The notes under the pieces are model-generated. The model was given only the letters and a program-made list of their open reading frames with translations. It did no database searches and had not been told where the DNA came from. The position numbers were made by a program, and so were the translations under genes. From assembly GCA_026991395.1 (NCBI GenBank), contig JALXBP010000105.1, forward strand, positions 1-46,383: a stretch of DNA of 46,383 nt, in the 5' to 3' direction. Below are positions 1 through 46,383 of the stretch, piece after piece (position 1 is the stretch's first letter; each line of letters starts with the position of its first letter). Source of the stretch: Anaerolineae bacterium (lineage in GTDB: Bacteria > Chloroflexota > Anaerolineae > B4-G1 > SLSP01).

Positions 1-1
1 C

Positions 2-211
2 CGCCCTTCCCCGACCCGGCGACGGGCGCAGGCCCTGCGCACCGCCCGCGACCTGATGGGCGGCCCGCGTCCTTCCTGGGCATCGCCTTCTGCACCGCGG
101 CCTGCTCCGCCGTCCTACCGCGTCGTCCCGCCGCGAGGTGCCCCGGGCCGCTGGGTCGAGGAGGTCGAGGCCAAGGCCCTGGAAGAAAGCGAGGAGGAAT
201 TCGATGAATGA
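2..211 (+). CDS. 3' end of an unknown gene (5' truncated)
   Basis: One frame is open from the first complete codon of the window to a TGA at 209-211. It encodes about 69 residues: an Arg/Ala-rich stretch, a Pro-rich linker, then an acidic tail ending EESEEEFDE. The stop overlaps the next gene's ATG (ATGAATGA), the usual sign of translational coupling. No domain is recognisable in what remains. If the window is a linearised circle, this could be related to the open frame at the far end of the window, but the two are not in phase across the ends as given. Confidence 0.6.
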   Translation, partial: RPSPTRRRAQALRTARDLMGGPRPSWASPSAPRPAPPSYRVVPPRGAPGRWVEEVEAKALEESEEEFDE

Positions 212-1583
212 GGCAACCCTGCCCCGACCGCTGCACAACAAGGCGCGGCACATCATCCGCGTCCTGCCTGCCACGTTAGCACAGCGTGGCCTGAAGCCCG
301 CCATCAGGGAGTGGATTGCTACGCCCTCCCAGCAAAGCGGTGCCTGGTGGCTCTTCGGCATCCTCGATGTCGAGCAAATCGAGCGGCTGGAGGCCTACAC
401 CGACGCCGCCGTGCTCCACCACCTGAGCACCGCCCTGCGCGGGATACCGATCTACATCTCCAACTCCAACGGACTGCGCTATGCCATCTCCCTCTCGCCC
501 CTGCCCAGCCTGCCGCGCAAGGTCGAATTCCCCGCCGATGCCCCGCGCGACATGCTGGGGATGGGCGCGGGGTATCGCGGCCCTCTCTCCGTGCCGTGGA
601 AGGTCGGCCACCTGCTGGTCGCAGGGATGACCGGCTACGGAAAGTCCAACTTCCTGCGCCTCATCGCCTACCAGGCGCTGCGCGACGGCCTGCGCCTGCT
701 CCTGGCCGACCCCTACGGCACGACCTTCGCCATGCTCAGAGACCACCCTGCCCTGCAGGCCCCCATCGCCACCGATGCCTTCTCGACGCAGGAGATCATC
801 GAGGAGGCACTGGCCGAATGTACACGCCGTGCAATGCACTACGAACAAATCCCGGGCTATCCCGAAAACCTGGAGGAGTACAACGCCGCTGCGCTGAAGG
901 CAGGGAAGGAGCCGCTGCCCCGCCTCCTCGTCATCCTCGACGAATACACCAACCTCGTCGCAGAGGCCGGAGGCCCGCGCAGTACCCTTGCCCAGAGCGT
1001 GGATCGCCTGGCCCGTATCGGGCGCAAGTTCGGCGTCGTCCTTGTCTGGGCGGCACAGGAGTTCAACCGAAGCCTCGTCGGGCGGCTGCGTGACCAGGGG
1101 GAGGCCGTGGCCTTCCGCCTGCGCAACGCCGACGCTGCCCGCAACTTGGGGTTACCCCAGGCCGTCCACCTGCGCCGCAAGGGACTGGCCGTCAGCACCC
1201 GATGGGGGACGTTCCAGAGCTACCTGCTGCCCAAGGAGCTGCTCATCGAGGCGGCAGGAGCCTCTTCCCGCGCAGGCGCACCGTTCCAGCTCGGCGAGGA
1301 GGAGCTTCGCCTCCTGCGCCTTGCGCAGGAGCACGGCGGGATGCTCTCCATCCCCATCCTGAAAGAGGCGGGGTGGTCGGAGTGGGCGGCCCGCACCATC
1401 CTGCGCCGGTGGGAAGAGCGCGGCTGGCTGCGCCGCGACCGCGCCGGTCGGCGTACCATCACCGCCGCCCTGCGGGAAGTTGCCTCAAGGCCTCAAGGCC
1501 CTCAAGGGGCCTCAAGGGACCTCAAGGCACCTCAAGGCCCTCAAGGTCTCTCGCAAGGCCTTGTCGAAGGAGGTATGGCGTGA
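204..1583 (+). CDS. FtsK/TcpA-like DNA translocase
   Basis: 459-residue P-loop ATPase of the FtsK/SpoIIIE/TcpA type, expected to move double-stranded DNA during partition or conjugation. Walker A GMTGYGKSN is at about 140-148. Walker B LLVILDEYT is at about 241-250. The following segment (RLARIGRKFGVVLVWAAQEF) is typical of FtsK motor domains. The C-terminus (about 365-430) reads as a winged helix, in the place of the FtsK gamma domain, followed by a PQGPQG-rich tail whose DNA is the CCTCAAGG array. There are no obvious membrane helices, so it would need a partner or act in the cytoplasm. I chose the ATG at 204 rather than one at 138 because it follows GAGGAGGA and overlaps the upstream stop. 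The gene overlaps parA (GTGA), so the two are probably co-translated. Assignment to conjugation rather than segregation is open. Confidence 0.8.
   Translation: MNEATLPRPLHNKARHIIRVLPATLAQRGLKPAIREWIATPSQQSGAWWLFGILDVEQIERLEAYTDAAVLHHLSTALRGIPIYISNSNGLRYAISLSPLPSLPRKVEFPADAPRDMLGMGAGYRGPLSVPWKVGHLLVAGMTGYGKSNFLRLIAYQALRDGLRLLLADPYGTTFAMLRDHPALQAPIATDAFSTQEIIEEALAECTRRAMHYEQIPGYPENLEEYNAAALKAGKEPLPRLLVILDEYTNLVAEAGGPRSTLAQSVDRLARIGRKFGVVLVWAAQEFNRSLVGRLRDQGEAVAFRLRNADAARNLGLPQAVHLRRKGLAVSTRWGTFQSYLLPKELLIEAAGASSRAGAPFQLGEEELRLLRLAQEHGGMLSIPILKEAGWSEWAARTILRRWEERGWLRRDRAGRRTITAALREVASRPQGPQGASRDLKAPQGPQGLSQGLVEGGMA
1483..1546 (+). repeat. Seven phased CCTCAAGG repeats before parA
   Basis: Exact CCTCAAGG copies begin at 1483, 1491, 1500, 1510, 1520, 1530 and 1539, so spacing is 8-10 bp, close to one helical turn. 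The array lies inside the end of the translocase gene and just upstream of parA. Short phased direct repeats next to parA are the usual form of a centromere/operator bound by ribbon-helix-helix partition proteins, and such a protein is encoded at 2345-2692. Its role as parS is inference. Confidence 0.6.
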
Positions 1584-2335
1584 AGATTATCGCCGTAGCA
1601 GCACAGAAAGGCGGCGTAGGCAAGACGACAACGGCGATCACCCTGGCCCACGGGCTGGCGCTCGAGGGCAAGACGGTGCTCCTCGTCGATCTCGACCCGC
1701 AGGGACAGGTGGCCGTTGCCTTGGGGCAACCCCAGGCATCGGGCATCTACCGGCTGCTCGTCGCCGAAGTCCCCTTGCGCGACGTTGCACGGAGGACAGG
1801 GCGCAATCACCTCTGGCTTCTGCCCGGCGACAAGCGCACAGTCACGGCGCAGACCGTCCTGCTCTCCGAGGGGTGGAACCTTGCCGAGGCGCTGCGGCAG
1901 AACCTCACGGCCCGCCTCAACGGGGGGATCGACTACCTTGTCTTCGACACAGCCCCGTCCGTTGGAGGCTTCCAAGAGGCAGCCGTTGCCCTCTCCGACC
2001 TTGCCATTGTCCCTGCGGCCACCGACCACCTTGCCCTACACGGGGTGGCCAGCTTCCTGAGCACAATAGCCGTTCTGCGTCGTCGGCAGGGCTGGCAGGG
2101 GGCGATCTGGATGCAGCCGACCTTCTTCGACCCCACGCGGGCATCGCGGGAAAACCTTGCCCTGCTGCAAGACAAGGGCAAAGAGCTGGGACTGCCCGTC
2201 CTGCCGCCCATCCACCGCGCCACCATCCTGCGCGAGGCCGCCGCAGCAGGGCAGACCATCTTCGAGTATGACCCGCGCAGCCGTGCCGCCGAGGAATACG
2301 CTCAGCTCATCTGGAACGTCCTGGAATTCACGTAG
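1580..2335 (+). CDS. parA: ParA-family partition ATPase
   Basis: 251-residue ParA/Soj-type ATPase that would position plasmid copies on the nucleoid. The N-terminal deviant Walker A is intact (QKGGVGKTTT, about 9-18), followed by LLVDLDPQGQ (Walker A') and YLVFDTAPSVGG (Walker B). There is no N-terminal DNA-binding extension, as in short type Ib-like ParA proteins that leave operator binding to a small RHH partner. The start is the GTG at 1580, placed by AAGGAGG 7 bases upstream and overlapping the previous stop (GTGA). An RHH gene follows 9 bases after the stop. Together with the upstream repeat array this makes a complete partition cassette. Confidence 0.93.
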   Translation: MKIIAVAAQKGGVGKTTTAITLAHGLALEGKTVLLVDLDPQGQVAVALGQPQASGIYRLLVAEVPLRDVARRTGRNHLWLLPGDKRTVTAQTVLLSEGWNLAEALRQNLTARLNGGIDYLVFDTAPSVGGFQEAAVALSDLAIVPAATDHLALHGVASFLSTIAVLRRRQGWQGAIWMQPTFFDPTRASRENLALLQDKGKELGLPVLPPIHRATILREAAAAGQTIFEYDPRSRAAEEYAQLIWNVLEFT

Positions 2336-2344
2336 GAGGCAACA

Positions 2345-2692
2345 ATGCCGAGGAAGAAGCGAGCAGTCAATGACCCCTTCGCCGCGCTTGAAACCGAGGT
2401 TCCCTTGGAGCCGACGGAGGCCATCCCCGCCGTCCTGGGGCGTCGCCCAAGCCGTGCCAAGCGCAACAGAGCGTGGGAAACAAGGCACAGAACACGGTCC
2501 TACCGATACATTCCGGACGAGGTGCATCAGGAGATCGTCGCCATTGCGCAGCAGATGCACGTACCCACAGGGGAGATCGTGCGCCGCCTGCTGGAGTACG
2601 GCTTAGAGGCACTCCGTGAAGGACGCCTCGCCCTTACCCCGCATCCGCGCAATGCGGTCTCGATGACCCTCTACCCGGAGGAGAGGCGATGA
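2345..2692 (+). CDS. Ribbon-helix-helix DNA-binding protein, probable ParB partner
   Basis: 115-residue basic protein. A disordered N-terminus of about 45 residues is followed by RSYRYIPDEVHQEIVAIAQ and TGEIVRRLLEYGLEALREG, the strand-helix-helix pattern of CopG/ParG/Omega-type dimers. In small ParA systems the RHH protein binds direct-repeat centromeres and represses the par operon, and the CCTCAAGG array at 1483-1546 is the natural target. It sits immediately after parA with a good AGGAGG site. That it is the centromere protein is inferred from position and fold. Confidence 0.7.
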   Translation: MPRKKRAVNDPFAALETEVPLEPTEAIPAVLGRRPSRAKRNRAWETRHRTRSYRYIPDEVHQEIVAIAQQMHVPTGEIVRRLLEYGLEALREGRLALTPHPRNAVSMTLYPEERR

Positions 2693-2699
2693 CGCAAGC

Positions 2700-2747
2700 G
2701 GCATCGTCAGCGGCACCGCTTACGGCATCGTCAGCGGCACCGCTTAC
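2700..2747 (+). repeat. 24-bp perfect tandem repeat containing CCGCTTAC
   Basis: A 24-bp unit beginning GGCATCGTCAG and ending CACCGCTTAC occurs at 2700-2723 and again at 2724-2747 without mismatch. Each copy ends in CCGCTTAC, the same 8-mer found in both orientations at 7294-7358. It lies just after the RHH gene, upstream of the replication gene. It may be a binding site for an element-encoded regulator or initiator; function unknown. Confidence 0.6.
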
Positions 2748-2820
2748 GACGCCGCCAACATAGCCGCTTGCATCCCGCCGCGACGCCTTCCAGAGGGCGG
2801 CGAGGCGCGGGCGAAGTGGA

Positions 2821-2884
2821 GGCGATGCTCTCCCGATCCTCCGCCCTTCGTCCGTTCCCTCGCCCTCCTCTGGAGAGCATCGCC
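2821..2884 (+). other. 13-bp perfect inverted repeat, 38-nt loop
   Basis: GGCGATGCTCTCC at 2821-2833 is the exact reverse complement of 2872-2884, separated by a C-rich loop of 38 nt. It lies in the leader of the replication gene region, ahead of the AAGGAGG at 2891. The location fits an attenuator or copy-control structure, but nothing else in the sequence proves this. Confidence 0.5.
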
Positions 2885-2905
2885 AGGAGGAAGGAGGACA
2901 AGACG

Positions 2906-3163
2906 ATGAATGAAAGGGGGTGGTACAACGTCCCCGTACCCTCAGGAGGCCTTCCAGGGGGGTACGCAGGAGGCGCGGCCCGCCTCTTCGCGATGTGTGC
3001 GAGGGGTGGTAGCGGTGCCGTGGCCTGGATTGCATGGTGGATGGACGGAGGCGTTCGACGGAGCGCCGGGGTGTGCTCGCTGGGCCCTCGGCTGGTGGCT
3101 TCCACAACGGGAAGCGCCGGGGTGTGCTCTTTGGGCCCTCGGTTGGTGGCTCCGAGGGGGTGA
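2906..3163 (+). CDS. Possible small leader ORF upstream of the replication gene
   Basis: 85 codons starting at an ATG placed 8 bases after AAGGAGG (2891-2897). The product is Gly/Ala/Trp-rich, with 12 residues repeated (SAGVCSLGPRLV) because of the 39-bp DNA repeat at 3062-3151. It has no recognised domain, and its composition is not convincing as a folded protein. The stop (TGA 3161-3163) is only a few bases before the replication gene's ATG at 3168, so it could be a translationally coupled leader peptide of the kind used in plasmid copy control. Equally, the stretch could be an untranslated leader. Confidence 0.35.
   Translation: MNERGWYNVPVPSGGLPGGYAGGAARLFAMCARGGSGAVAWIAWWMDGGVRRSAGVCSLGPRLVASTTGSAGVCSLGPRLVAPRG
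3062..3151 (+). repeat. 39-bp direct repeat, two copies 51 bp apart
   Basis: 3062-3100 and 3113-3151 match at 36 of 39 positions, starting AGCGCCGGGGTGTGCTC and including GGGCCCTCGG. Unit spacing is 51 bp, a multiple of three, so the small ORF stays open. The second copy ends 17 bases before the initiator start codon, a position compatible with an autoregulatory site or a leader RNA structure. Confidence 0.6.
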
Positions 3164-3167
3164 GACA

Positions 3168-4352
3168 ATGCCGCGACAACGACGACGTGGACGACCACCC
3201 ATATCGCCGTCAGCGTGGGAGCTGCCCGACTTCATCAAGGTTCCCACCTGGCTATTGTCGATACCCTTGAGCGCCAATGCCCTGAAGCTGTGGATCGTCC
3301 TGCGCACTCATGCCTGGAGGGATGAAGAGCGTGGTCGCTTCAGTCCTCCTGCTGTGGCGCTGATGGACAAGGAGCTTCAGCAGTGGATGGGGATGACACG
3401 ACAACAGATCAACAACCTGATACGGGAACTGGAGAGAAACGGCCTGCTTACCCGACAACGTAAGGAGGGGCGGCGATACCTGCGGCTGGTAAAACCGGAG
3501 GGAATTAACGTAAAACCTATTTTACGTAAAATAGATTTTACGGAAAATCCCTATCATCATGATCTATATAGAGATAGATCTATTGGAGAGAGTCACGTAG
3601 TAGATCCAACCGATGATGATGATCTCTCTCTAAAGAGACATGGGGCGAATTTACGTCAAATGGATTTTACGGAAAATCCATTTGACATTAATTCCCCGCC
3701 ATCGCCATCCCCGCAGGACGCTCTCCTCGCCTTCCTGACAGAGCGGGGCGTCTTCGAGGCTCCGGCCAGGCGCATTGTCGAAGCCCTGATGGACGAACGC
3801 GGCCTTGATCTCGACGAAGCCAAAGCCGCCTTCCTGAAGACCTTGCGGGAAACAGAGGACATCCGCCTGACCGTGGCCCGTCTCAAGGACGGCCATCTCG
3901 ATGAGGACGTGGAGGCCGCCCTGGATGAAGCCAAGTGGGGCAGAGTGGAAAGCGGCGGTGAAGGAAACACCGATCTGCCGCCGGTTTCGCCCTTCCGGCC
4001 CCAACGCCTGCGCCTGCGCATCGATCCGGAGGCTCAAGACCTCTGGCGTCAGGTGCTGAGCGAACTGGAATTGCAGTTATCGCGACCGGTCTTCGACACC
4101 TGGTTGCGTCCCTCGCGCGGGCTGGCCCTGCGTGCCAACGGTGACGGACGACAGCACCTGTATGTCCTGGTTACCAACGGCTACGCCGCGGAATGGCTCT
4201 CCGGCAGGCTCTACCCGCGTATCCTCAAAACGGTGAGGTCGCTCTGGGCGGGCGAAGGCGATCCTCCGCCGGTCGAGTTTCTCACGAAGGAGACCTTACC
4301 CGATGACCTCGTTGCTCCTCCGCCGGTCGAGTTCTTCATCGGGGAGGCATAG
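3168..4352 (+). CDS. Replication initiator: winged helix plus DnaA-N-like domain
   Basis: 394 residues in three parts. Residues 1-115 form a winged-helix DNA-binding domain (basic tip, then LPDFIKVPTWLLS..., MTRQQINNLIRELERNGLLTR), like the N-terminus of DnaD/RepA_N-type initiators. Residues 115-175 are a low-complexity linker whose DNA carries palindromes (3517-3686). Residues 283-380 (LWRQVLSELELQLSRPVFDTWL...YVLVTNGYAAEWLSGRLYPRI) match the DnaA domain I pattern, which contacts the replicative helicase in DnaA. There is no AAA+ domain. The likely role is to bind an origin inside its own gene and recruit helicase. I chose the ATG at 3168 (after GAGGGGG) over 2910 because the upstream codons are repeat DNA. 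The origin role is inference; the DnaA-N match is strong. Confidence 0.75.
   Translation: MPRQRRRGRPPISPSAWELPDFIKVPTWLLSIPLSANALKLWIVLRTHAWRDEERGRFSPPAVALMDKELQQWMGMTRQQINNLIRELERNGLLTRQRKEGRRYLRLVKPEGINVKPILRKIDFTENPYHHDLYRDRSIGESHVVDPTDDDDLSLKRHGANLRQMDFTENPFDINSPPSPSPQDALLAFLTERGVFEAPARRIVEALMDERGLDLDEAKAAFLKTLRETEDIRLTVARLKDGHLDEDVEAALDEAKWGRVESGGEGNTDLPPVSPFRPQRLRLRIDPEAQDLWRQVLSELELQLSRPVFDTWLRPSRGLALRANGDGRQHLYVLVTNGYAAEWLSGRLYPRILKTVRSLWAGEGDPPPVEFLTKETLPDDLVAPPPVEFFIGEA
3517..3686 (+). repeat. AT-rich palindromes inside the initiator gene (candidate origin)
   Basis: 3517-3534 is a perfect 18-bp palindrome centred on TTTACGTAAA. 3534-3549 is GATTTT-ACGG-AAAATC. 3655-3668 and 3673-3686 are perfect 14-bp arms around the same ACGG spacer. 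All share the core TTTTACG(T/G)(A/N)AAAT, in a patch much richer in A+T than its surroundings. They code for a repeated peptide (DFTENP twice). Initiator sites within the rep gene are known for RepA_N-type plasmids, so this is the best origin candidate in the window. Confidence 0.6.
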
Positions 4353-4354
4353 CC

Positions 4355-5074
4355 ATGAGCGATGGGACGGGGATCACAGGGCATATTCTGCGCTGGGACA
4401 TCCTGGGCGGATTGCCGTTGCGCAGTGGGTCGGTGGATATGATCTTCACCGATCCGCCCTATGACCGTCAGGCATTGCCTTTGTACGGCGCAGTTGCGCG
4501 GGAGGCGGCGCGTCTGCTGCGTCCCGGTGGCTTCGTCGCCGTGATGGCCGGGCATCTCTACTTCGACGAGATCATCGGTCTTTTCAGCAGAGAGACCGAA
4601 CTGGCCTATCACTTCACCTTCGTGCTGGGACTGAGTGGCAGGTACGGGGGACTGGTGTGGCGCAGACGAATGCCGATTGCCATACGTACAAAGTTGGTCC
4701 TCGTCTATCGCCGTCGTGGGGGAGGTTGCCAGCGCACGGCTATGACTTCGCTCTACTGGGGCGACGGGGCGGACAAGGACTTTCACCCGTGGGGGCAGGA
4801 CGTGGACAGTCATCGGTACTACATCGACTGCCTGACGGCGCCGGGTGATCTGGTCGTCGATCCGCTGGCCGGTGGCGGGACAACGGCTGTGGCCTGCGAA
4901 CTGATCGGCCGCCGGTGGATCGTCGGGGACATCGACGAAGTTGCCGTTGAGACAATGCGCAAGCGGCTTGGCGGCATCATACCGCTTCATCGGCAAGAAC
5001 CCGAACAACTCACCCTGTGGAATGGGACACAGTCCTGGGGCATAGCCGAGCACGACACAGTCAGGAGGCCATAG
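4355..5074 (+). CDS. DNA amino-methyltransferase, beta-class order
   Basis: 239-residue N4-cytosine/N6-adenine DNA methyltransferase. The catalytic motif IFTDPPYD is at about 30-37 and precedes the AdoMet-binding motif VVDPLAGGGTTAVACELIGRRW at about 165-187, the order typical of beta-class enzymes. It is short, with no obvious target-recognition insert and no restriction endonuclease nearby, so it looks like a solitary methylase that marks or protects element DNA. It starts 2 bases after the initiator's stop and is followed directly by the next gene (stop 5074, ATG 5075), so all three are probably one operon. The target sequence cannot be read from the protein. Confidence 0.85.
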   Translation: MSDGTGITGHILRWDILGGLPLRSGSVDMIFTDPPYDRQALPLYGAVAREAARLLRPGGFVAVMAGHLYFDEIIGLFSRETELAYHFTFVLGLSGRYGGLVWRRRMPIAIRTKLVLVYRRRGGGCQRTAMTSLYWGDGADKDFHPWGQDVDSHRYYIDCLTAPGDLVVDPLAGGGTTAVACELIGRRWIVGDIDEVAVETMRKRLGGIIPLHRQEPEQLTLWNGTQSWGIAEHDTVRRP

Positions 5075-5557
5075 ATGAGCCACACTGCCCTTGTCAAATG
5101 GCTGGGCACGAAGAATGACTATGACGAGCGCTTCTGGGAGGCGCTGAAGACGTTGTATATCTACTGGGGTGCTATCGGGGCGACCTTTCCCCTCGATGTG
5201 CCTCGCAGCCGGTGGACGCTGGAACAGACCAAGACCTTCTCCACCTTCTGGCTGGGCCAGCTATGGCACGACGTTGCAAGGGACCTTGTCAAGGCTTGGG
5301 ACAAGGCATGGGCCGAGCTTGGGGCACGTGAGCGCAAAGCCCTGCGCCGCATCGCCTGTGATGGCGGCCACGTTGACCTGCTGCGCTCGAACCTCACGCC
5401 GTTGGCGGGCTTAGGGGCCTATACGCGGTCCGGCTACCTCGACCACGTCCTGACGGGCAACTTCGCCTACTACGTCTGCTTCTACGCAGGCAAGCCCGCA
5501 GAGGCGCGGTCACGGCTGGAAACGATGCTGGCCAGCAACGGATACAGAGTACAATGA
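5075..5557 (+). CDS. Unknown 160-residue protein
   Basis: It begins immediately after the methyltransferase stop, with AGGAGG 5 bases before the ATG, so it is certainly translated if the operon is. The sequence is Trp/Tyr-rich and mostly helical (WEALKTLYIYWGAIGATFP, DLVKAWDKAWAELGARERKALRRIAC), with no signal peptide or membrane helix and no motif I recognise. It is the last gene before the ATTGC-rich non-coding region. Confidence 0.7.
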   Translation: MSHTALVKWLGTKNDYDERFWEALKTLYIYWGAIGATFPLDVPRSRWTLEQTKTFSTFWLGQLWHDVARDLVKAWDKAWAELGARERKALRRIACDGGHVDLLRSNLTPLAGLGAYTRSGYLDHVLTGNFAYYVCFYAGKPAEARSRLETMLASNGYRVQ

Positions 5558-6089
5558 GCAGCAACGCAGCCGCCGCAATACTCTATTGCGTGGCAACATT
5601 GCCAAGGGGGGACATGTTCATTGTCATCTCATTGCTGTCAACATTGCCACGCCCTTGTTATTTGCCCCAGCGCATAAGCAATGCAATGCGTCAATGCACA
5701 AATCGGCGCTGCGCTGCCCCTGTTCTCTTCGGAGAAAGGGCCAATGTTCATTCGGGCGCACACACAGCGACCGCACAACAGGGATCGGGGGGCATTGGTG
5801 CAGGAGGCAATGCACGTATTGCGCTGGCAACAGATCATTGCGCAGTAACGCTGCGCTTAGGGATTGCCCTATCCGGTAAACGATGCAATTCTCCATTGCG
5901 TGGCAATATTGCCACGCACTTAGGACTTGCCTCTGCTAATGCGCACTGCAAAGCATCGGCGCAATGCGGCTGCTTATGGCCCCTTGGAAAAAGGGCAATG
6001 CGTACTTGCCGGTGCGGGACTATGTGCAGCGTACCGCGGAGGGAGCGCCGCCGTGCGGCGCAGCCGTCGTTGAACGGGGGAAAAAGGCA
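5558..6089 (+). other. Non-coding region rich in ATTGC/GCAAT repeats and hairpins
   Basis: About 530 bases without a credible gene; the one long frame gives an unprotein-like Cys/Arg-rich product. ATTGC or its complement recurs many times. GCGTGGCAA(C/T)ATTGCCA occurs at 5588-5604 and again at 5898-5914, where it forms the 20-bp perfect palindrome at 5898-5917; a half copy, ATTGCCACGC, is at 5643-5652. A TTCTC-TTCG-GAGAA hairpin (5723-5736) has a UUCG tetraloop closed by C-G, typical of structured RNA. GCGCAG-TAAC-GCTGCGC lies near 5840. It could be a structured RNA, an origin or a transfer region; no promoter decides between these. Confidence 0.5.
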
Positions 6090-6548
6090 ATGGGCGACAC
6101 GGCACACACAAAGGTGAAACTCTCCCCGGATGTGGCCCTGGCCCGGCTCATCGCCGCGGCCAGAGGCAACCCGCGAGACCTGCTCCTGCCTGCGACGAAG
6201 TATCCGCTGGAGGCCGTGCTGCTCCGACGGGATGACGGCTCTCTGATCGTCGTCCTCGCCGTGCCCTCCGGCGGGGTGGGGAGGACGGAGACGCTGGTCG
6301 CGGTGCAGCCTGTTACTCTGAGGGGAACCTTGGTTACCCACAACAACGGACTGCACTACCTGGTTACGGCGCAGGGCGTCAGCGTCCCGCTCAAGGTCGG
6401 GCGCTACGGCGCGGCCCTGCGGCTGCTGGCCGGACAGCGGGTGGAGATCAGGGGGAACTACGCCGAAGGGGGCTACTTCGACGTGGCCGAGATGAAGGTC
6501 GAGGAGGAAGGAGGCATCGATGATAACGATGACGCCGGCGGCCTATGA
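6090..6548 (+). CDS. Unknown 152-residue protein
   Basis: I place the start at the ATG at 6090; upstream in-frame codons belong to the repeat region and do not look like protein. The N-terminal half is helical (SPDVALARLIAAARGNPRDLLLP). The C-terminal half alternates short strands (VTLRGTLVTHNNGLHYLVTAQGVSVPLKV, LLAGQRVEIRGNYAEGGYFDVAEM), which reads like a small OB-fold domain, so a nucleic-acid-binding role is possible but unproven. The end is acidic. The next gene starts inside it at 6520, indicating coupled translation. Confidence 0.65.
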   Translation: MGDTAHTKVKLSPDVALARLIAAARGNPRDLLLPATKYPLEAVLLRRDDGSLIVVLAVPSGGVGRTETLVAVQPVTLRGTLVTHNNGLHYLVTAQGVSVPLKVGRYGAALRLLAGQRVEIRGNYAEGGYFDVAEMKVEEEGGIDDNDDAGGL

Positions 6549-6738
6549 CGAACAGGGCTACGGGTACTATGCTCCGAATGAAACGGTGCTGCGCCGCTTC
6601 GTCGAGTTGTTGCAGCGGCAGGAGGCAAAGGGGAAGGGCCGGTCGGTCTCCCTGGCCCGGCTCTGGCGGGAGGCAGGCGGTGCGATGGCCGTGCCCGTCC
6701 CGGGGGAAGAGAGCGACAACGATGATGAGGTACAGTGA
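6520..6738 (+). CDS. Small unknown protein, 72 residues
   Basis: ATG at 6520 lies 7 bases after AGGAGG, inside the end of the previous gene. The product has a helical, basic middle (ETVLRRFVELLQRQEAKGKGRSVSLARLWREAG) that resembles a helix-turn-helix without being convincing, and an acidic tail (EESDNDDEVQ). The following gene starts inside its last codons. Overlap on both sides is the best evidence that it is real. Confidence 0.6.
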   Translation: MITMTPAAYDEQGYGYYAPNETVLRRFVELLQRQEAKGKGRSVSLARLWREAGGAMAVPVPGEESDNDDEVQ

Positions 6739-7231
6739 TGCTGTGCTTCGGCGATGGAGCGGGCAGGTAGAGGACTACCGCCTTGCCGGGTCCGGGGTCT
6801 TCGAGGCCCTGCGGGCCTACTGGCTGCTGTTGAAGCGCTATCTTCCCTCCGGGCCGCACATCGTCTATATGGGCCGTGCAGATTACGTGCGGCTAACCGA
6901 ACTCTGGCGGTACCAGTGGGCCGTTCCGCACCCCGGCGTTCCCGACCTCGTTCTGGCCTGGCTGGATGCCTGGGACGGGTTCTCAGTGGAGCTTCGCCGG
7001 GTGCTGCTCCTGGCGGCGGCAGGGCACAGCAACAGAGCCGGTATTATTCCCCCGCGGTTCGCTGGAGAGGTGCGGAAGCGGCTCGGAGGACTTGGGGCCT
7101 TCTGCGAGATGTCATCCGTCGGGCTGGCGTTGCTGGGGAATTTCCGCTTCTTTACCCTTGCTTTCCAGGAGCAAAGGGTACGGGAGGGGCTGCGCCTGGC
7201 GCTGGAGACCTGGCGGCAGGGGGTGAGATAG
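6722..7231 (+). CDS. Unknown 169-residue protein
   Basis: Begins MMRYSDAVLRRW at 6722 (or the second ATG at 6725), inside the end of the preceding small gene, so the three genes 6090-7231 form a tightly coupled operon. The product is basic, rich in Arg, Leu and Trp, and largely helical (LRAYWLLLKRYLPSGP, RRVLLLAAAGHSNRAG, FRFFTLAFQEQRVREGLRLALETW). No membrane segment or catalytic motif is clear, and I recognise no family. The stop at 7231 is followed by the CCGCTTAC box cluster. Confidence 0.6.
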   Translation: MMRYSDAVLRRWSGQVEDYRLAGSGVFEALRAYWLLLKRYLPSGPHIVYMGRADYVRLTELWRYQWAVPHPGVPDLVLAWLDAWDGFSVELRRVLLLAAAGHSNRAGIIPPRFAGEVRKRLGGLGAFCEMSSVGLALLGNFRFFTLAFQEQRVREGLRLALETWRQGVR

Positions 7232-7278
7232 TGATCGACGGAGATCGCGACCGAGACTTTTCGGGGTCTTTTCACCCT

Positions 7279-7358
7279 GCCGCAAGCGGCAGTGTAAGCG
7301 GGCCGCTTACAGGCCGCTTACATACCGCTTACCCCGCCGCAAGCGGCAATGTAAGCGG
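7279..7358 (+). repeat. Cluster of CCGCTTAC boxes in both orientations
   Basis: GTAAGCGG occurs at 7294-7301 and 7351-7358; CCGCTTAC at 7303-7310, 7314-7321 and 7325-7332. The first pair forms GTAAGCGG-G-CCGCTTAC. GCCGCAAGCGGC palindromes are at 7279-7290 and 7336-7347. Three boxes are 11 bp apart, about one helical turn. The same 8-mer ends both units of the tandem repeat at 2700-2747. This looks like a multi-site operator or iteron set upstream of the ssb transcript; the binding protein is unknown. Confidence 0.6.
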
Positions 7359-7526
7359 GCGAACGCGGAGGGGGGCGAATTCGCCCCCTGTTTTCGATGA
7401 GGGGCTATGATGATATATCTGCAGAGAAAAAGGCCCTTAGAGAGGCTCTACGCGCGAGTTTGCAAGGTTGATTGAGACGGTGCTCCGAGGGTGGGGAAAA
7501 GGGGATCGAGCGGTGTTGTTCCCTCC

Positions 7527-7555
7527 TTGCCAACTCCCCCAAGGTATGCTACAAT
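7527..7555 (+). promoter_or_regulatory. Sigma-70-type promoter of structured RNA 1
   Basis: TTGCCA at 7527-7532, 17-base spacer, TACAAT at 7550-7555. A start about 7 bases downstream would be at the first base of the RNA's first hairpin. The stretch 7359-7526 holds nothing else that I can identify. Confidence 0.75.
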
Positions 7556-7561
7556 GACGGC

Positions 7562-7757
7562 ACGAGGCTGCCCGCTTGCCTCGTTAAAGATACGCGGGAA
7601 GGCGGGGCCGCAGGGCTGTCCATCTGCGGAGTAACTCCGTCATTCGAGGTCGCAGGAGAGCCACTTGCCTGCGACGCCCGGGCAGGGGCCAGAGAGAAAA
7701 AAGAGGGCACGGTTGAAACCGGTGTCGTGTGACGCCGGCGTCTGCCGTGCCCTCTTT
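7562..7757 (+). ncRNA. Structured leader RNA, copy 1 (upstream of ssb)
   Basis: Readable pairings: stem 7562-7568/7578-7584; its loop CCCGC (7571-7575) can pair with GCGGG at 7594-7598 (pseudoknot 1); hairpin CCGCAG/CTGCGG (7608-7613/7624-7629); that hairpin's loop CTGTCC (7616-7621) with GGGCAG at 7680-7685 (pseudoknot 2); 8-bp stem GTCGCAGG/CCTGCGAC (7649-7656/7668-7675). Finally there is a 13-bp stem AAAGAGGGCACGG/CCGTGCCCTCTTT (7700-7712/7745-7757) with an inner 8-bp hairpin. Copy 2 at 10604-10830 preserves every element with compensatory changes. The last stem sits just before the ssb ribosome-binding site and may be a weak terminator (TTT only). I do not recognise the class. Confidence 0.75.
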
Positions 7758-7780
7758 GCGTTGGGAAAGGAGCAGGGCGT

Positions 7781-8227
7781 ATGTACCAGGTGGTGATCAT
7801 CATCGGCTATGTGGGGCGCATTGGCAAGGTGGAGGTGCGCGGGGACAAGGCCTATACCTCCTTCCGCCTGGCAACGACGCGCCGCTACCGCGATCTCGAC
7901 GGGCATATGCAGCAGGCAACGACTTGGCATACCGTCAAGGCATGGGAGCACTGGGCACAGATCGCTGCCTCCTACCACAAGGGGGATACGGTCTTCGTTC
8001 GCGGGTACATCGAGAACAGCACAGATGAGCAGGGGCGCTTTCGCTCGGCTATCGTTGCCCAGCAGCTTCTGCGCCTCTCCTCGAAGGCGGATATACAGCG
8101 ACGCGGGACACTGGAGCAGATCGTGGCTGCTCTCTCCGATGACGAGATCACCGTCCTGCAGGAGTTGCTCCGCCGACGGGCGGCGGGGGAAGTCGCCATC
8201 CCCGGCGGGAAGAGGCAAGGGGCGTAG
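7781..8227 (+). CDS. ssb: Single-stranded DNA-binding protein, tail-less
   Basis: 148 residues. The first ~105 form an SSB-type OB fold: GYVGRIGKVEVRGDKAYTSFRLATTRRY, then TTWHTVKAWEHWAQIAASYHKGDTVFVRGYIE, matching the conserved W.. .V..W...A.....KG..V.V.G order. The C-terminus is a short helical segment (LEQIVAALSDDEITVLQELLRRRAAG) ending GGKRQGA, without the acidic DDDIPF-type tip that bacterial SSBs use to recruit partners. It is preceded by structured RNA 1, which may control it. Plasmid SSBs can coat DNA during transfer or replication. The missing tip is notable because another protein of this element (35218-36021) carries one. Confidence 0.9.
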   Translation: MYQVVIIIGYVGRIGKVEVRGDKAYTSFRLATTRRYRDLDGHMQQATTWHTVKAWEHWAQIAASYHKGDTVFVRGYIENSTDEQGRFRSAIVAQQLLRLSSKADIQRRGTLEQIVAALSDDEITVLQELLRRRAAGEVAIPGGKRQGA

Positions 8228-8603
8228 CCCTGTCCTTCCCTCGGCCTTCGCGCACGGCTGCGCCAAGGCGGGCACAAAGGGACAGGGCGGGGAAAAAGGG
8301 CAGAGATGCTCTCCTTCGCTCGTCGCACAGGCCAAAGGCGGCAGGCTCCCACAGGGCGGCTGCGCCATAGCGGGGAGCAAGGGGGCAAAACAGGGAAAAG
8401 GGACAAGGATGCCCGGCAAAGTGGAGACAGGGGAAAATGGCATTGGCGGCTTGTCCGCAGGGCAAGCCGACTGCGGGAAAAAGAAAGCACCACGCCCTTT
8501 TGTGCGCGGTGCTCCAATCGCGCTCGGTGTTGCCTGCCGTCCCCGACCCTTCGGGGCAATCCGGCAACGTGAGACAGCTCTATCATAGCACCGGAGGTTC
8601 ACC
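8228..8603 (+). other. Intergenic region with a possible compact pseudoknot
   Basis: 376 bases with no credible ORF. GGCTTG (8448-8453) pairs with CAAGCC (8463-8468), and its loop CCGCAG (8455-8460) is complementary to CTGCGG (8471-8476), an H-type arrangement, though the 2-base connector is tight. AGCACC...GGTGCT follows (about 8486-8513), and ATTGG/CCAAT can close the domain. Upstream, a degenerate repeat of CGGCTGCGCCA occurs near 8255 and 8357. CCCCGA-CCCT-TCGGGG near 8545-8560 is a further hairpin. It may be a divergent relative of the other structured RNAs. Confidence 0.35.
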
Positions 8604-9137
8604 GTGTCAAATCGGCGTTGGCTTTGGGGGTTCCTTGCGTTGATGCTTCTCGTCGGGCCGCTGCTCGTCGGCGTGGCCGCCTCGCCCTGCGATGACTTCG
8701 GCGACCCCATCCTCCTGTCGCCTTACCAGATCGAGCGGGTGAGTTACCTGGACGAGGTGCTGGCCTGGGGGGAGACGGAGGATGAACTGCTGGAGCGGCT
8801 GGGCACGATGATAGCCGAACCGCCGCCGACCTCCTTGGGGGAAGGCTATGCCCGTGCCGAGGAGGCCGGACAGCTTCAGGCACGGATGGAGGCCCACGAG
8901 CTTCCCCAGGCTCCCCCCGCCTATGCCTCCCTTCAGGGACAGATGGAGGCCCTCCACGACTTGGCCCTTGCCTCCGTCGAGGCATTGCTGGCTTACTACG
9001 GGGATGGTTCGGGGGAGCACCTGAACGAGGCCCGCAACGGCTTTGCAGAGGCGCGGCAGGGCCTCGATGATCTCCTCACCGGCGTGGAGGCCTTGAGACC
9101 GCGACCGTGCCGGGAGGTGTGGCGGCGTGGTGGATGA
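8604..9137 (+). CDS. Secreted helical protein of unknown function
   Basis: 177 residues from a GTG at 8604, set by GGAGG 7 bases upstream. The first 27 residues are an export signal (RRWLWGFLALMLLVGPLLVGVAASPC), with a Cys just after the hydrophobic stretch; VAASPC is not a good lipobox, so signal-peptidase I cleavage or a retained anchor is more likely. The rest is Glu/Leu/Ala-rich and helical, with two similar helical arms (EDELLERLGTMIAE, GQLQARMEAHELPQAPPAYASLQGQMEALHDLALASVEALLAYY). It overlaps the next gene by a few codons. Extracytoplasmic location fits the pilus and surface theme downstream. Confidence 0.65.
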   Translation: MSNRRWLWGFLALMLLVGPLLVGVAASPCDDFGDPILLSPYQIERVSYLDEVLAWGETEDELLERLGTMIAEPPPTSLGEGYARAEEAGQLQARMEAHELPQAPPAYASLQGQMEALHDLALASVEALLAYYGDGSGEHLNEARNGFAEARQGLDDLLTGVEALRPRPCREVWRRGG

Positions 9138-10362
9138 CCTGAACGTCCGCCTGGAACTCCTGCACCGTCAGTACGAGGCGGCGCAGGGACGCGCCGTGAA
9201 GATGGCCCGCCTGGCCGAGCGGCGCAGGGCCTTGCTGCGCTCCGTCTGGGAGGTCCTCTTCCCTGCGGAACTGGCCTCGCTGATTGCCGCAGGATTGGGC
9301 GATGACGAGGTGGGTCGGCGGCTCTATCAGCTGCTTCTGGAACGGCGGCAAGGACTGCTGCGGCCCGATGACAACGGAGCATCGCAGTGTGAAGAGAGCA
9401 GGGGAGAGGACAAAGAAGAGGCGGCGGAGGAAGCGCCGACCGTCGAACTGACGGAGGAGCAGCGCATTGTCCTTCAGGTGCTGGGTATCGAACTGGCGGC
9501 GCGGCAGGTGCTCCGACGGGCAACAGAACGGCTGGGAAACTCGGAGCGAACCGTCCACCGCCTGCTGAGTGAACTGAAGGAGATGGGACTGGTGGAACGC
9601 CGTAGCCTGGCCGTCCCCAAAGGGGTGGGGGAGTTGAGTAGTACGCTCTACCTCCTCACGGAGGAGGGGCGCAAGGTTTACCGGGGTCTCTTCGGTGCCG
9701 AGCCGATGAGCACCGAGACGGCCTTCGGCGGCTATCACTCGCCGGAGGCCTGGTGGTTTATCTCCACCGTGGCGCAGATGATACGCAGGGGGAACGAGGC
9801 CCCGGGCGGGCGCTTTGCCTATGAGGTCTTCGATCCCGTCGCCGAGCCGGAGGCGACGAATACGGCGGGCTTCCGCCGTCGCTATGGCGATGAGGACGGG
9901 TCGCGGCGCGGCAGTGAACCCGATCTCATCGTGCGGATGCGGGCACGGCAGGGCGGGCAGGCGCTCAGTGTGGCCGTGGAGGTGGAGCGTGCACTCTACG
10001 CTGCACACGCCCTCAAGGCAAAGGTGGCCAAGAACCTGCGGCACTATACCGGGGCGGGCTTCGCGGCGACATACTATGTGGCTACGACGAAGGAAGCGGC
10101 GCAGCTTCTGCGCGGAGCAGTGCGCAAGGTAACGGCGGATGTGCGCGAGGGCAAGGCTGTCCTGCCCAATCGCGCCTTCGTCGCCATCTTCTCACTGCCG
10201 GAGATCGCCGGGGTCGAGGCGGGGTGGGTGCCCTCGCCGCGGATGATCGAGACGGAGTGGCTGCACAACGGCCAGCCTTCGAAAGCCTGGCCACAGGGGG
10301 CATGGCCCGTCTTCTACTACTACAAGCACAAGGTCAAGGGAGGTGGCAGGAATGGACGGTGA
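9127..10362 (+). CDS. Winged-helix protein with PD-(D/E)xK-like domain, replication-relaxation type
   Basis: 411 residues from GTG 9127 (GTG 9130 also possible), overlapping the upstream gene. A helical N-terminus leads through an acidic linker to a MarR-like winged helix at about 105-190 (LGNSERTVHRLLSELKEMGLVERRS). The C-terminal half has EPDLIVRMR (about 263), VAVEVERA (about 282) and KAKVAKNLRHY (about 296), the D...E-x-E...K spacing of nuclease-like folds. This layout matches the 'replication-relaxation' family of plasmid and actinobacterial mobile-element proteins as I remember it. It could act at the origin or transfer site. No classic relaxase is visible in the window, so this is one candidate for the DNA-processing role. 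Confidence 0.55.
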   Translation: MVDDLNVRLELLHRQYEAAQGRAVKMARLAERRRALLRSVWEVLFPAELASLIAAGLGDDEVGRRLYQLLLERRQGLLRPDDNGASQCEESRGEDKEEAAEEAPTVELTEEQRIVLQVLGIELAARQVLRRATERLGNSERTVHRLLSELKEMGLVERRSLAVPKGVGELSSTLYLLTEEGRKVYRGLFGAEPMSTETAFGGYHSPEAWWFISTVAQMIRRGNEAPGGRFAYEVFDPVAEPEATNTAGFRRRYGDEDGSRRGSEPDLIVRMRARQGGQALSVAVEVERALYAAHALKAKVAKNLRHYTGAGFAATYYVATTKEAAQLLRGAVRKVTADVREGKAVLPNRAFVAIFSLPEIAGVEAGWVPSPRMIETEWLHNGQPSKAWPQGAWPVFYYYKHKVKGGGRNGR

Positions 10363-10567
10363 GGCAATTACCCACGCGGTACGCTTTGTGCTCCACCTGT
10401 GGGGCAATGGCATGGTGCTGGCTGCGCTCTTCCTCTGGCGGATCGGCCCCTTCGCCCTGGCCGGGGCAGGCTTCGCGGCCTTCGTCTGGCAGGGCCGCCC
10501 CCCGCGCTGGCACGAAGCTAAGGTGGACAGAGGCGCAGAAACAGAGCCGAGCTTCTCATTCCGTTGA
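10352..10567 (+). CDS. Small membrane protein
   Basis: 71 residues. ATG 10352 follows GGGAGGTGG and overlaps the previous gene's end by 11 bases. A hydrophobic stretch (VLAALFLWRIGPFALAGAGFAAFVW, about 20-45) gives one or two membrane helices, followed by a charged cytoplasmic-type tail. It is the last gene of the 8604-10567 cluster; the promoter of structured RNA 2 begins 3 bases after its stop. Function unknown. Confidence 0.55.
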   Translation: MDGEAITHAVRFVLHLWGNGMVLAALFLWRIGPFALAGAGFAAFVWQGRPPRWHEAKVDRGAETEPSFSFR

Positions 10568-10569
10568 TG

Positions 10570-10598
10570 TTGACAAACTGAGCAAGTTATGATAGAGT
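10570..10598 (+). promoter_or_regulatory. Sigma-70-type promoter of structured RNA 2
   Basis: Consensus TTGACA at 10570-10575, 17-base spacer, TAGAGT at 10593-10598. It drives the RNA beginning near 10604 and, by readthrough, the ATPase/Tad operon. Confidence 0.75.
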
Positions 10599-10603
10599 AA
10601 TCG

Positions 10604-10830
10604 CGAGGCTGCCCGCTTGCCTCGTTAAAGATACGCGGGAAGGCGGGGCCGTGGATCTGCCCGTCCACGGAGCTACCCCGTCATTCGAGGTCGCAGGAGA
10701 GCCACTTGCCTGCGACGCCTGGGCAGAGGTCAGAGAGAAAAAAGAGGGCATCTGAGTTGAATATCGCTTGGCACCTGTACCCGACAGGGGGACAGCGTGC
10801 GGCGGTGTTTGGCTCAGGTGCCCTCTTTTT
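10604..10830 (+). ncRNA. Structured leader RNA, copy 2 (upstream of the ATPase/Tad operon)
   Basis: Same architecture as 7562-7757. The first stem-loop and pseudoknot 1 are identical in sequence. The next hairpin is CCGTGGA/TCCACGG (10649-10655/10664-10670), where two base pairs differ from copy 1 on both strands. Pseudoknot 2 is CTGCCC (10657-10662) with GGGCAG (10721-10726), fully Watson-Crick where copy 1 has a G-U. The GTCGCAGG/CCTGCGAC stem is identical. The terminal stem is 18 bp (10739-10756/10813-10830) with different inner pairs, ending in five T residues, a good intrinsic terminator. It ends 30 bases before the operon's first ATG, so it may be an attenuator. Confidence 0.8.
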
Positions 10831-10860
10831 CGTTGTCTGAAAACGGAGGTGCACGCTGCC

Positions 10861-11259
10861 ATGCTCTACACCGTCGGCCTGTTGTCGCTGGTCGCGCTCG
10901 TCCTGGTGCCGCCGCCTGTGCGCTGGCCACTGGCGGCGCTCTGGCCTGCTGCGGCCTGGCTGCTCTGGGCGCGGCCCGATGACCGCCCTGCTCATACGCC
11001 CTACCTCCTGATGGGCATCACGGGGGTTTCGCTGCTCATCATCGGGCATGCCGTTGTGCTGGCCATCGCGCAGGGGTCGCCGGAGCCTTATGCCTCGACG
11101 ATGTGGGGCATTGGCAACTGGCTGCTGGGCATTGCCGCGATGGTGGCGATGGGCATCTTCGCCTACATCCTCCGTTTCGTCTTCTGGGATCGGCAAACAC
11201 CGCTCTTCGGCGGAAGGGAGACGGCCCATGACGTTATCGCTCAGATCAAGCGACAGTGA
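10861..11259 (+). CDS. Integral membrane protein, first gene of the ATPase/Tad operon
   Basis: 132 residues with about four membrane helices (VGLLSLVALVLVPPP, WPLAALWPAAAWLLW, YLLMGITGVSLLIIGHAVVLAI, GNWLLGIAAMVAMGIFAYILRFVFW) and a short cytoplasmic tail. ATG 10861 follows ACGGAGGT. The VirB4-like ATPase gene starts inside its last 32 bases, so they are co-translated. Small polytopic proteins next to VirB4-type ATPases often play the VirB3/VirB6-like channel part; here that is only a positional guess. Confidence 0.7.
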   Translation: MLYTVGLLSLVALVLVPPPVRWPLAALWPAAAWLLWARPDDRPAHTPYLLMGITGVSLLIIGHAVVLAIAQGSPEPYASTMWGIGNWLLGIAAMVAMGIFAYILRFVFWDRQTPLFGGRETAHDVIAQIKRQ

Positions 11260-14200
11260 ACCGTTCCGGCTGGTAACGCCGGAACGGGGGGCGGAGCAGG
11301 CCTTAGGCTTTGCCTGGCAGATAAGCCCGGGGCGCTGGCGGGCGTGGAGTCCCGTGGCGCTGCGTATCCTGCGGCGTTTCTATGCCCAGAGCCGCGCCAT
11401 GCTGGACCTGACCGACGATGTGGCCTCCTCCCTGTACGATCCGCAGGGACGCAACAATGTCCCGGCTATTTTCGCTCTCGCCCGACCGCCGGAGACCGGC
11501 CTGATGCAGCTCTACGGGGCCTACGCCGATGGGCATACCCCGGAGGAGGCGGCGGCGCGGGCACGGCGGGGAACGGCCTACCTCGTGGCCGCCCTGACGG
11601 GGCGCTTCCGGCAGAGCCGCCTTACCCCGCTCTCGCTCGATGAGTCCCAGGCCTTCCTCGAATTGCTCCTGCGCAGCCGGTACGCTGCCGCCGTCATCGG
11701 GCAGGTGGTGCCGCGCCTCAAGCCCGGGGCCGGGTCTATGGGAACCGGCGGGATCAGCGGCCTGATTACCACCGACGCCCAGGAGCAGCTGGAGGCGCTG
11801 GCCGCAGGGGTGCCCGATCCCTTCGCCTTCCTCGTCCAGGCCGAACCGATGCTGGCCACCGACATCCGGCGGATGTTAGACCAGACGGCACAGACCCTGA
11901 CACGCTATCTGGGACTGGTCCGGCAGAGTGAGAGCGCCTCCTTCTCGATGGCCCTGCCAACCCTGATCAATCCCGTTGCCATCACGGGGGTACAGCGGCA
12001 GCGGACGACGGGCGCCGTGGCAGATGCCTCGCGGGAACACCGGCAGGATACAACGCACGAGGTGGCCGTGGGGCGCTCACAGGCGCTGACGACGGCGGGG
12101 AAGGCCGCCAAGCGGCACGAGGTTCACAGCGGCGAAGAGGGGCGCTCCTACCAGGAGGGCCAGCACTTGGGCGAACATATCACCGAGCACGAGGAGGCAC
12201 AGGTCGCTCTGGAACGCAATTATACCGACCAATACGTCCTCCATCGCAGCTATCACGCGGTGGAGGGCGGCACGGTGCGGACGACCGAGACGGCGCGGAC
12301 GCACAGCACGGGGTCGCGGCAGCAGAATGTCCACGAGCAGGGGGCCCTGCAGGCTCACGAGGCTGTCTCGACGCAGGGGGTGCGCAGCGGGGCGGGCAGC
12401 CGCAGCGGAGCAGGGTCGCGGGTGGACAGCTTCTCGTCCTTCTCGCAGGTTACCACGACTGACCACCGGACGCTCGACGGCCATATGGATACAGGGCTGA
12501 CCTCGCAGATGAGCGGGGAGCAGCAGACGCTGGCCCAGAGCGGCTATGCCTCGCATCAGGAGCGGGATACATCGGCACAGGGAAGCAATGAGGTGGATAC
12601 CCGCACCTTGGAGCAGACGGACTACAGCGGCAATCGCAGCAGTGATCTTCAGGCCCAGAGCGCACAGCAGAGTACCTATGCAGATAGTCACGAGACGGGG
12701 AGCGGGGTCATCGCGACGCCGGGACGCATCGGAGGAGGGGTTGAGGGTGGCGGCCTGATCCTCCCTGGAAGTATTGGCTATGGCCAGCAGGAGGTGGTGG
12801 GGCAGCGGGGTTCCCTGACCGACGCCCACCGTACAACGCAGGAGGCCGTGGCGGGGAATGCAACCTCGCAACGGGTCTCTGCTGCAGAGACGCAGTTCCA
12901 GCGCCAGGAGACGGCCAACGTCGCCGCTACGGGAGATCGCACGGAGGTCTCACACGAGACGAACATCGCCTCCCGCCAGGTGGACAGTCAGCGTACTTAC
13001 GGTGGAGAGGAGACGCTGACCAATGTCCACACGGAGGTTGGCGGGGGGACGCGGACGAGTGCCTTCGCCTACAATGAGAGCTACGGCTATCGGGAGGCTT
13101 ACAGCGATCACCACACCACCGACACGGCGCGGAACTGGAACTCCGATGTGGCCCAGCAGATGGACTATGCCTCGCGCTCACAGATGGGACGCACAGGAGT
13201 GCAGCACTTCGTCAAGGCCTACGGCGGGACCTACGACGAGACGGGCTCCCGCAGCGGCCACCTCTCCCAGGCCGATCAGATCGTCGCCGACCGCGACTTG
13301 CACCGCAGCGTGGATCGCTCCATTGCGGGCCATCGCGATGAGCAGTTCGAGGGGGTCCGCGACAGCCGCTCCACAGGACAGGAGGCCGTGCTCTCCCAGG
13401 AGGAGAAGGTCGGCGAGGGGCACAGCTTTATGGAGGGACAGGCAGCAACGCAACAGCGTTCCGCCTTCAGCGGGGCAACGACGACGCGCTTTACCTCGCG
13501 CACGCTCGCGGGGCCAAGCGGTGGCTCGCTCATCGCCGGACTGGGCTTCTCGCGCCAGTATACCGATGCGCGGCGGGAGGTCATTGCCGAATTGCTCCGG
13601 CAGCAGGTGCAGCGCCTAACGGCAGGACTGGATACCGGATTTTTCACCACGCAGGCCGTCCTGCTGGCTTCCAGCGAGGAGGTGCTGGCCAGGCTGGCGG
13701 CGGCGGCGGTGGCCGCCTGGCGGGAGGAGGGCGTGGTCGTGCCCGTGGCCGTGCGGGCCGGGGATGAGACCCTGTGGCGAAGAGCGGTGCGCTGGCAGTT
13801 CGACGAGCGCACGGAGAGTGTGCCCGGCTTCGATGCACGCCGCTATACCCAGGGGCTGACGAGCAATGAACTGGCTGCGCTGGTCCACCCCCTGCGCATT
13901 ACAACGGGGACGATCTCGGCCTCCCTGCCTGCCTGGCCTGCGGGCCTCTCGCGGCAGCGAACACGGGGGGAAATCCCGCTGGGCTTTATCGTGGACATCA
14001 ACGGCGAGGTGGACCAAAGCAATGTCTTCCGCCTCCCTGCCAAGAACCTGATGCATACCCTCTTTGTGGGGGCATCCGGAGCGGGCAAGAGCGTCGCGGC
14101 AATGTGGTTCCTCAAGCAGATCGTCGAGAAGGTGCGCGAGGAGGAGGACGGAGAAGGGCACTGGTATCCCGTCGAGGTGCCGACGAGCGGGCCGCTGCTG

Positions 14201-15340
14201 GAGACGGAGGTCGGCGCGGAGATCAAGGGGCGGATGCGCATCGGGATCACCGTCTTCGATCCGACGGGGGAGTGGCGCAAGATGGCCAAGCTCATCGGCC
14301 CAGACGACTTCCGCTTCTTCTCACTGACCGATCCGGCGTTCCACTCCCTGCGCTTCAATCCGCTGCGTATCCCCAGCCCCTATGTGCCGCCTTCGAAGTG
14401 GGCGGCGGCCATCGGGAAGCGGTGGGCATTGGCCTTCCCCACGGGGGCGACGGGCTTCAACCTCGTCAAGAGCGCGGTGATGACCCTCTACCGCGAACGC
14501 GGCGTCCTGGACGATCCGGAGAAGTCGGCGCAGCTGCATATGGCCGACCTCTACGAAGTCCTCCAGGCCAGGCTGGAGGACCTGCAGCGGAAGCGCGATC
14601 AGCTCTCCGCCGGGGTCGTCTCGCGCATCCTGGACAAGATGGAGGAGTTCCTCCCCGGCGGGATGTACTACGAGGCCTTCGGCAAGACGGGTGGGACGTC
14701 GGTAAGTGAGTGGGTCGATCCCCACCGACTGACCGTCCTGGAAGGGGACTTCGGCGAGGATGACGGGCTGAAGAAGTTCGTCATCGGCCTGCTCGTCTCG
14801 GCCATCTACCAGCATGCCGCGCTGCAGTATGCCAGCTTGATCCGCGAACGCCGCCCCATCCCGCAGCAAATCCTCTTCATCGAGGAGGCCCACGTGGTGA
14901 TGGAACCCGACGGCACGGCCAGCGAGGCGGCCAAGGCCGTGGATTCGGGAGCCGGGCTGTGGAACGATATTGCCGACCGCGGACGAAAGTACGGTCTCTA
15001 TCTCTTTACCGCCGCCCAGCACTGGAAAAACCTGCCCGGCGGCGTTGTAACCTCTTCGCGGATGGCCGTGGCGCTCTCCGTGGACACGATCGAGGATGCC
15101 AAGCTGGCAGTGGCCAAGTTAGGCAAGTTGCCGGGGACGTCGTCTATCGATGACTATTCGCAGTGGACGCACCTGATGATGACCTTGCCCGTCGGCGTAG
15201 GGTTGGTGCGCCTGGCGAGGCAGCCCATCAGCAGGGAGGCGGCGATGGAGGTCTTCCCTGTGCAGTTCCCCAATATCTCCTCCATCCGCCCGCCGTCGGA
15301 TGAGGAACTGAGTTACATCCTGCGCAGGGGCGCAGCGTAA
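11228..15340 (+). CDS. VirB4/TraC/HerA-like ATPase with a giant low-complexity insert
   Basis: 1370 residues from ATG 11228. Walker A FVGASGAGKSVAAMW is near 945, ITVFDPTGEW near 1013, Walker B QILFIEEAHVVM near 1213-1225, followed by DIADRGRKYGLYLFTAAQHWKNLP, the arrangement of VirB4/HerA-family motor domains that power conjugation or pilus assembly. Residues 1-255 form a helical N-terminal domain. Residues about 257-760 are a highly polar Ser/Thr/Gln/Glu/His-rich stretch with loose repeats (TSQRVSAAETQFQRQETANVA) and almost no hydrophobic core, unlike the usual VirB4 N-domain. The frame is uninterrupted and codon use does not visibly change, so this is an insert rather than an error. It is co-transcribed with the Tad genes. 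Confidence 0.75.
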   Translation: MTLSLRSSDSEPFRLVTPERGAEQALGFAWQISPGRWRAWSPVALRILRRFYAQSRAMLDLTDDVASSLYDPQGRNNVPAIFALARPPETGLMQLYGAYADGHTPEEAAARARRGTAYLVAALTGRFRQSRLTPLSLDESQAFLELLLRSRYAAAVIGQVVPRLKPGAGSMGTGGISGLITTDAQEQLEALAAGVPDPFAFLVQAEPMLATDIRRMLDQTAQTLTRYLGLVRQSESASFSMALPTLINPVAITGVQRQRTTGAVADASREHRQDTTHEVAVGRSQALTTAGKAAKRHEVHSGEEGRSYQEGQHLGEHITEHEEAQVALERNYTDQYVLHRSYHAVEGGTVRTTETARTHSTGSRQQNVHEQGALQAHEAVSTQGVRSGAGSRSGAGSRVDSFSSFSQVTTTDHRTLDGHMDTGLTSQMSGEQQTLAQSGYASHQERDTSAQGSNEVDTRTLEQTDYSGNRSSDLQAQSAQQSTYADSHETGSGVIATPGRIGGGVEGGGLILPGSIGYGQQEVVGQRGSLTDAHRTTQEAVAGNATSQRVSAAETQFQRQETANVAATGDRTEVSHETNIASRQVDSQRTYGGEETLTNVHTEVGGGTRTSAFAYNESYGYREAYSDHHTTDTARNWNSDVAQQMDYASRSQMGRTGVQHFVKAYGGTYDETGSRSGHLSQADQIVADRDLHRSVDRSIAGHRDEQFEGVRDSRSTGQEAVLSQEEKVGEGHSFMEGQAATQQRSAFSGATTTRFTSRTLAGPSGGSLIAGLGFSRQYTDARREVIAELLRQQVQRLTAGLDTGFFTTQAVLLASSEEVLARLAAAAVAAWREEGVVVPVAVRAGDETLWRRAVRWQFDERTESVPGFDARRYTQGLTSNELAALVHPLRITTGTISASLPAWPAGLSRQRTRGEIPLGFIVDINGEVDQSNVFRLPAKNLMHTLFVGASGAGKSVAAMWFLKQIVEKVREEEDGEGHWYPVEVPTSGPLLETEVGAEIKGRMRIGITVFDPTGEWRKMAKLIGPDDFRFFSLTDPAFHSLRFNPLRIPSPYVPPSKWAAAIGKRWALAFPTGATGFNLVKSAVMTLYRERGVLDDPEKSAQLHMADLYEVLQARLEDLQRKRDQLSAGVVSRILDKMEEFLPGGMYYEAFGKTGGTSVSEWVDPHRLTVLEGDFGEDDGLKKFVIGLLVSAIYQHAALQYASLIRERRPIPQQILFIEEAHVVMEPDGTASEAAKAVDSGAGLWNDIADRGRKYGLYLFTAAQHWKNLPGGVVTSSRMAVALSVDTIEDAKLAVAKLGKLPGTSSIDDYSQWTHLMMTLPVGVGLVRLARQPISREAAMEVFPVQFPNISSIRPPSDEELSYILRRGAA

Positions 15341-15353
15341 AGGGGGGTAAGCT

Positions 15354-15902
15354 ATGGCGAAACGACGCATCGTACTTCTCACCGTTATCGATGTCTTGCT
15401 TTTGCTGGGGCTGGCCTGCTGGGCACCGCACCTCGTCGAGAAGCCCCCGTCGATGCTTCCGCCGACGCTGGTCATAGCTACGGCAACGCCCTTCCCCGGA
15501 CAGATCGAATTGCTCTCCGTCGAGATCATCGACGGCCCCATCGAGGCCCCGACGCCCGCCGTCGAGGGGCTGACGGAGACGCTCCGCAGCGACTGGACGC
15601 CCATCGCGACGGCGGCAGCGCACTTTGCCGTCGTCCAGGTGCGCCTCGTTAACTACGGTACGCTCCCCCTGGACTTGGGAACGGTGCAGGCCATGCTCGT
15701 CGATGCCAACGGGCGGCGATACCGGCGCGACGGACAGGCCGAGTTGCTCTCTCAAAGTGCGTGGGCGATGCTCTCCGTCCCCGCCGGTTCGACGCGGGAA
15801 CTGACCTGGGTCTTTGCCGTCGGCGATGATCCCGTGCCGCCCTACCACATCGAGATGCGCTGGCAGGGGGTGCAGGTTCGCTCCGGGGAGGTGTGGCCAT
15901 GA
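15354..15902 (+). CDS. Membrane-anchored DUF4352-like protein
   Basis: 182 residues: a signal anchor (RRIVLLTVIDVLLLLGLACWAP, about 4-25), then an extracytoplasmic domain. The segment FAVVQVRLVNYGTLPLDLGTVQAMLVDANGRRYRRDGQ resembles the beta-sandwich of DUF4352/telokin-like proteins found in Gram-positive secreted proteins. It starts 13 bases after the ATPase stop, and its own stop overlaps the next ATG (ATGA), so it belongs to the same operon. It may be part of the envelope-spanning base of the pilus; function unknown. Confidence 0.6.
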   Translation: MAKRRIVLLTVIDVLLLLGLACWAPHLVEKPPSMLPPTLVIATATPFPGQIELLSVEIIDGPIEAPTPAVEGLTETLRSDWTPIATAAAHFAVVQVRLVNYGTLPLDLGTVQAMLVDANGRRYRRDGQAELLSQSAWAMLSVPAGSTRELTWVFAVGDDPVPPYHIEMRWQGVQVRSGEVWP

Positions 15903-16645
15903 CGAAACAGGGACAGCGGGCGGCACTCCTCGTGGGACGGACGGAGCAGGAGGTCGATGCGCTCTTTCCGCAGGTAGCCCCGCTGCTCTATGTCCTGGCT
16001 TCCTGCGGCCTGCCCGATGTGCAGGCGACGCTGGAGACTTTCCCCGCCACTGAGGTCATCGTCAGCACCGTGCCGCTGGATGAGCCGCCGCGGCCCACCT
16101 TCGTCTGGCAGGGGGAGCAGGCCAATGCCGGGGCGCTGCAGGTCTTCTTAGAGGCGCTGGAAGCGGAGACGACGGTCGAGGAGAAGGAGGAGGGAGGCGA
16201 GGAGGTGCCCGTTCCGCCTGCGGCCTCGCTCTTCGGCGCGGAGGCGGTCGTCGTCCCGACGGTGCGCATCGGCTTCTACGGCGCACGCGGCGGGGTGGGG
16301 GTGACGATGGCCGCCGTCCATATGGCGCAGGCGTTGGCCAGGCACGGCTATCGCGTGCTCCTGGCCGACCCAACGCTTCGCTTCGATAGCTGGATCTACG
16401 CAGGTGTCGTTCCGCCCGACTGCCGGGCGGTCGAGGGCGGAGAACGGGCACAGACGCCTAACGGACGGATCACACTCCTGGCCGGTGAACCCGACGAGGC
16501 CGATCTGCGGGGCTTCGATGCTCTGGTCGTGGACGGAGGACGGCGGTATAGCTGGCGCATCCTCGTGACCTGGCAGCGGCTGGAGCAGCGCTTGGAGGCT
16601 GAGGAGATCGAGGCAATGGTCCAACAGTGGCAGGAGGTGGCCTGA
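15899..16645 (+). CDS. MinD/CpaE-like protein with a broken P-loop
   Basis: 248 residues. The first ~85 could be a degenerate receiver-like domain. After a Glu-rich linker, VRIGFYGARGGVGVTMAAVHMAQALARHGYRVLLADP is clearly the start of a MinD/ParA fold. But the two lysines of the deviant Walker A (KGG.GKT) are Arg and Val, so ATP binding or hydrolysis is unlikely. LVVDGGRRYSW sits in the Walker B place. ATG 15899 overlaps the upstream stop. CpaE/TadZ proteins localise Tad pili, and some have degenerate motifs, so a structural role at the pilus site is reasonable. Confidence 0.65.
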   Translation: MTKQGQRAALLVGRTEQEVDALFPQVAPLLYVLASCGLPDVQATLETFPATEVIVSTVPLDEPPRPTFVWQGEQANAGALQVFLEALEAETTVEEKEEGGEEVPVPPAASLFGAEAVVVPTVRIGFYGARGGVGVTMAAVHMAQALARHGYRVLLADPTLRFDSWIYAGVVPPDCRAVEGGERAQTPNGRITLLAGEPDEADLRGFDALVVDGGRRYSWRILVTWQRLEQRLEAEEIEAMVQQWQEVA

Positions 16646-17208
16646 TGCTCATCCTCGTTGTCGGAGCTAAGGGCGGGACGGGGACGACGCGCTTTGTCGA
16701 AACACTGGTTACATCGGCGCGGCTCATCGGCCTCGATGCAGCCGACGGGGCACTGGCCGGACAGCTGAGGCGTCCGCGCTATGCCCTCCAGGATGTCGTG
16801 GGGTGGGGGGAGCAGCGGCTGGCCGAGCAGGCGCGGCGGCTGGCCAGGCAGCGGCCCACCTTACTCTGGGATGTCGTCTGCGATGTCTACCCCCAGCCGC
16901 CGAAGCTGCTTCAGATGGTGGCACGGCTGGCTACCGTCGTTATCGACGGCGGGATCGAGCCGTCGCCTGTGCTGATGAAAAGCGCCGACCAGGCACTCAT
17001 CATCAGCCTGGATGATCCGGCGGCCCTCTACCACGAGGCTTGTCTCAAGGCCCGCTGGAAGGAGGCCCACGGCGGCCTGGAGGCCAAGGCCGTGGTGGGC
17101 AATGTCGAGGATGCGGCGCGGGCCCTGGCCCGCGAATGGTTCGGCGTGCAGGTCAAGCCGAGGAAAGCCCCCGATTTTCTGCGGGGAATGAAAATTACGT
17201 TCAAGTAG
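16645..17208 (+). CDS. Second MinD-like protein lacking the P-loop lysine
   Basis: 187 residues, beginning MLILVVGAKGGTGTTRFVETLV: the signature lysine (AKGG) is kept but the P-loop lysine is Thr. The fold then shrinks, with no clear Walker A' or B Asp pair (VVIDGGIEPS). The end is basic (VKPRKAPDFLRGMKITFK). It starts at the TGATG overlap with the previous gene, so the two pseudo-ATPases are translated together and may form a heterodimer. The next gene, cpaB, follows after 9 bases. Confidence 0.6.
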   Translation: MLILVVGAKGGTGTTRFVETLVTSARLIGLDAADGALAGQLRRPRYALQDVVGWGEQRLAEQARRLARQRPTLLWDVVCDVYPQPPKLLQMVARLATVVIDGGIEPSPVLMKSADQALIISLDDPAALYHEACLKARWKEAHGGLEAKAVVGNVEDAARALAREWFGVQVKPRKAPDFLRGMKITFK

Positions 17209-17217
17209 GAGGTAACG

Positions 17218-18207
17218 ATGGGTCCGAAGGTCGTCAAGATCGCCATTGGGGTTGTGCTGGTGCTCGTTGCCATCGTCGGGGTCTTCCTGGTCAACACGAT
17301 GACGGCACCGCGTTATTACAACGTCGTCATCGCTGCGCACGAAATCCCCGCCTATACGCCACTGCAGGAGGCGATGGATCAGGGGTGGATCGGGTCGCTG
17401 CAGCAGAGCTTCCCCGGTTCAATGCAGGGGTACTACGTCCTGCAGGATGAACTGGGTGCCCTGTTACAGGACGGGGTGATCGTCGAGAGGATGCGCGCCG
17501 GTGAACCCCTGATGCGCGTCAACGTCGCCACCGGCGAGAATGCGCAGAAGGTGCGCCGCCTTTCCGTCGCGCTTACCGAGCCGGACTACGGCATCGTGCG
17601 GGTGCCGGTCGAACCGGCCCACGTGCCCAAGCTCTACTACGGCGACCTGGTCGATATCTACGCCACCTTCGGCGCCGTTCGGGCAACGGAACTGATGACC
17701 GATGTCGTCGTCGATCCGGCGGCGGTGCTGACGGAGACGACGGAGGCGGAAGAAGCGCCCACGGCGGCGGCGGAGACGGAGGCCCTGCCTGTGCCCGTCG
17801 TGCCCGACCTGGAGGAGAGCGAGGCCTTCACCCGCACCTTCTCCTCGGAAATGCCCGTGACGATGCGCGTAATTTCCCATGCGTTGGTGGTGCGCATCAA
17901 CCACAAGCTGATCCCCAATCCGCAGTACGGCACGGGCGACCAGAATAATGCTCCGCCTTATATCGAAGGCGACGTGGAGAGCGTCGATCTGCTCATCCCT
18001 AATGCCAGCGTTGAGGAGGCGCAGTGGGCCATCCTCAACGGGACGATGAGCATCGTCCTGCGCCCTGCGGTCGCGGGCACGGTGAAGGAGCCGCCTACGG
18101 AAGGTTTTACCTGGTCGGACTTCAACGATCTCTTCTGGCGCCGCCGCCATGCCGTGGATGTAGCATGGCAAGAGGCGGGGCTGGAGCCACCGGCGAAGGA
18201 GCCGTAG
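17218..18207 (+). CDS. cpaB: CpaB/RcpC-like pilus assembly protein
   Basis: 329 residues. An N-terminal anchor (KIAIGVVLVLVAIVGVFLV, about 6-25) is followed by a SAF-like segment (YYNVVIAAHEIPAYTPLQEAM ... GEPLMRVNVA) and a further beta-rich domain (YGIVRVPVEPAHVPKLYYGDLVDIYATF), the order of CpaB/RcpC proteins. In diderms CpaB works with the secretin; no secretin is seen here, as expected for an organism without a classical outer membrane. A Glu/Thr/Ala-rich linker lies near 175-200. It has a good AGGAGGT site and is followed 2 bases later by cpaE. Confidence 0.75.
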   Translation: MGPKVVKIAIGVVLVLVAIVGVFLVNTMTAPRYYNVVIAAHEIPAYTPLQEAMDQGWIGSLQQSFPGSMQGYYVLQDELGALLQDGVIVERMRAGEPLMRVNVATGENAQKVRRLSVALTEPDYGIVRVPVEPAHVPKLYYGDLVDIYATFGAVRATELMTDVVVDPAAVLTETTEAEEAPTAAAETEALPVPVVPDLEESEAFTRTFSSEMPVTMRVISHALVVRINHKLIPNPQYGTGDQNNAPPYIEGDVESVDLLIPNASVEEAQWAILNGTMSIVLRPAVAGTVKEPPTEGFTWSDFNDLFWRRRHAVDVAWQEAGLEPPAKEP

Positions 18208-18209
18208 CG

Positions 18210-19580
18210 ATGGCGGAGAAGGAGTATCTCGTCCTGCTGGGGCTGGTCAGCTGGCAGGATGCCCAGACGATCTCCGGCGGGCTGACGGAGGGGTTCCGCG
18301 TCGTCGGTATAGCCAACTCGGCGGCGGAACTTCAGGAACGCGCCGAGCAGATAGAGCCGGATGTTGTGCTTTTTTCACCGCGCTTGCCGGGGATGACGGG
18401 GGAGCTGATCCACCAGCTGCTCCACCGAGAGGGGGGCAAGCCGATTGCCGCCATCGGGATTTTCCCGCCGGGGGGAAGGGACGAGGCCGATCGCTACTAC
18501 GGCTTCGATATGGGCGGCCATCTCTATGAGCCGGTGGACGCCTCGACGCTGACCGAGTTGGCCCGGCTCATCCCCGAAGTCGTCTTCAAGGCTAAACAGC
18601 TGCGGCAGAGCCGCGACTATATCCCCCTGCCGCGCGATCTCAGGGCCGAAATGCAAGCTTCCGGGTGGCGGAAGCGCGGCATCGCCTTCTGGGGGATCGG
18701 CGGCGGGGTGGGCAAGAGTTCCCTTGCCCTCAATGTGGCCGCCGCATTGGGTATCTTGGGGCAGCGTCCGACGCTCCTGCTCGACCTCGATATGTCGCGC
18801 GGGGCGCTGGCTTCCTATCAGGGGGTGCGGGATCGCAGCAAGAATATCTTCCCGCTCGTCTCCCTCCTCACCGCCGAGTACAACCGACAGGGACGGGCCG
18901 CGTGTACCCCCGACCTCCTGCGCCGCTATACCGAGCGCCTGGGGGGAAAGTTGGACCTGCTGCCCGGTGTCGCCGAGCCGCAAATTGCCGGGCTACCGGA
19001 GTTCGTCGAGGATGCGGCACGGACGCAGGCGATCATCGAGAGCATCCTGGATGTGGCCCTGAAGCAGTGGGACTTCGTCGTCATCGACTTGGGGCCGGAT
19101 GTGAACCACCCGGTGCATTTCGCCGCCCTGCAGTGGGCGGAGGATGTCTTCACCATCATCCGCCCCAACATCTCCGACGTCGACAGTACGGCAAAGGTCA
19201 TCCCCGCCCTGCGCCGCGCCTTCGGCCAGTCCTACGGCAAGTTCCACCTGGTGGTGAACCAGTGGAGCGAGGAGGCGGGGATTTCGCTCAAGGATGTCAT
19301 CTCCATCATCACCGATATGCCGCTGGAGATGACCATCCCCTGGGACCCCAAGGCGACCTATCTCCTCAACCGGCAGGCGTTCCTCGTCCTGCAGGATGAG
19401 ATCGGCCCGGCTGCCGATGCCATCGTGACGTTGGCCGCCGGTCTCTTCCCGCCGCTCAAGCCCATCTGGGAGCGGCGCGGCGGGCACATCGGCGGGCAGG
19501 GCAAGGTCAAGAGTCGCCGGGTCAAGCGCCGCAAGGAGCGCAAGGGGTGGTTTGGCAAGGTCCTGCGGGGGGAGGCGTAG
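18210..19580 (+). CDS. cpaE: CpaE/TadZ-like pilus localisation ATPase
   Basis: 456 residues. About 1-125 is a receiver-like domain (VLLGLVSWQDAQTISGGL..., EPDVVLFSPRLPGMTG), then a MinD-type ATPase with intact P-loop GIGGGVGKSSLALN near 162-176, LLLDLDMSRG, and FVVIDLGPD. This is the standard CpaE/TadZ architecture: a MinD relative that places the Tad machine at a pole or focus. The C-terminus is strongly basic (KVKSRRVKRRKERKG). Of three MinD-like proteins in a row, it is the only one expected to bind ATP. Its stop is directly followed by the cpaF ATG. Confidence 0.85.
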   Translation: MAEKEYLVLLGLVSWQDAQTISGGLTEGFRVVGIANSAAELQERAEQIEPDVVLFSPRLPGMTGELIHQLLHREGGKPIAAIGIFPPGGRDEADRYYGFDMGGHLYEPVDASTLTELARLIPEVVFKAKQLRQSRDYIPLPRDLRAEMQASGWRKRGIAFWGIGGGVGKSSLALNVAAALGILGQRPTLLLDLDMSRGALASYQGVRDRSKNIFPLVSLLTAEYNRQGRAACTPDLLRRYTERLGGKLDLLPGVAEPQIAGLPEFVEDAARTQAIIESILDVALKQWDFVVIDLGPDVNHPVHFAALQWAEDVFTIIRPNISDVDSTAKVIPALRRAFGQSYGKFHLVVNQWSEEAGISLKDVISIITDMPLEMTIPWDPKATYLLNRQAFLVLQDEIGPAADAIVTLAAGLFPPLKPIWERRGGHIGGQGKVKSRRVKRRKERKGWFGKVLRGEA

Positions 19581-20942
19581 ATGGCAGGCAGAGTCTCTCC
19601 CTTTGCCGCCGCCGTGGGGGGCGCGGCGGTGAGTGCGATGGGCGATCCCTACGAGGACCTGCTGCGGCAGGCCAGGGAGCGGATGGTCCAGACCTTCAAC
19701 CCGGCACAGCTGCAGGACCCGGACCAGCAGGTGCTCGACCGGGCACGGCAGCTTTTAGGGCAGATGGTCGAAAGCTACACGCTCCATCTGCAGGAGAAGG
19801 GGATCACCGTCAGCGAGGATAGCGAGAGTCTCGTCGGGCGGCTCGTCGATGACATCTTCGGCTTCGGCCCCATTGCCCGCCTCCTGGCCACCGAGACGGT
19901 GGAGGAGATCATCATCAACGGGACGGAGGTCTGGGTCATCGATGCCGAGCGGGGCAAGTACAAGGCCGAGGTTAGTTTCCGCAGTCCGCAGGAGGTGGTC
20001 AACCTCGTCAACCGCGTGGCCATGCGCCAGAGGCGCCAGATCGACCCTTCGCGCCCGAAGGTCGATGCCCAGATGAGCGACGGGTCTCGTCTTAATGCTG
20101 TGATGAGCCCCATTGTCAACAACTACCCCATCGTCGTCACCATCCGCCGCCACCGTATGGTGGCCCGGCGGATGGAGGACCTGGTGCGCCTGGGGACACT
20201 GACGCAGCAGGCAGCGGACTTCCTCCGTGCCTGTATCTTAGGCAAGCTCAACATCGTCGTTGCAGGCGGTACGGGCACGGGCAAGACGAATACGCTCAAT
20301 GCCTTCCTCAATGCCGTGGCCGAGGACCCGGTGGCGAGGTTCGAGCGCGTCCTCGTCTTGGAGGATACGCCGGAGGTCGACATCTCCGGCCTCCCCGATG
20401 CCGTTCGCCTCGTGACCCGCGAGGCCAACGAGGAGGGGACGCGGGCCGTGACGATGGACGACCTGGTGCGCAACACATTACGCATGCGCCCGGACCGGAT
20501 CGTCACCGGCGAGGCACGCGGCGAGGAGATCATCAGCATCATCAACGCGGCCAACACCGGACACGACGGGCAGCTGCTCACCGTGCATGCCAACTCCGCC
20601 TTAGATGTGCCGGTGCGCATCGTCCAGATGGCGCAGCTGGCCCGCGATCTGCCCGAACGGGTCATCTTGGGGTGGTTTGCCGATGCCTTCGATCTGCTCG
20701 TCTTCCTGCGGCGTATCACCGTCGGGGAGAAGACTCTGCGCAAGGTCGTCCAGATCGCCGAAATCCCGCCCTCCCGCTTTATGGAGGGCGACAAGCTGCC
20801 CGTCAATCTCATCTTCGAGGACAAGGGGCGGGGGCTGCGCCACGTGCCGGGGGCCTTCCCCAGTCGCCTCGAGGAGCTGATCTACGTACGCTCCGGGCAC
20901 AAGGTCTCCCTGCAGCAGTATCTGATCGAGACAAGGAGGTGA
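19581..20942 (+). CDS. cpaF: CpaF/TadA secretion ATPase
   Basis: 453-residue hexameric type II/IV secretion ATPase that powers Tad pilus polymerisation. Walker A GGTGTGKTNT is near 229-238, followed by VLVLEDTPEVDI (Asp box), RIVTGEARGEEII (Walker B, near 305) and GHDGQLLTVHANS (His box, near 325). The N-terminal GFGPIARLLATETVEEIIINGTEVWV is the usual CpaF N-domain signature. The length is normal for the family and no key residue is missing. It abuts cpaE without a gap and is followed by tadB after 5 bases, with AAGGAGG inside its last codons. Confidence 0.95.
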   Translation: MAGRVSPFAAAVGGAAVSAMGDPYEDLLRQARERMVQTFNPAQLQDPDQQVLDRARQLLGQMVESYTLHLQEKGITVSEDSESLVGRLVDDIFGFGPIARLLATETVEEIIINGTEVWVIDAERGKYKAEVSFRSPQEVVNLVNRVAMRQRRQIDPSRPKVDAQMSDGSRLNAVMSPIVNNYPIVVTIRRHRMVARRMEDLVRLGTLTQQAADFLRACILGKLNIVVAGGTGTGKTNTLNAFLNAVAEDPVARFERVLVLEDTPEVDISGLPDAVRLVTREANEEGTRAVTMDDLVRNTLRMRPDRIVTGEARGEEIISIINAANTGHDGQLLTVHANSALDVPVRIVQMAQLARDLPERVILGWFADAFDLLVFLRRITVGEKTLRKVVQIAEIPPSRFMEGDKLPVNLIFEDKGRGLRHVPGAFPSRLEELIYVRSGHKVSLQQYLIETRR

Positions 20943-20947
20943 AGCCG

Positions 20948-21823
20948 ATGGTCCTTCCCTTTGCCTTTGCTCTGGTGCTCATCGGGGCGGGTATCGCCTG
21001 GTCGGGCGCGGTGCGCCACGACGTGCGCCTGCAGCGCCGCACGATGCGCCCCTCGATGCCGGAGCGCCTGGATGCCTACCTCGAAGCCCACGATGTCCCC
21101 CTCTCGGGGGCGGAGTTCCTGCGCACCGGCCTCATCGTCGGGATGGTGCTGGCGGTCCTGCTCACGGTGCTCCTGGGGCCGACGATCCTCACCTTCGTCG
21201 CCGTCCCCTTGGGGGTGCTGGCCTACTGGTCGTACCTTGGTGCACAGGCGGAGAAGTTCGAACTGGAGTATCTGCAGGCGCTGGTGGCAATGGTCGGCAG
21301 TCTCCAGCGGGCTTATACTGCCAGCCCCAACCTCCGCGCCGCCCTGATGGAGATCGTCCCCTATGTGCCTGCAGTGGTGCAGGAGGACTTGAAGCAGATC
21401 GTGGCGGCCATCAATACGGGCACACCGCTGCAGGAGGCGCTGGAAGCCTGGGTGGAGCGGCGGCGGGGCAACCCCTACGTGGGGCAGATCGTCGAGGCGC
21501 TGACCCTGCGCGAATCGCACGGCGGCAGCCTCAAGGCCGTCCTGGACGGCCTCGATGAGCTGATGCGCGGCCTGCTCGATATCCGGCGCGAAATTGAGGC
21601 CAAGCAGAGCGCCCCGCGCACGGAAGGGTTAATCGTCGCCGTGGCCCCCTTCGTCTTCCTCATCGGTGTGAAGCTGATGGCCGATTACGAGGGCGGCTTC
21701 TACCACACGCTGGCCGGGCAGGCGGTCCTGGCCGTCGTCCTCGTCCTGAGCAGTGCCTCCTGGTGGCTCAGTCGGCGCATCGCCGCGTCGGGAATACGGA
21801 TCACCGCGTGGGAGGTGGAATGA
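20948..21823 (+). CDS. tadB: TadB-like pilus platform protein
   Basis: 291-residue inner-membrane platform protein (GspF/T2SSF domain). There are membrane helices at the N-terminus (LPFAFALVLIGAGIAW), near 60-95 (GLIVGMVLAVLLTVLLGPTILTFVAVPLGVLAYW) and two at the end. The cytoplasmic core has ALVAMVGSLQRAYTASPNLRAALMEIV and LTLRESHGGSLKAVLDGLDELM, the two-helix motif of TadB. The ATG at 20948 is preceded by AAGGAGG. Its stop overlaps the next gene's ATG. Confidence 0.88.
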   Translation: MVLPFAFALVLIGAGIAWSGAVRHDVRLQRRTMRPSMPERLDAYLEAHDVPLSGAEFLRTGLIVGMVLAVLLTVLLGPTILTFVAVPLGVLAYWSYLGAQAEKFELEYLQALVAMVGSLQRAYTASPNLRAALMEIVPYVPAVVQEDLKQIVAAINTGTPLQEALEAWVERRRGNPYVGQIVEALTLRESHGGSLKAVLDGLDELMRGLLDIRREIEAKQSAPRTEGLIVAVAPFVFLIGVKLMADYEGGFYHTLAGQAVLAVVLVLSSASWWLSRRIAASGIRITAWEVE

Positions 21824-22725
21824 TGCTCGCCGTGGCTCTGCTCATCGCTTTGGGCGGCGTTTACCTCGTCCTTTCGTCCTTCCAGGTGCGCCGCGTCGAC
21901 CTGCGCTCCCGCTTGGGGTACGACACAGGGGAGCGCCCGCCGCTGGCCGAGCGGCTCTTCGGCTATCTGGCGCAGCAGTGGAGCAAGCGGGGGGATTACG
22001 GCGGGCTGGAACACCGCCTGCGCTTAGCGGGCTTCTGGGGCGATCCGACCGGGCCCTATCCGTCGGTGGCCGCCTTCCGCGCCCGCCAGCTGATGGCCGC
22101 CGCTCTTGCTGCCATCGTGGGGTGGGGCGGGGGATTGCTCATTGCGGCAGCGGCGCAGAAGCCCGCCTCCCTGGCCCTTCCCCTTGGCCTGCTCACGGCC
22201 CCCCTGGGGCTGCTGATGCCCCAGGCGGAACTGAACAAGGCCATCCGCAACCGCGACGATGCCTTAGTCGCCGATATGGCCACGGCCTTAGAGCGGCTGG
22301 CCAACTTCGTGGCTGCAGGGCAGCCACTCGGCCAGGCCGTCCTGCTCTTCTCGGAGCGGCCCGGCGGGGCCTTCGTCGCCTGGCTGCGCACGGTCGCCGC
22401 CGACTTCTCCCGCCACGGCGATCTGGCCGTGGCCGTCGAGCAGATGATGGAGGCCAACGGTTCACCCGGCGTCCTCGTCCCCTTCGCGACTTTGGTGCGC
22501 AGCCATATCCGGTTGGGCGGCGGGGTCTCCGAAGACCTGCGCCGCCTGGCGGGGGAGATGCGCGAAGAACTGAAGCGGCGCATCACCGAGCGGGGCTACC
22601 GCAACACCATCCTCATGGTCATCCCTGCCGGGTTGGCCATTCTGGCCTCCCTGCTCGTCATGGCCGCACCCGGCTTTGTGCGGATGATGGAGAGCTTCTT
22701 GGGGTCATCCGGGGGCGGCTTTTAG
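21820..22725 (+). CDS. tadC: TadC-like pilus platform protein
   Basis: 301 residues; the second GspF-type platform protein, paired with TadB. It starts MMLAVALLIALGGVYLVL at 21820, overlapping the tadB stop (ATGA). Further helices are at about 90-135 and at the C-terminus (NTILMVIPAGLAILASLLVMAAPG). The core ALERLANFVAAGQPLGQAVLLFSERPGG ... LGGGVSEDLRRLAGEMREELKRRITERG is the TadC pattern. The flanking order cpaF-tadB-tadC-flp is the classical Tad order. Confidence 0.88.
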   Translation: MMLAVALLIALGGVYLVLSSFQVRRVDLRSRLGYDTGERPPLAERLFGYLAQQWSKRGDYGGLEHRLRLAGFWGDPTGPYPSVAAFRARQLMAAALAAIVGWGGGLLIAAAAQKPASLALPLGLLTAPLGLLMPQAELNKAIRNRDDALVADMATALERLANFVAAGQPLGQAVLLFSERPGGAFVAWLRTVAADFSRHGDLAVAVEQMMEANGSPGVLVPFATLVRSHIRLGGGVSEDLRRLAGEMREELKRRITERGYRNTILMVIPAGLAILASLLVMAAPGFVRMMESFLGSSGGGF

Positions 22726-22816
22726 GAGAAAGGAGGTGATGCGGCAGGCTCATCGATTCAAGCTCGGACTCAACGTCGGTGTCGGCACAAGGGAAAAGTT
22801 CAAAGGAGGTGTAGCA

Positions 22817-23104
22817 GTGAACGAGAAGGCTTTGCGGAAGTACCTGGAGCTTAAGCTGGGATTGCAGGAAGCGCTGGAGGCTCATCCGCGCATTCGCGAC
22901 TTCCTGCGCCGTGAGGTGCGGCTCCTGCGCGGCGATGCGACGGCTCTGGCTCGCGAGGAGGGGCAGGGGATGCTCGAATACATCATCATCCTGGCCGGTG
23001 TCCTGCTTGTCGCCGCGGCGGTGATCGTCCTCTACAACAGGATCAAGAGCAAGTACGAGGATGCCGGAAACGCTGTGCAGGGTATCCAGATCGAGGCACC
23101 GTGA
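22817..23104 (+). CDS. flp: Flp-type pilin
   Basis: 95 residues from a GTG at 22817, chosen because GGAGG lies 8 bases upstream; an in-frame start at 22736-22739 sits too close to its own AGGAGG. A helical charged leader of about 50 residues precedes REEGQGMLEYIIILAGVLLVAAAVIVLY, the prepilin motif with Glu five residues into the mature helix, then IKSKYEDAGNAV. The leader before the cleavage site is longer than in most Flp pilins, which might be an extra domain or processing signal. No prepilin peptidase gene is in the window, so a host enzyme must cleave it. Confidence 0.85.
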   Translation: MNEKALRKYLELKLGLQEALEAHPRIRDFLRREVRLLRGDATALAREEGQGMLEYIIILAGVLLVAAAVIVLYNRIKSKYEDAGNAVQGIQIEAP

Positions 23105-23171
23105 TGCCCCCTGCGGCAGGGTGCCTCGCCGGAGGTGCCCTGCCGCCTTCCCCCAATGCGGAGGTGGCAAG

Positions 23172-23585
23172 GTGAAAGCCAAAGACGTACTGCACAACGA
23201 GGAGGGACAGGCCTTCGTCGAGATGCTCATCGTGATGCCGCTCTTCCTCTTCCTCACGGGGGCCATCCTCGGCTTAGGGTGGCTCTTGTGGACGCACTTA
23301 GGGCAGATGGCCTACGCCCAGGAGGCGGCGGCCTACGCGGGCAAGGCCGGGGATACGGCCTTCGGGCAGGTGGTGGCCTCCCGCTTCGAGGCCGTCTCCA
23401 ACGTCGATTTCGGGCAGGAGACGACGGTCTTTTTCTTACCGCCTGCACGGGGTGTGTGGGCGCAGGCGGAGTACGAAGGTCCGGCACTGCTGCTGCCGAG
23501 CGGCTTCGAGCGGGAGATCAAGGCCGGGGCCTTCTTCCGCCGCGAGGATTTCTACGGCGGGCCTCCGCAGGGGCCGTTCGAGTAG
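23172..23585 (+). CDS. TadE-like minor pilin
   Basis: 137 residues from GTG 23172 (after GAGGTGGCAA). NEEGQAFVEMLIVMPLFLFLTGAILGLGWLLW near 10-40 is a TadE/TadF-type prepilin segment with the conserved Glu. The remainder is a small extracytoplasmic domain with aromatic and Gly-rich stretches. It is one of three consecutive pseudopilin-like genes, probably minor pilins priming Flp assembly. Confidence 0.75.
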   Translation: MKAKDVLHNEEGQAFVEMLIVMPLFLFLTGAILGLGWLLWTHLGQMAYAQEAAAYAGKAGDTAFGQVVASRFEAVSNVDFGQETTVFFLPPARGVWAQAEYEGPALLLPSGFEREIKAGAFFRREDFYGGPPQGPFE

Positions 23586-23595
23586 GGAGATGGCG

Positions 23596-24021
23596 ATGAA
23601 GACCGGAAAGATGTTGCACAACGAGGCAGGACAGGCCTACGTCGAGATGCTCATTGCGCTCCCGCTGCTCGTCCTCCTCTTCTTTGCCGTCGTCGCCTTC
23701 GGGCGGGTGATGATCGCCGGCGTAGCCGTCGATCAGGCGGCCTTCGCCGGGGCACGGTACGGGGCCGAGAGCCTCTCGACCGAGCAGGCCGCCTACCAGG
23801 CTTACCAGGCCTCGGCCTATAACCTGGAGGCCAACGGCTTCGATCCCGACCTGGCCGCCTGGCGCTTCGTCTCCTGGGGGCGCGACGGCATCGCCGCCAA
23901 TGAGGTGGCCGTCGCCGTCCCGCTCGACGACCTGCCCGTGATGGGGACGGTCCTGGGGCCATACGTGGTGGTCCATCAGCGGGTAACCTTCGAGGTGGAT
24001 CGATGGAAGAGCCGATGGTAG
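23596..24021 (+). CDS. TadE-like minor pilin
   Basis: 141 residues. The N-terminus KMLHNEAGQAYVEMLIALPLLVLLFFAVVAFGRVM closely resembles the preceding gene's prepilin segment, suggesting duplication. It is followed by ADQAAFAGARYGAESLS-type sequence typical of TadE (a helical stretch after the membrane segment) and a beta-rich C-terminus. ATG 23590 is an alternative start two codons upstream. Its end overlaps the next gene by 19 bases. Confidence 0.75.
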   Translation: MKTGKMLHNEAGQAYVEMLIALPLLVLLFFAVVAFGRVMIAGVAVDQAAFAGARYGAESLSTEQAAYQAYQASAYNLEANGFDPDLAAWRFVSWGRDGIAANEVAVAVPLDDLPVMGTVLGPYVVVHQRVTFEVDRWKSRW

Positions 24022-24440
24022 GCGTTGCACTTGAGCGCGAGGAGGGACAGGTCCTCGTCTGGCTCATCGTCCTCCTGCCGCTGCTGCTGCTCGTGGTGGC
24101 CATGGTCTTCGAGGGCGGGATGATGTACCGCACCTATCGCATCGCCCAGGCCGCCGCCGACGCGGGGGCGCACGCAGCGGCGATGCACATCGACCGGGGT
24201 GCCTACCTCCGGTCGGACCAAGTCCGGCTGGACCCGGGGGCCACGGAGGCAGCGCGACAGGCCGCCCTGCGCAACAGTCCCGCGATTGTAAGCTGCGGTG
24301 CTCCCGCGATCGCGGGAAACAGGGTAGAATTGGTCTGTCGTGCTGCCTTGCGCCCGACCCTGCTACCGGGGCCGGTGACTTTCGTCACCGTGCGGGGTCG
24401 GGCCCGCCCCAGTTGGGGCATCTCAGGCGAGGGGCAATGA
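24003..24440 (+). CDS. TadG/TadE-like pilus-associated protein
   Basis: 145 residues. REEGQVLVWLIVLLPLLLLVVAMVFEGGMMYRTYRIAQAAADAGAHAAA is the TadG-type membrane segment followed by the Ala-rich helix seen in Flp assembly proteins. The C-terminal domain contains a pair of Cys residues (SCGAPAIAGNRVELVCRAAL) that could form a disulfide outside the cell. The start is inside the previous gene. TadG normally has a long vWA domain; this one is short, so it is a minor pilin rather than full TadG. Confidence 0.65.
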   Translation: MEEPMVGVALEREEGQVLVWLIVLLPLLLLVVAMVFEGGMMYRTYRIAQAAADAGAHAAAMHIDRGAYLRSDQVRLDPGATEAARQAALRNSPAIVSCGAPAIAGNRVELVCRAALRPTLLPGPVTFVTVRGRARPSWGISGEGQ

Positions 24441-24465
24441 AATCCATGCTTCAAGGAGGTTTACG

Positions 24466-25311
24466 ATGAAGGTTTTCGGCAAGTTCATCCCCCTGCCGAT
24501 GCTGGTCATCGGGATCATCACGGGGATTTTCCTCGTTATCTTCGTGATGTGGGGGATCAAGACATGGAATGACCACCAGCAGGCGGAGGCTTTCCGCCAG
24601 ATGTTCGATGTTACCCCGACGTACACCTACCCGGACGGGCCGCCCACGGCTACGCCGTTGCCTACCGCAACCCCGACGCCTACAGCCGAGGGGTGGACGA
24701 CGAAACAACTCGTCATCGGCGGCGATGAGATCCTCGTCCCGCCGCCCGATGTACGGGCGGAACTGCGCCAGAAGTTCGAGATGGTACGCGACGTTTTGTT
24801 CGTAGCCGAGCCGTGGCCGCGTGACGAGGAATGGCTCAAGGCTTGGGTGGCCGAGTCAGGCGAGCGGATCACCGACGAGGCGCTGCAGGCCATCGTCGAG
24901 GGGCCACTGGAAAGATACCCTATCTCAGCCAACAAGATCAACCATACCGATCAGGGTCAGGAATACCTGAGTGTCGTTGAGGCTTTGGGTGCCCGCATCG
25001 ATATCCAGTGCAGCGACTATGAGCACTGCACGGTGAGCCAGTCGCTGCTCAACTATCGCGGTGCGGAAGTGCTCAATGATTGGTGGTGTCAGGAACGGGC
25101 CAAGGCTCTCAATGATGTGGACGATGCGACTGCGCCCTGCTTCGTTCCTGGCAATGATGTGGTAGAGCACGAGGCAGAGGAGGGTGTGGCTTCGCGTTTT
25201 GGTATCTTCGAATGTTCTTTCCATCGCCAGGAAGACGGCCGCTGGCTGCTGAATGGATGGAAAACCATCCGCATCCCCCCGCCGCCCGACTGGGAGGGCG
25301 AGACGGATTAG
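24466..25311 (+). CDS. Membrane-anchored exported protein
   Basis: 281 residues from ATG 24466 after AAGGAGGT. A signal anchor (PMLVIGIITGIFLVIFVMWGI, about 11-31) is followed by a short Thr/Pro linker ([13 protein letters not shown]) and a globular extracytoplasmic domain with several Cys (IQCSDYEHCTV, WWCQERAK, PCFVPG, FECSFHR). Codon use and base composition drop in GC in the second half compared with neighbours. No family recognised. Position between the minor pilins and the large surface proteins suggests a pilus-base or surface role. Confidence 0.65.
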   Translation: MKVFGKFIPLPMLVIGIITGIFLVIFVMWGIKTWNDHQQAEAFRQMFDVTPTYTYPDGPPTATPLPTATPTPTAEGWTTKQLVIGGDEILVPPPDVRAELRQKFEMVRDVLFVAEPWPRDEEWLKAWVAESGERITDEALQAIVEGPLERYPISANKINHTDQGQEYLSVVEALGARIDIQCSDYEHCTVSQSLLNYRGAEVLNDWWCQERAKALNDVDDATAPCFVPGNDVVEHEAEEGVASRFGIFECSFHRQEDGRWLLNGWKTIRIPPPPDWEGETD

Positions 25312-25345
25312 GTTCGCAGGGGAGCCGCCCCGCTCCCCGCGAACC
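25311..25345 (+). terminator. Strong hairpin between operon genes
   Basis: GGTTCGC-A-GGGGAGC / GCTCCCC-GCGAACC, 14 pairs with one bulged A and a 6-base loop, directly after the stop at 25311. It has no T-run, so it may stabilise upstream mRNA or slow polymerase rather than terminate fully. Confidence 0.5.
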
Positions 25346-25377
25346 TCACTCTCGAAGCAATCGACGGAGGCAGCACG

Positions 25378-26907
25378 ATGATAAATAGAACCTTCCGCTA
25401 TTACCTGTACCTTGCTCTTGGTCTGTTTGTAATCATAGGACTGTGGGTGAACATGCAGCCAACGGCTGGCTATGAGCCAGTCTTGGCGAGCGGCAATTGC
25501 ACGCCTCAGCCACCACTGTTTGGCCAATGCGCTGGCGGTGTAATTCCCGGCCCAACACCGATCCCCGGCGACGACGGCGGCAATCCCACCTTGCCCCCGC
25601 CCGGCGGCGGGGACAACGGTGGCGGCAACGGCGGCGGCAATGGCGGTGGAGAGCCGACGGTGCAGCCAACGGTGCGTCCTATGCCTACGCCCACGCCGCC
25701 GGAGGGCCTGCCGCCGAACGGCCACTACGTCCGCGCCTGCATCATCTCCGGCCCGGACGCCATTGTGCCGGGCTGCCCGACGCAGCGAGCCGTGGTGGAC
25801 TGGTGGGTCGTGGGCAACAACTGGTACTTCGTCGGCGGACGATGTGCCGCCGAGGGGGAGTGCGGCCCCATCCCGACGCCGACGCCCCGGCCGACCGAGC
25901 CGCCGCCGCCGCCCGATCTCTACCCCTGCGAGGAAGCCCCCACGATAGACGGCGGAGGACTAACGCAGACCTGCGATGACTACGCATGGTTCTTGCATGC
26001 TATCGTCCGCATCCCCCCTGCCAAGCTCCTGCGCAATCCGTGGCCCCGGTCGCTGGTGGCTTTGGAGACGCAGTGGTGGTACACCGGCGGGCCGAACCGC
26101 GTGGAGGCTTTCTCCGAGGAGGCCGCCTTCCCCTGCGTGGTGGACTACGGGGCAGTCTACCACAGCGAGGCGGAACTGCCTACCTGTCCCGATCCGGTGG
26201 GCAAGGTCTCGGAAGGGACGCGGGTCAACCTCCGGTTGGGCGTGGCCTGGCAGCGGTGGCGGGACGGCGATCCGCGGCTCTTTGGCTATCGCCCGCCTTA
26301 CGAGGCGATGCTCGACATCCCGCCGTCGCCCTACTGCCACAGTGAGGGGTGTAGTCCGGGAGGGCACTTCGAGTTCTCCCGCCTCATCCGCGACGGGTAC
26401 CACGCCACCTATACCTTCGAAACCTCATCGTGGGGCCTGCCGGAGAACGGGCCGACGTGGAACCCGGTCTGCCAGGAGCGCGAATGCTCCTGCGACGAGC
26501 GCGTCCAGGCCTGGGATACCCCGGCCTACCAGGTCGGTTTCACCACCTGGTGGTGGCCACAGTACACCTGGAAGTACGATCGACTGTCGTGTACCGGGCG
26601 GGGGTGGTCCGACTGCTTCTACCGCGCCGAGGAGCCGTTGGGGCAACCGCACACAGGGTGCGACAACGACGGCGACGGGGTTAATGACCCTGGCTACTGG
26701 CGCATCGAGGTCTGCCAGTCCTGGAAGTGGGTCGAGGTTACCGAACCGTGGGTGGACTACGACCTGCGCCCGCTGGGATATACCCCGATCATCCCCTGGG
26801 CCGGGGTGGTCACGGCGGGAGCAACGCCGGAAGGGGTGCAGTGCGGCAGCTTCGGACCCGGCGCGGCGACGCCGGTCATCGAACTGCAGTCCATCCTCCT
26901 GCCGTGA
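25378..26907 (+). CDS. Large secreted Trp- and Cys-rich surface protein
   Basis: 509 residues from ATG 25378 after ACGGAGG. An N-terminal hydrophobic segment (YYLYLALGLFVIIGLWV, about 8-24) acts as signal or anchor. Then come Gly/Asn- and Thr/Pro-rich linkers (GGGNGGGNGGG, TPTPTPRPTEPPPPP) and a domain with many Trp, Tyr and Cys (VVDWWVVGNNWYFVGGRC, ETQWWYTGGPNR, FTTWWWPQYTWKYDRLSC). DNDGDGVNDPG near 430 is a calcium-binding type-III-repeat-like loop. No known family. It probably forms a disulfide-rich extracellular structure at or near the pilus. Confidence 0.65.
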   Translation: MINRTFRYYLYLALGLFVIIGLWVNMQPTAGYEPVLASGNCTPQPPLFGQCAGGVIPGPTPIPGDDGGNPTLPPPGGGDNGGGNGGGNGGGEPTVQPTVRPMPTPTPPEGLPPNGHYVRACIISGPDAIVPGCPTQRAVVDWWVVGNNWYFVGGRCAAEGECGPIPTPTPRPTEPPPPPDLYPCEEAPTIDGGGLTQTCDDYAWFLHAIVRIPPAKLLRNPWPRSLVALETQWWYTGGPNRVEAFSEEAAFPCVVDYGAVYHSEAELPTCPDPVGKVSEGTRVNLRLGVAWQRWRDGDPRLFGYRPPYEAMLDIPPSPYCHSEGCSPGGHFEFSRLIRDGYHATYTFETSSWGLPENGPTWNPVCQERECSCDERVQAWDTPAYQVGFTTWWWPQYTWKYDRLSCTGRGWSDCFYRAEEPLGQPHTGCDNDGDGVNDPGYWRIEVCQSWKWVEVTEPWVDYDLRPLGYTPIIPWAGVVTAGATPEGVQCGSFGPGAATPVIELQSILLP

Positions 26908-26920
26908 AAGGGGAACGGCG

Positions 26921-28246
26921 ATGACAAGCAAGCGCTTCGCGCTCGTTGGTCTGAGCCTGGCCGTCGCCCTCCTGCTGACGGCGGGCTTCGTCCGCGCAGC
27001 AGGAGGCGGCGGTGGGAGCTACCCCGACTTCGAACGTCTGCGGGCAAGGGTACCAAGAGAACCAGCGCATTTTGCGCAGGCGGCAAGCAGTGAGGGGCCG
27101 ACGACGACCTTCTACGCGCTGGACTTCTACACCTACCGCGACTATTCCCTCACGGCGGCCCTGCGCCTGACAACGGCGCACGCTTATTTTTACGTCGATG
27201 AGGCCCTCTCCGTTCCCGACGAGAGCATGGCCCAAGTCGGCGCGGCCTTCGAACATCTCTATCCGGTGGCCGTAGGGACTTTGGGGCCGATCACGCAGGA
27301 TGTGGACGGTCAGGCGCGGGTGACCGTCCTGCTGCTCGACATCCGCGATGCCTACAGCCACGATCCCAACGCCACGACTTACGTGCGCGGCTACTTCGAT
27401 CCCATCAACGAGTACCCCGGCTACTGCTGGAGCACGGGCTGCTCCAACGGACGGGAGATGATCTACCTCGACGCCTTTCCCACCGCCTACACGACGACGG
27501 AGGGAGCGCGGGCCATGGCGCATGACTTAGCCTACCTCATCCACTGGGGGTATGACCGCGATGAGTATATCTGGTGGTACGAGGCGGGGGCGCAGCTCGT
27601 CCCCTTCTTAGCCGGGTACGGGGTCGAGACGGAGACGGTCGAGGCGGCCCTGCGCCAGCCTTCCGTCTCGCTCGTCCATCCCAACGGGACGGTGACCAAC
27701 ACCGGCCTCTGTACCCTGATGGGCCTCTACCTGCACGAGCACTTCGGGGATGCAGGGATACGCGCCGCCGTCGCCTCACAGGGCAAGAGCGTCGAGGGGG
27801 TGGCGGCGGCGGTGCAGACGGAGACGGTCGCCCTCTTCCAGGGCTGGGCGCTGGCCAACTACGCCCGCGCCTACACCTCCATCTCCCTGCCCCTCTCCGT
27901 GCCCGTCGAGGCTCTGACCGTGCCCCTTGCGCCGCCGGTGAGCGTGCAGATCACGGGCAGCGTCCCCGGCTTCGCCGCCCGCTACTACCGCCTCTCGGCC
28001 CCCGAGGAGCAGCGCTGGGGGCGGCTGTGGCTTGGCGGACTGCAGGCCGATGAGGCGGCGTGGGTTACGGGGGAGGAGGCCCGCTTCGGCTTTCGCGGCC
28101 CGCTGGCAGGGGGAAACCTGCACGATGGACTGCTCATCGTCGCCCCGGCCTGGATGCCTGCGGGCATCTCGATGGATGTGCCCTACACCTGTACCGCCGG
28201 CGTGCCGTGGACGGCGAACCTGCCGCTGGTGATCCGCAGACGGTAG
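26921..28246 (+). CDS. Secreted M30-like metalloprotease homologue lacking the zinc motif
   Basis: 441 residues with a clear signal peptide (FALVGLSLAVALLLTAGFVRAAG). The middle (VTVLLLDIRDAYSHDPNATTYVRGYFDPINEYPG ... NGREMIYLDAFP ... GARAMAHDLAYLIHWGYDRDEYIWWYEAG, about 130-220) follows secreted peptidases of the hyicolysin/M30 type, where this position reads AHEFQHMIHW and a Glu follows in WxNEG. Here HExxH is HDLAY (about 199-203), so the catalytic Glu and second His are missing; the later Glu survives in WWYEAG. It should be a non-catalytic binding protein. The C-terminal ~100 residues form a beta-rich domain. Start at ATG 26921. Confidence 0.7.
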   Translation: MTSKRFALVGLSLAVALLLTAGFVRAAGGGGGSYPDFERLRARVPREPAHFAQAASSEGPTTTFYALDFYTYRDYSLTAALRLTTAHAYFYVDEALSVPDESMAQVGAAFEHLYPVAVGTLGPITQDVDGQARVTVLLLDIRDAYSHDPNATTYVRGYFDPINEYPGYCWSTGCSNGREMIYLDAFPTAYTTTEGARAMAHDLAYLIHWGYDRDEYIWWYEAGAQLVPFLAGYGVETETVEAALRQPSVSLVHPNGTVTNTGLCTLMGLYLHEHFGDAGIRAAVASQGKSVEGVAAAVQTETVALFQGWALANYARAYTSISLPLSVPVEALTVPLAPPVSVQITGSVPGFAARYYRLSAPEEQRWGRLWLGGLQADEAAWVTGEEARFGFRGPLAGGNLHDGLLIVAPAWMPAGISMDVPYTCTAGVPWTANLPLVIRRR

Positions 28247-28258
28247 GGAGGAGGGCCG

Positions 28259-31200
28259 ATGGAAACCCGGCGCGTGCGCAGCAGCAATGACGACCTGAGC
28301 CTGACTCTGATCGTAATAGGGCTGCTTGCCCTGCCACTGCTCCTCTTGTGGCTCTTCTCGGCCACCCCGGCGGCGGGCCTCTATACCTTCCTGAGCAGTC
28401 CGCTGCCGACCCCGACGCCGCCCGGGCCGTGGCTCGAACTCGACCCGGGCACGGGGGCGGCAGGGGCGAGCGTCGCCTTCCACGGCGGTAACTTCACCGC
28501 CGGACAGACGGCGACGCTCATCTGGGATACCCAGACACTGGGGACCGTCCCCGATACGCTCGAAGTCTCCCCCGCGGGGGAGGTCGAGGGGTGGTTCACC
28601 GTGCCTGCCAATGCCGCCGACGGCGTCCACACGGTGCACCTGCAGGCAGGGAGCCAGGAGGCAACGGCTCCCTTCGAGGTACGCAACCCGACGCCGACAC
28701 TCTCACCAACCCCAACCCGCACGCCCCTGCCGACACCGACCCCCGGCGGACCGGTGCGCGGGACGCCGACCTATACCCCAACGCCGATCCCGACGCCTAC
28801 CGCCACGCCGACCCCAACGCCGACGCCCAACCCCTGTACCGTCCTCTTCGAGGATAACTTCGACAACCCGGCCCTGCCGGGCTGGAGTATGGATGTGCCA
28901 TCCTCGGGCCAGATCACCGTCGGCGGCGGGGTCGTTACCCTGCGCAATCGCGGCGGGCAGTATACCGACCGCTTCCCGATGCTCTGGCGCAACGATCTCT
29001 TCCCTGCACAGGGCGACTTCGTTCTGGAGTACCGCTATCGCTACGAGTCGCTGACGGCCTACGGGGTGAGCGTCTCGGCAGGTTCCCGCGCAATGCCCGT
29101 GCCGAGACAGGATCAGAACAAGCCGGTGATCCGCGAACTGGGCGACTTTGCCGGAACCCATCAGTTCAACGCACAGAATACCTGGCAGCATACAACGCAG
29201 GCCGAGTCGGTGGTCTGGTCTGGAACACGCGGGGATACAAGCTGGCACACGGTGCGCGTCGAGGTCGAGGGAAATACCCGCCGCCTCTATGTCGATGGCG
29301 TACTCATCGGGGAAAATACCCTCGACGAACGCCCCGTCTCCTTCTGGGCAGGGAACTACTACCTGATGACCTACTGGGGCGACTGGAGCGACGTCTCGCT
29401 CGACTATGTGCGTGTCGAGCGCTGTTCTCCGCCGCCTCCGCCTGCGCCCTCGCCTACACCCGTGCCGCAGTGGTGCGGGGCGGTCTCGGCCGACTTTTCC
29501 CCGCAGGTCATCGTGGGCCATACGGTAACCTGGACGGCGACGGTGCGCAACCTCCTCGATCCGTGGGGGACGAACGAGGTCTTTGCCGTGGTGGATATCC
29601 TGCGCGGTCTCTGGCAAGGGACGGCGGGCGGCGGTGCGGCGCTTCCTGCGCTATCCACGGGCGGGGAGGCGACGGTCGGCGGCACCTTCCCCGCTCCGGC
29701 TCCGCCTTCGGGCTACGTCTTCTACCGCGTCCGCCTGGTCAATGCCGCCAACGAGGACTTGGGCTGCACTTCGCCCTGGGTGCCCGTGCGCCTGTTAGAC
29801 GATGAGCCGCTCCGCGTCTCCCTGCGCTACCCGCCCAATGGGGCCTGGCTGCGCTCGCGCGAGGTCGAGTTCCGCTGGGATGCGGCCTCGACCCTGCCCG
29901 ATACGCCGCCGGTGGACGACTACCGCCTGCAGGCATGGGGCGAGGAGGGGTTCGTCACGGAGACGGCGACGCTGACGGCCACGACGCACCACTACACGGC
30001 CGACCACGACCGCGTTCTCCTCTGGTCGGTGCAGGCGCACAATGCCGAGGGGTGGGGGCGTCCCGCCGATCCGTGGCTCTTCGGCATCGATACGCGGCCT
30101 CCCACGACGACGGCGACCCTGAACGGGCCAATGGGGGCAAATGGCTGGTACACCGCACCGGTCTCCGTTACCCTGAGCGCCGCCGACCCGCAGCCGGGCA
30201 GTGGTGTCTGGGGCTTCTACTGCGGTCCTGCCCCCTGGTCTCCGTGTCCGTCCGGCTTCGTACTCAACGAGGAGGGGGCACAGCTCTTTGCCTACTACGC
30301 CACGGACATCGCGGGTAATACCTCGATGCCGCAGTTGCAGGTGGTGCGCATCGATACCCGCCCGCCGATCATAACTCCCTCGCTTCAGGGCGTGCAGGGA
30401 ACGGGCGGCTGGTACACCACGCCCGTTACGCTCTCCGTCGTCTTCACCGATCCCGTGCCGGGCAGTGCCTTGCGCACCTGGAGCACGGACGGCCTTTCGG
30501 GCACAACAGCGGTCCGCGTCGGGAGCGAGGGCACGTCGCTGCACCGGCTCCAGGCACAGGACGTTGCCGGATGGCAGCGGCAGGAGACGGTGGTGGTGCG
30601 CATCGATACGCGCCCGCCGGTTATTACGCCGACGCTTGCCGGGCCGTTAGGGCACGACGGGTGGTATACGGGGGCGGTAACGCTGACGACGGAGAGCCTC
30701 GATCCGATGCCGGGCAGCGGCTTGGCGGGCAGTACCCCACAGCAGCAGCGCATCGAGGGGGACGGGGAACAGGTGATCACCGTCTGGGCAGAGGACATCG
30801 CCGGATGGCGGACAGAAGCGCAGGTGGAAGTGCGCATCGATGCCCACGCGCCGACGGCGACGCTGCAGGCCTCGGACTTCTGCCCTGCCTGCGGCCAGGG
30901 GCTGACCTTCTCGTTGCTGGCCGACGATGCGACCTCCGGCGTGCGGCACTGGGAGGTGCGCATCGTGGGAAGCAACGGGGTGCGCTCCTCGATGGACGGA
31001 GACGGCGCGGAGGCGGCGACTTATACCTGGGCACCGCCACGGGACGATCCCGCCCGCTATACCCTGGCCTTGGAGGTCGAGGATATAGCCGGGAACCGCT
31101 CGCTGGCCGTTGCTACCGTCTATGCCCGGACCCAGCCGCCGCCTACGCCGACGCCTGCGCCCATTGTCACGCCGACCCCGACGCCGATGCTGATGCCGAC

Positions 31201-31594
31201 GGAGACCCCAACGCCTACGCCGACAGGGGTGCCTTCCTTCGGGGGAGGCGGGGAAACGCCAACCCCGACGCCAACGGCGACCTTACACCCGCAGGCGACC
31301 TCAACGCCGACCCCGACCCCGACGCCCACCTCCACGCCGACGCCGACGCCGACCGTTCCGCGTCCGCCGACCCCGCCACCTCCACCGACGTTCGCCCCAA
31401 CGCCGACGCCCTTCATCCGCATCCCCGCAAGGGGTATCCCGCCTGTCTTGCCTCAGGCGGCACGGCAGGCCCTGCCCTGGCTGCTCTGCGCCGGGCCGCT
31501 GGTGCTGCTCGTGCTGGCCCTGGCCTTCGCGCTGGACTTCCGCGCAAAGGCGATCCGGCGCATTGCCGAGATGTACGAGGAGGAGGAACAATGA
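28259..31594 (+). CDS. Giant modular surface protein
   Basis: 1111 residues: an N-terminal membrane helix ([21 protein letters not shown], about 15-35), an IPT/Ig-like domain ([22 protein letters not shown]), a Thr/Pro linker, a laminin-G/concanavalin-like domain ([19 protein letters not shown] ... [25 protein letters not shown]), and fibronectin-like segments. Three or more repeats follow, starting (V)RIDTRPP and containing GWYT.PV.VTL, of the bacterial Ig-like kind. A long TPTPTP linker near 960-1050 leads to a C-terminal membrane helix ([21 protein letters not shown]). Membrane segments at both ends imply a loop or anchored arch outside the cell. Probable adhesin or surface filament of the Tad operon. 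Confidence 0.75.
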
Positions 31595-32166
31595 ACTTCG
31601 ATCAGTTGCTAGCTTTGGCGATCCTGTTTTCCATTGTCGTATTAGGGGTGGTGATCACGGTGGGGAACTTCTCCGTGATGTCGGCCATCCTCTACCTGGA
31701 GCGCTCGATGCGCCGCCAGAAGGCGATGGAACGCGAGGATCGGATGCGCGAGCAGTTGCAAACCTATGTGCAGACGCTGACGGAACGCCTGGAAGGCAAT
31801 GCGGAGGCGTGGCGCGGGGTGGCCCTGCAGATGCTGGCCCGCGCCACGGGCAAAACCAGGCTGGGCAGCGAGGACGATCTGCAGGTCGTGCTGGCTGCGT
31901 CCGAACCGCCTAAGCTCGTCATCGCCTCGAGCCGTACCCCCGACGTTGAGTATCTGCTGACGACCACGCTCCAGGGGTGGAAGCGCTCCCTGCGGCGCAA
32001 GGCCATCCCCTTGGATGCCGTGCTCTATCCCGAAGCACGGCTCGATGCCTACGCGCTGTGGGCGGCGTGGGTTCGTCGGCTCGATCCACAGGTCGAGGAA
32101 GCCGCCGTGGTGCTTCGCAAGGAGGCCCCATGGTGGCTCATTGTCGTTCCCCGCGAGAGAAACTAA
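31591..32166 (+). CDS. Membrane-anchored cytoplasmic coiled-coil protein
   Basis: 191 residues; ATG overlaps the giant protein's stop (ATGA). One N-terminal helix in the membrane ([25 protein letters not shown], about 6-30), then a charged coiled coil ([40 protein letters not shown], about 38-78) and a small folded domain with [11 protein letters not shown] at the end. Last gene of the long operon; may be a cytoplasmic anchor or length regulator for the surface assembly. No family recognised. Confidence 0.65.
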
Positions 32167-32194
32167 GACATCCAATGAAGAAGGAGGCAAGGAA

Positions 32195-32647
32195 ATGGCT
32201 ACGGTTGTCAATCAGGTGAATGTCATCGGAACGATCAGCAGGGCGCGGTTGCTTCCCGACGGAAGTGTGCGGGCACGGGTGCTCGTGCGGCGCACGCCGG
32301 GGATGCCGACCAATCCGGACGGGAAGGGCTTCGATGCCGTTACCGCTATCTTTACCCACCGCCTTCCGGCAACGGAGATGCGCAAGCTGCTGCCTGCCGG
32401 AACGGTGGTCTCCATCTCCGGTTTCCTCCAGCAGCGCGATACCAAGGTCTCGCTTGCTGATCTGCTCAGACGGGCCAACCGGGACAAGAAGGGCGATGAG
32501 GCGGTCGAGGTCGACGCCGAAGTGATGAAACTCCTGGAGCAGACATTTGTTCCGCGTCCCATCACCGAGATCATCGCCGAGTCGTGGATGATCCATCGCA
32601 AGGGTGGCAACAAGGCCAACGGCAACGACAAGGAGGCCGAGGTGTAG
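32195..32647 (+). CDS. OB-fold-like (SSB-type) protein
   Basis: 150 residues from ATG 32195 after AAGGAGG. QVNVIGTISRARLLPDGSVRARVLVRRT ... FTHRLPATEMRKLLPAGTVVSISGFLQQRD has the strand order and 'NxVxxxG.I' opening of single-stranded-DNA-binding OB folds. The C-terminal half is charged and helical (VDAEVMKLLEQTFVPRPITEIIAESW), ending KANGNDKEAEV without an acidic SSB tip. It would be the second SSB-like protein of the element. It follows the Tad operon by 28 bases and ends at the promoter of structured RNA 3. Confidence 0.65.
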   Translation: MATVVNQVNVIGTISRARLLPDGSVRARVLVRRTPGMPTNPDGKGFDAVTAIFTHRLPATEMRKLLPAGTVVSISGFLQQRDTKVSLADLLRRANRDKKGDEAVEVDAEVMKLLEQTFVPRPITEIIAESWMIHRKGGNKANGNDKEAEV

Positions 32648-32676
32648 TTGACAAACAGGGAAACCTCGACTATACT
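32648..32676 (+). promoter_or_regulatory. Near-consensus sigma-70 promoter of structured RNA 3
   Basis: TTGACA at 32648-32653, 17-base spacer, TATACT at 32671-32676. It begins right after the TAG of the OB-fold gene. Transcription would start close to 32682, the first base of a long-range stem. Confidence 0.85.
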
Positions 32677-32681
32677 AAGTG

Positions 32682-33057
32682 TGTCGGGGTTTCCGCTCAT
32701 TGGACAAGGGCGTCTTGTCCAATGAGCGGAGGCTCTGAGAGACCTCCGGATTTGGGGGAACCTTAACAACTCAAATAGATGATGGCTATGATCTCCCCGA
32801 CAGACCGGGGAGTGTATGGGCCTTGCCGTCGCCCAAAGTGCGGCAGGGCGTCGATGGTACCCCCCTCGGCGCACCGGCTCCTTTGAGGTCGTCTTGTCTG
32901 CGCCCTCGAAGGAATAGCCGGGGGCGCAGACAGGATGACTTTACTGAGAGGGTCGGTTCTTTGTCCCCACATTCGTGGGGTGGTGTTGCGGGTTTTCCCG
33001 CTTGCATCTGTACAATGAGGTCAGATGACACCACCATGGGCAAAGGCCGACCCTCTT
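32682..33057 (+). ncRNA. Large structured RNA 3, about 375 nt
   Basis: Pairings visible: TGTCGGGG (32682-32689) with CCCCGACA (32795-32802), enclosing GGTTTCC/GGGAACC and a perfect 17-bp hairpin (32692-32708/32714-32730). A competing hairpin CTCCCC/GGGGAG (32793-32798/32807-32812) reuses the same Cs. CCTTGCCG/CGGCAGGG (32821-32828/32841-32848) has loop CGCCC, which could alternatively pair with GGGCG at 32846-32850. An 18-bp stem spans 32888-32905/32922-32939 (two G-U pairs). A terminal 11-bp stem GAGAGGGTCGG/CCGACCCTCTT (32946-32956/33047-33057) encloses three hairpins. There is no ORF. The plan resembles the two shorter RNAs: strong promoter, loop pairing, long stem, GAGGG terminal stem. 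Class unknown. Confidence 0.7.
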
Positions 33058-33167
33058 TGTTATGCAGAGCACTGGAGTTGCGGACGATGAATGATACCGA
33101 TGGATGATACCTTGATCCTCCGCCCCTGCGGGCGGAACCGATGAAACCAATGACAAGGAGGAAGGCG

Positions 33168-33800
33168 ATGAAAACGTTTGACGAGTTCATTCCGGAAAGG
33201 TCAGCTTACAGCGACCTGGAGATCGTCCACGTTGTCGTAAAATTCTCGGTTGAGGACGATGAACCGGAGGTTTACGTCACCGAGGACGATTGGGGGATCA
33301 CAGGAACCCCCGCCGAGGAGTACTATGGCTATGTTAACACGCTCTACAGCTGGCCGGAACTGGATGAAGATGGCAAGTGGGATGAGTTAGAGCTTCCTGA
33401 AAAGAAGGCCCTGTATAAGCTGATCAAGTCGAAGAAATTCCAAAAGCTCTTCCGCGAAGCGGTGGAGGAGGAATACGTCTGTCGACTCGACCCCTATCGC
33501 GGTCATACTTTCTGCGGCTTCCGCCGTGAGAAGGACGGTGGAACCCCGAAGTTTGACCGGCTGGTCGAAATGCTATCCAATGTCCCGACCATACATTGGG
33601 AGGGCATTTGGAGCGCTGAGGATTGGCTTCAGTGGGTGGGGCCAGAGGACGTTGGCGTTACAGCCCAAACCCCTGAGAAGAAGCTCGAAGAGATCGCCAA
33701 TGAGATTCGGCTGGATGCGGCCCGTTCTGGGTACGCAATTGATGGGGACATTGAAGCCGTTCTTCGCCGCTGGCGCAACGAGCTAAGATCCGAAGACTAA
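33168..33800 (+). CDS. Unknown acidic protein, paralogue of the next gene
   Basis: 210 residues from ATG 33168 after AAGGAGG. Very acidic. It shares with 33944-34585 the order of YxW (LYSWPELDEDGKW), EPE/PEKKALYKLIKSKKFQKLFREAVEEEYVC, GGTPKFDRLVEMLSNVPT, and a C-terminal helix (EIANEIRLDAARSGYAIDGDIEAVLRRWRNE). No known domain or catalytic motif; no export signal. High acidity and small size could suit a DNA-mimic or a regulator of host enzymes, but that is speculation. The leader contains a TCCGCCC-CTGC-GGGCGGA hairpin (33119-33136) and a CCTCC (33117-33121) that could mask the ribosome-binding site. Confidence 0.7.
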   Translation: MKTFDEFIPERSAYSDLEIVHVVVKFSVEDDEPEVYVTEDDWGITGTPAEEYYGYVNTLYSWPELDEDGKWDELELPEKKALYKLIKSKKFQKLFREAVEEEYVCRLDPYRGHTFCGFRREKDGGTPKFDRLVEMLSNVPTIHWEGIWSAEDWLQWVGPEDVGVTAQTPEKKLEEIANEIRLDAARSGYAIDGDIEAVLRRWRNELRSED

Positions 33801-33821
33801 CTCCAGCAGCCTTCTTCAATG

Positions 33822-33852
33822 ACCGCCCTGTGAGAACATCCGGGGCGGTTTT
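33822..33852 (+). terminator. Intrinsic terminator
   Basis: ACCGCCC (33822-33828) pairs with GGGCGGT (33843-33849), 14-base loop, followed by TTTT. It closes the unit begun at 32648 and separates the two paralogous genes, so the second should have its own start site or rely on readthrough. Confidence 0.65.
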
Positions 33853-33874
33853 GCTAACAATGACCCCTTCCCCT

Positions 33875-33933
33875 GGAGAAGACCTCCGTCGTCTCCTTCT
33901 AGGGAGATGCCGGGGTCTCCTCCGCCAAGGAGG
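33875..33933 (+). promoter_or_regulatory. Pseudoknot-like leader with anti-SD, before the 33944 gene
   Basis: Hairpin GGAGA/TCTCC (33875-33879/33892-33896); loop GACCTC (33881-33886) pairs with GGGGTC (33912-33917, one G-U). CCTCC at 33919-33923 then faces the ribosome-binding GGAGG at 33929-33933 across a 5-base loop, a direct SD-masking hairpin. First of six similar leaders. Confidence 0.55.
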
Positions 33934-33943
33934 TGCTATTGCA

Positions 33944-34585
33944 ATGAACGTTCTAAGCCTGACGATTGATGATCGTATCGATGAAGACGACGAAGACGAC
34001 TGCGTTCCACTGCTGCGATCGCCTCAAAATGACACCATCACCGTAACGCAGGTGAAGTTCTTCGTCGATTTCAACGGGGACAACGGAAATGTGAGCGTGC
34101 GGGTGAATTCCTATGCCCCAGGGGACGGGATTACTCCAGTCTACGGTCGGGAGCAGAGTCTGTACGAGTGGCCACCAGACGAGGACGACTATCTGGAGTA
34201 CCCCGAACCCATAGCCCTGTATAACACACTCAAGTCAAAGGAGTTCAGGCTCCTCTTCGAAGCTGCGCTTAAGGAGGAGTTTGAATGCCACTTTGACCAT
34301 ACAACGGCTCAATGGGTCTGCGCCTGGCGCAAAGGTGCTACACCCAAGCTCAACAAAGTCGTTGAGGCGCTTGCCGATGTCCCCACCAGGGTCTTTGAGG
34401 TGATACAGGCCGAGGACTGGTACCAAGACTGTTATCCTCCGGACCCTGATTGTATCGATCTCAACGCCAATGCGACGCACGAGGAGCTAAGCGATCTCGC
34501 CAAGATCATTTACGAGGAAGCCCTCAATGACGGATATGTCATCGAGGGACTGTACGACTTCCTCGAAAAGTGGCGCGACGGGTAG
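33944..34585 (+). CDS. Unknown acidic protein, paralogue of the previous gene
   Basis: 213 residues from ATG 33944 (AAGGAGG 10 bases upstream; the longer frame from 33830 runs through the leader structure). The N-terminus has an Asp-rich run (DDRIDEDDEDD). The shared core is LYEWPPDEDDYLEYPEPIALYNTLKSKEFRLLFEAALKEEFECHF, GATPKLNKVVEALADVPTRVFEVIQAEDWYQ and a C-terminal EEALNDGYVIEGLYDFLEKWRDG, aligned with 33168-33800. A tandem duplication with divergence; function unknown. The separate RNA leader suggests its dose is controlled independently of its paralogue. Confidence 0.7.
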   Translation: MNVLSLTIDDRIDEDDEDDCVPLLRSPQNDTITVTQVKFFVDFNGDNGNVSVRVNSYAPGDGITPVYGREQSLYEWPPDEDDYLEYPEPIALYNTLKSKEFRLLFEAALKEEFECHFDHTTAQWVCAWRKGATPKLNKVVEALADVPTRVFEVIQAEDWYQDCYPPDPDCIDLNANATHEELSDLAKIIYEEALNDGYVIEGLYDFLEKWRDG

Positions 34586-34625
34586 CCATGGAAAGTGAGG
34601 CAAAAGCGGGGCCAAGCCCCGTATC

Positions 34626-34769
34626 ATGTCCAAGTCCGTCCTGCGGCGCTTGCGGGCGCAAATCCCGGAAAAGGATCAACCCGCCTTCCTCGCGCTGCTT
34701 CTCAGCGCGGAAGTGCTGAAGAAGGCGGCGGAGATCGCGGAACAAGTCCAGCGCCGGCAGGACAAGTAA
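34626..34769 (+). CDS. Possible 47-residue helical protein
   Basis: ATG 34626 to TAA 34767-34769. The product starts MSKSVLRRLRAQIPEKD, then FLALLLSAEVLKKAAEIAEQVQRRQDK: a plausible amphipathic or coiled-coil pair. A GGGGC-CAA-GCCCC hairpin lies just upstream where a ribosome-binding site should be, and no good GGAGG is visible, which lowers confidence. A second short frame from 34588 (Cys/Ser-rich) overlaps it and looks less protein-like. Confidence 0.4.
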   Translation: MSKSVLRRLRAQIPEKDQPAFLALLLSAEVLKKAAEIAEQVQRRQDK

Positions 34770-34791
34770 CCCTGTCAGTCCAATGTCCCCG

Positions 34792-34859
34792 GGGAGGTGC
34801 CGCGTCGCCTCCCTGGGAGCGCGACGTGGGCCTTCCTCCAAGAAAATTCGAAGAGGAGG
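34792..34859 (+). promoter_or_regulatory. Pseudoknot-like leader with anti-SD, before the 34866 gene
   Basis: Hairpin GGGAGG/CCTCCC (34792-34797/34808-34813); loop CGTCG (34803-34807) pairs with CGACG (34822-34826), 8-base connector. CCTCC follows at 34835-34839, and the ribosome-binding GGAGG is at 34855-34859. Confidence 0.6.
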
Positions 34860-34865
34860 TGCCCA

Positions 34866-35072
34866 ATGACCACAATGACCAAGACAACGACCGCGCTCGA
34901 TGCGCTTGATGCGATCGAGCAGGCTCGCAAGATGCTCGTCGAGATGGAGGCGGAGAGATACCGCTTTCTTGAGGAAGAGCGTCAATGGGCCAGCTCGATG
35001 GCCATTAAGACCTTCAAGCGCTGGATCGACTCCATGTTCCCCCCGACCGGCACCGTCGTGGTAGCCTGGTAG
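34866..35072 (+). CDS. Small coiled-coil protein, 68 residues
   Basis: ATG 34866, 6 bases after GAGGAGG. After a Thr/Met-rich start, ALDAIEQARKMLVEMEAERYRFLEEERQWASSMAIKTFKRWIDSMF is a strongly heptad-patterned helix, ending PPTGTVVVAW. Probably an oligomeric accessory factor. It stands alone between two pseudoknot-like leaders, which supports it being a real, separately regulated gene. No family recognised. Confidence 0.6.
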   Translation: MTTMTKTTTALDALDAIEQARKMLVEMEAERYRFLEEERQWASSMAIKTFKRWIDSMFPPTGTVVVAW

Positions 35073-35094
35073 GGGGCGATGACCCAACTACGTT

Positions 35095-35209
35095 CGTTCC
35101 CCACAGGGAGGCGCTCCGTCGTCTCCCCGCGTGGGGAACGATGGAGGTGCCTCCTTGTGGGTTTTGATCCCTTTCGCAGGAACAAAACCTAACAAAACAA
35201 ACAAGGAGG
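35095..35209 (+). promoter_or_regulatory. Pseudoknot-like leader with A/C-rich tail, before the 35218 gene
   Basis: Outer stem CGTTCCCCAC/GTGGGGAACG (35095-35104/35131-35140), inner stem GGGAG/CTCCC (35106-35110/35123-35127). Loop CTCCGT (35114-35119) pairs with ATGGAG (35141-35146, one G-U). CCTCC is at 35150-35154. A 30-base A/C-rich unstructured stretch (about 35179-35204) leads into GGAGG at 35205-35209. Layout recalls the phage T4 gene 32 operator. Confidence 0.6.
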
Positions 35210-35217
35210 TAAGTATC

Positions 35218-36021
35218 ATGTCTATCGACACTGTTGTGGCAAGCAATCCGGATGCGTTCAAGGGGAATGGGCGCGGTGAGCGCCTTTACCCCTTCGTCCA
35301 GTTCACTGGCAAGGGGTTCTTCATGCCCCGCGACGAGGTCGCGCTTCTCGCCCAGAAGATGGGCAAGGATGAGGAGCGCATCGAGCAGGCCCTGCTTACG
35401 GCCGGGTTCCATCCGGCGCAGATCGAGCTGGGAAGCAACACAGTGAATGGCCTGCTGGCCGAGGCCGTGGAGATCGTCCCGCTGCGCTACCGCACCATCT
35501 GGCGGTTTGGAGATCAGATTATCTCCAAGTATCGGAAGGGTGCCCGCAGCAAGCGGCAGCTCGCTGTGTTTATCCGCGTTGGCGAGAACCGCTTCGTCGG
35601 CCCGGTGATGATCACGACCTCCGGTAAAGCCGCGAGCGAACTTTATCAGGCGCTTCAAAGCCACCGCGAGACGGTCAAGGAACTCCCTGAGATCAAGCGT
35701 GCCTTGGCCAAGGGGGCAAGCCTGGATAAAGTAGCTGCGACCTACACGCTGCTGCTCATCAAGGGTAAGCGGACGCGGACCAAGTACGGCTCTGTGCGCA
35801 CCGCACTGGCCTGGGAGGTGTCCCCTCATTACGTGGGGGATAAGTTCGCAAACATCATTGCGGACAAGTACTACCCCCAGGCTGAGGAGTGGTCGACGCA
35901 GCGACGCCAGGCCAACGAGGCCCAGGCCGACGAGGCCCAGGCCCCGGAGCCGGAACCCGAACCGGAGCCGCAGGCCCCGCCCGAACCCGAGCCGGTGCCT
36001 GACGATGACTTCCCCTTCTAA
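35218..36021 (+). CDS. Protein with an SSB-type acidic C-terminal tip
   Basis: 267 residues from ATG 35218 after AAGGAGG. The last residues are DDDFPF, after a Pro/Glu linker (PEPEPEPEPQAPPEPEPVP): exactly the disordered-linker-plus-tip pattern by which bacterial SSB recruits repair and replication proteins. The globular N-terminal ~215 residues do not look like a classical SSB OB fold: YPFVQFTGKGFFMPRDEVALLAQKMG, VPLRYRTIWRFGDQIISKYRKGARSKRQLAVFIRVGENRFVGPVMITTSGKAASELYQAL. The basic YRKGARSKRQ patch could bind nucleic acid. I infer an alternative ssDNA-binding protein, or one that competes for SSB partners. Its leader suggests autoregulation. Confidence 0.7.
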   Translation: MSIDTVVASNPDAFKGNGRGERLYPFVQFTGKGFFMPRDEVALLAQKMGKDEERIEQALLTAGFHPAQIELGSNTVNGLLAEAVEIVPLRYRTIWRFGDQIISKYRKGARSKRQLAVFIRVGENRFVGPVMITTSGKAASELYQALQSHRETVKELPEIKRALAKGASLDKVAATYTLLLIKGKRTRTKYGSVRTALAWEVSPHYVGDKFANIIADKYYPQAEEWSTQRRQANEAQADEAQAPEPEPEPEPQAPPEPEPVPDDDFPF

Positions 36022-36032
36022 GGAGGAAGACA

Positions 36033-36323
36033 ATGCGCCGCACCAAGGTTCGCCGCTGGGTACCGCGCCGCCGCAAGGCGGTGCCCCAGCGCCGCAATGA
36101 CCGCAATGACCACCGTATTCGCCGCCGCGTGATCGCCGTGATCGCGCAATGGGGGGACGTTGCCGGGCAGTTCGCCGTCCGGCACACCTCCCTGGTACTG
36201 CCCCTGTTTATGACGGGAGTAACCCTCCTCGTTATGGCAGGGCGGTACGTGGCGGCGGCCACGGTGGGGGCCATCACTTTCGGTCTGCTTCTGGCTGCAA
36301 GCCTGAAGCTGACCGAGAGTTAG
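36033..36323 (+). CDS. Small basic membrane protein
   Basis: 96 residues; ATG 36033 after AAGGAGG, 11 bases after the previous stop, so the two are co-transcribed. The first 35 residues are extremely Arg-rich (RRTKVRRWVPRRRKAVPQRRNDRNDHRIRRR), followed by one or two membrane helices (LVLPLFMTGVTLLVMAGRYVAAATVGAITFGLLLAASL). The pattern predicts a cytoplasmic nucleic-acid-binding tail tethered to the membrane. No family recognised. Confidence 0.55.
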   Translation: MRRTKVRRWVPRRRKAVPQRRNDRNDHRIRRRVIAVIAQWGDVAGQFAVRHTSLVLPLFMTGVTLLVMAGRYVAAATVGAITFGLLLAASLKLTES

Positions 36324-36338
36324 GTTCCCCGCGATTAC

Positions 36339-36367
36339 AAAGAGGGCTGACCCTGTCAGCCCTCTTT
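36339..36367 (+). terminator. Perfect 13-bp intrinsic terminator
   Basis: AAAGAGGGCTGAC (36339-36351), 3-base loop, GTCAGCCCTCTTT (36355-36367). It shares the AAAGAGGGC/GCCCTCTTT base with the terminal stems of structured RNAs 1 and 2. Confidence 0.8.
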
Positions 36368-36383
36368 CCCTATGTACCAAAGA

Positions 36384-36449
36384 CCGAGGAGGCCGTGCCC
36401 GCGCCTCCTCGGCGATGAGCACGGCCTCCGAAATGAAACAAAAAGGAGG
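36384..36449 (+). promoter_or_regulatory. Pseudoknot-like leader with anti-SD, before the 36456 gene
   Basis: Hairpin CCGAGGAGG/CCTCCTCGG (36384-36392/36404-36412); loop CCGTGC (36393-36398) pairs perfectly with GCACGG (36419-36424). CCTCC at 36425-36429 is followed by an A-rich stretch and GGAGG at 36445-36449. This is the cleanest example of the family. Confidence 0.65.
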
Positions 36450-36455
36450 CTTGCA

Positions 36456-36728
36456 ATGACAACTATCGATGCCCTGCTCGACCAGGAGCAGGAGGAGCAG
36501 TGTTCGGCCACCAACTGCGCCGAATGGCGCTATGAGTATGTGGCCTTTGACAGTGTTGGTAATCCCGTGTGGGGACGTACCTGTGCCGAGTGTTTCCGTA
36601 ACTGGGTCGAGGTGCTGGCCATTCAGCGCAGGCACCTATTCGAGAACCCAGAGGAAGCCGACCTCTGGCCTCGCTGTGTCCCCATTCCGCCGCGTCCTGC
36701 CTGGGAGGTCTTCGATGAAGACGATTGA
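36456..36728 (+). CDS. Small zinc-ribbon-like protein
   Basis: 90 residues from ATG 36456. CSATNCAEWRYEYVAFDSVGNPVWGRTCAECF (about 15-46) has two Cys pairs, CxxxxC and CxxC, separated by a strand-rich segment, consistent with a single zinc site. The C-terminus is Pro- and Asp-rich (PRPAWEVFDEDD). The next gene starts inside its last codons. It may be a nucleic-acid-binding or adaptor protein; function unknown. Confidence 0.6.
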   Translation: MTTIDALLDQEQEEQCSATNCAEWRYEYVAFDSVGNPVWGRTCAECFRNWVEVLAIQRRHLFENPEEADLWPRCVPIPPRPAWEVFDEDD

Positions 36729-37365
36729 CCTCAATCCGGGTTTTCGCGTGGTCAGCGTCTCCGTCCAGGAACCAACCTGGACGGAGATGGAGCGGATCAA
36801 CGAGGAACGCATTCGGCGGGGCGTCCAGCCGCTGGATCGCGTTCTCTGGCTCGTCCTGAAAGGCCCTGAGCCACAGTGGTGGCTTCCCAGCGAAGCGGGA
36901 CTGCTGGCTCCGCGCTTCACACTAACGGCCTTTCAGGTGACAGAGATCGATGAGCGGGGAAACATCGGCCTTGAACCCGGAGGTTTTCCCCGCTACCACA
37001 CGCTGGAGGTTACCGCCGAGTATCAGGGCGACAACTATTCCCTGCCGCCCGTTCCGGTGGAACTGCCCGGCAAAGGGGCCTTCATCGGCCTGCTGCGCTG
37101 GGCAGGCGGCGAGGACGAGGCCGCGCCGCCCTGGTTAGACAGGGAAGCGCAGCTGTGGATCGATGTCGGAGGGCAGCCATACCCCCTGGAGCGTAACCGC
37201 CAAACGGAGCAGTGGCTGACCCTGGAACTGGACGCGCTCATCCGGGCACTGCCCGACCGCGAGCGCGAACGGAAGCTCCCCCTTGTCCCCCTCCAGGGCC
37301 ACCTGGTCGATGAGGAGACAGGGGAGATCGTCGATGTGCGGGCACCTGCGCCCGCCCTTGTATGA
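36715..37365 (+). CDS. Unknown 216-residue protein
   Basis: Starts at ATG 36715, overlapping the zinc-ribbon gene by 14 bases, so they are translationally coupled and probably work together. Mostly beta-rich (FRVVSVSVQEPTW, RVLWLVLKGPEPQWWLP, FPRYHTLEVTAEYQGDNYSLPPVPVELPGKG), no export signal, and a C-terminal VDEETGEIVDVRAPAP tail; 'DxETGEI' is a motif often seen near the end of phage and plasmid ssDNA-handling proteins, but I would not build a function on it. Confidence 0.6.
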   Translation: MKTIDLNPGFRVVSVSVQEPTWTEMERINEERIRRGVQPLDRVLWLVLKGPEPQWWLPSEAGLLAPRFTLTAFQVTEIDERGNIGLEPGGFPRYHTLEVTAEYQGDNYSLPPVPVELPGKGAFIGLLRWAGGEDEAAPPWLDREAQLWIDVGGQPYPLERNRQTEQWLTLELDALIRALPDRERERKLPLVPLQGHLVDEETGEIVDVRAPAPALV

Positions 37366-37379
37366 CCCTATGGCCCCCG

Positions 37380-37455
37380 GGGGAGCGTCGCGGCTCCCCG
37401 CAAGGGGGCAGCGACGTTCCTCTTAGGGGATCAATCCAAGATCACCCAAAGGAGG
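37380..37455 (+). promoter_or_regulatory. Pseudoknot-like leader with anti-SD, before the 37462 gene
   Basis: Hairpin GGGGAGC/GCTCCCC (37380-37386/37393-37399); loop GTCGC (37387-37391) pairs with GCGAC (37411-37415), 11-base connector. TTCCTC (37417-37422) can mask GGAGG at 37451-37455. The leader at 38634 is a clear sequence relative, sharing the GTTCCTC and GGGGATCA segments. Confidence 0.65.
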
Positions 37456-37461
37456 AGAACG

Positions 37462-38622
37462 ATGAGACACATTGATATTGAAGCCGTTGTCGAGATACAA
37501 CGGCAAGAGGTTGTGGCGGTGTGGGGGTATAACGTCCGGGCATCCACCAATTCCCCCACTGCCTGGATAACAAGCTACTATGCCAACACGGAGATAGACA
37601 TAAATGCCGCGGATTTCATCGAAGAGATCAAGTATGCTGGCCTGCACAAAGCAACAACCCTCGGCCCATACAAGGCGGTGTTGATGACGGGCCTGTTGCC
37701 TGTCATCAAGGACAAAACCGTGGAGGTGTGGCGGTGGGAACCGCCGGACGACGCCGACAGAGACGAATGGAAAGGCCACTACCGGTTCAAAATCGAGAAC
37801 GGCAGGGCCAAGATCACCTTCGTCGTATCGCAGGCAGAGATGATCCTTGTAGATCGACTTCGGGGTAATCCCTCCAGAGAAATTCAACGCATTCTCGAAA
37901 AGGTTCTGGAGAAGAACCCCGAGCTGAAGCGCCGGGTGGATGACTATATGCGAAAAACAAATCTGTATCTCTCGATGTTTCCCGTGGGGTTCGTCCCCGT
38001 GAAGGGCGTAGAGATGCGTATAGCCAACGATCACGTCTCGGCCATCTGCAAGGGAGTAGCCTATGCCTTCAACGGAAGGGACTATCGCCTTGTCGTCCTC
38101 CAAGCTGTGGCCACCACCAAGGAGGCGCTGAGAAGCCTCTTCGGTACCCTGAACGGCCACGGAGGAGCGAAGAAGAAGAGGCTCCGCCTTTTCTTCACAG
38201 ATGGAGGAGACGCCAAGACGCTCTACCCGATGCAGGCCGCCTCGAGGCGGCGTTATCGCAGCACCTTTGTTCCCCTGCCCGACGGGACGGGGTGGCTGGC
38301 GACCTTCGTCCACGTAGCCGCCTTGCCTGCTGAGGGAGAAGAAGACGATGAGGGATGCGCCTACCTCCTCTTCGAGGAAGGATTGCCTCCAGAGGAAAAG
38401 CGGCGGCGCATCCTGCGCCTGCTCAATGCCCGCCTGCCTTTCCCCTTCCCCGAGGTCTGGGCCAATGCATCATTGCCCCAAGCCAGGCGGTTCTGGACGG
38501 AAGCAGATGTGAAGAGATTGATATCTCCGATAACCGTCAAGGGGAAAGGCTTTGATAGCAGTGTTAGCGTCCGCGTGGGAAACATCCACGCCTGGCGCGA
38601 GATCGTCGAACAAATGAATTAA
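37462..38622 (+). CDS. Unknown 386-residue protein
   Basis: ATG 37462 after GGAGGAGAAC. Soluble, mixed alpha/beta. Recognisable only as segments: FKIENGRAKITFVVSQAEMILVDRL, IQRILEKVLEKNPELKRRVDDYMRK (coiled coil near 150-175), VKGVEMRIANDHVSAICKGVAYAFNGRDYRLVVLQAVATTKEALRSLF and a basic KKKRLRLFF. No signal peptide, membrane helix or nucleotide-binding motif. Its leader is homologous to that of the downstream methyltransferase-helicase, so the two may be regulated together and act in one process. Confidence 0.7.
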   Translation: MRHIDIEAVVEIQRQEVVAVWGYNVRASTNSPTAWITSYYANTEIDINAADFIEEIKYAGLHKATTLGPYKAVLMTGLLPVIKDKTVEVWRWEPPDDADRDEWKGHYRFKIENGRAKITFVVSQAEMILVDRLRGNPSREIQRILEKVLEKNPELKRRVDDYMRKTNLYLSMFPVGFVPVKGVEMRIANDHVSAICKGVAYAFNGRDYRLVVLQAVATTKEALRSLFGTLNGHGGAKKKRLRLFFTDGGDAKTLYPMQAASRRRYRSTFVPLPDGTGWLATFVHVAALPAEGEEDDEGCAYLLFEEGLPPEEKRRRILRLLNARLPFPFPEVWANASLPQARRFWTEADVKRLISPITVKGKGFDSSVSVRVGNIHAWREIVEQMN

Positions 38623-38633
38623 CCAGGTTACCA

Positions 38634-38715
38634 CCCCAGGAGGAGCGACCGCGCTCCCCCTGGGGGAGATGGCGGCGTTCCTCCTTGGGGGATCACTCAA
38701 GATCACTCAAGGAGG
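38634..38715 (+). promoter_or_regulatory. Leader with anti-SD, before the methyltransferase-helicase gene
   Basis: Related in sequence to 37380-37455. Stem 38634-38647/38652-38665 (one A-C mismatch), or only its inner 6 bp GGAGCG/CGCTCC (38642-38647/38652-38657). Loop CCGC (38649-38652) can reach GCGG (38672-38675), a weaker pseudoknot than in the other leaders. CCTCC at 38680-38684; GATCACTCAA occurs twice in tandem (38691-38710); GGAGG at 38711-38715. Confidence 0.5.
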
Positions 38716-38721
38716 AAAGCA

Positions 38722-41700
38722 ATGAGACTTGCAGGATGGGAGAAAGTAGGCTTCTACCCCACGCCCGGCGTGGTGGTAGAGATGATTTCCCGGCGGCTTG
38801 TCCCGCCGGCGTCCGGACTGTGGCGGCTCCTCGACCCCTGCGCCGGGGAAGGGGAGGCTGCAGCACAATGCGCCGCCCTTGTCGGCGGTATGTCGGAGAC
38901 GTTGGGCGTTGAACTGAGCTACAGCCGCGCAGCTGTAGCCGCGCAGCGCCTGACGCAGGTCATCGAGGGGGCGTGGAAGTCGGTGCGCGTTAAGATGCGC
39001 TCCGTCTCCCTGCTCTGGCTCAACCCACCCTACGGGGCAGGGACGAACCAGGGCGAGCGCCTGGAGACGGAGTTCCTGCGCACGGCCCTGACGACGCTGG
39101 CCACCGGTGGTGTGCTGGTCTACATCGTCCCCCAGCACGTGCTGGGCGATGTGGATGTCGCCCGCCTCCTGGCCGGAAACTTCGAGGCGATGGATGTGCG
39201 CCGCTTCCCCGATGGGGAATTCGAGCGCTTCCGCCAGGTCGTTGTTCTGGCCCGACGCCGCGCCAAGTACCACCCGCCGACGAAGGAGGCGGTGCTGGCG
39301 CTGCGGGCACTGGCCGGGGCCGAACTGCCGCCGCTGACGGGCGCAGAGGGCCGCTACCGGCTGCCTGCCGTGCCGGAAGGCGAGGTGATGCGCCTCGTCG
39401 CACCCAGTGACAACCACCTGCTGCGCGAGGCACTCAAGGTCGGCTTGCCCCGTGAAGTTAAACAGAGCATCGTGCCCGAGGCAACGGTGGGCAAGGGATT
39501 TACCCCCATCGTGCCGCTCAAGAAGGGGCACGTGGCGATGCTCATCGCCTCCGGACTGATGGGCACACTGGAAATCACCACGCCCGACGGAACGATGCTC
39601 GTCAAGGGCCGGGTGGCCAAGGAGGAAGCGGTCGTTTCCTCGACAAGCGACGGGAAAAAGGACATCGTGGTCACGCGCGAAAGCTTCAAGACCACGATCT
39701 CCACGCTCTCCTCGAAGGGCTTGCAGGTCATCGATGAAGTCAAGGACCTGGAGGCCTTTATGCAGGAGCACGGCGAGGCCCTTGCCCGCGCCATCCTCGA
39801 CCAGCCTCCGCTCTACCGCAACGATCCGACGCGGGAGGAGTGGGCAACCGTCTCTGCCCTCGGCAAGGGGCGGCGTCCCTTACCCGGGCAAAAGGAGGCG
39901 GGGCTGCTGCCGGTGCAGAAGCACGCGGCCATCGCCCTGGCCCGTGCCCTGCGCAAGCGCAAGAAGGCCATCGTCCAGGGCGAGATGGGGCTGGGCAAGA
40001 CCACCATCGCCCTGGCTACGCTGGCCCTGCGCAAGAAGTGGCCTGCCGTCGTCATCTGCCCCCCGCACCTGGTCCCCAAGTGGATCAGGGAGGCCAGGGA
40101 GGTGCTGGGGGAAGAGGTCTACGCGGTAGAGCTAAAGCGCATCGCCGATGTGGAGGCCTTTGCCAAAGCTGTGGCCGTGCGCGGGCGCGACAAGCCCGCC
40201 ATCGCCGTTATGGCGGCCACCTCCGCCAAGTTAGGCGGCGGGTGGAAGGTGGGAGCAACGCGCCGACGCCACCACTACAAGGACGGCCAAGGCTATGCCC
40301 GCACGTTAGAGGTCGCCGCCTGCCCTCACTGCGGCTGGGACCCTACCCAGCCTCTGGAGGGGGTGGAGGAGGAGAAGCGCCTCCCCCTCGACTTCCTCGA
40401 AAAGAAGAAGTCCGGGCGGCGATGCCCCAAGTGCGGAACCGTGCTGACCGACTACGGGCAGGGCCGCTTCCGCCGCTGGCCGCTGGCCGACTACATCCGG
40501 CGGAAGCACAAGAATCTGTTCCGCGTCCTGGTGGCCGATGAGGTCCACCAGTTCAAGGGACAGGAGAGCGACCGCGCCTTAGCCTTCCACCATCTGGTGC
40601 GGGCAACGGAGGAGCAGCTTGCCCTGACGGGCACCTTCTTCGGGGGTCGGGCAACCTCCATCTTCTGGCTGCTCCACCGGCTAAACGTCGGCAGCGTTTC
40701 CCGCCGCTTCGCCTTCAACGATGTCGCTCGATGGGTCGGGCGCTACGGCCTGGTGGAGAGAAGAGAAGAAGTCTATCAGGACAAGGACGTGGGGCACTAC
40801 AGCGGACGCACCAAGGTGCGCACCCATACCCGCGAGGTGCCCGGCATCAGCCCGGCCATCATGGAACTGATGGCCGAGAACGTCCTCTTCCTGGCGCTCA
40901 AGGACTTAGGCGTCGCCCTGCCCGACTATGCCGAGGAGGTCGCCCTCCTCGAAATGAGCGAGGCGCAGGCGCGAAGCTACCGCCGTGTCCAGTCGGCACT
41001 GTGGGACCTGGCTTCGCAGGATCGATCCTATCTGTCGGCGTGGCTCCAGTGGAGCCTGGCCCGCCCCAACTCCGCCTTCCGCACCGAGAGGGTACGGGAA
41101 CTCAACAGCCGCGTTCTCCCTGCCGTCGTCAAAGGCAAGGAGCTACTCCCCAAGGAGCAGTGGCTCGTTGAGTTCTGCAAAGCAGAGGCGGCGAAGGGCC
41201 GGCGCGTCGTCGTCTTCCTCCGCCAGACGGGGACGCGGGACATCCAGCCTCGCATCGTCGAAGTCCTCCAGCGGGCGGGCCTGAAGGCTGGGCACCTGCC
41301 CGGCTCGGTCAACCCGCGCAAGCGCGAGGCGTGGCTCAAGGAGCACCCCTACCAGGTGCTCATCACCAACCCGCGCCTGGTCGAGACGGGCCTCGATCTC
41401 GTCGAATACGCCACCGTCGTCTTCTTCGAGATCGAGTACAGCCTCTACACCCTGTGGCAGGCAATGCGCAGAGTGTGGCGGCTGGGGCAAAAGCGCCCTG
41501 TGCGGGTCGTCTTCGCCGTCTACAAGGACACCATGGAGGAGCGGGCTATGCGCTTAATGGGCCAGAAGATGCGTGCAGCTCAGCTTCTCTACGGTGATGA
41601 GGTTGGCGGAGCCATCGTCCCCGAAGGCGGGGCCGACAGCTTCCTCACCGAACTGGCCCGTTCGGTGCTGGAGGATGCGGAACTGCCCGACCTCAAGGCC

Positions 41701-41895
41701 ATCTTCGGCGCTGCGGCGCAGGTGGCCACCGTCCAGGTCGAGGCCGAGCCGCAGGAGGACCAACGGCGTCCGTCGCTGGAAGAACTCCGGGCGGCAATGG
41801 CGGCAATGAAGCAGCAGCGCCCCAGGCGGCGCAAGCGCAAGGCCCGGCGGCAGCAGCCAGTGGCACAACAACTGCCGCTCTTTGGCTTTGCGTAG
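38722..41895 (+). CDS. DNA methyltransferase-SNF2 helicase fusion
   Basis: 1057 residues. N-terminal AdoMet-dependent methyltransferase: LLDPCAGEGEAA (motif I, near 37-48) and LLWLNPPYGAG (motif IV, near 98). A middle domain spans about 180-385. Then a superfamily 2 SNF2-type helicase: IVQGEMGLGKTTIAL (near 418), a CPHC...CPKC zinc insert (near 533-570), VLVADEVHQFKG (DEVH near 606), and C-terminal RecA domain VLITNPRLVETGLDLVEYATVVFFE ... MRRVWRLGQKRPVR (near 915). A Lys/Arg/Gln-rich tail closes it. Gamma-like motif order (I before IV). Methylase-helicase giants occur as phage anti-restriction proteins (for example DarB of P1) and in defence islands (DISARM-like). Here a role in modifying or protecting transferred DNA is plausible. 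Confidence 0.85.
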   Translation: MRLAGWEKVGFYPTPGVVVEMISRRLVPPASGLWRLLDPCAGEGEAAAQCAALVGGMSETLGVELSYSRAAVAAQRLTQVIEGAWKSVRVKMRSVSLLWLNPPYGAGTNQGERLETEFLRTALTTLATGGVLVYIVPQHVLGDVDVARLLAGNFEAMDVRRFPDGEFERFRQVVVLARRRAKYHPPTKEAVLALRALAGAELPPLTGAEGRYRLPAVPEGEVMRLVAPSDNHLLREALKVGLPREVKQSIVPEATVGKGFTPIVPLKKGHVAMLIASGLMGTLEITTPDGTMLVKGRVAKEEAVVSSTSDGKKDIVVTRESFKTTISTLSSKGLQVIDEVKDLEAFMQEHGEALARAILDQPPLYRNDPTREEWATVSALGKGRRPLPGQKEAGLLPVQKHAAIALARALRKRKKAIVQGEMGLGKTTIALATLALRKKWPAVVICPPHLVPKWIREAREVLGEEVYAVELKRIADVEAFAKAVAVRGRDKPAIAVMAATSAKLGGGWKVGATRRRHHYKDGQGYARTLEVAACPHCGWDPTQPLEGVEEEKRLPLDFLEKKKSGRRCPKCGTVLTDYGQGRFRRWPLADYIRRKHKNLFRVLVADEVHQFKGQESDRALAFHHLVRATEEQLALTGTFFGGRATSIFWLLHRLNVGSVSRRFAFNDVARWVGRYGLVERREEVYQDKDVGHYSGRTKVRTHTREVPGISPAIMELMAENVLFLALKDLGVALPDYAEEVALLEMSEAQARSYRRVQSALWDLASQDRSYLSAWLQWSLARPNSAFRTERVRELNSRVLPAVVKGKELLPKEQWLVEFCKAEAAKGRRVVVFLRQTGTRDIQPRIVEVLQRAGLKAGHLPGSVNPRKREAWLKEHPYQVLITNPRLVETGLDLVEYATVVFFEIEYSLYTLWQAMRRVWRLGQKRPVRVVFAVYKDTMEERAMRLMGQKMRAAQLLYGDEVGGAIVPEGGADSFLTELARSVLEDAELPDLKAIFGAAAQVATVQVEAEPQEDQRRPSLEELRAAMAAMKQQRPRRRKRKARRQQPVAQQLPLFGFA

Positions 41896-41913
41896 AGGTT
41901 CCCCCAAGATTAG

Positions 41914-41950
41914 AACGGGGAGATCATCTGCGGATGATCTCCCCGTTTCG
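41914..41950 (+). terminator. Intrinsic terminator after the helicase gene
   Basis: AACGGGGAGATCATC (41914-41928), TGCG loop, GATGATCTCCCCGTT (41933-41947), 15 perfect pairs followed by TCGCTTTC. Ends the 38-kb transcript before the recombinase module. Confidence 0.75.
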
Positions 41951-41961
41951 CTTTCGGCGAT

Positions 41962-41991
41962 AACTGCGCACAAGTATCATTGTGCGCAGTT
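41962..41991 (+). other. dif/cer-like recombination site candidate
   Basis: Twelve-base inverted arms AACTGCGCACAA and TTGTGCGCAGTT flank a 6-base centre GTATCA. Arm length, spacer and the TGCGCAnAA core match the layout of Xer sites (chromosomal dif, plasmid cer/psi). A further half-site TGCGCACAAG lies at 42042-42051, just before the recombinase promoter. The same inverted repeat is followed by TTTTT, so a terminator role is also possible. Confidence 0.55.
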
Positions 41992-42053
41992 TTTGGCCCT
42001 CCAGGGGGCTTCCAGAGGCCCTCTAACGGGGTCGAACTAATTGCGCACAAGAT

Positions 42054-42081
42054 TTGACAACCTCCTTGCGGCAATTATAAT
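42054..42081 (+). promoter_or_regulatory. Near-perfect sigma-70 promoter of the recombinase
   Basis: TTGACA at 42054-42059, 16-base spacer, TATAAT at 42076-42081. The extra TGCGCACAAG half-site ends 3 bases before the -35, so recombinase binding there could repress its own gene. Confidence 0.85.
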
Positions 42082-42105
42082 GAGGGAGACCAGGGAGGTA
42101 GCAAC

Positions 42106-42921
42106 TTGAAGCATATATCCCCACGCACCCAAGAACTCTATCAAAAAGCCTTGCGCCGCTTCGAAACCTGGTACTGGCGGCGCTATGACACCGCCCCCGA
42201 CTACGCCCTCCTCACCGAAGAGGAGGTGCGCGAGTACCTTGCCGCCCTGCGAGAAGAGGGTCTCTCGGCCAGTACGCGCAACCTGCTTCTCTCCGCCCTG
42301 AAATGGGCTGTGCGCCAGGAGAATAACCGCCTGGAGGTGCCGATGGAGAAGGCCGTGCTGCCTCCCATTGAAACGCTCACCGCCCGTGATCTGGGGCGAC
42401 TCGTCCGTGCTGCCCTCCAAGCTCAGCCGGAATGGGTCGGCTTGCGCAATGAGGCCATCATTGCCCTGCTGGCCCGCGCAGGCCTGCGCCTGGAAGAACT
42501 CACTGAGCTCAAGATGAGCGATATTACCCTCCGTCCGCGCTCTGGCTCTGTCCTGGTGCGCAAAGGCAAGGGGAACAAACAGCGACAGGTGCCGCTCTCC
42601 GCCGAAACACGCCGCGCCTTGCGGAACTATCTCCTCCGTCGTCCCCCTGTGGAAACCGATGCCCTCTTCATTTCCAGCTGGAAACGTCCTCTGAGTCGCC
42701 GCACCGTTCAGGCGATGATCGCCAATGCGGCGAAGAAGGCGGGGATTGAGCACAGGGTTTCGCCGCACATTCTGCGTCACACCTTCGCCACCCGTCTGAA
42801 TGAAAAAGGTACAGACCTGGTTTCAATCCAAAAGTTGCTGGGGCATAGCAGTGTGGCGACCACGCAGCGCTACCTGCACCCCAACCGGCGACAAATACAG
42901 GAGATGGTGGAAGAGCTGTAG
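42106..42921 (+). CDS. Tyrosine recombinase, XerC/D-like
   Basis: 271 residues from a TTG start at 42106 (GGGAGGT 7 bases upstream; no nearer ATG). N-terminal SAM-like core-binding domain (SPRTQELYQKALRRFETWYWRRY ... STRNLLLSALKWAVRQ). The catalytic domain has ARAGLRLEEL (Arg, near 125), GKGNKQRQVPL (Lys), HILRHTFATRL (His-x-x-Arg, near 221), LGHSSVATTQRYLH (His near 246 and Tyr nucleophile near 256). Length and order are those of Xer proteins and small integrases. With the adjacent dif-like repeat it most likely resolves plasmid dimers, or integrates the element at a dif-like host site. Confidence 0.92.
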   Translation: MKHISPRTQELYQKALRRFETWYWRRYDTAPDYALLTEEEVREYLAALREEGLSASTRNLLLSALKWAVRQENNRLEVPMEKAVLPPIETLTARDLGRLVRAALQAQPEWVGLRNEAIIALLARAGLRLEELTELKMSDITLRPRSGSVLVRKGKGNKQRQVPLSAETRRALRNYLLRRPPVETDALFISSWKRPLSRRTVQAMIANAAKKAGIEHRVSPHILRHTFATRLNEKGTDLVSIQKLLGHSSVATTQRYLHPNRRQIQEMVEEL

Positions 42922-42922
42922 G

Positions 42923-43750
42923 ATGACAATGACAAACAGAGACCCTCTCATTGAAGAAGTAAGGAAGAAGCTCAAAGAGTGCCTTCAGACTAGGCTATGC
43001 AAGCCCATTGTCCCCGGATGGATAGCATGGGTTTTTCTTCTCGGTGCCTTTATCCTTTCTCAGCGTCCTGCTTCCGGGTTTTTTGTGGGAAACATTGAAC
43101 AGAGTATCATAGGCGGGGCACTTACCTTCACAGGTTTTTTCCTGTGGGATACAAACATTGTCAGTCGGCTCTGTCGAGTTCAGCGATGGAAGGATGCTTT
43201 CAAAAGCTTCTACCATCGATACAAGGGCAACAAGGATCAATGGTTCTTTATCATTGCCCCTATTATCTTCTGGTGGCCATCTCTCCCCCAACTCTGGCGT
43301 ATTATAGGAATGGAGTTTTATCTCTTTGTCTTGTATGGCAGCCAAGAATTACTGAAGTTCTCCCTGGGTAACCCTGAAATCATCCGGGGGCTTCAGGCTT
43401 CGCTCCTTAAACCCCAGCTTGAAGTCCTGCGCTGCGCCAAGGAAGTCGTTGCTGATTATCCCCCTGAAGCTTACAAACAACTCGCCAAACAGATTGAGAT
43501 TCAGCTTTCCGCCCAGGAAGGACTAACCTGGCCATGGACGATAGGAATAGGCATTGCAGCAGATCGTCTCATCGATCTACTCGGCAATACACCCTCTGCG
43601 GCTTTTATCGTTCTCTTCTTGGCTCTCTACATTCTGCTGCGCCTTACCGATAGTATCTATAACTACACAGCCCTTGTCCAAGCCATTGCTCAACTTGAGT
43701 ATGAATCATCTCTCGACCCAAGCAAGGAGGACTCAAGCCATGCCGAATGA
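42923..43750 (+). CDS. Polytopic membrane protein of unlike composition
   Basis: 275 residues from ATG 42923, 2 bases after the recombinase stop, so probably co-expressed. About six membrane segments (GWIAWVFLLGAFILS, IIGGALTFTGFFLW, WFFIIAPIIFWWP, MEFYLFVLYGS, WPWTIGIGIAADRLI, FIVLFLALYILLRL). The coding sequence is visibly richer in A+T than its neighbours and uses codons rare elsewhere here (ATA, TTA-type), suggesting recent acquisition. No family recognised. Its end overlaps the next gene by 11 bases. Confidence 0.65.
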   Translation: MTMTNRDPLIEEVRKKLKECLQTRLCKPIVPGWIAWVFLLGAFILSQRPASGFFVGNIEQSIIGGALTFTGFFLWDTNIVSRLCRVQRWKDAFKSFYHRYKGNKDQWFFIIAPIIFWWPSLPQLWRIIGMEFYLFVLYGSQELLKFSLGNPEIIRGLQASLLKPQLEVLRCAKEVVADYPPEAYKQLAKQIEIQLSAQEGLTWPWTIGIGIAADRLIDLLGNTPSAAFIVLFLALYILLRLTDSIYNYTALVQAIAQLEYESSLDPSKEDSSHAE

Positions 43751-45128
43751 CACGCCGAATGACGCAGCACACCAGGAAGTTCCTCGTTGCCCCATCTGTG
43801 GCCACCCCCTGGAAATCTCCCCGGCCGAACGCGAGGGATGGCTCATTCCCTATCCCGTCGCAACCTGCCCCCATTGCGGGGCGCAGATGGAGATCAAGGA
43901 GGACAAGGGGGGAACGATCAAGGCCGTACGCTTCCTCCTCATCCCGGAGGAGACCGCGAGCTTCTGGCCGAAGAATAGCTGGGAAAAGCTCAAGGGCTTC
44001 ATTCCCTACGGTACGGCACAACAATTAGGAGACCAAGCCTATCGGCGGGCCGCAGAGCATCGCGCTCTTACCCGCCATCTCATTGAAGATGAGCCACCTC
44101 TCTGCACCTCGCCCCTGGCACTCAAGAAAAACGAGGTTTGCCTCTATGCCGAAGAGCATGGCCTGTTAGCCGAGCAGCGCGTTTCCAAGGCCGAGGGAGA
44201 ACGATGGGTGCCTCAGGAAGAAGGCCCCCTGGTTGTAACCAATCGTTCGATCTACGTCGGAGGCAAGCGCATTATGTTGAACAAAGTGGAAGCTTGCCAT
44301 CCGACGGCTAAAGGAGTGATCATCCAGCGCAGGGATCGCAAACGACTTCAATTCGTCCAGGCCGAAAACCCCTATGCCTTACAGTTATCCATCTGGCGGG
44401 CGATCCCGGACCAATGCCCTCATCCCACTGTGGAAACCAAGACCTTTGAGCAGAAACCATCTACAGCAGCCAAGGTAAGCGTCCCTATACCCGGAAGATC
44501 AGAGCGACTAACGATGTCTCAAAGCGGGGCAATAGTTTTGTTTGTCCTTATGCTTCTTATGCTCTTGGGGGGATGCTATGGCAGTTCTGCCCTGTTTGGA
44601 AGCAGCAAGAACAAAATGCCGATGATTGCAGCCACACCCGTCCCTCCTACACCTACAGCTTCCCCCACGCTTACAGCCTCGCCAACGCCCACCGCTACTT
44701 CAACGCCGACCCGTACCCCGACTCCCACGCCGACAAAGACCCCCGTACCCACCAATACCCCGCGCCCCACGGCGACCCCAGTACCGCCTACCCCTGTGCC
44801 ACCGCCTCCGGCAACGCCGACGCCGGTGCCCGTCTCCTGCAACATTGAGGCTTGGGTGGATAATCCGAATCCATCCCAAAACTCCACCGTTACCGTCTTC
44901 GGGAAGCTGACCTGCAACGGGGCAGGGGTAGGCAATGCTCAAATGCGTACCACCTGGCACTATAAATCCACGACCTCAACCTGCGACGGAACGACAGGCA
45001 GCGATGGTGTGGCCGCCTGCCAGCGGCGCATCGGACGGGCAACGGTCGGCTACACCGTCCGCATCGATGTAGCCATCACGTGGAACGGCAAGACCTACTA
45101 CACCTCCACCAGCTTCACGCCGCAGTAA
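43740..45128 (+). CDS. Zinc-ribbon membrane protein with extracellular Ig-like domain
   Basis: 462 residues from ATG 43740. The cytoplasmic N-terminus has two CxxC pairs (CPICGHP near 18, CPHCGAQ near 43), a zinc ribbon. A middle domain (KNEVCLYAEEHGLLAEQRV ... LVVTNRSIYVGGKRIMLNKVEACHP) resembles the PH-like 'short C-terminal' fold of membrane-stress proteins. One membrane helix (AIVLFVLMLLMLLGGCYG) is followed by a long TPTPTP linker and a C-terminal Ig-like domain with Cys (CNIEAWVDNPNPSQNSTVTVFGKLTC ... STCDGTTGSDGVAAC). A sensor crossing the membrane is a reasonable guess. Confidence 0.65.
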   Translation: MPNDTPNDAAHQEVPRCPICGHPLEISPAEREGWLIPYPVATCPHCGAQMEIKEDKGGTIKAVRFLLIPEETASFWPKNSWEKLKGFIPYGTAQQLGDQAYRRAAEHRALTRHLIEDEPPLCTSPLALKKNEVCLYAEEHGLLAEQRVSKAEGERWVPQEEGPLVVTNRSIYVGGKRIMLNKVEACHPTAKGVIIQRRDRKRLQFVQAENPYALQLSIWRAIPDQCPHPTVETKTFEQKPSTAAKVSVPIPGRSERLTMSQSGAIVLFVLMLLMLLGGCYGSSALFGSSKNKMPMIAATPVPPTPTASPTLTASPTPTATSTPTRTPTPTPTKTPVPTNTPRPTATPVPPTPVPPPPATPTPVPVSCNIEAWVDNPNPSQNSTVTVFGKLTCNGAGVGNAQMRTTWHYKSTTSTCDGTTGSDGVAACQRRIGRATVGYTVRIDVAITWNGKTYYTSTSFTPQ

Positions 45129-45142
45129 AGGGGGATGATCCT

Positions 45143-45349
45143 GTGAAGCTCGGCATACGAAAGCCTTCGCTGAAAAGACGCATTGCGGCCCGTACATCGC
45201 TCAAGCGCTATGTGCGCCACAGCCTGGGCCTCAAGGCTCCACGCGGCTGGGGCTGGGTTACCAACCCCAGGCGTGCCGCCCGCAATCGTCTCTACAACCG
45301 CACGACGGTGGATCCATTCAGGATCGGGCGGAAGAAGCGCAAGCGATGA
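45143..45349 (+). CDS. Small, very basic conserved-type protein
   Basis: 68 residues from GTG 45143 after AAGGGGG. Sequence LKRRIAARTSLKRYVRHSLGLKAPRGWGWVTNPRRAARNRLYNRTTV, ending RKKRKR. From memory it resembles a small Lys/Arg-rich protein (pattern 'SLKKxIxARTS...NPxxAxxNxxYNRTT') carried by many phages and plasmids, function unknown. High charge and size suit nucleic-acid binding. It lies 14 bases after the previous stop. Confidence 0.6.
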   Translation: MKLGIRKPSLKRRIAARTSLKRYVRHSLGLKAPRGWGWVTNPRRAARNRLYNRTTVDPFRIGRKKRKR

Positions 45350-45374
45350 GAGGGAGACGCATCGGGGAGGCATT

Positions 45375-46383
45375 GTGACCGCACGGCGTGTTCCGCAATC
45401 CCAGGGGCTGGGCTGGGGAGAGGTCAACGGCCCTCAGCTTGATGCTCTGGCCCTGAACAACGGGGTGCCATTCCCGCTGACCGTGGAGGACGTGGGGGCC
45501 GTCACACGCTCACTCGATCTGGAGTGGCGTTCCTGGAAGCAATACCTCAGGGAGTTGCCTCCCGGAACACCGCTCAGCGAGGGCTTCAAGCGCTTTCAGG
45601 GCGTCGTCGGCCTCCTGACGGTCAACACGCTGAGAGAGGGGATCAACCTCTTCATCATGCTGCGTTTCGCTCATCCCCCCTATATCCAGCCCCTCGACGC
45701 CCTCTACCAACTGGAAGAGACGGAGGAGGACATCCCGCCCGCGCTCCTCGGCATCCTCTACGCCGCCATCACTGCCGACCGGCAGGGCAGATTACCGTCC
45801 ACCGCTCCCTACTTAGGCACCTTCATTGTGGACAAGGACGACAACCACCTGCGCCCCATGGTACGCCGGTGGAGCCGCAAGGAGATCGCCCGTTGGGTCG
45901 AGGAGCACGGGATTACCTGGCTGCGCACCTACCCCCATCCGGATGTCCCCCTGCCTGCGGGGGCCGTCAATGCAGCGCGGGCAGTGATGGAACTCAGCCG
46001 GTTCCTCTGGGAGCCGGAGGGGATGGCCTCCGTCCCGCCGGAGGAACCCGGAACCGTCCTGCGTGCCGGTATGCTGGCCGCCCTCTGGGGCAGTACCCAT
46101 CGCAAGGTGCGCATAGGCGAGGAGAGCTACGCAGGATTGAGCAATGCCCCCAAACGGCGGACGGCCTCCTGGCTCTGGCTGGAGTATTACGCCTTAGTCT
46201 CGCGCGGGATCGTCCGCTTCCCGCCGGAAGTCCAGAAATGGCTCCGCTCTGTTCCGTCGGAAATCCCCCTTGCACCGACAGATCGACGCTTAGCCGAGGG
46301 CGTCGCCAACGCTCTCGTCCAGGAAGCCGAGGAAGAAGGCGTCTTCGCCCCCTACGACCAGTTCATCGTCCCCATCCCCGAAC
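45375..46383 (+). CDS. Unknown gene running off the window end
   Basis: From a GTG at 45375 (GGGGAGG 4 bases upstream) the frame stays open to the last base, at least 336 residues. It has no recognised motif; segments include GFKRFQGVVGLLTVNTLREGINLF, RWSRKEIARWVEEHGITWLRTYPHPDVPLPAGAVNAARAVMELSRFLWEP and RRTASWLWLEYYALVSRGIVRFPPEVQKWLRS. It is soluble and Trp/Arg/Pro-rich. If the window were a closed circle, the frame would continue past base 1 and meet a stop within about 60 bases; it is out of phase with the partial gene at 2-211. Confidence 0.65.
   Translation, partial: MTARRVPQSQGLGWGEVNGPQLDALALNNGVPFPLTVEDVGAVTRSLDLEWRSWKQYLRELPPGTPLSEGFKRFQGVVGLLTVNTLREGINLFIMLRFAHPPYIQPLDALYQLEETEEDIPPALLGILYAAITADRQGRLPSTAPYLGTFIVDKDDNHLRPMVRRWSRKEIARWVEEHGITWLRTYPHPDVPLPAGAVNAARAVMELSRFLWEPEGMASVPPEEPGTVLRAGMLAALWGSTHRKVRIGEESYAGLSNAPKRRTASWLWLEYYALVSRGIVRFPPEVQKWLRSVPSEIPLAPTDRRLAEGVANALVQEAEEEGVFAPYDQFIVPIPE

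Follow-up and report, generated by a model that had tools for sequence, protein, structure and literature searches.

On a mobile DNA element of a Chloroflexota bacterium, five to six genes in a row are predicted each to begin with an RNA leader that can adopt two alternative folds. In the window, by which we mean the whole 46,383-nucleotide stretch that was analysed, these leaders precede the genes starting at 33944, 34866, 35218, 36456, 37462, and 38722, and they follow one plan of four segments. Segment 1 is the 5' strand of a hairpin plus its apical loop, segment 2 is the hairpin's 3' strand, segment 3 is a complement of the loop followed by CCTCC, and segment 4 is the Shine-Dalgarno (SD) sequence with a few flanking bases. 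The plan comprises three predicted helices, 1:2, 1:3, and 3:4, which are mutually exclusive whenever they have a segment in common and for which every leader has its own private sequences. We put at roughly two in three the probability that the leaders act in cis as bistable mRNA switches, with 1:2 plus 3:4 as the OFF state and 1:3 as the ON state.

Leaders in the window

An initial annotation of this DNA had described six leaders with a shared hairpin, loop pseudoknot, anti-SD, and SD, and its six loop pairings, its CCTCC-like/GGAGG pairs, and its six gene starts were all found where it had placed them. As a single set, five of the six stand as strong members, each scoring above all 200 shuffles of itself, while the leader at 33944 falls within its shuffle range. 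All are on the forward strand, and the helices of the five strong leaders measure 10-16, 11-20, and 9-12 bp. The leader of gene 34866 (34784-34865) has segment 1 at 34784-34807, segment 2 at 34808-34821, segment 3 at 34822-34837, and the SD element at 34853-34865, with helices of 13/16/12 bp and a score of 84.5 against a shuffle maximum of 64; its anti-SD extends past segment 3, to 34839. For gene 35218 (leader 35097-35211) the corresponding elements lie at 35097-35119, 35120-35138, 35141-35161, and 35202-35211 (16/20/10 bp; 95.5 against 57.5), and the third is directly followed by TTTTG. The leader of gene 36456 (36384-36454) is made up of 36384-36402, 36403-36412, 36419-36429, and 36445-36454 (10/11/10 bp; 80 against 58.5), and that of gene 37462 (37371-37461) of 37371-37392, 37393-37409, 37411-37433, and 37453-37461 (14/20/9 bp; 78 against 67.5). 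When the entire 2.46-Mb genome was searched with R1, an independent covariance model, this last leader was also one of just two matches (E<=5), a weak one. The highest score, 97.5 against 63, belongs to the leader of gene 38722 (38634-38720), with elements at 38634-38651, 38652-38665, 38673-38690, and 38708-38720 and helices of 13/17/12 bp. At gene 33944 (leader 33869-33934; elements at 33869-33891, 33892-33907, 33911-33924, and 33928-33934) the loop pairing GACCTC/GGGGTC is present, but because the score of 57 falls inside the leader's own shuffle range (maximum 64), we regard it as a weak and only probable member.

The gene behind the sixth leader (38722-41895, forward strand) encodes a 1057-residue fusion of a DUF6094 methyltransferase-like protein and an SNF2/DEAD helicase (Pfam: DUF6094 6e-33, SNF2 5e-9, Helicase_C 5e-8), and it served as the anchor for finding relatives, of which there were 74 in the genome contigs searched. 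The other leader-preceded genes, within 33944-38622 on the same strand, encode products of 213 (33944), 68 (34866), 267 (35218), 90 (36456), and 386 (37462) residues, and those tested had no Pfam or NCBIfam match. No leader was found before genes 36033 and 36715 of the same gene run, and leader scoring revealed no such arrangement at the gene at 33168. The start at 23172 scored 77.5 and was excluded since its leader overlaps coding sequence and has a different loop arrangement.

A scan for the combination of hairpin, loop complement, anti-SD, and SD returned 6 instances in the 4.9-kb region, whereas 150 dinucleotide shuffles averaged 0.14. An early duplex-energy scorer let too much pass by allowing internal loops; its successor, applied blind (that is, with no reference to the finding) to the 67 SD-preceded starts in the window, ranked 38722, 35218, 34866, 36456, and 37462 as its top five. 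Over 400 kb of the same genome (474 starts) there were two scores of at least 78, both from heavily gapped helices in GC-rich sequence. When the six loops were matched against their 3' flanks in all 720 possible assignments, a single alternative equalled or beat the true one.

Recurrence and covariation in relatives

Among 1180 ATG starts at related loci, 39 scored at least 72 (a few of these being doubtful) compared with 1 after shuffling; in elements of Anaerolineae and Thermoflexia, the genes with this plan ahead of them include those for DUF6094-SNF2, RadC, and the DnaN clamp. Flexilinea, Leptolinea, Longilinea, Ornatilinea, and Levilinea are cultured carriers. A strict scan found few leaders beyond the closest relatives because it demanded a strict loop helix; the 1:3 plan came to light by inspection of orthologous leaders. 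A covariance model trained on the helicase leaders alone matched 5 places in 396 genomes, three of them leaders already in the set and one preceding a DUF6094 protein. No convincing leader set was seen on the non-Chloroflexota plasmids that carry helicase relatives (Thermus, Oceanithermus, Thermoanaerobacterium, Alicyclobacillus, and Aliivibrio). In a sister clade the position of the leader, ahead of the same gene, is taken by a plain hairpin resembling a terminator. Common descent accounts for the conservation among the orthologous helicase leaders. Judged by eye, leaders that are not orthologous share nothing beyond the pairing plan and cores of the GGAGG/CCTCC type, and with so little conserved sequence a small-molecule aptamer seems less likely. 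A single trans-acting factor that reads RNA shape, as the initial annotation had proposed, is possible.

That annotation had also held that the loops keep their complementarity while changing in sequence, and permutation tests among leaders bear this out. Covariation in homologues, the check it had proposed, was found for both 1:3 and 3:4, using permutation and shuffle controls and not R-scape. Swapping elements among 26 non-redundant leaders destroyed the pairing of 1:2 (z 10.8), 1:3 (z 14.3), and 3:4 (z 7.2) and left 2:4 unaffected (z -0.1), and G.T juxtapositions exceeded A.C by 68 to 19 (44 to 5 cells in alignment A3), as expected for sense-strand RNA; as the scorer that set the element boundaries itself rewards these helices, both results are partly circular, as are the SD-opening and folding-order results given below. 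Less circular are the blind tests, the orthologue covariation of 3:4, and the covariance-model searches. With leaders picked without using 3:4, that helix was still significant (z 6.8-7.1; 0/20000), and with the hairpin chosen blind to it, loop-to-flank pairing gave z 4.0-4.7, compared with -0.2 to 0.9 in the other contigs of the same genome, where it is absent. Among the leaders of helicase orthologues, covariation of 3:4 reaches past the SD core (3/20000); for 1:3, 92% of cells are paired, compared with 50-62% after sliding, and two pairs are compensated. Restricted to orthologues, the loop-flank test gives a weak signal (340/20000). The main orthologous clade has lost the 3:4 extension, and its 1:2 core gives no covariation because it is nearly invariant. 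Taken at the level of sequence, these comparisons show that three private predicted helices recur, in unrelated sequence, ahead of genes that are not homologous, and that there is covariation.

Competing helices and alternative readings

The 1:3 pairing crosses the stem/loop boundary without a break in 20 of the 26 leaders (for at least 9 bp in 15) and is interrupted there in the other 6. The loop complement and the anti-SD thus form one element, which would pair with the hairpin strand and loop as a single helix, and because the loop pairing continues straight into the hairpin's own 5' strand, full 1:3 pairing would displace the hairpin. The "loop pseudoknot" of the initial annotation would be the nucleus of the longer 1:3 helix and more likely a toehold or an intermediate; its picture of a hairpin and pseudoknot of fixed shape is not supported in that form, whereas its suggestion that the hairpin's GGAGG rivals the SD for the same CCTCC in an ON/OFF layout is supported by the predicted competing helices. 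In nested-structure models that include no ligands, proteins, or ribosomes (and with the circularity mentioned above), the median cost of opening the SD was 10.9 kcal/mol with 1:2 and 2.2 kcal/mol with 1:3, being lower with 1:3 in all 26 leaders, and the two states lay within 6 kcal/mol of each other in 18. As modelled, then, the SD is open with 1:3 and closed with 1:2 plus 3:4. Hairpin 1:2 would be the first to form on the nascent RNA; segment 3 could then invade through the exposed loop, acting as a toehold, to give 1:3 and leave the SD open, or the alternative fold of 1:2 with 3:4 could seal it. We infer that translation is the step controlled, and likewise the order of these events and that some condition tips the balance. 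In the same models, and with the same circularity, all 26 leaders favoured 1:3 at the stage preceding SD synthesis (median -12 kcal/mol), and 12 of 26 favoured the sealed fold once the SD emerges. It is therefore conceivable, if unlikely, that the leaders time themselves, each message being open for a limited period after synthesis and then sealed; if true, DNA-metabolism genes would be expressed briefly with neither ligand nor protein, and the private sequences would stop cross-talk between copies along one polycistronic RNA.

Several other readings draw on the same evidence. A static H-type pseudoknot, in which the hairpin persists, the loop pairs the 3' flank, and one element-encoded protein reads the shape in all leaders, would fit the loop-to-flank complementarity that is significant alone with the hairpin chosen blind, the absence of conserved sequence, and the occurrence of one plan before several genes, as in a regulon. 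Gapless 1:3 pairing, however, would need a crossing loop of 0 nt at the stem/loop boundary, so that the two helices standing together with a connecting loop between strands were not found in 20 of 26 leaders, and outer complementarity 3' of the anti-SD, such as CCCACA/TGTGGG at 35218, would be left unexplained; we judge this reading quite unlikely, though the six leaders with interrupted pairing could accommodate it. Of 55 leaders examined, 27, mostly helicase orthologues, have a U-rich tract (at least 6 T of 8) immediately after element 3, U-run leaders being present in Leptolinea tardivitalis and Levilinea saccharolytica, for example, and there 1:3 would be a terminator (OFF), of opposite sign, which suggests a transcriptional variant in these leaders. 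All the leaders might then be intergenic attenuators against spurious read-through, with 1:3 as intrinsic terminator, 1:2 as antiterminator, and SD masking secondary. The sister clade's plain hairpin and the weaker 3:4 of U-run leaders (Spearman -0.42, not corrected for relatedness) are consistent with this, but the U-run is absent from the window leaders, apart from TTTT at 35218, and from many relatives, and a private, covarying 3:4 would be needless for a pure terminator. We hold the attenuator account to be unlikely.

The leaders could also be targets of cis-encoded antisense RNAs that bind the 1:2 loop and block its pairing with segment 3, as in IncI repZ, whose geometry they share and for which private loops would give each leader its own partner; copies before five to six successive genes would require equally many antisense genes, and we find this distinctly improbable. 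Less probable still is a role in DNA, either as single-stranded promoters or as structured single strands that act while the element is transferred or replicated, a role suggested for STAXI. The leaders do precede DNA-handling genes of a mobile element (RadC, DnaN clamp, DUF6094-SNF2), but element 4 is an SD at a fixed distance from the ATG and is engaged in private 3:4 pairing, and the sense-strand excess of G.T over A.C, subject to the scoring caveat, is unexpected for a DNA function. The high scores that gapped helices reach in some GC-rich coding regions would fit an origin of the pattern in chance, GC-rich composition, or ordinary SD-masking hairpins that do not switch; against the shuffled controls in relatives and in the region scan, the permutation tests of element and loop-flank pairing, and the blind covariance-model matches, we consider this explanation close to negligible. 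Leader-peptide attenuation was rejected, as no leader reading frame is conserved and an SD-preceded small frame enters segment 1 in only 6 of 26 leaders, with varying frames and lengths.

Known systems and significance

The initial annotation knew of no named class with this layout, and our Rfam 15 search agrees: there was no match at gathering score in the window or in seven relative loci, and below threshold there were only weak matches, the best being gyrA at 20.3 bits against 45. In the ermC/ermB and amino-acid attenuators, ribosomes stall in a leader peptide and the antisequester is 2:3. The leaders resemble such four-segment attenuators in having competing helices, one of which masks a downstream SD, but their competing helix is 1:3. 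In repZ of the IncI-alpha plasmid ColIb-P9, and in repA of IncB and IncL/M plasmids, the loop of an upstream hairpin pairs with an SD-masking sequence adjoining the hairpin and thereby turns translation on. The stem persists in repZ, and an antisense RNA and the translated repY reading frame drive the switch, for one replication gene. Unlike repZ, the leaders have no conserved repY-like frame upstream, their loop pairing spreads into the whole stem, and many non-homologous genes carry the plan. In repZ, pseudoknot formation is reported to rival antisense binding at the loop (Asano and Mizobuchi 1998, cited in PMC10724649). The timP mRNA of the TimPR type I toxin-antitoxin system has mutually exclusive folds, one of which hides the RBS, and a covarying SL1-SL3 pairing of 7 bp is required for its translation (PMC11228461). 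As in repZ and timP, the loop of a 5' hairpin in our leaders is complementary to the SD-masking segment, with covariation; timP, however, is a single enterobacterial gene under the sRNA TimR, whereas the leaders are a sequence-private set in the operon of a Chloroflexota element. STAXI (Weinberg et al. 2010) is a repeated pseudoknot-type structure near SSB, topoisomerase, antirestriction, and integrase genes, for which an RNA versus a DNA role is debated (PMC2864571), and it occurs as 2-3 tandem copies with UUCG loops, whereas the leaders have one copy per gene, an SD at the end, and no UUCG signature. Terminators in conjugation operons are intergenic hairpins that limit spurious expression and are overridden by modified polymerase (PMC8955417). 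Those terminators are plain, and the leaders would add a translational lock through private SD pairing.

Sequence comparison and modelling together point to a family of RNA on/off switches that has not been described before. To our knowledge, bistable leaders have so far been described gene by gene, each with its own effectors. Here one four-segment plan, realized in unrelated private sequences, lies before many different genes within a single mobile-element module, and its range spans a bacterial class. The leaders, each short and self-contained, would be a portable regulatory part that is copied by plan and not by sequence, invisible to sequence-profile searches, which hints that further families of this kind have been overlooked. 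Such a switch may explain how these elements keep their replication and repair genes silent until they are needed.

A three-helix plan ahead of five to six genes

Comparison of the leaders side by side revealed that the loop complement and the following CCTCC form a single element (element 3), which pairs lengthwise with the 5' strand and loop of the hairpin (element 1) and also with the SD and its adjoining bases (element 4). With the 3' strand of the hairpin as element 2, the helices 1:2, 1:3 and 3:4 exclude one another wherever an element is shared. The 1:3 helix ran unbroken across the stem/loop boundary in 20 of 26 non-redundant leaders. Strand exchange requires such continuity, which would be hard to accommodate in a static H-type pseudoknot. 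The loop pairing described in the initial annotation was present as stated, but its reading as a static pseudoknot is unlikely. The leaders are intercistronic; a preceding reading frame was found for 25 of the 26, and it ends 5-103 nt upstream.

All six gene starts (33944, 34866, 35218, 36456, 37462 and 38722) and their loop pairings lay at the annotated positions, and leader folding z-scores were -3.5 to -6.5 (RNAfold). A scanner requiring a hairpin, its loop complement, an anti-SD and an SD made six matches in 33860-38730, compared with an average of 0.14 over 150 dinucleotide shuffles. With a stricter cut, the 5-kb region retained four matches on one strand, and 400 kb of the same genome's other contigs gave 25 on both strands, the majority of which look like a gapped, coding-region type. 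A second scorer, summing the best 1:2, 1:3 and 3:4 helices ahead of each SD-preceded start, ranked the leaders of 38722 (97.5), 35218 (95.5), 34866 (84.5), 36456 (80) and 37462 (78) first to fifth among 67 window starts, every one above all 200 of its own shuffles; that of 33944 scored 57 and did not exceed all of its 200. A high score before the start at 23172 (23101-23175) overlaps coding sequence and may be due to chance. In the leaders at 33860-33946 and 36372-36458, the downstream gene's frame is open throughout from an upstream ATG, making an extended protein formally possible. The adjacent genes 33168-33797 and 33944-34582 encode paralogous acidic proteins of ~210 aa (37% identity) with no Pfam or NCBIfam match, and only the latter has a three-helix leader, a weak one.

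Tests for selection on complementarity

Swapping elements among leaders lowered pairing for 1:2 (z 10.8), 1:3 (z 14.3) and 3:4 (z 7.2); pairing of 2:4 (z -0.1) and of 2:3 (z 1.4) was not lowered. The elements had been picked by the scorer itself, so two tests with less bias were added. When leaders were picked on 1:2 and 1:3 only, 3:4 still gave z 6.8-7.1 (0/20000), compared with z 1.9 for 15 chromosomal look-alikes. When hairpins were picked by stem strength only, loops at the element loci fitted their own 3' flanks better than swapped ones (z 4.0-4.7), an excess not seen on other contigs of that genome (z -0.2 to 0.9); restricted to orthologues, this test was weak (340/20000).

Covariation, the check proposed with the initial annotation, was found in the orthologous helicase leaders, between bases past the SD core and those preceding CTCC (3/20000), the first position showing all four Watson-Crick types. 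In the same leaders 1:3 had two compensated pairs and was paired in 92.2% of cells, a share that dropped to 50-62% on sliding; 1:2 was too conserved among orthologues to be informative. Juxtapositions of G.T outnumbered A.C by 68 to 19 (44 to 5 cells in alignment A3), in line with a sense-strand RNA, though the scorer that delimited the elements itself favours G.T.

A proposed translational switch

The median modelled cost of opening the SD was 10.9 kcal/mol with 1:2 enforced and 2.2 with 1:3 enforced, opening being cheaper with 1:3 in 26/26 leaders, and the 1:2+3:4 and 1:3 states lay at most 6 kcal/mol apart in 18/26. On these energies, the SD would be sealed in the 1:2+3:4 state and open in the 1:3 state. 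In modelled RNA ending before the SD, 1:3 was favoured in all 26 leaders (median -12 kcal/mol); with the SD included the median was -1.2 and the order was reversed in 12. From the SD, we infer that control acts on translation. No conserved unpaired bases were seen by eye among non-orthologous leaders, which makes a common aptamer unlikely as judged from sequence, and no conserved leader peptide was found among the 26.

Translation of repZ on IncI plasmids is permitted when a 5' hairpin pairs with the sequence that masks the RBS, and the mechanism proposed for our leaders is similar. It likewise resembles that of timP, in which pairing of a 5' hairpin with an RBS-masking segment allows translation (PMC11228461). 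The leaders are like STAXI in gene neighbourhood but unlike it in copy arrangement (PMC2864571). Rfam searches of the window and seven relative loci matched none of its families, in agreement with the initial view that no named class is known to have this layout.

Distribution and terminator-like forms

The 38722 product (1057 aa) is a DUF6094-SNF2 fusion. Its relatives occur in 26 of 60 related genomes, in a few viral contigs and, among named genomes, at 74 places, almost all of them in Chloroflexota (Anaerolineae, among them Leptolinea, Levilinea, Longilinea, Ornatilinea and Flexilinea, and one Thermoflexia MAG). In the relatives' loci, 39 of 1180 ATG starts scored at least 72 on the second scorer, versus 1 after shuffling; three of doubtful appearance (L029:5919, L032:14634 and L035:4122) were left out of later tests. 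Among the proteins encoded behind the leaders are DUF6094-SNF2, RadC, the beta clamp of DNA polymerase III, one with DUF3307 and several of no known function, so the plan is common to non-homologous genes. At locus L029:2354, both 1:3 (18 bp) and 3:4 (11 bp) are uninterrupted. A covariance model trained on orthologous helicase leaders alone found five places in 396 genomes: two in G024 and one in G014, all leaders already in the set, one in G171, and one in G383 ahead of a DUF6094 protein (1:3 of 16 bp). In the window's genome it gave two weak places at E up to 5, one being 37372-37464. The genomes were for the most part MAGs, non-Chloroflexota plasmids were lightly sampled, and since relatives were collected via a single gene, leaders elsewhere may have escaped notice. 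On the Oceanithermus profundus plasmid pOCEPR01 (L142, ~5313-5430, minus strand), outside Chloroflexota, a start is preceded by an inverted pair present three times (GCGCCGGGAAAGG / CCTTTCCCGGCG / CCTTTCCCGGCGC / GGCGCCGGGAAGGAGG), with the same 1:2, 1:3 and 3:4 logic but little loop pairing. In MAG S1bins155, many intergenic regions are filled from gene stop to SD with short repeats of AACTCGC/CAATC and CTGATAGC types (L031 ~13900-14500 and 4900-5100; L032 4799, 9564 and 14634).

The leaders lie in a DNA-metabolism gene module on an element that also has a tyrosine recombinase as well as ATPase and membrane genes of T2SSE/T2SSF type. This setting recalls conjugation operons that are guarded by terminators (PMC8955417). 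Judging by its T2SSE/T2SSF-type genes (19581-21820), a DnaA_N-domain protein (2910-4352) and the recombinase (42106-42921; Phage_integrase, 1.6e-43) close downstream of the helicase, the contig resembles a mobile element.

In many orthologous helicase leaders a U-run immediately follows element 3, giving 1:3 the shape of a terminator; at least 6 T of 8 were present there in 27 of 55 leaders. U-run leaders had weaker 3:4 (Spearman -0.42, not corrected for relatedness). In a sister clade, a plain hairpin resembling a terminator stands in the equivalent place ahead of the helicase gene. This hairpin (GATCCCCCATGCC..GGTGTGGGGGATTTTATTTT) is conserved 20-60 nt before the gene, within the operon, in L047, L048, L053, L059, L063, L067 and other loci. 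Riboswitches have two expression platforms, and the U-run leaders may be a transcriptional form of the same switch, the sign of which would then be opposite.
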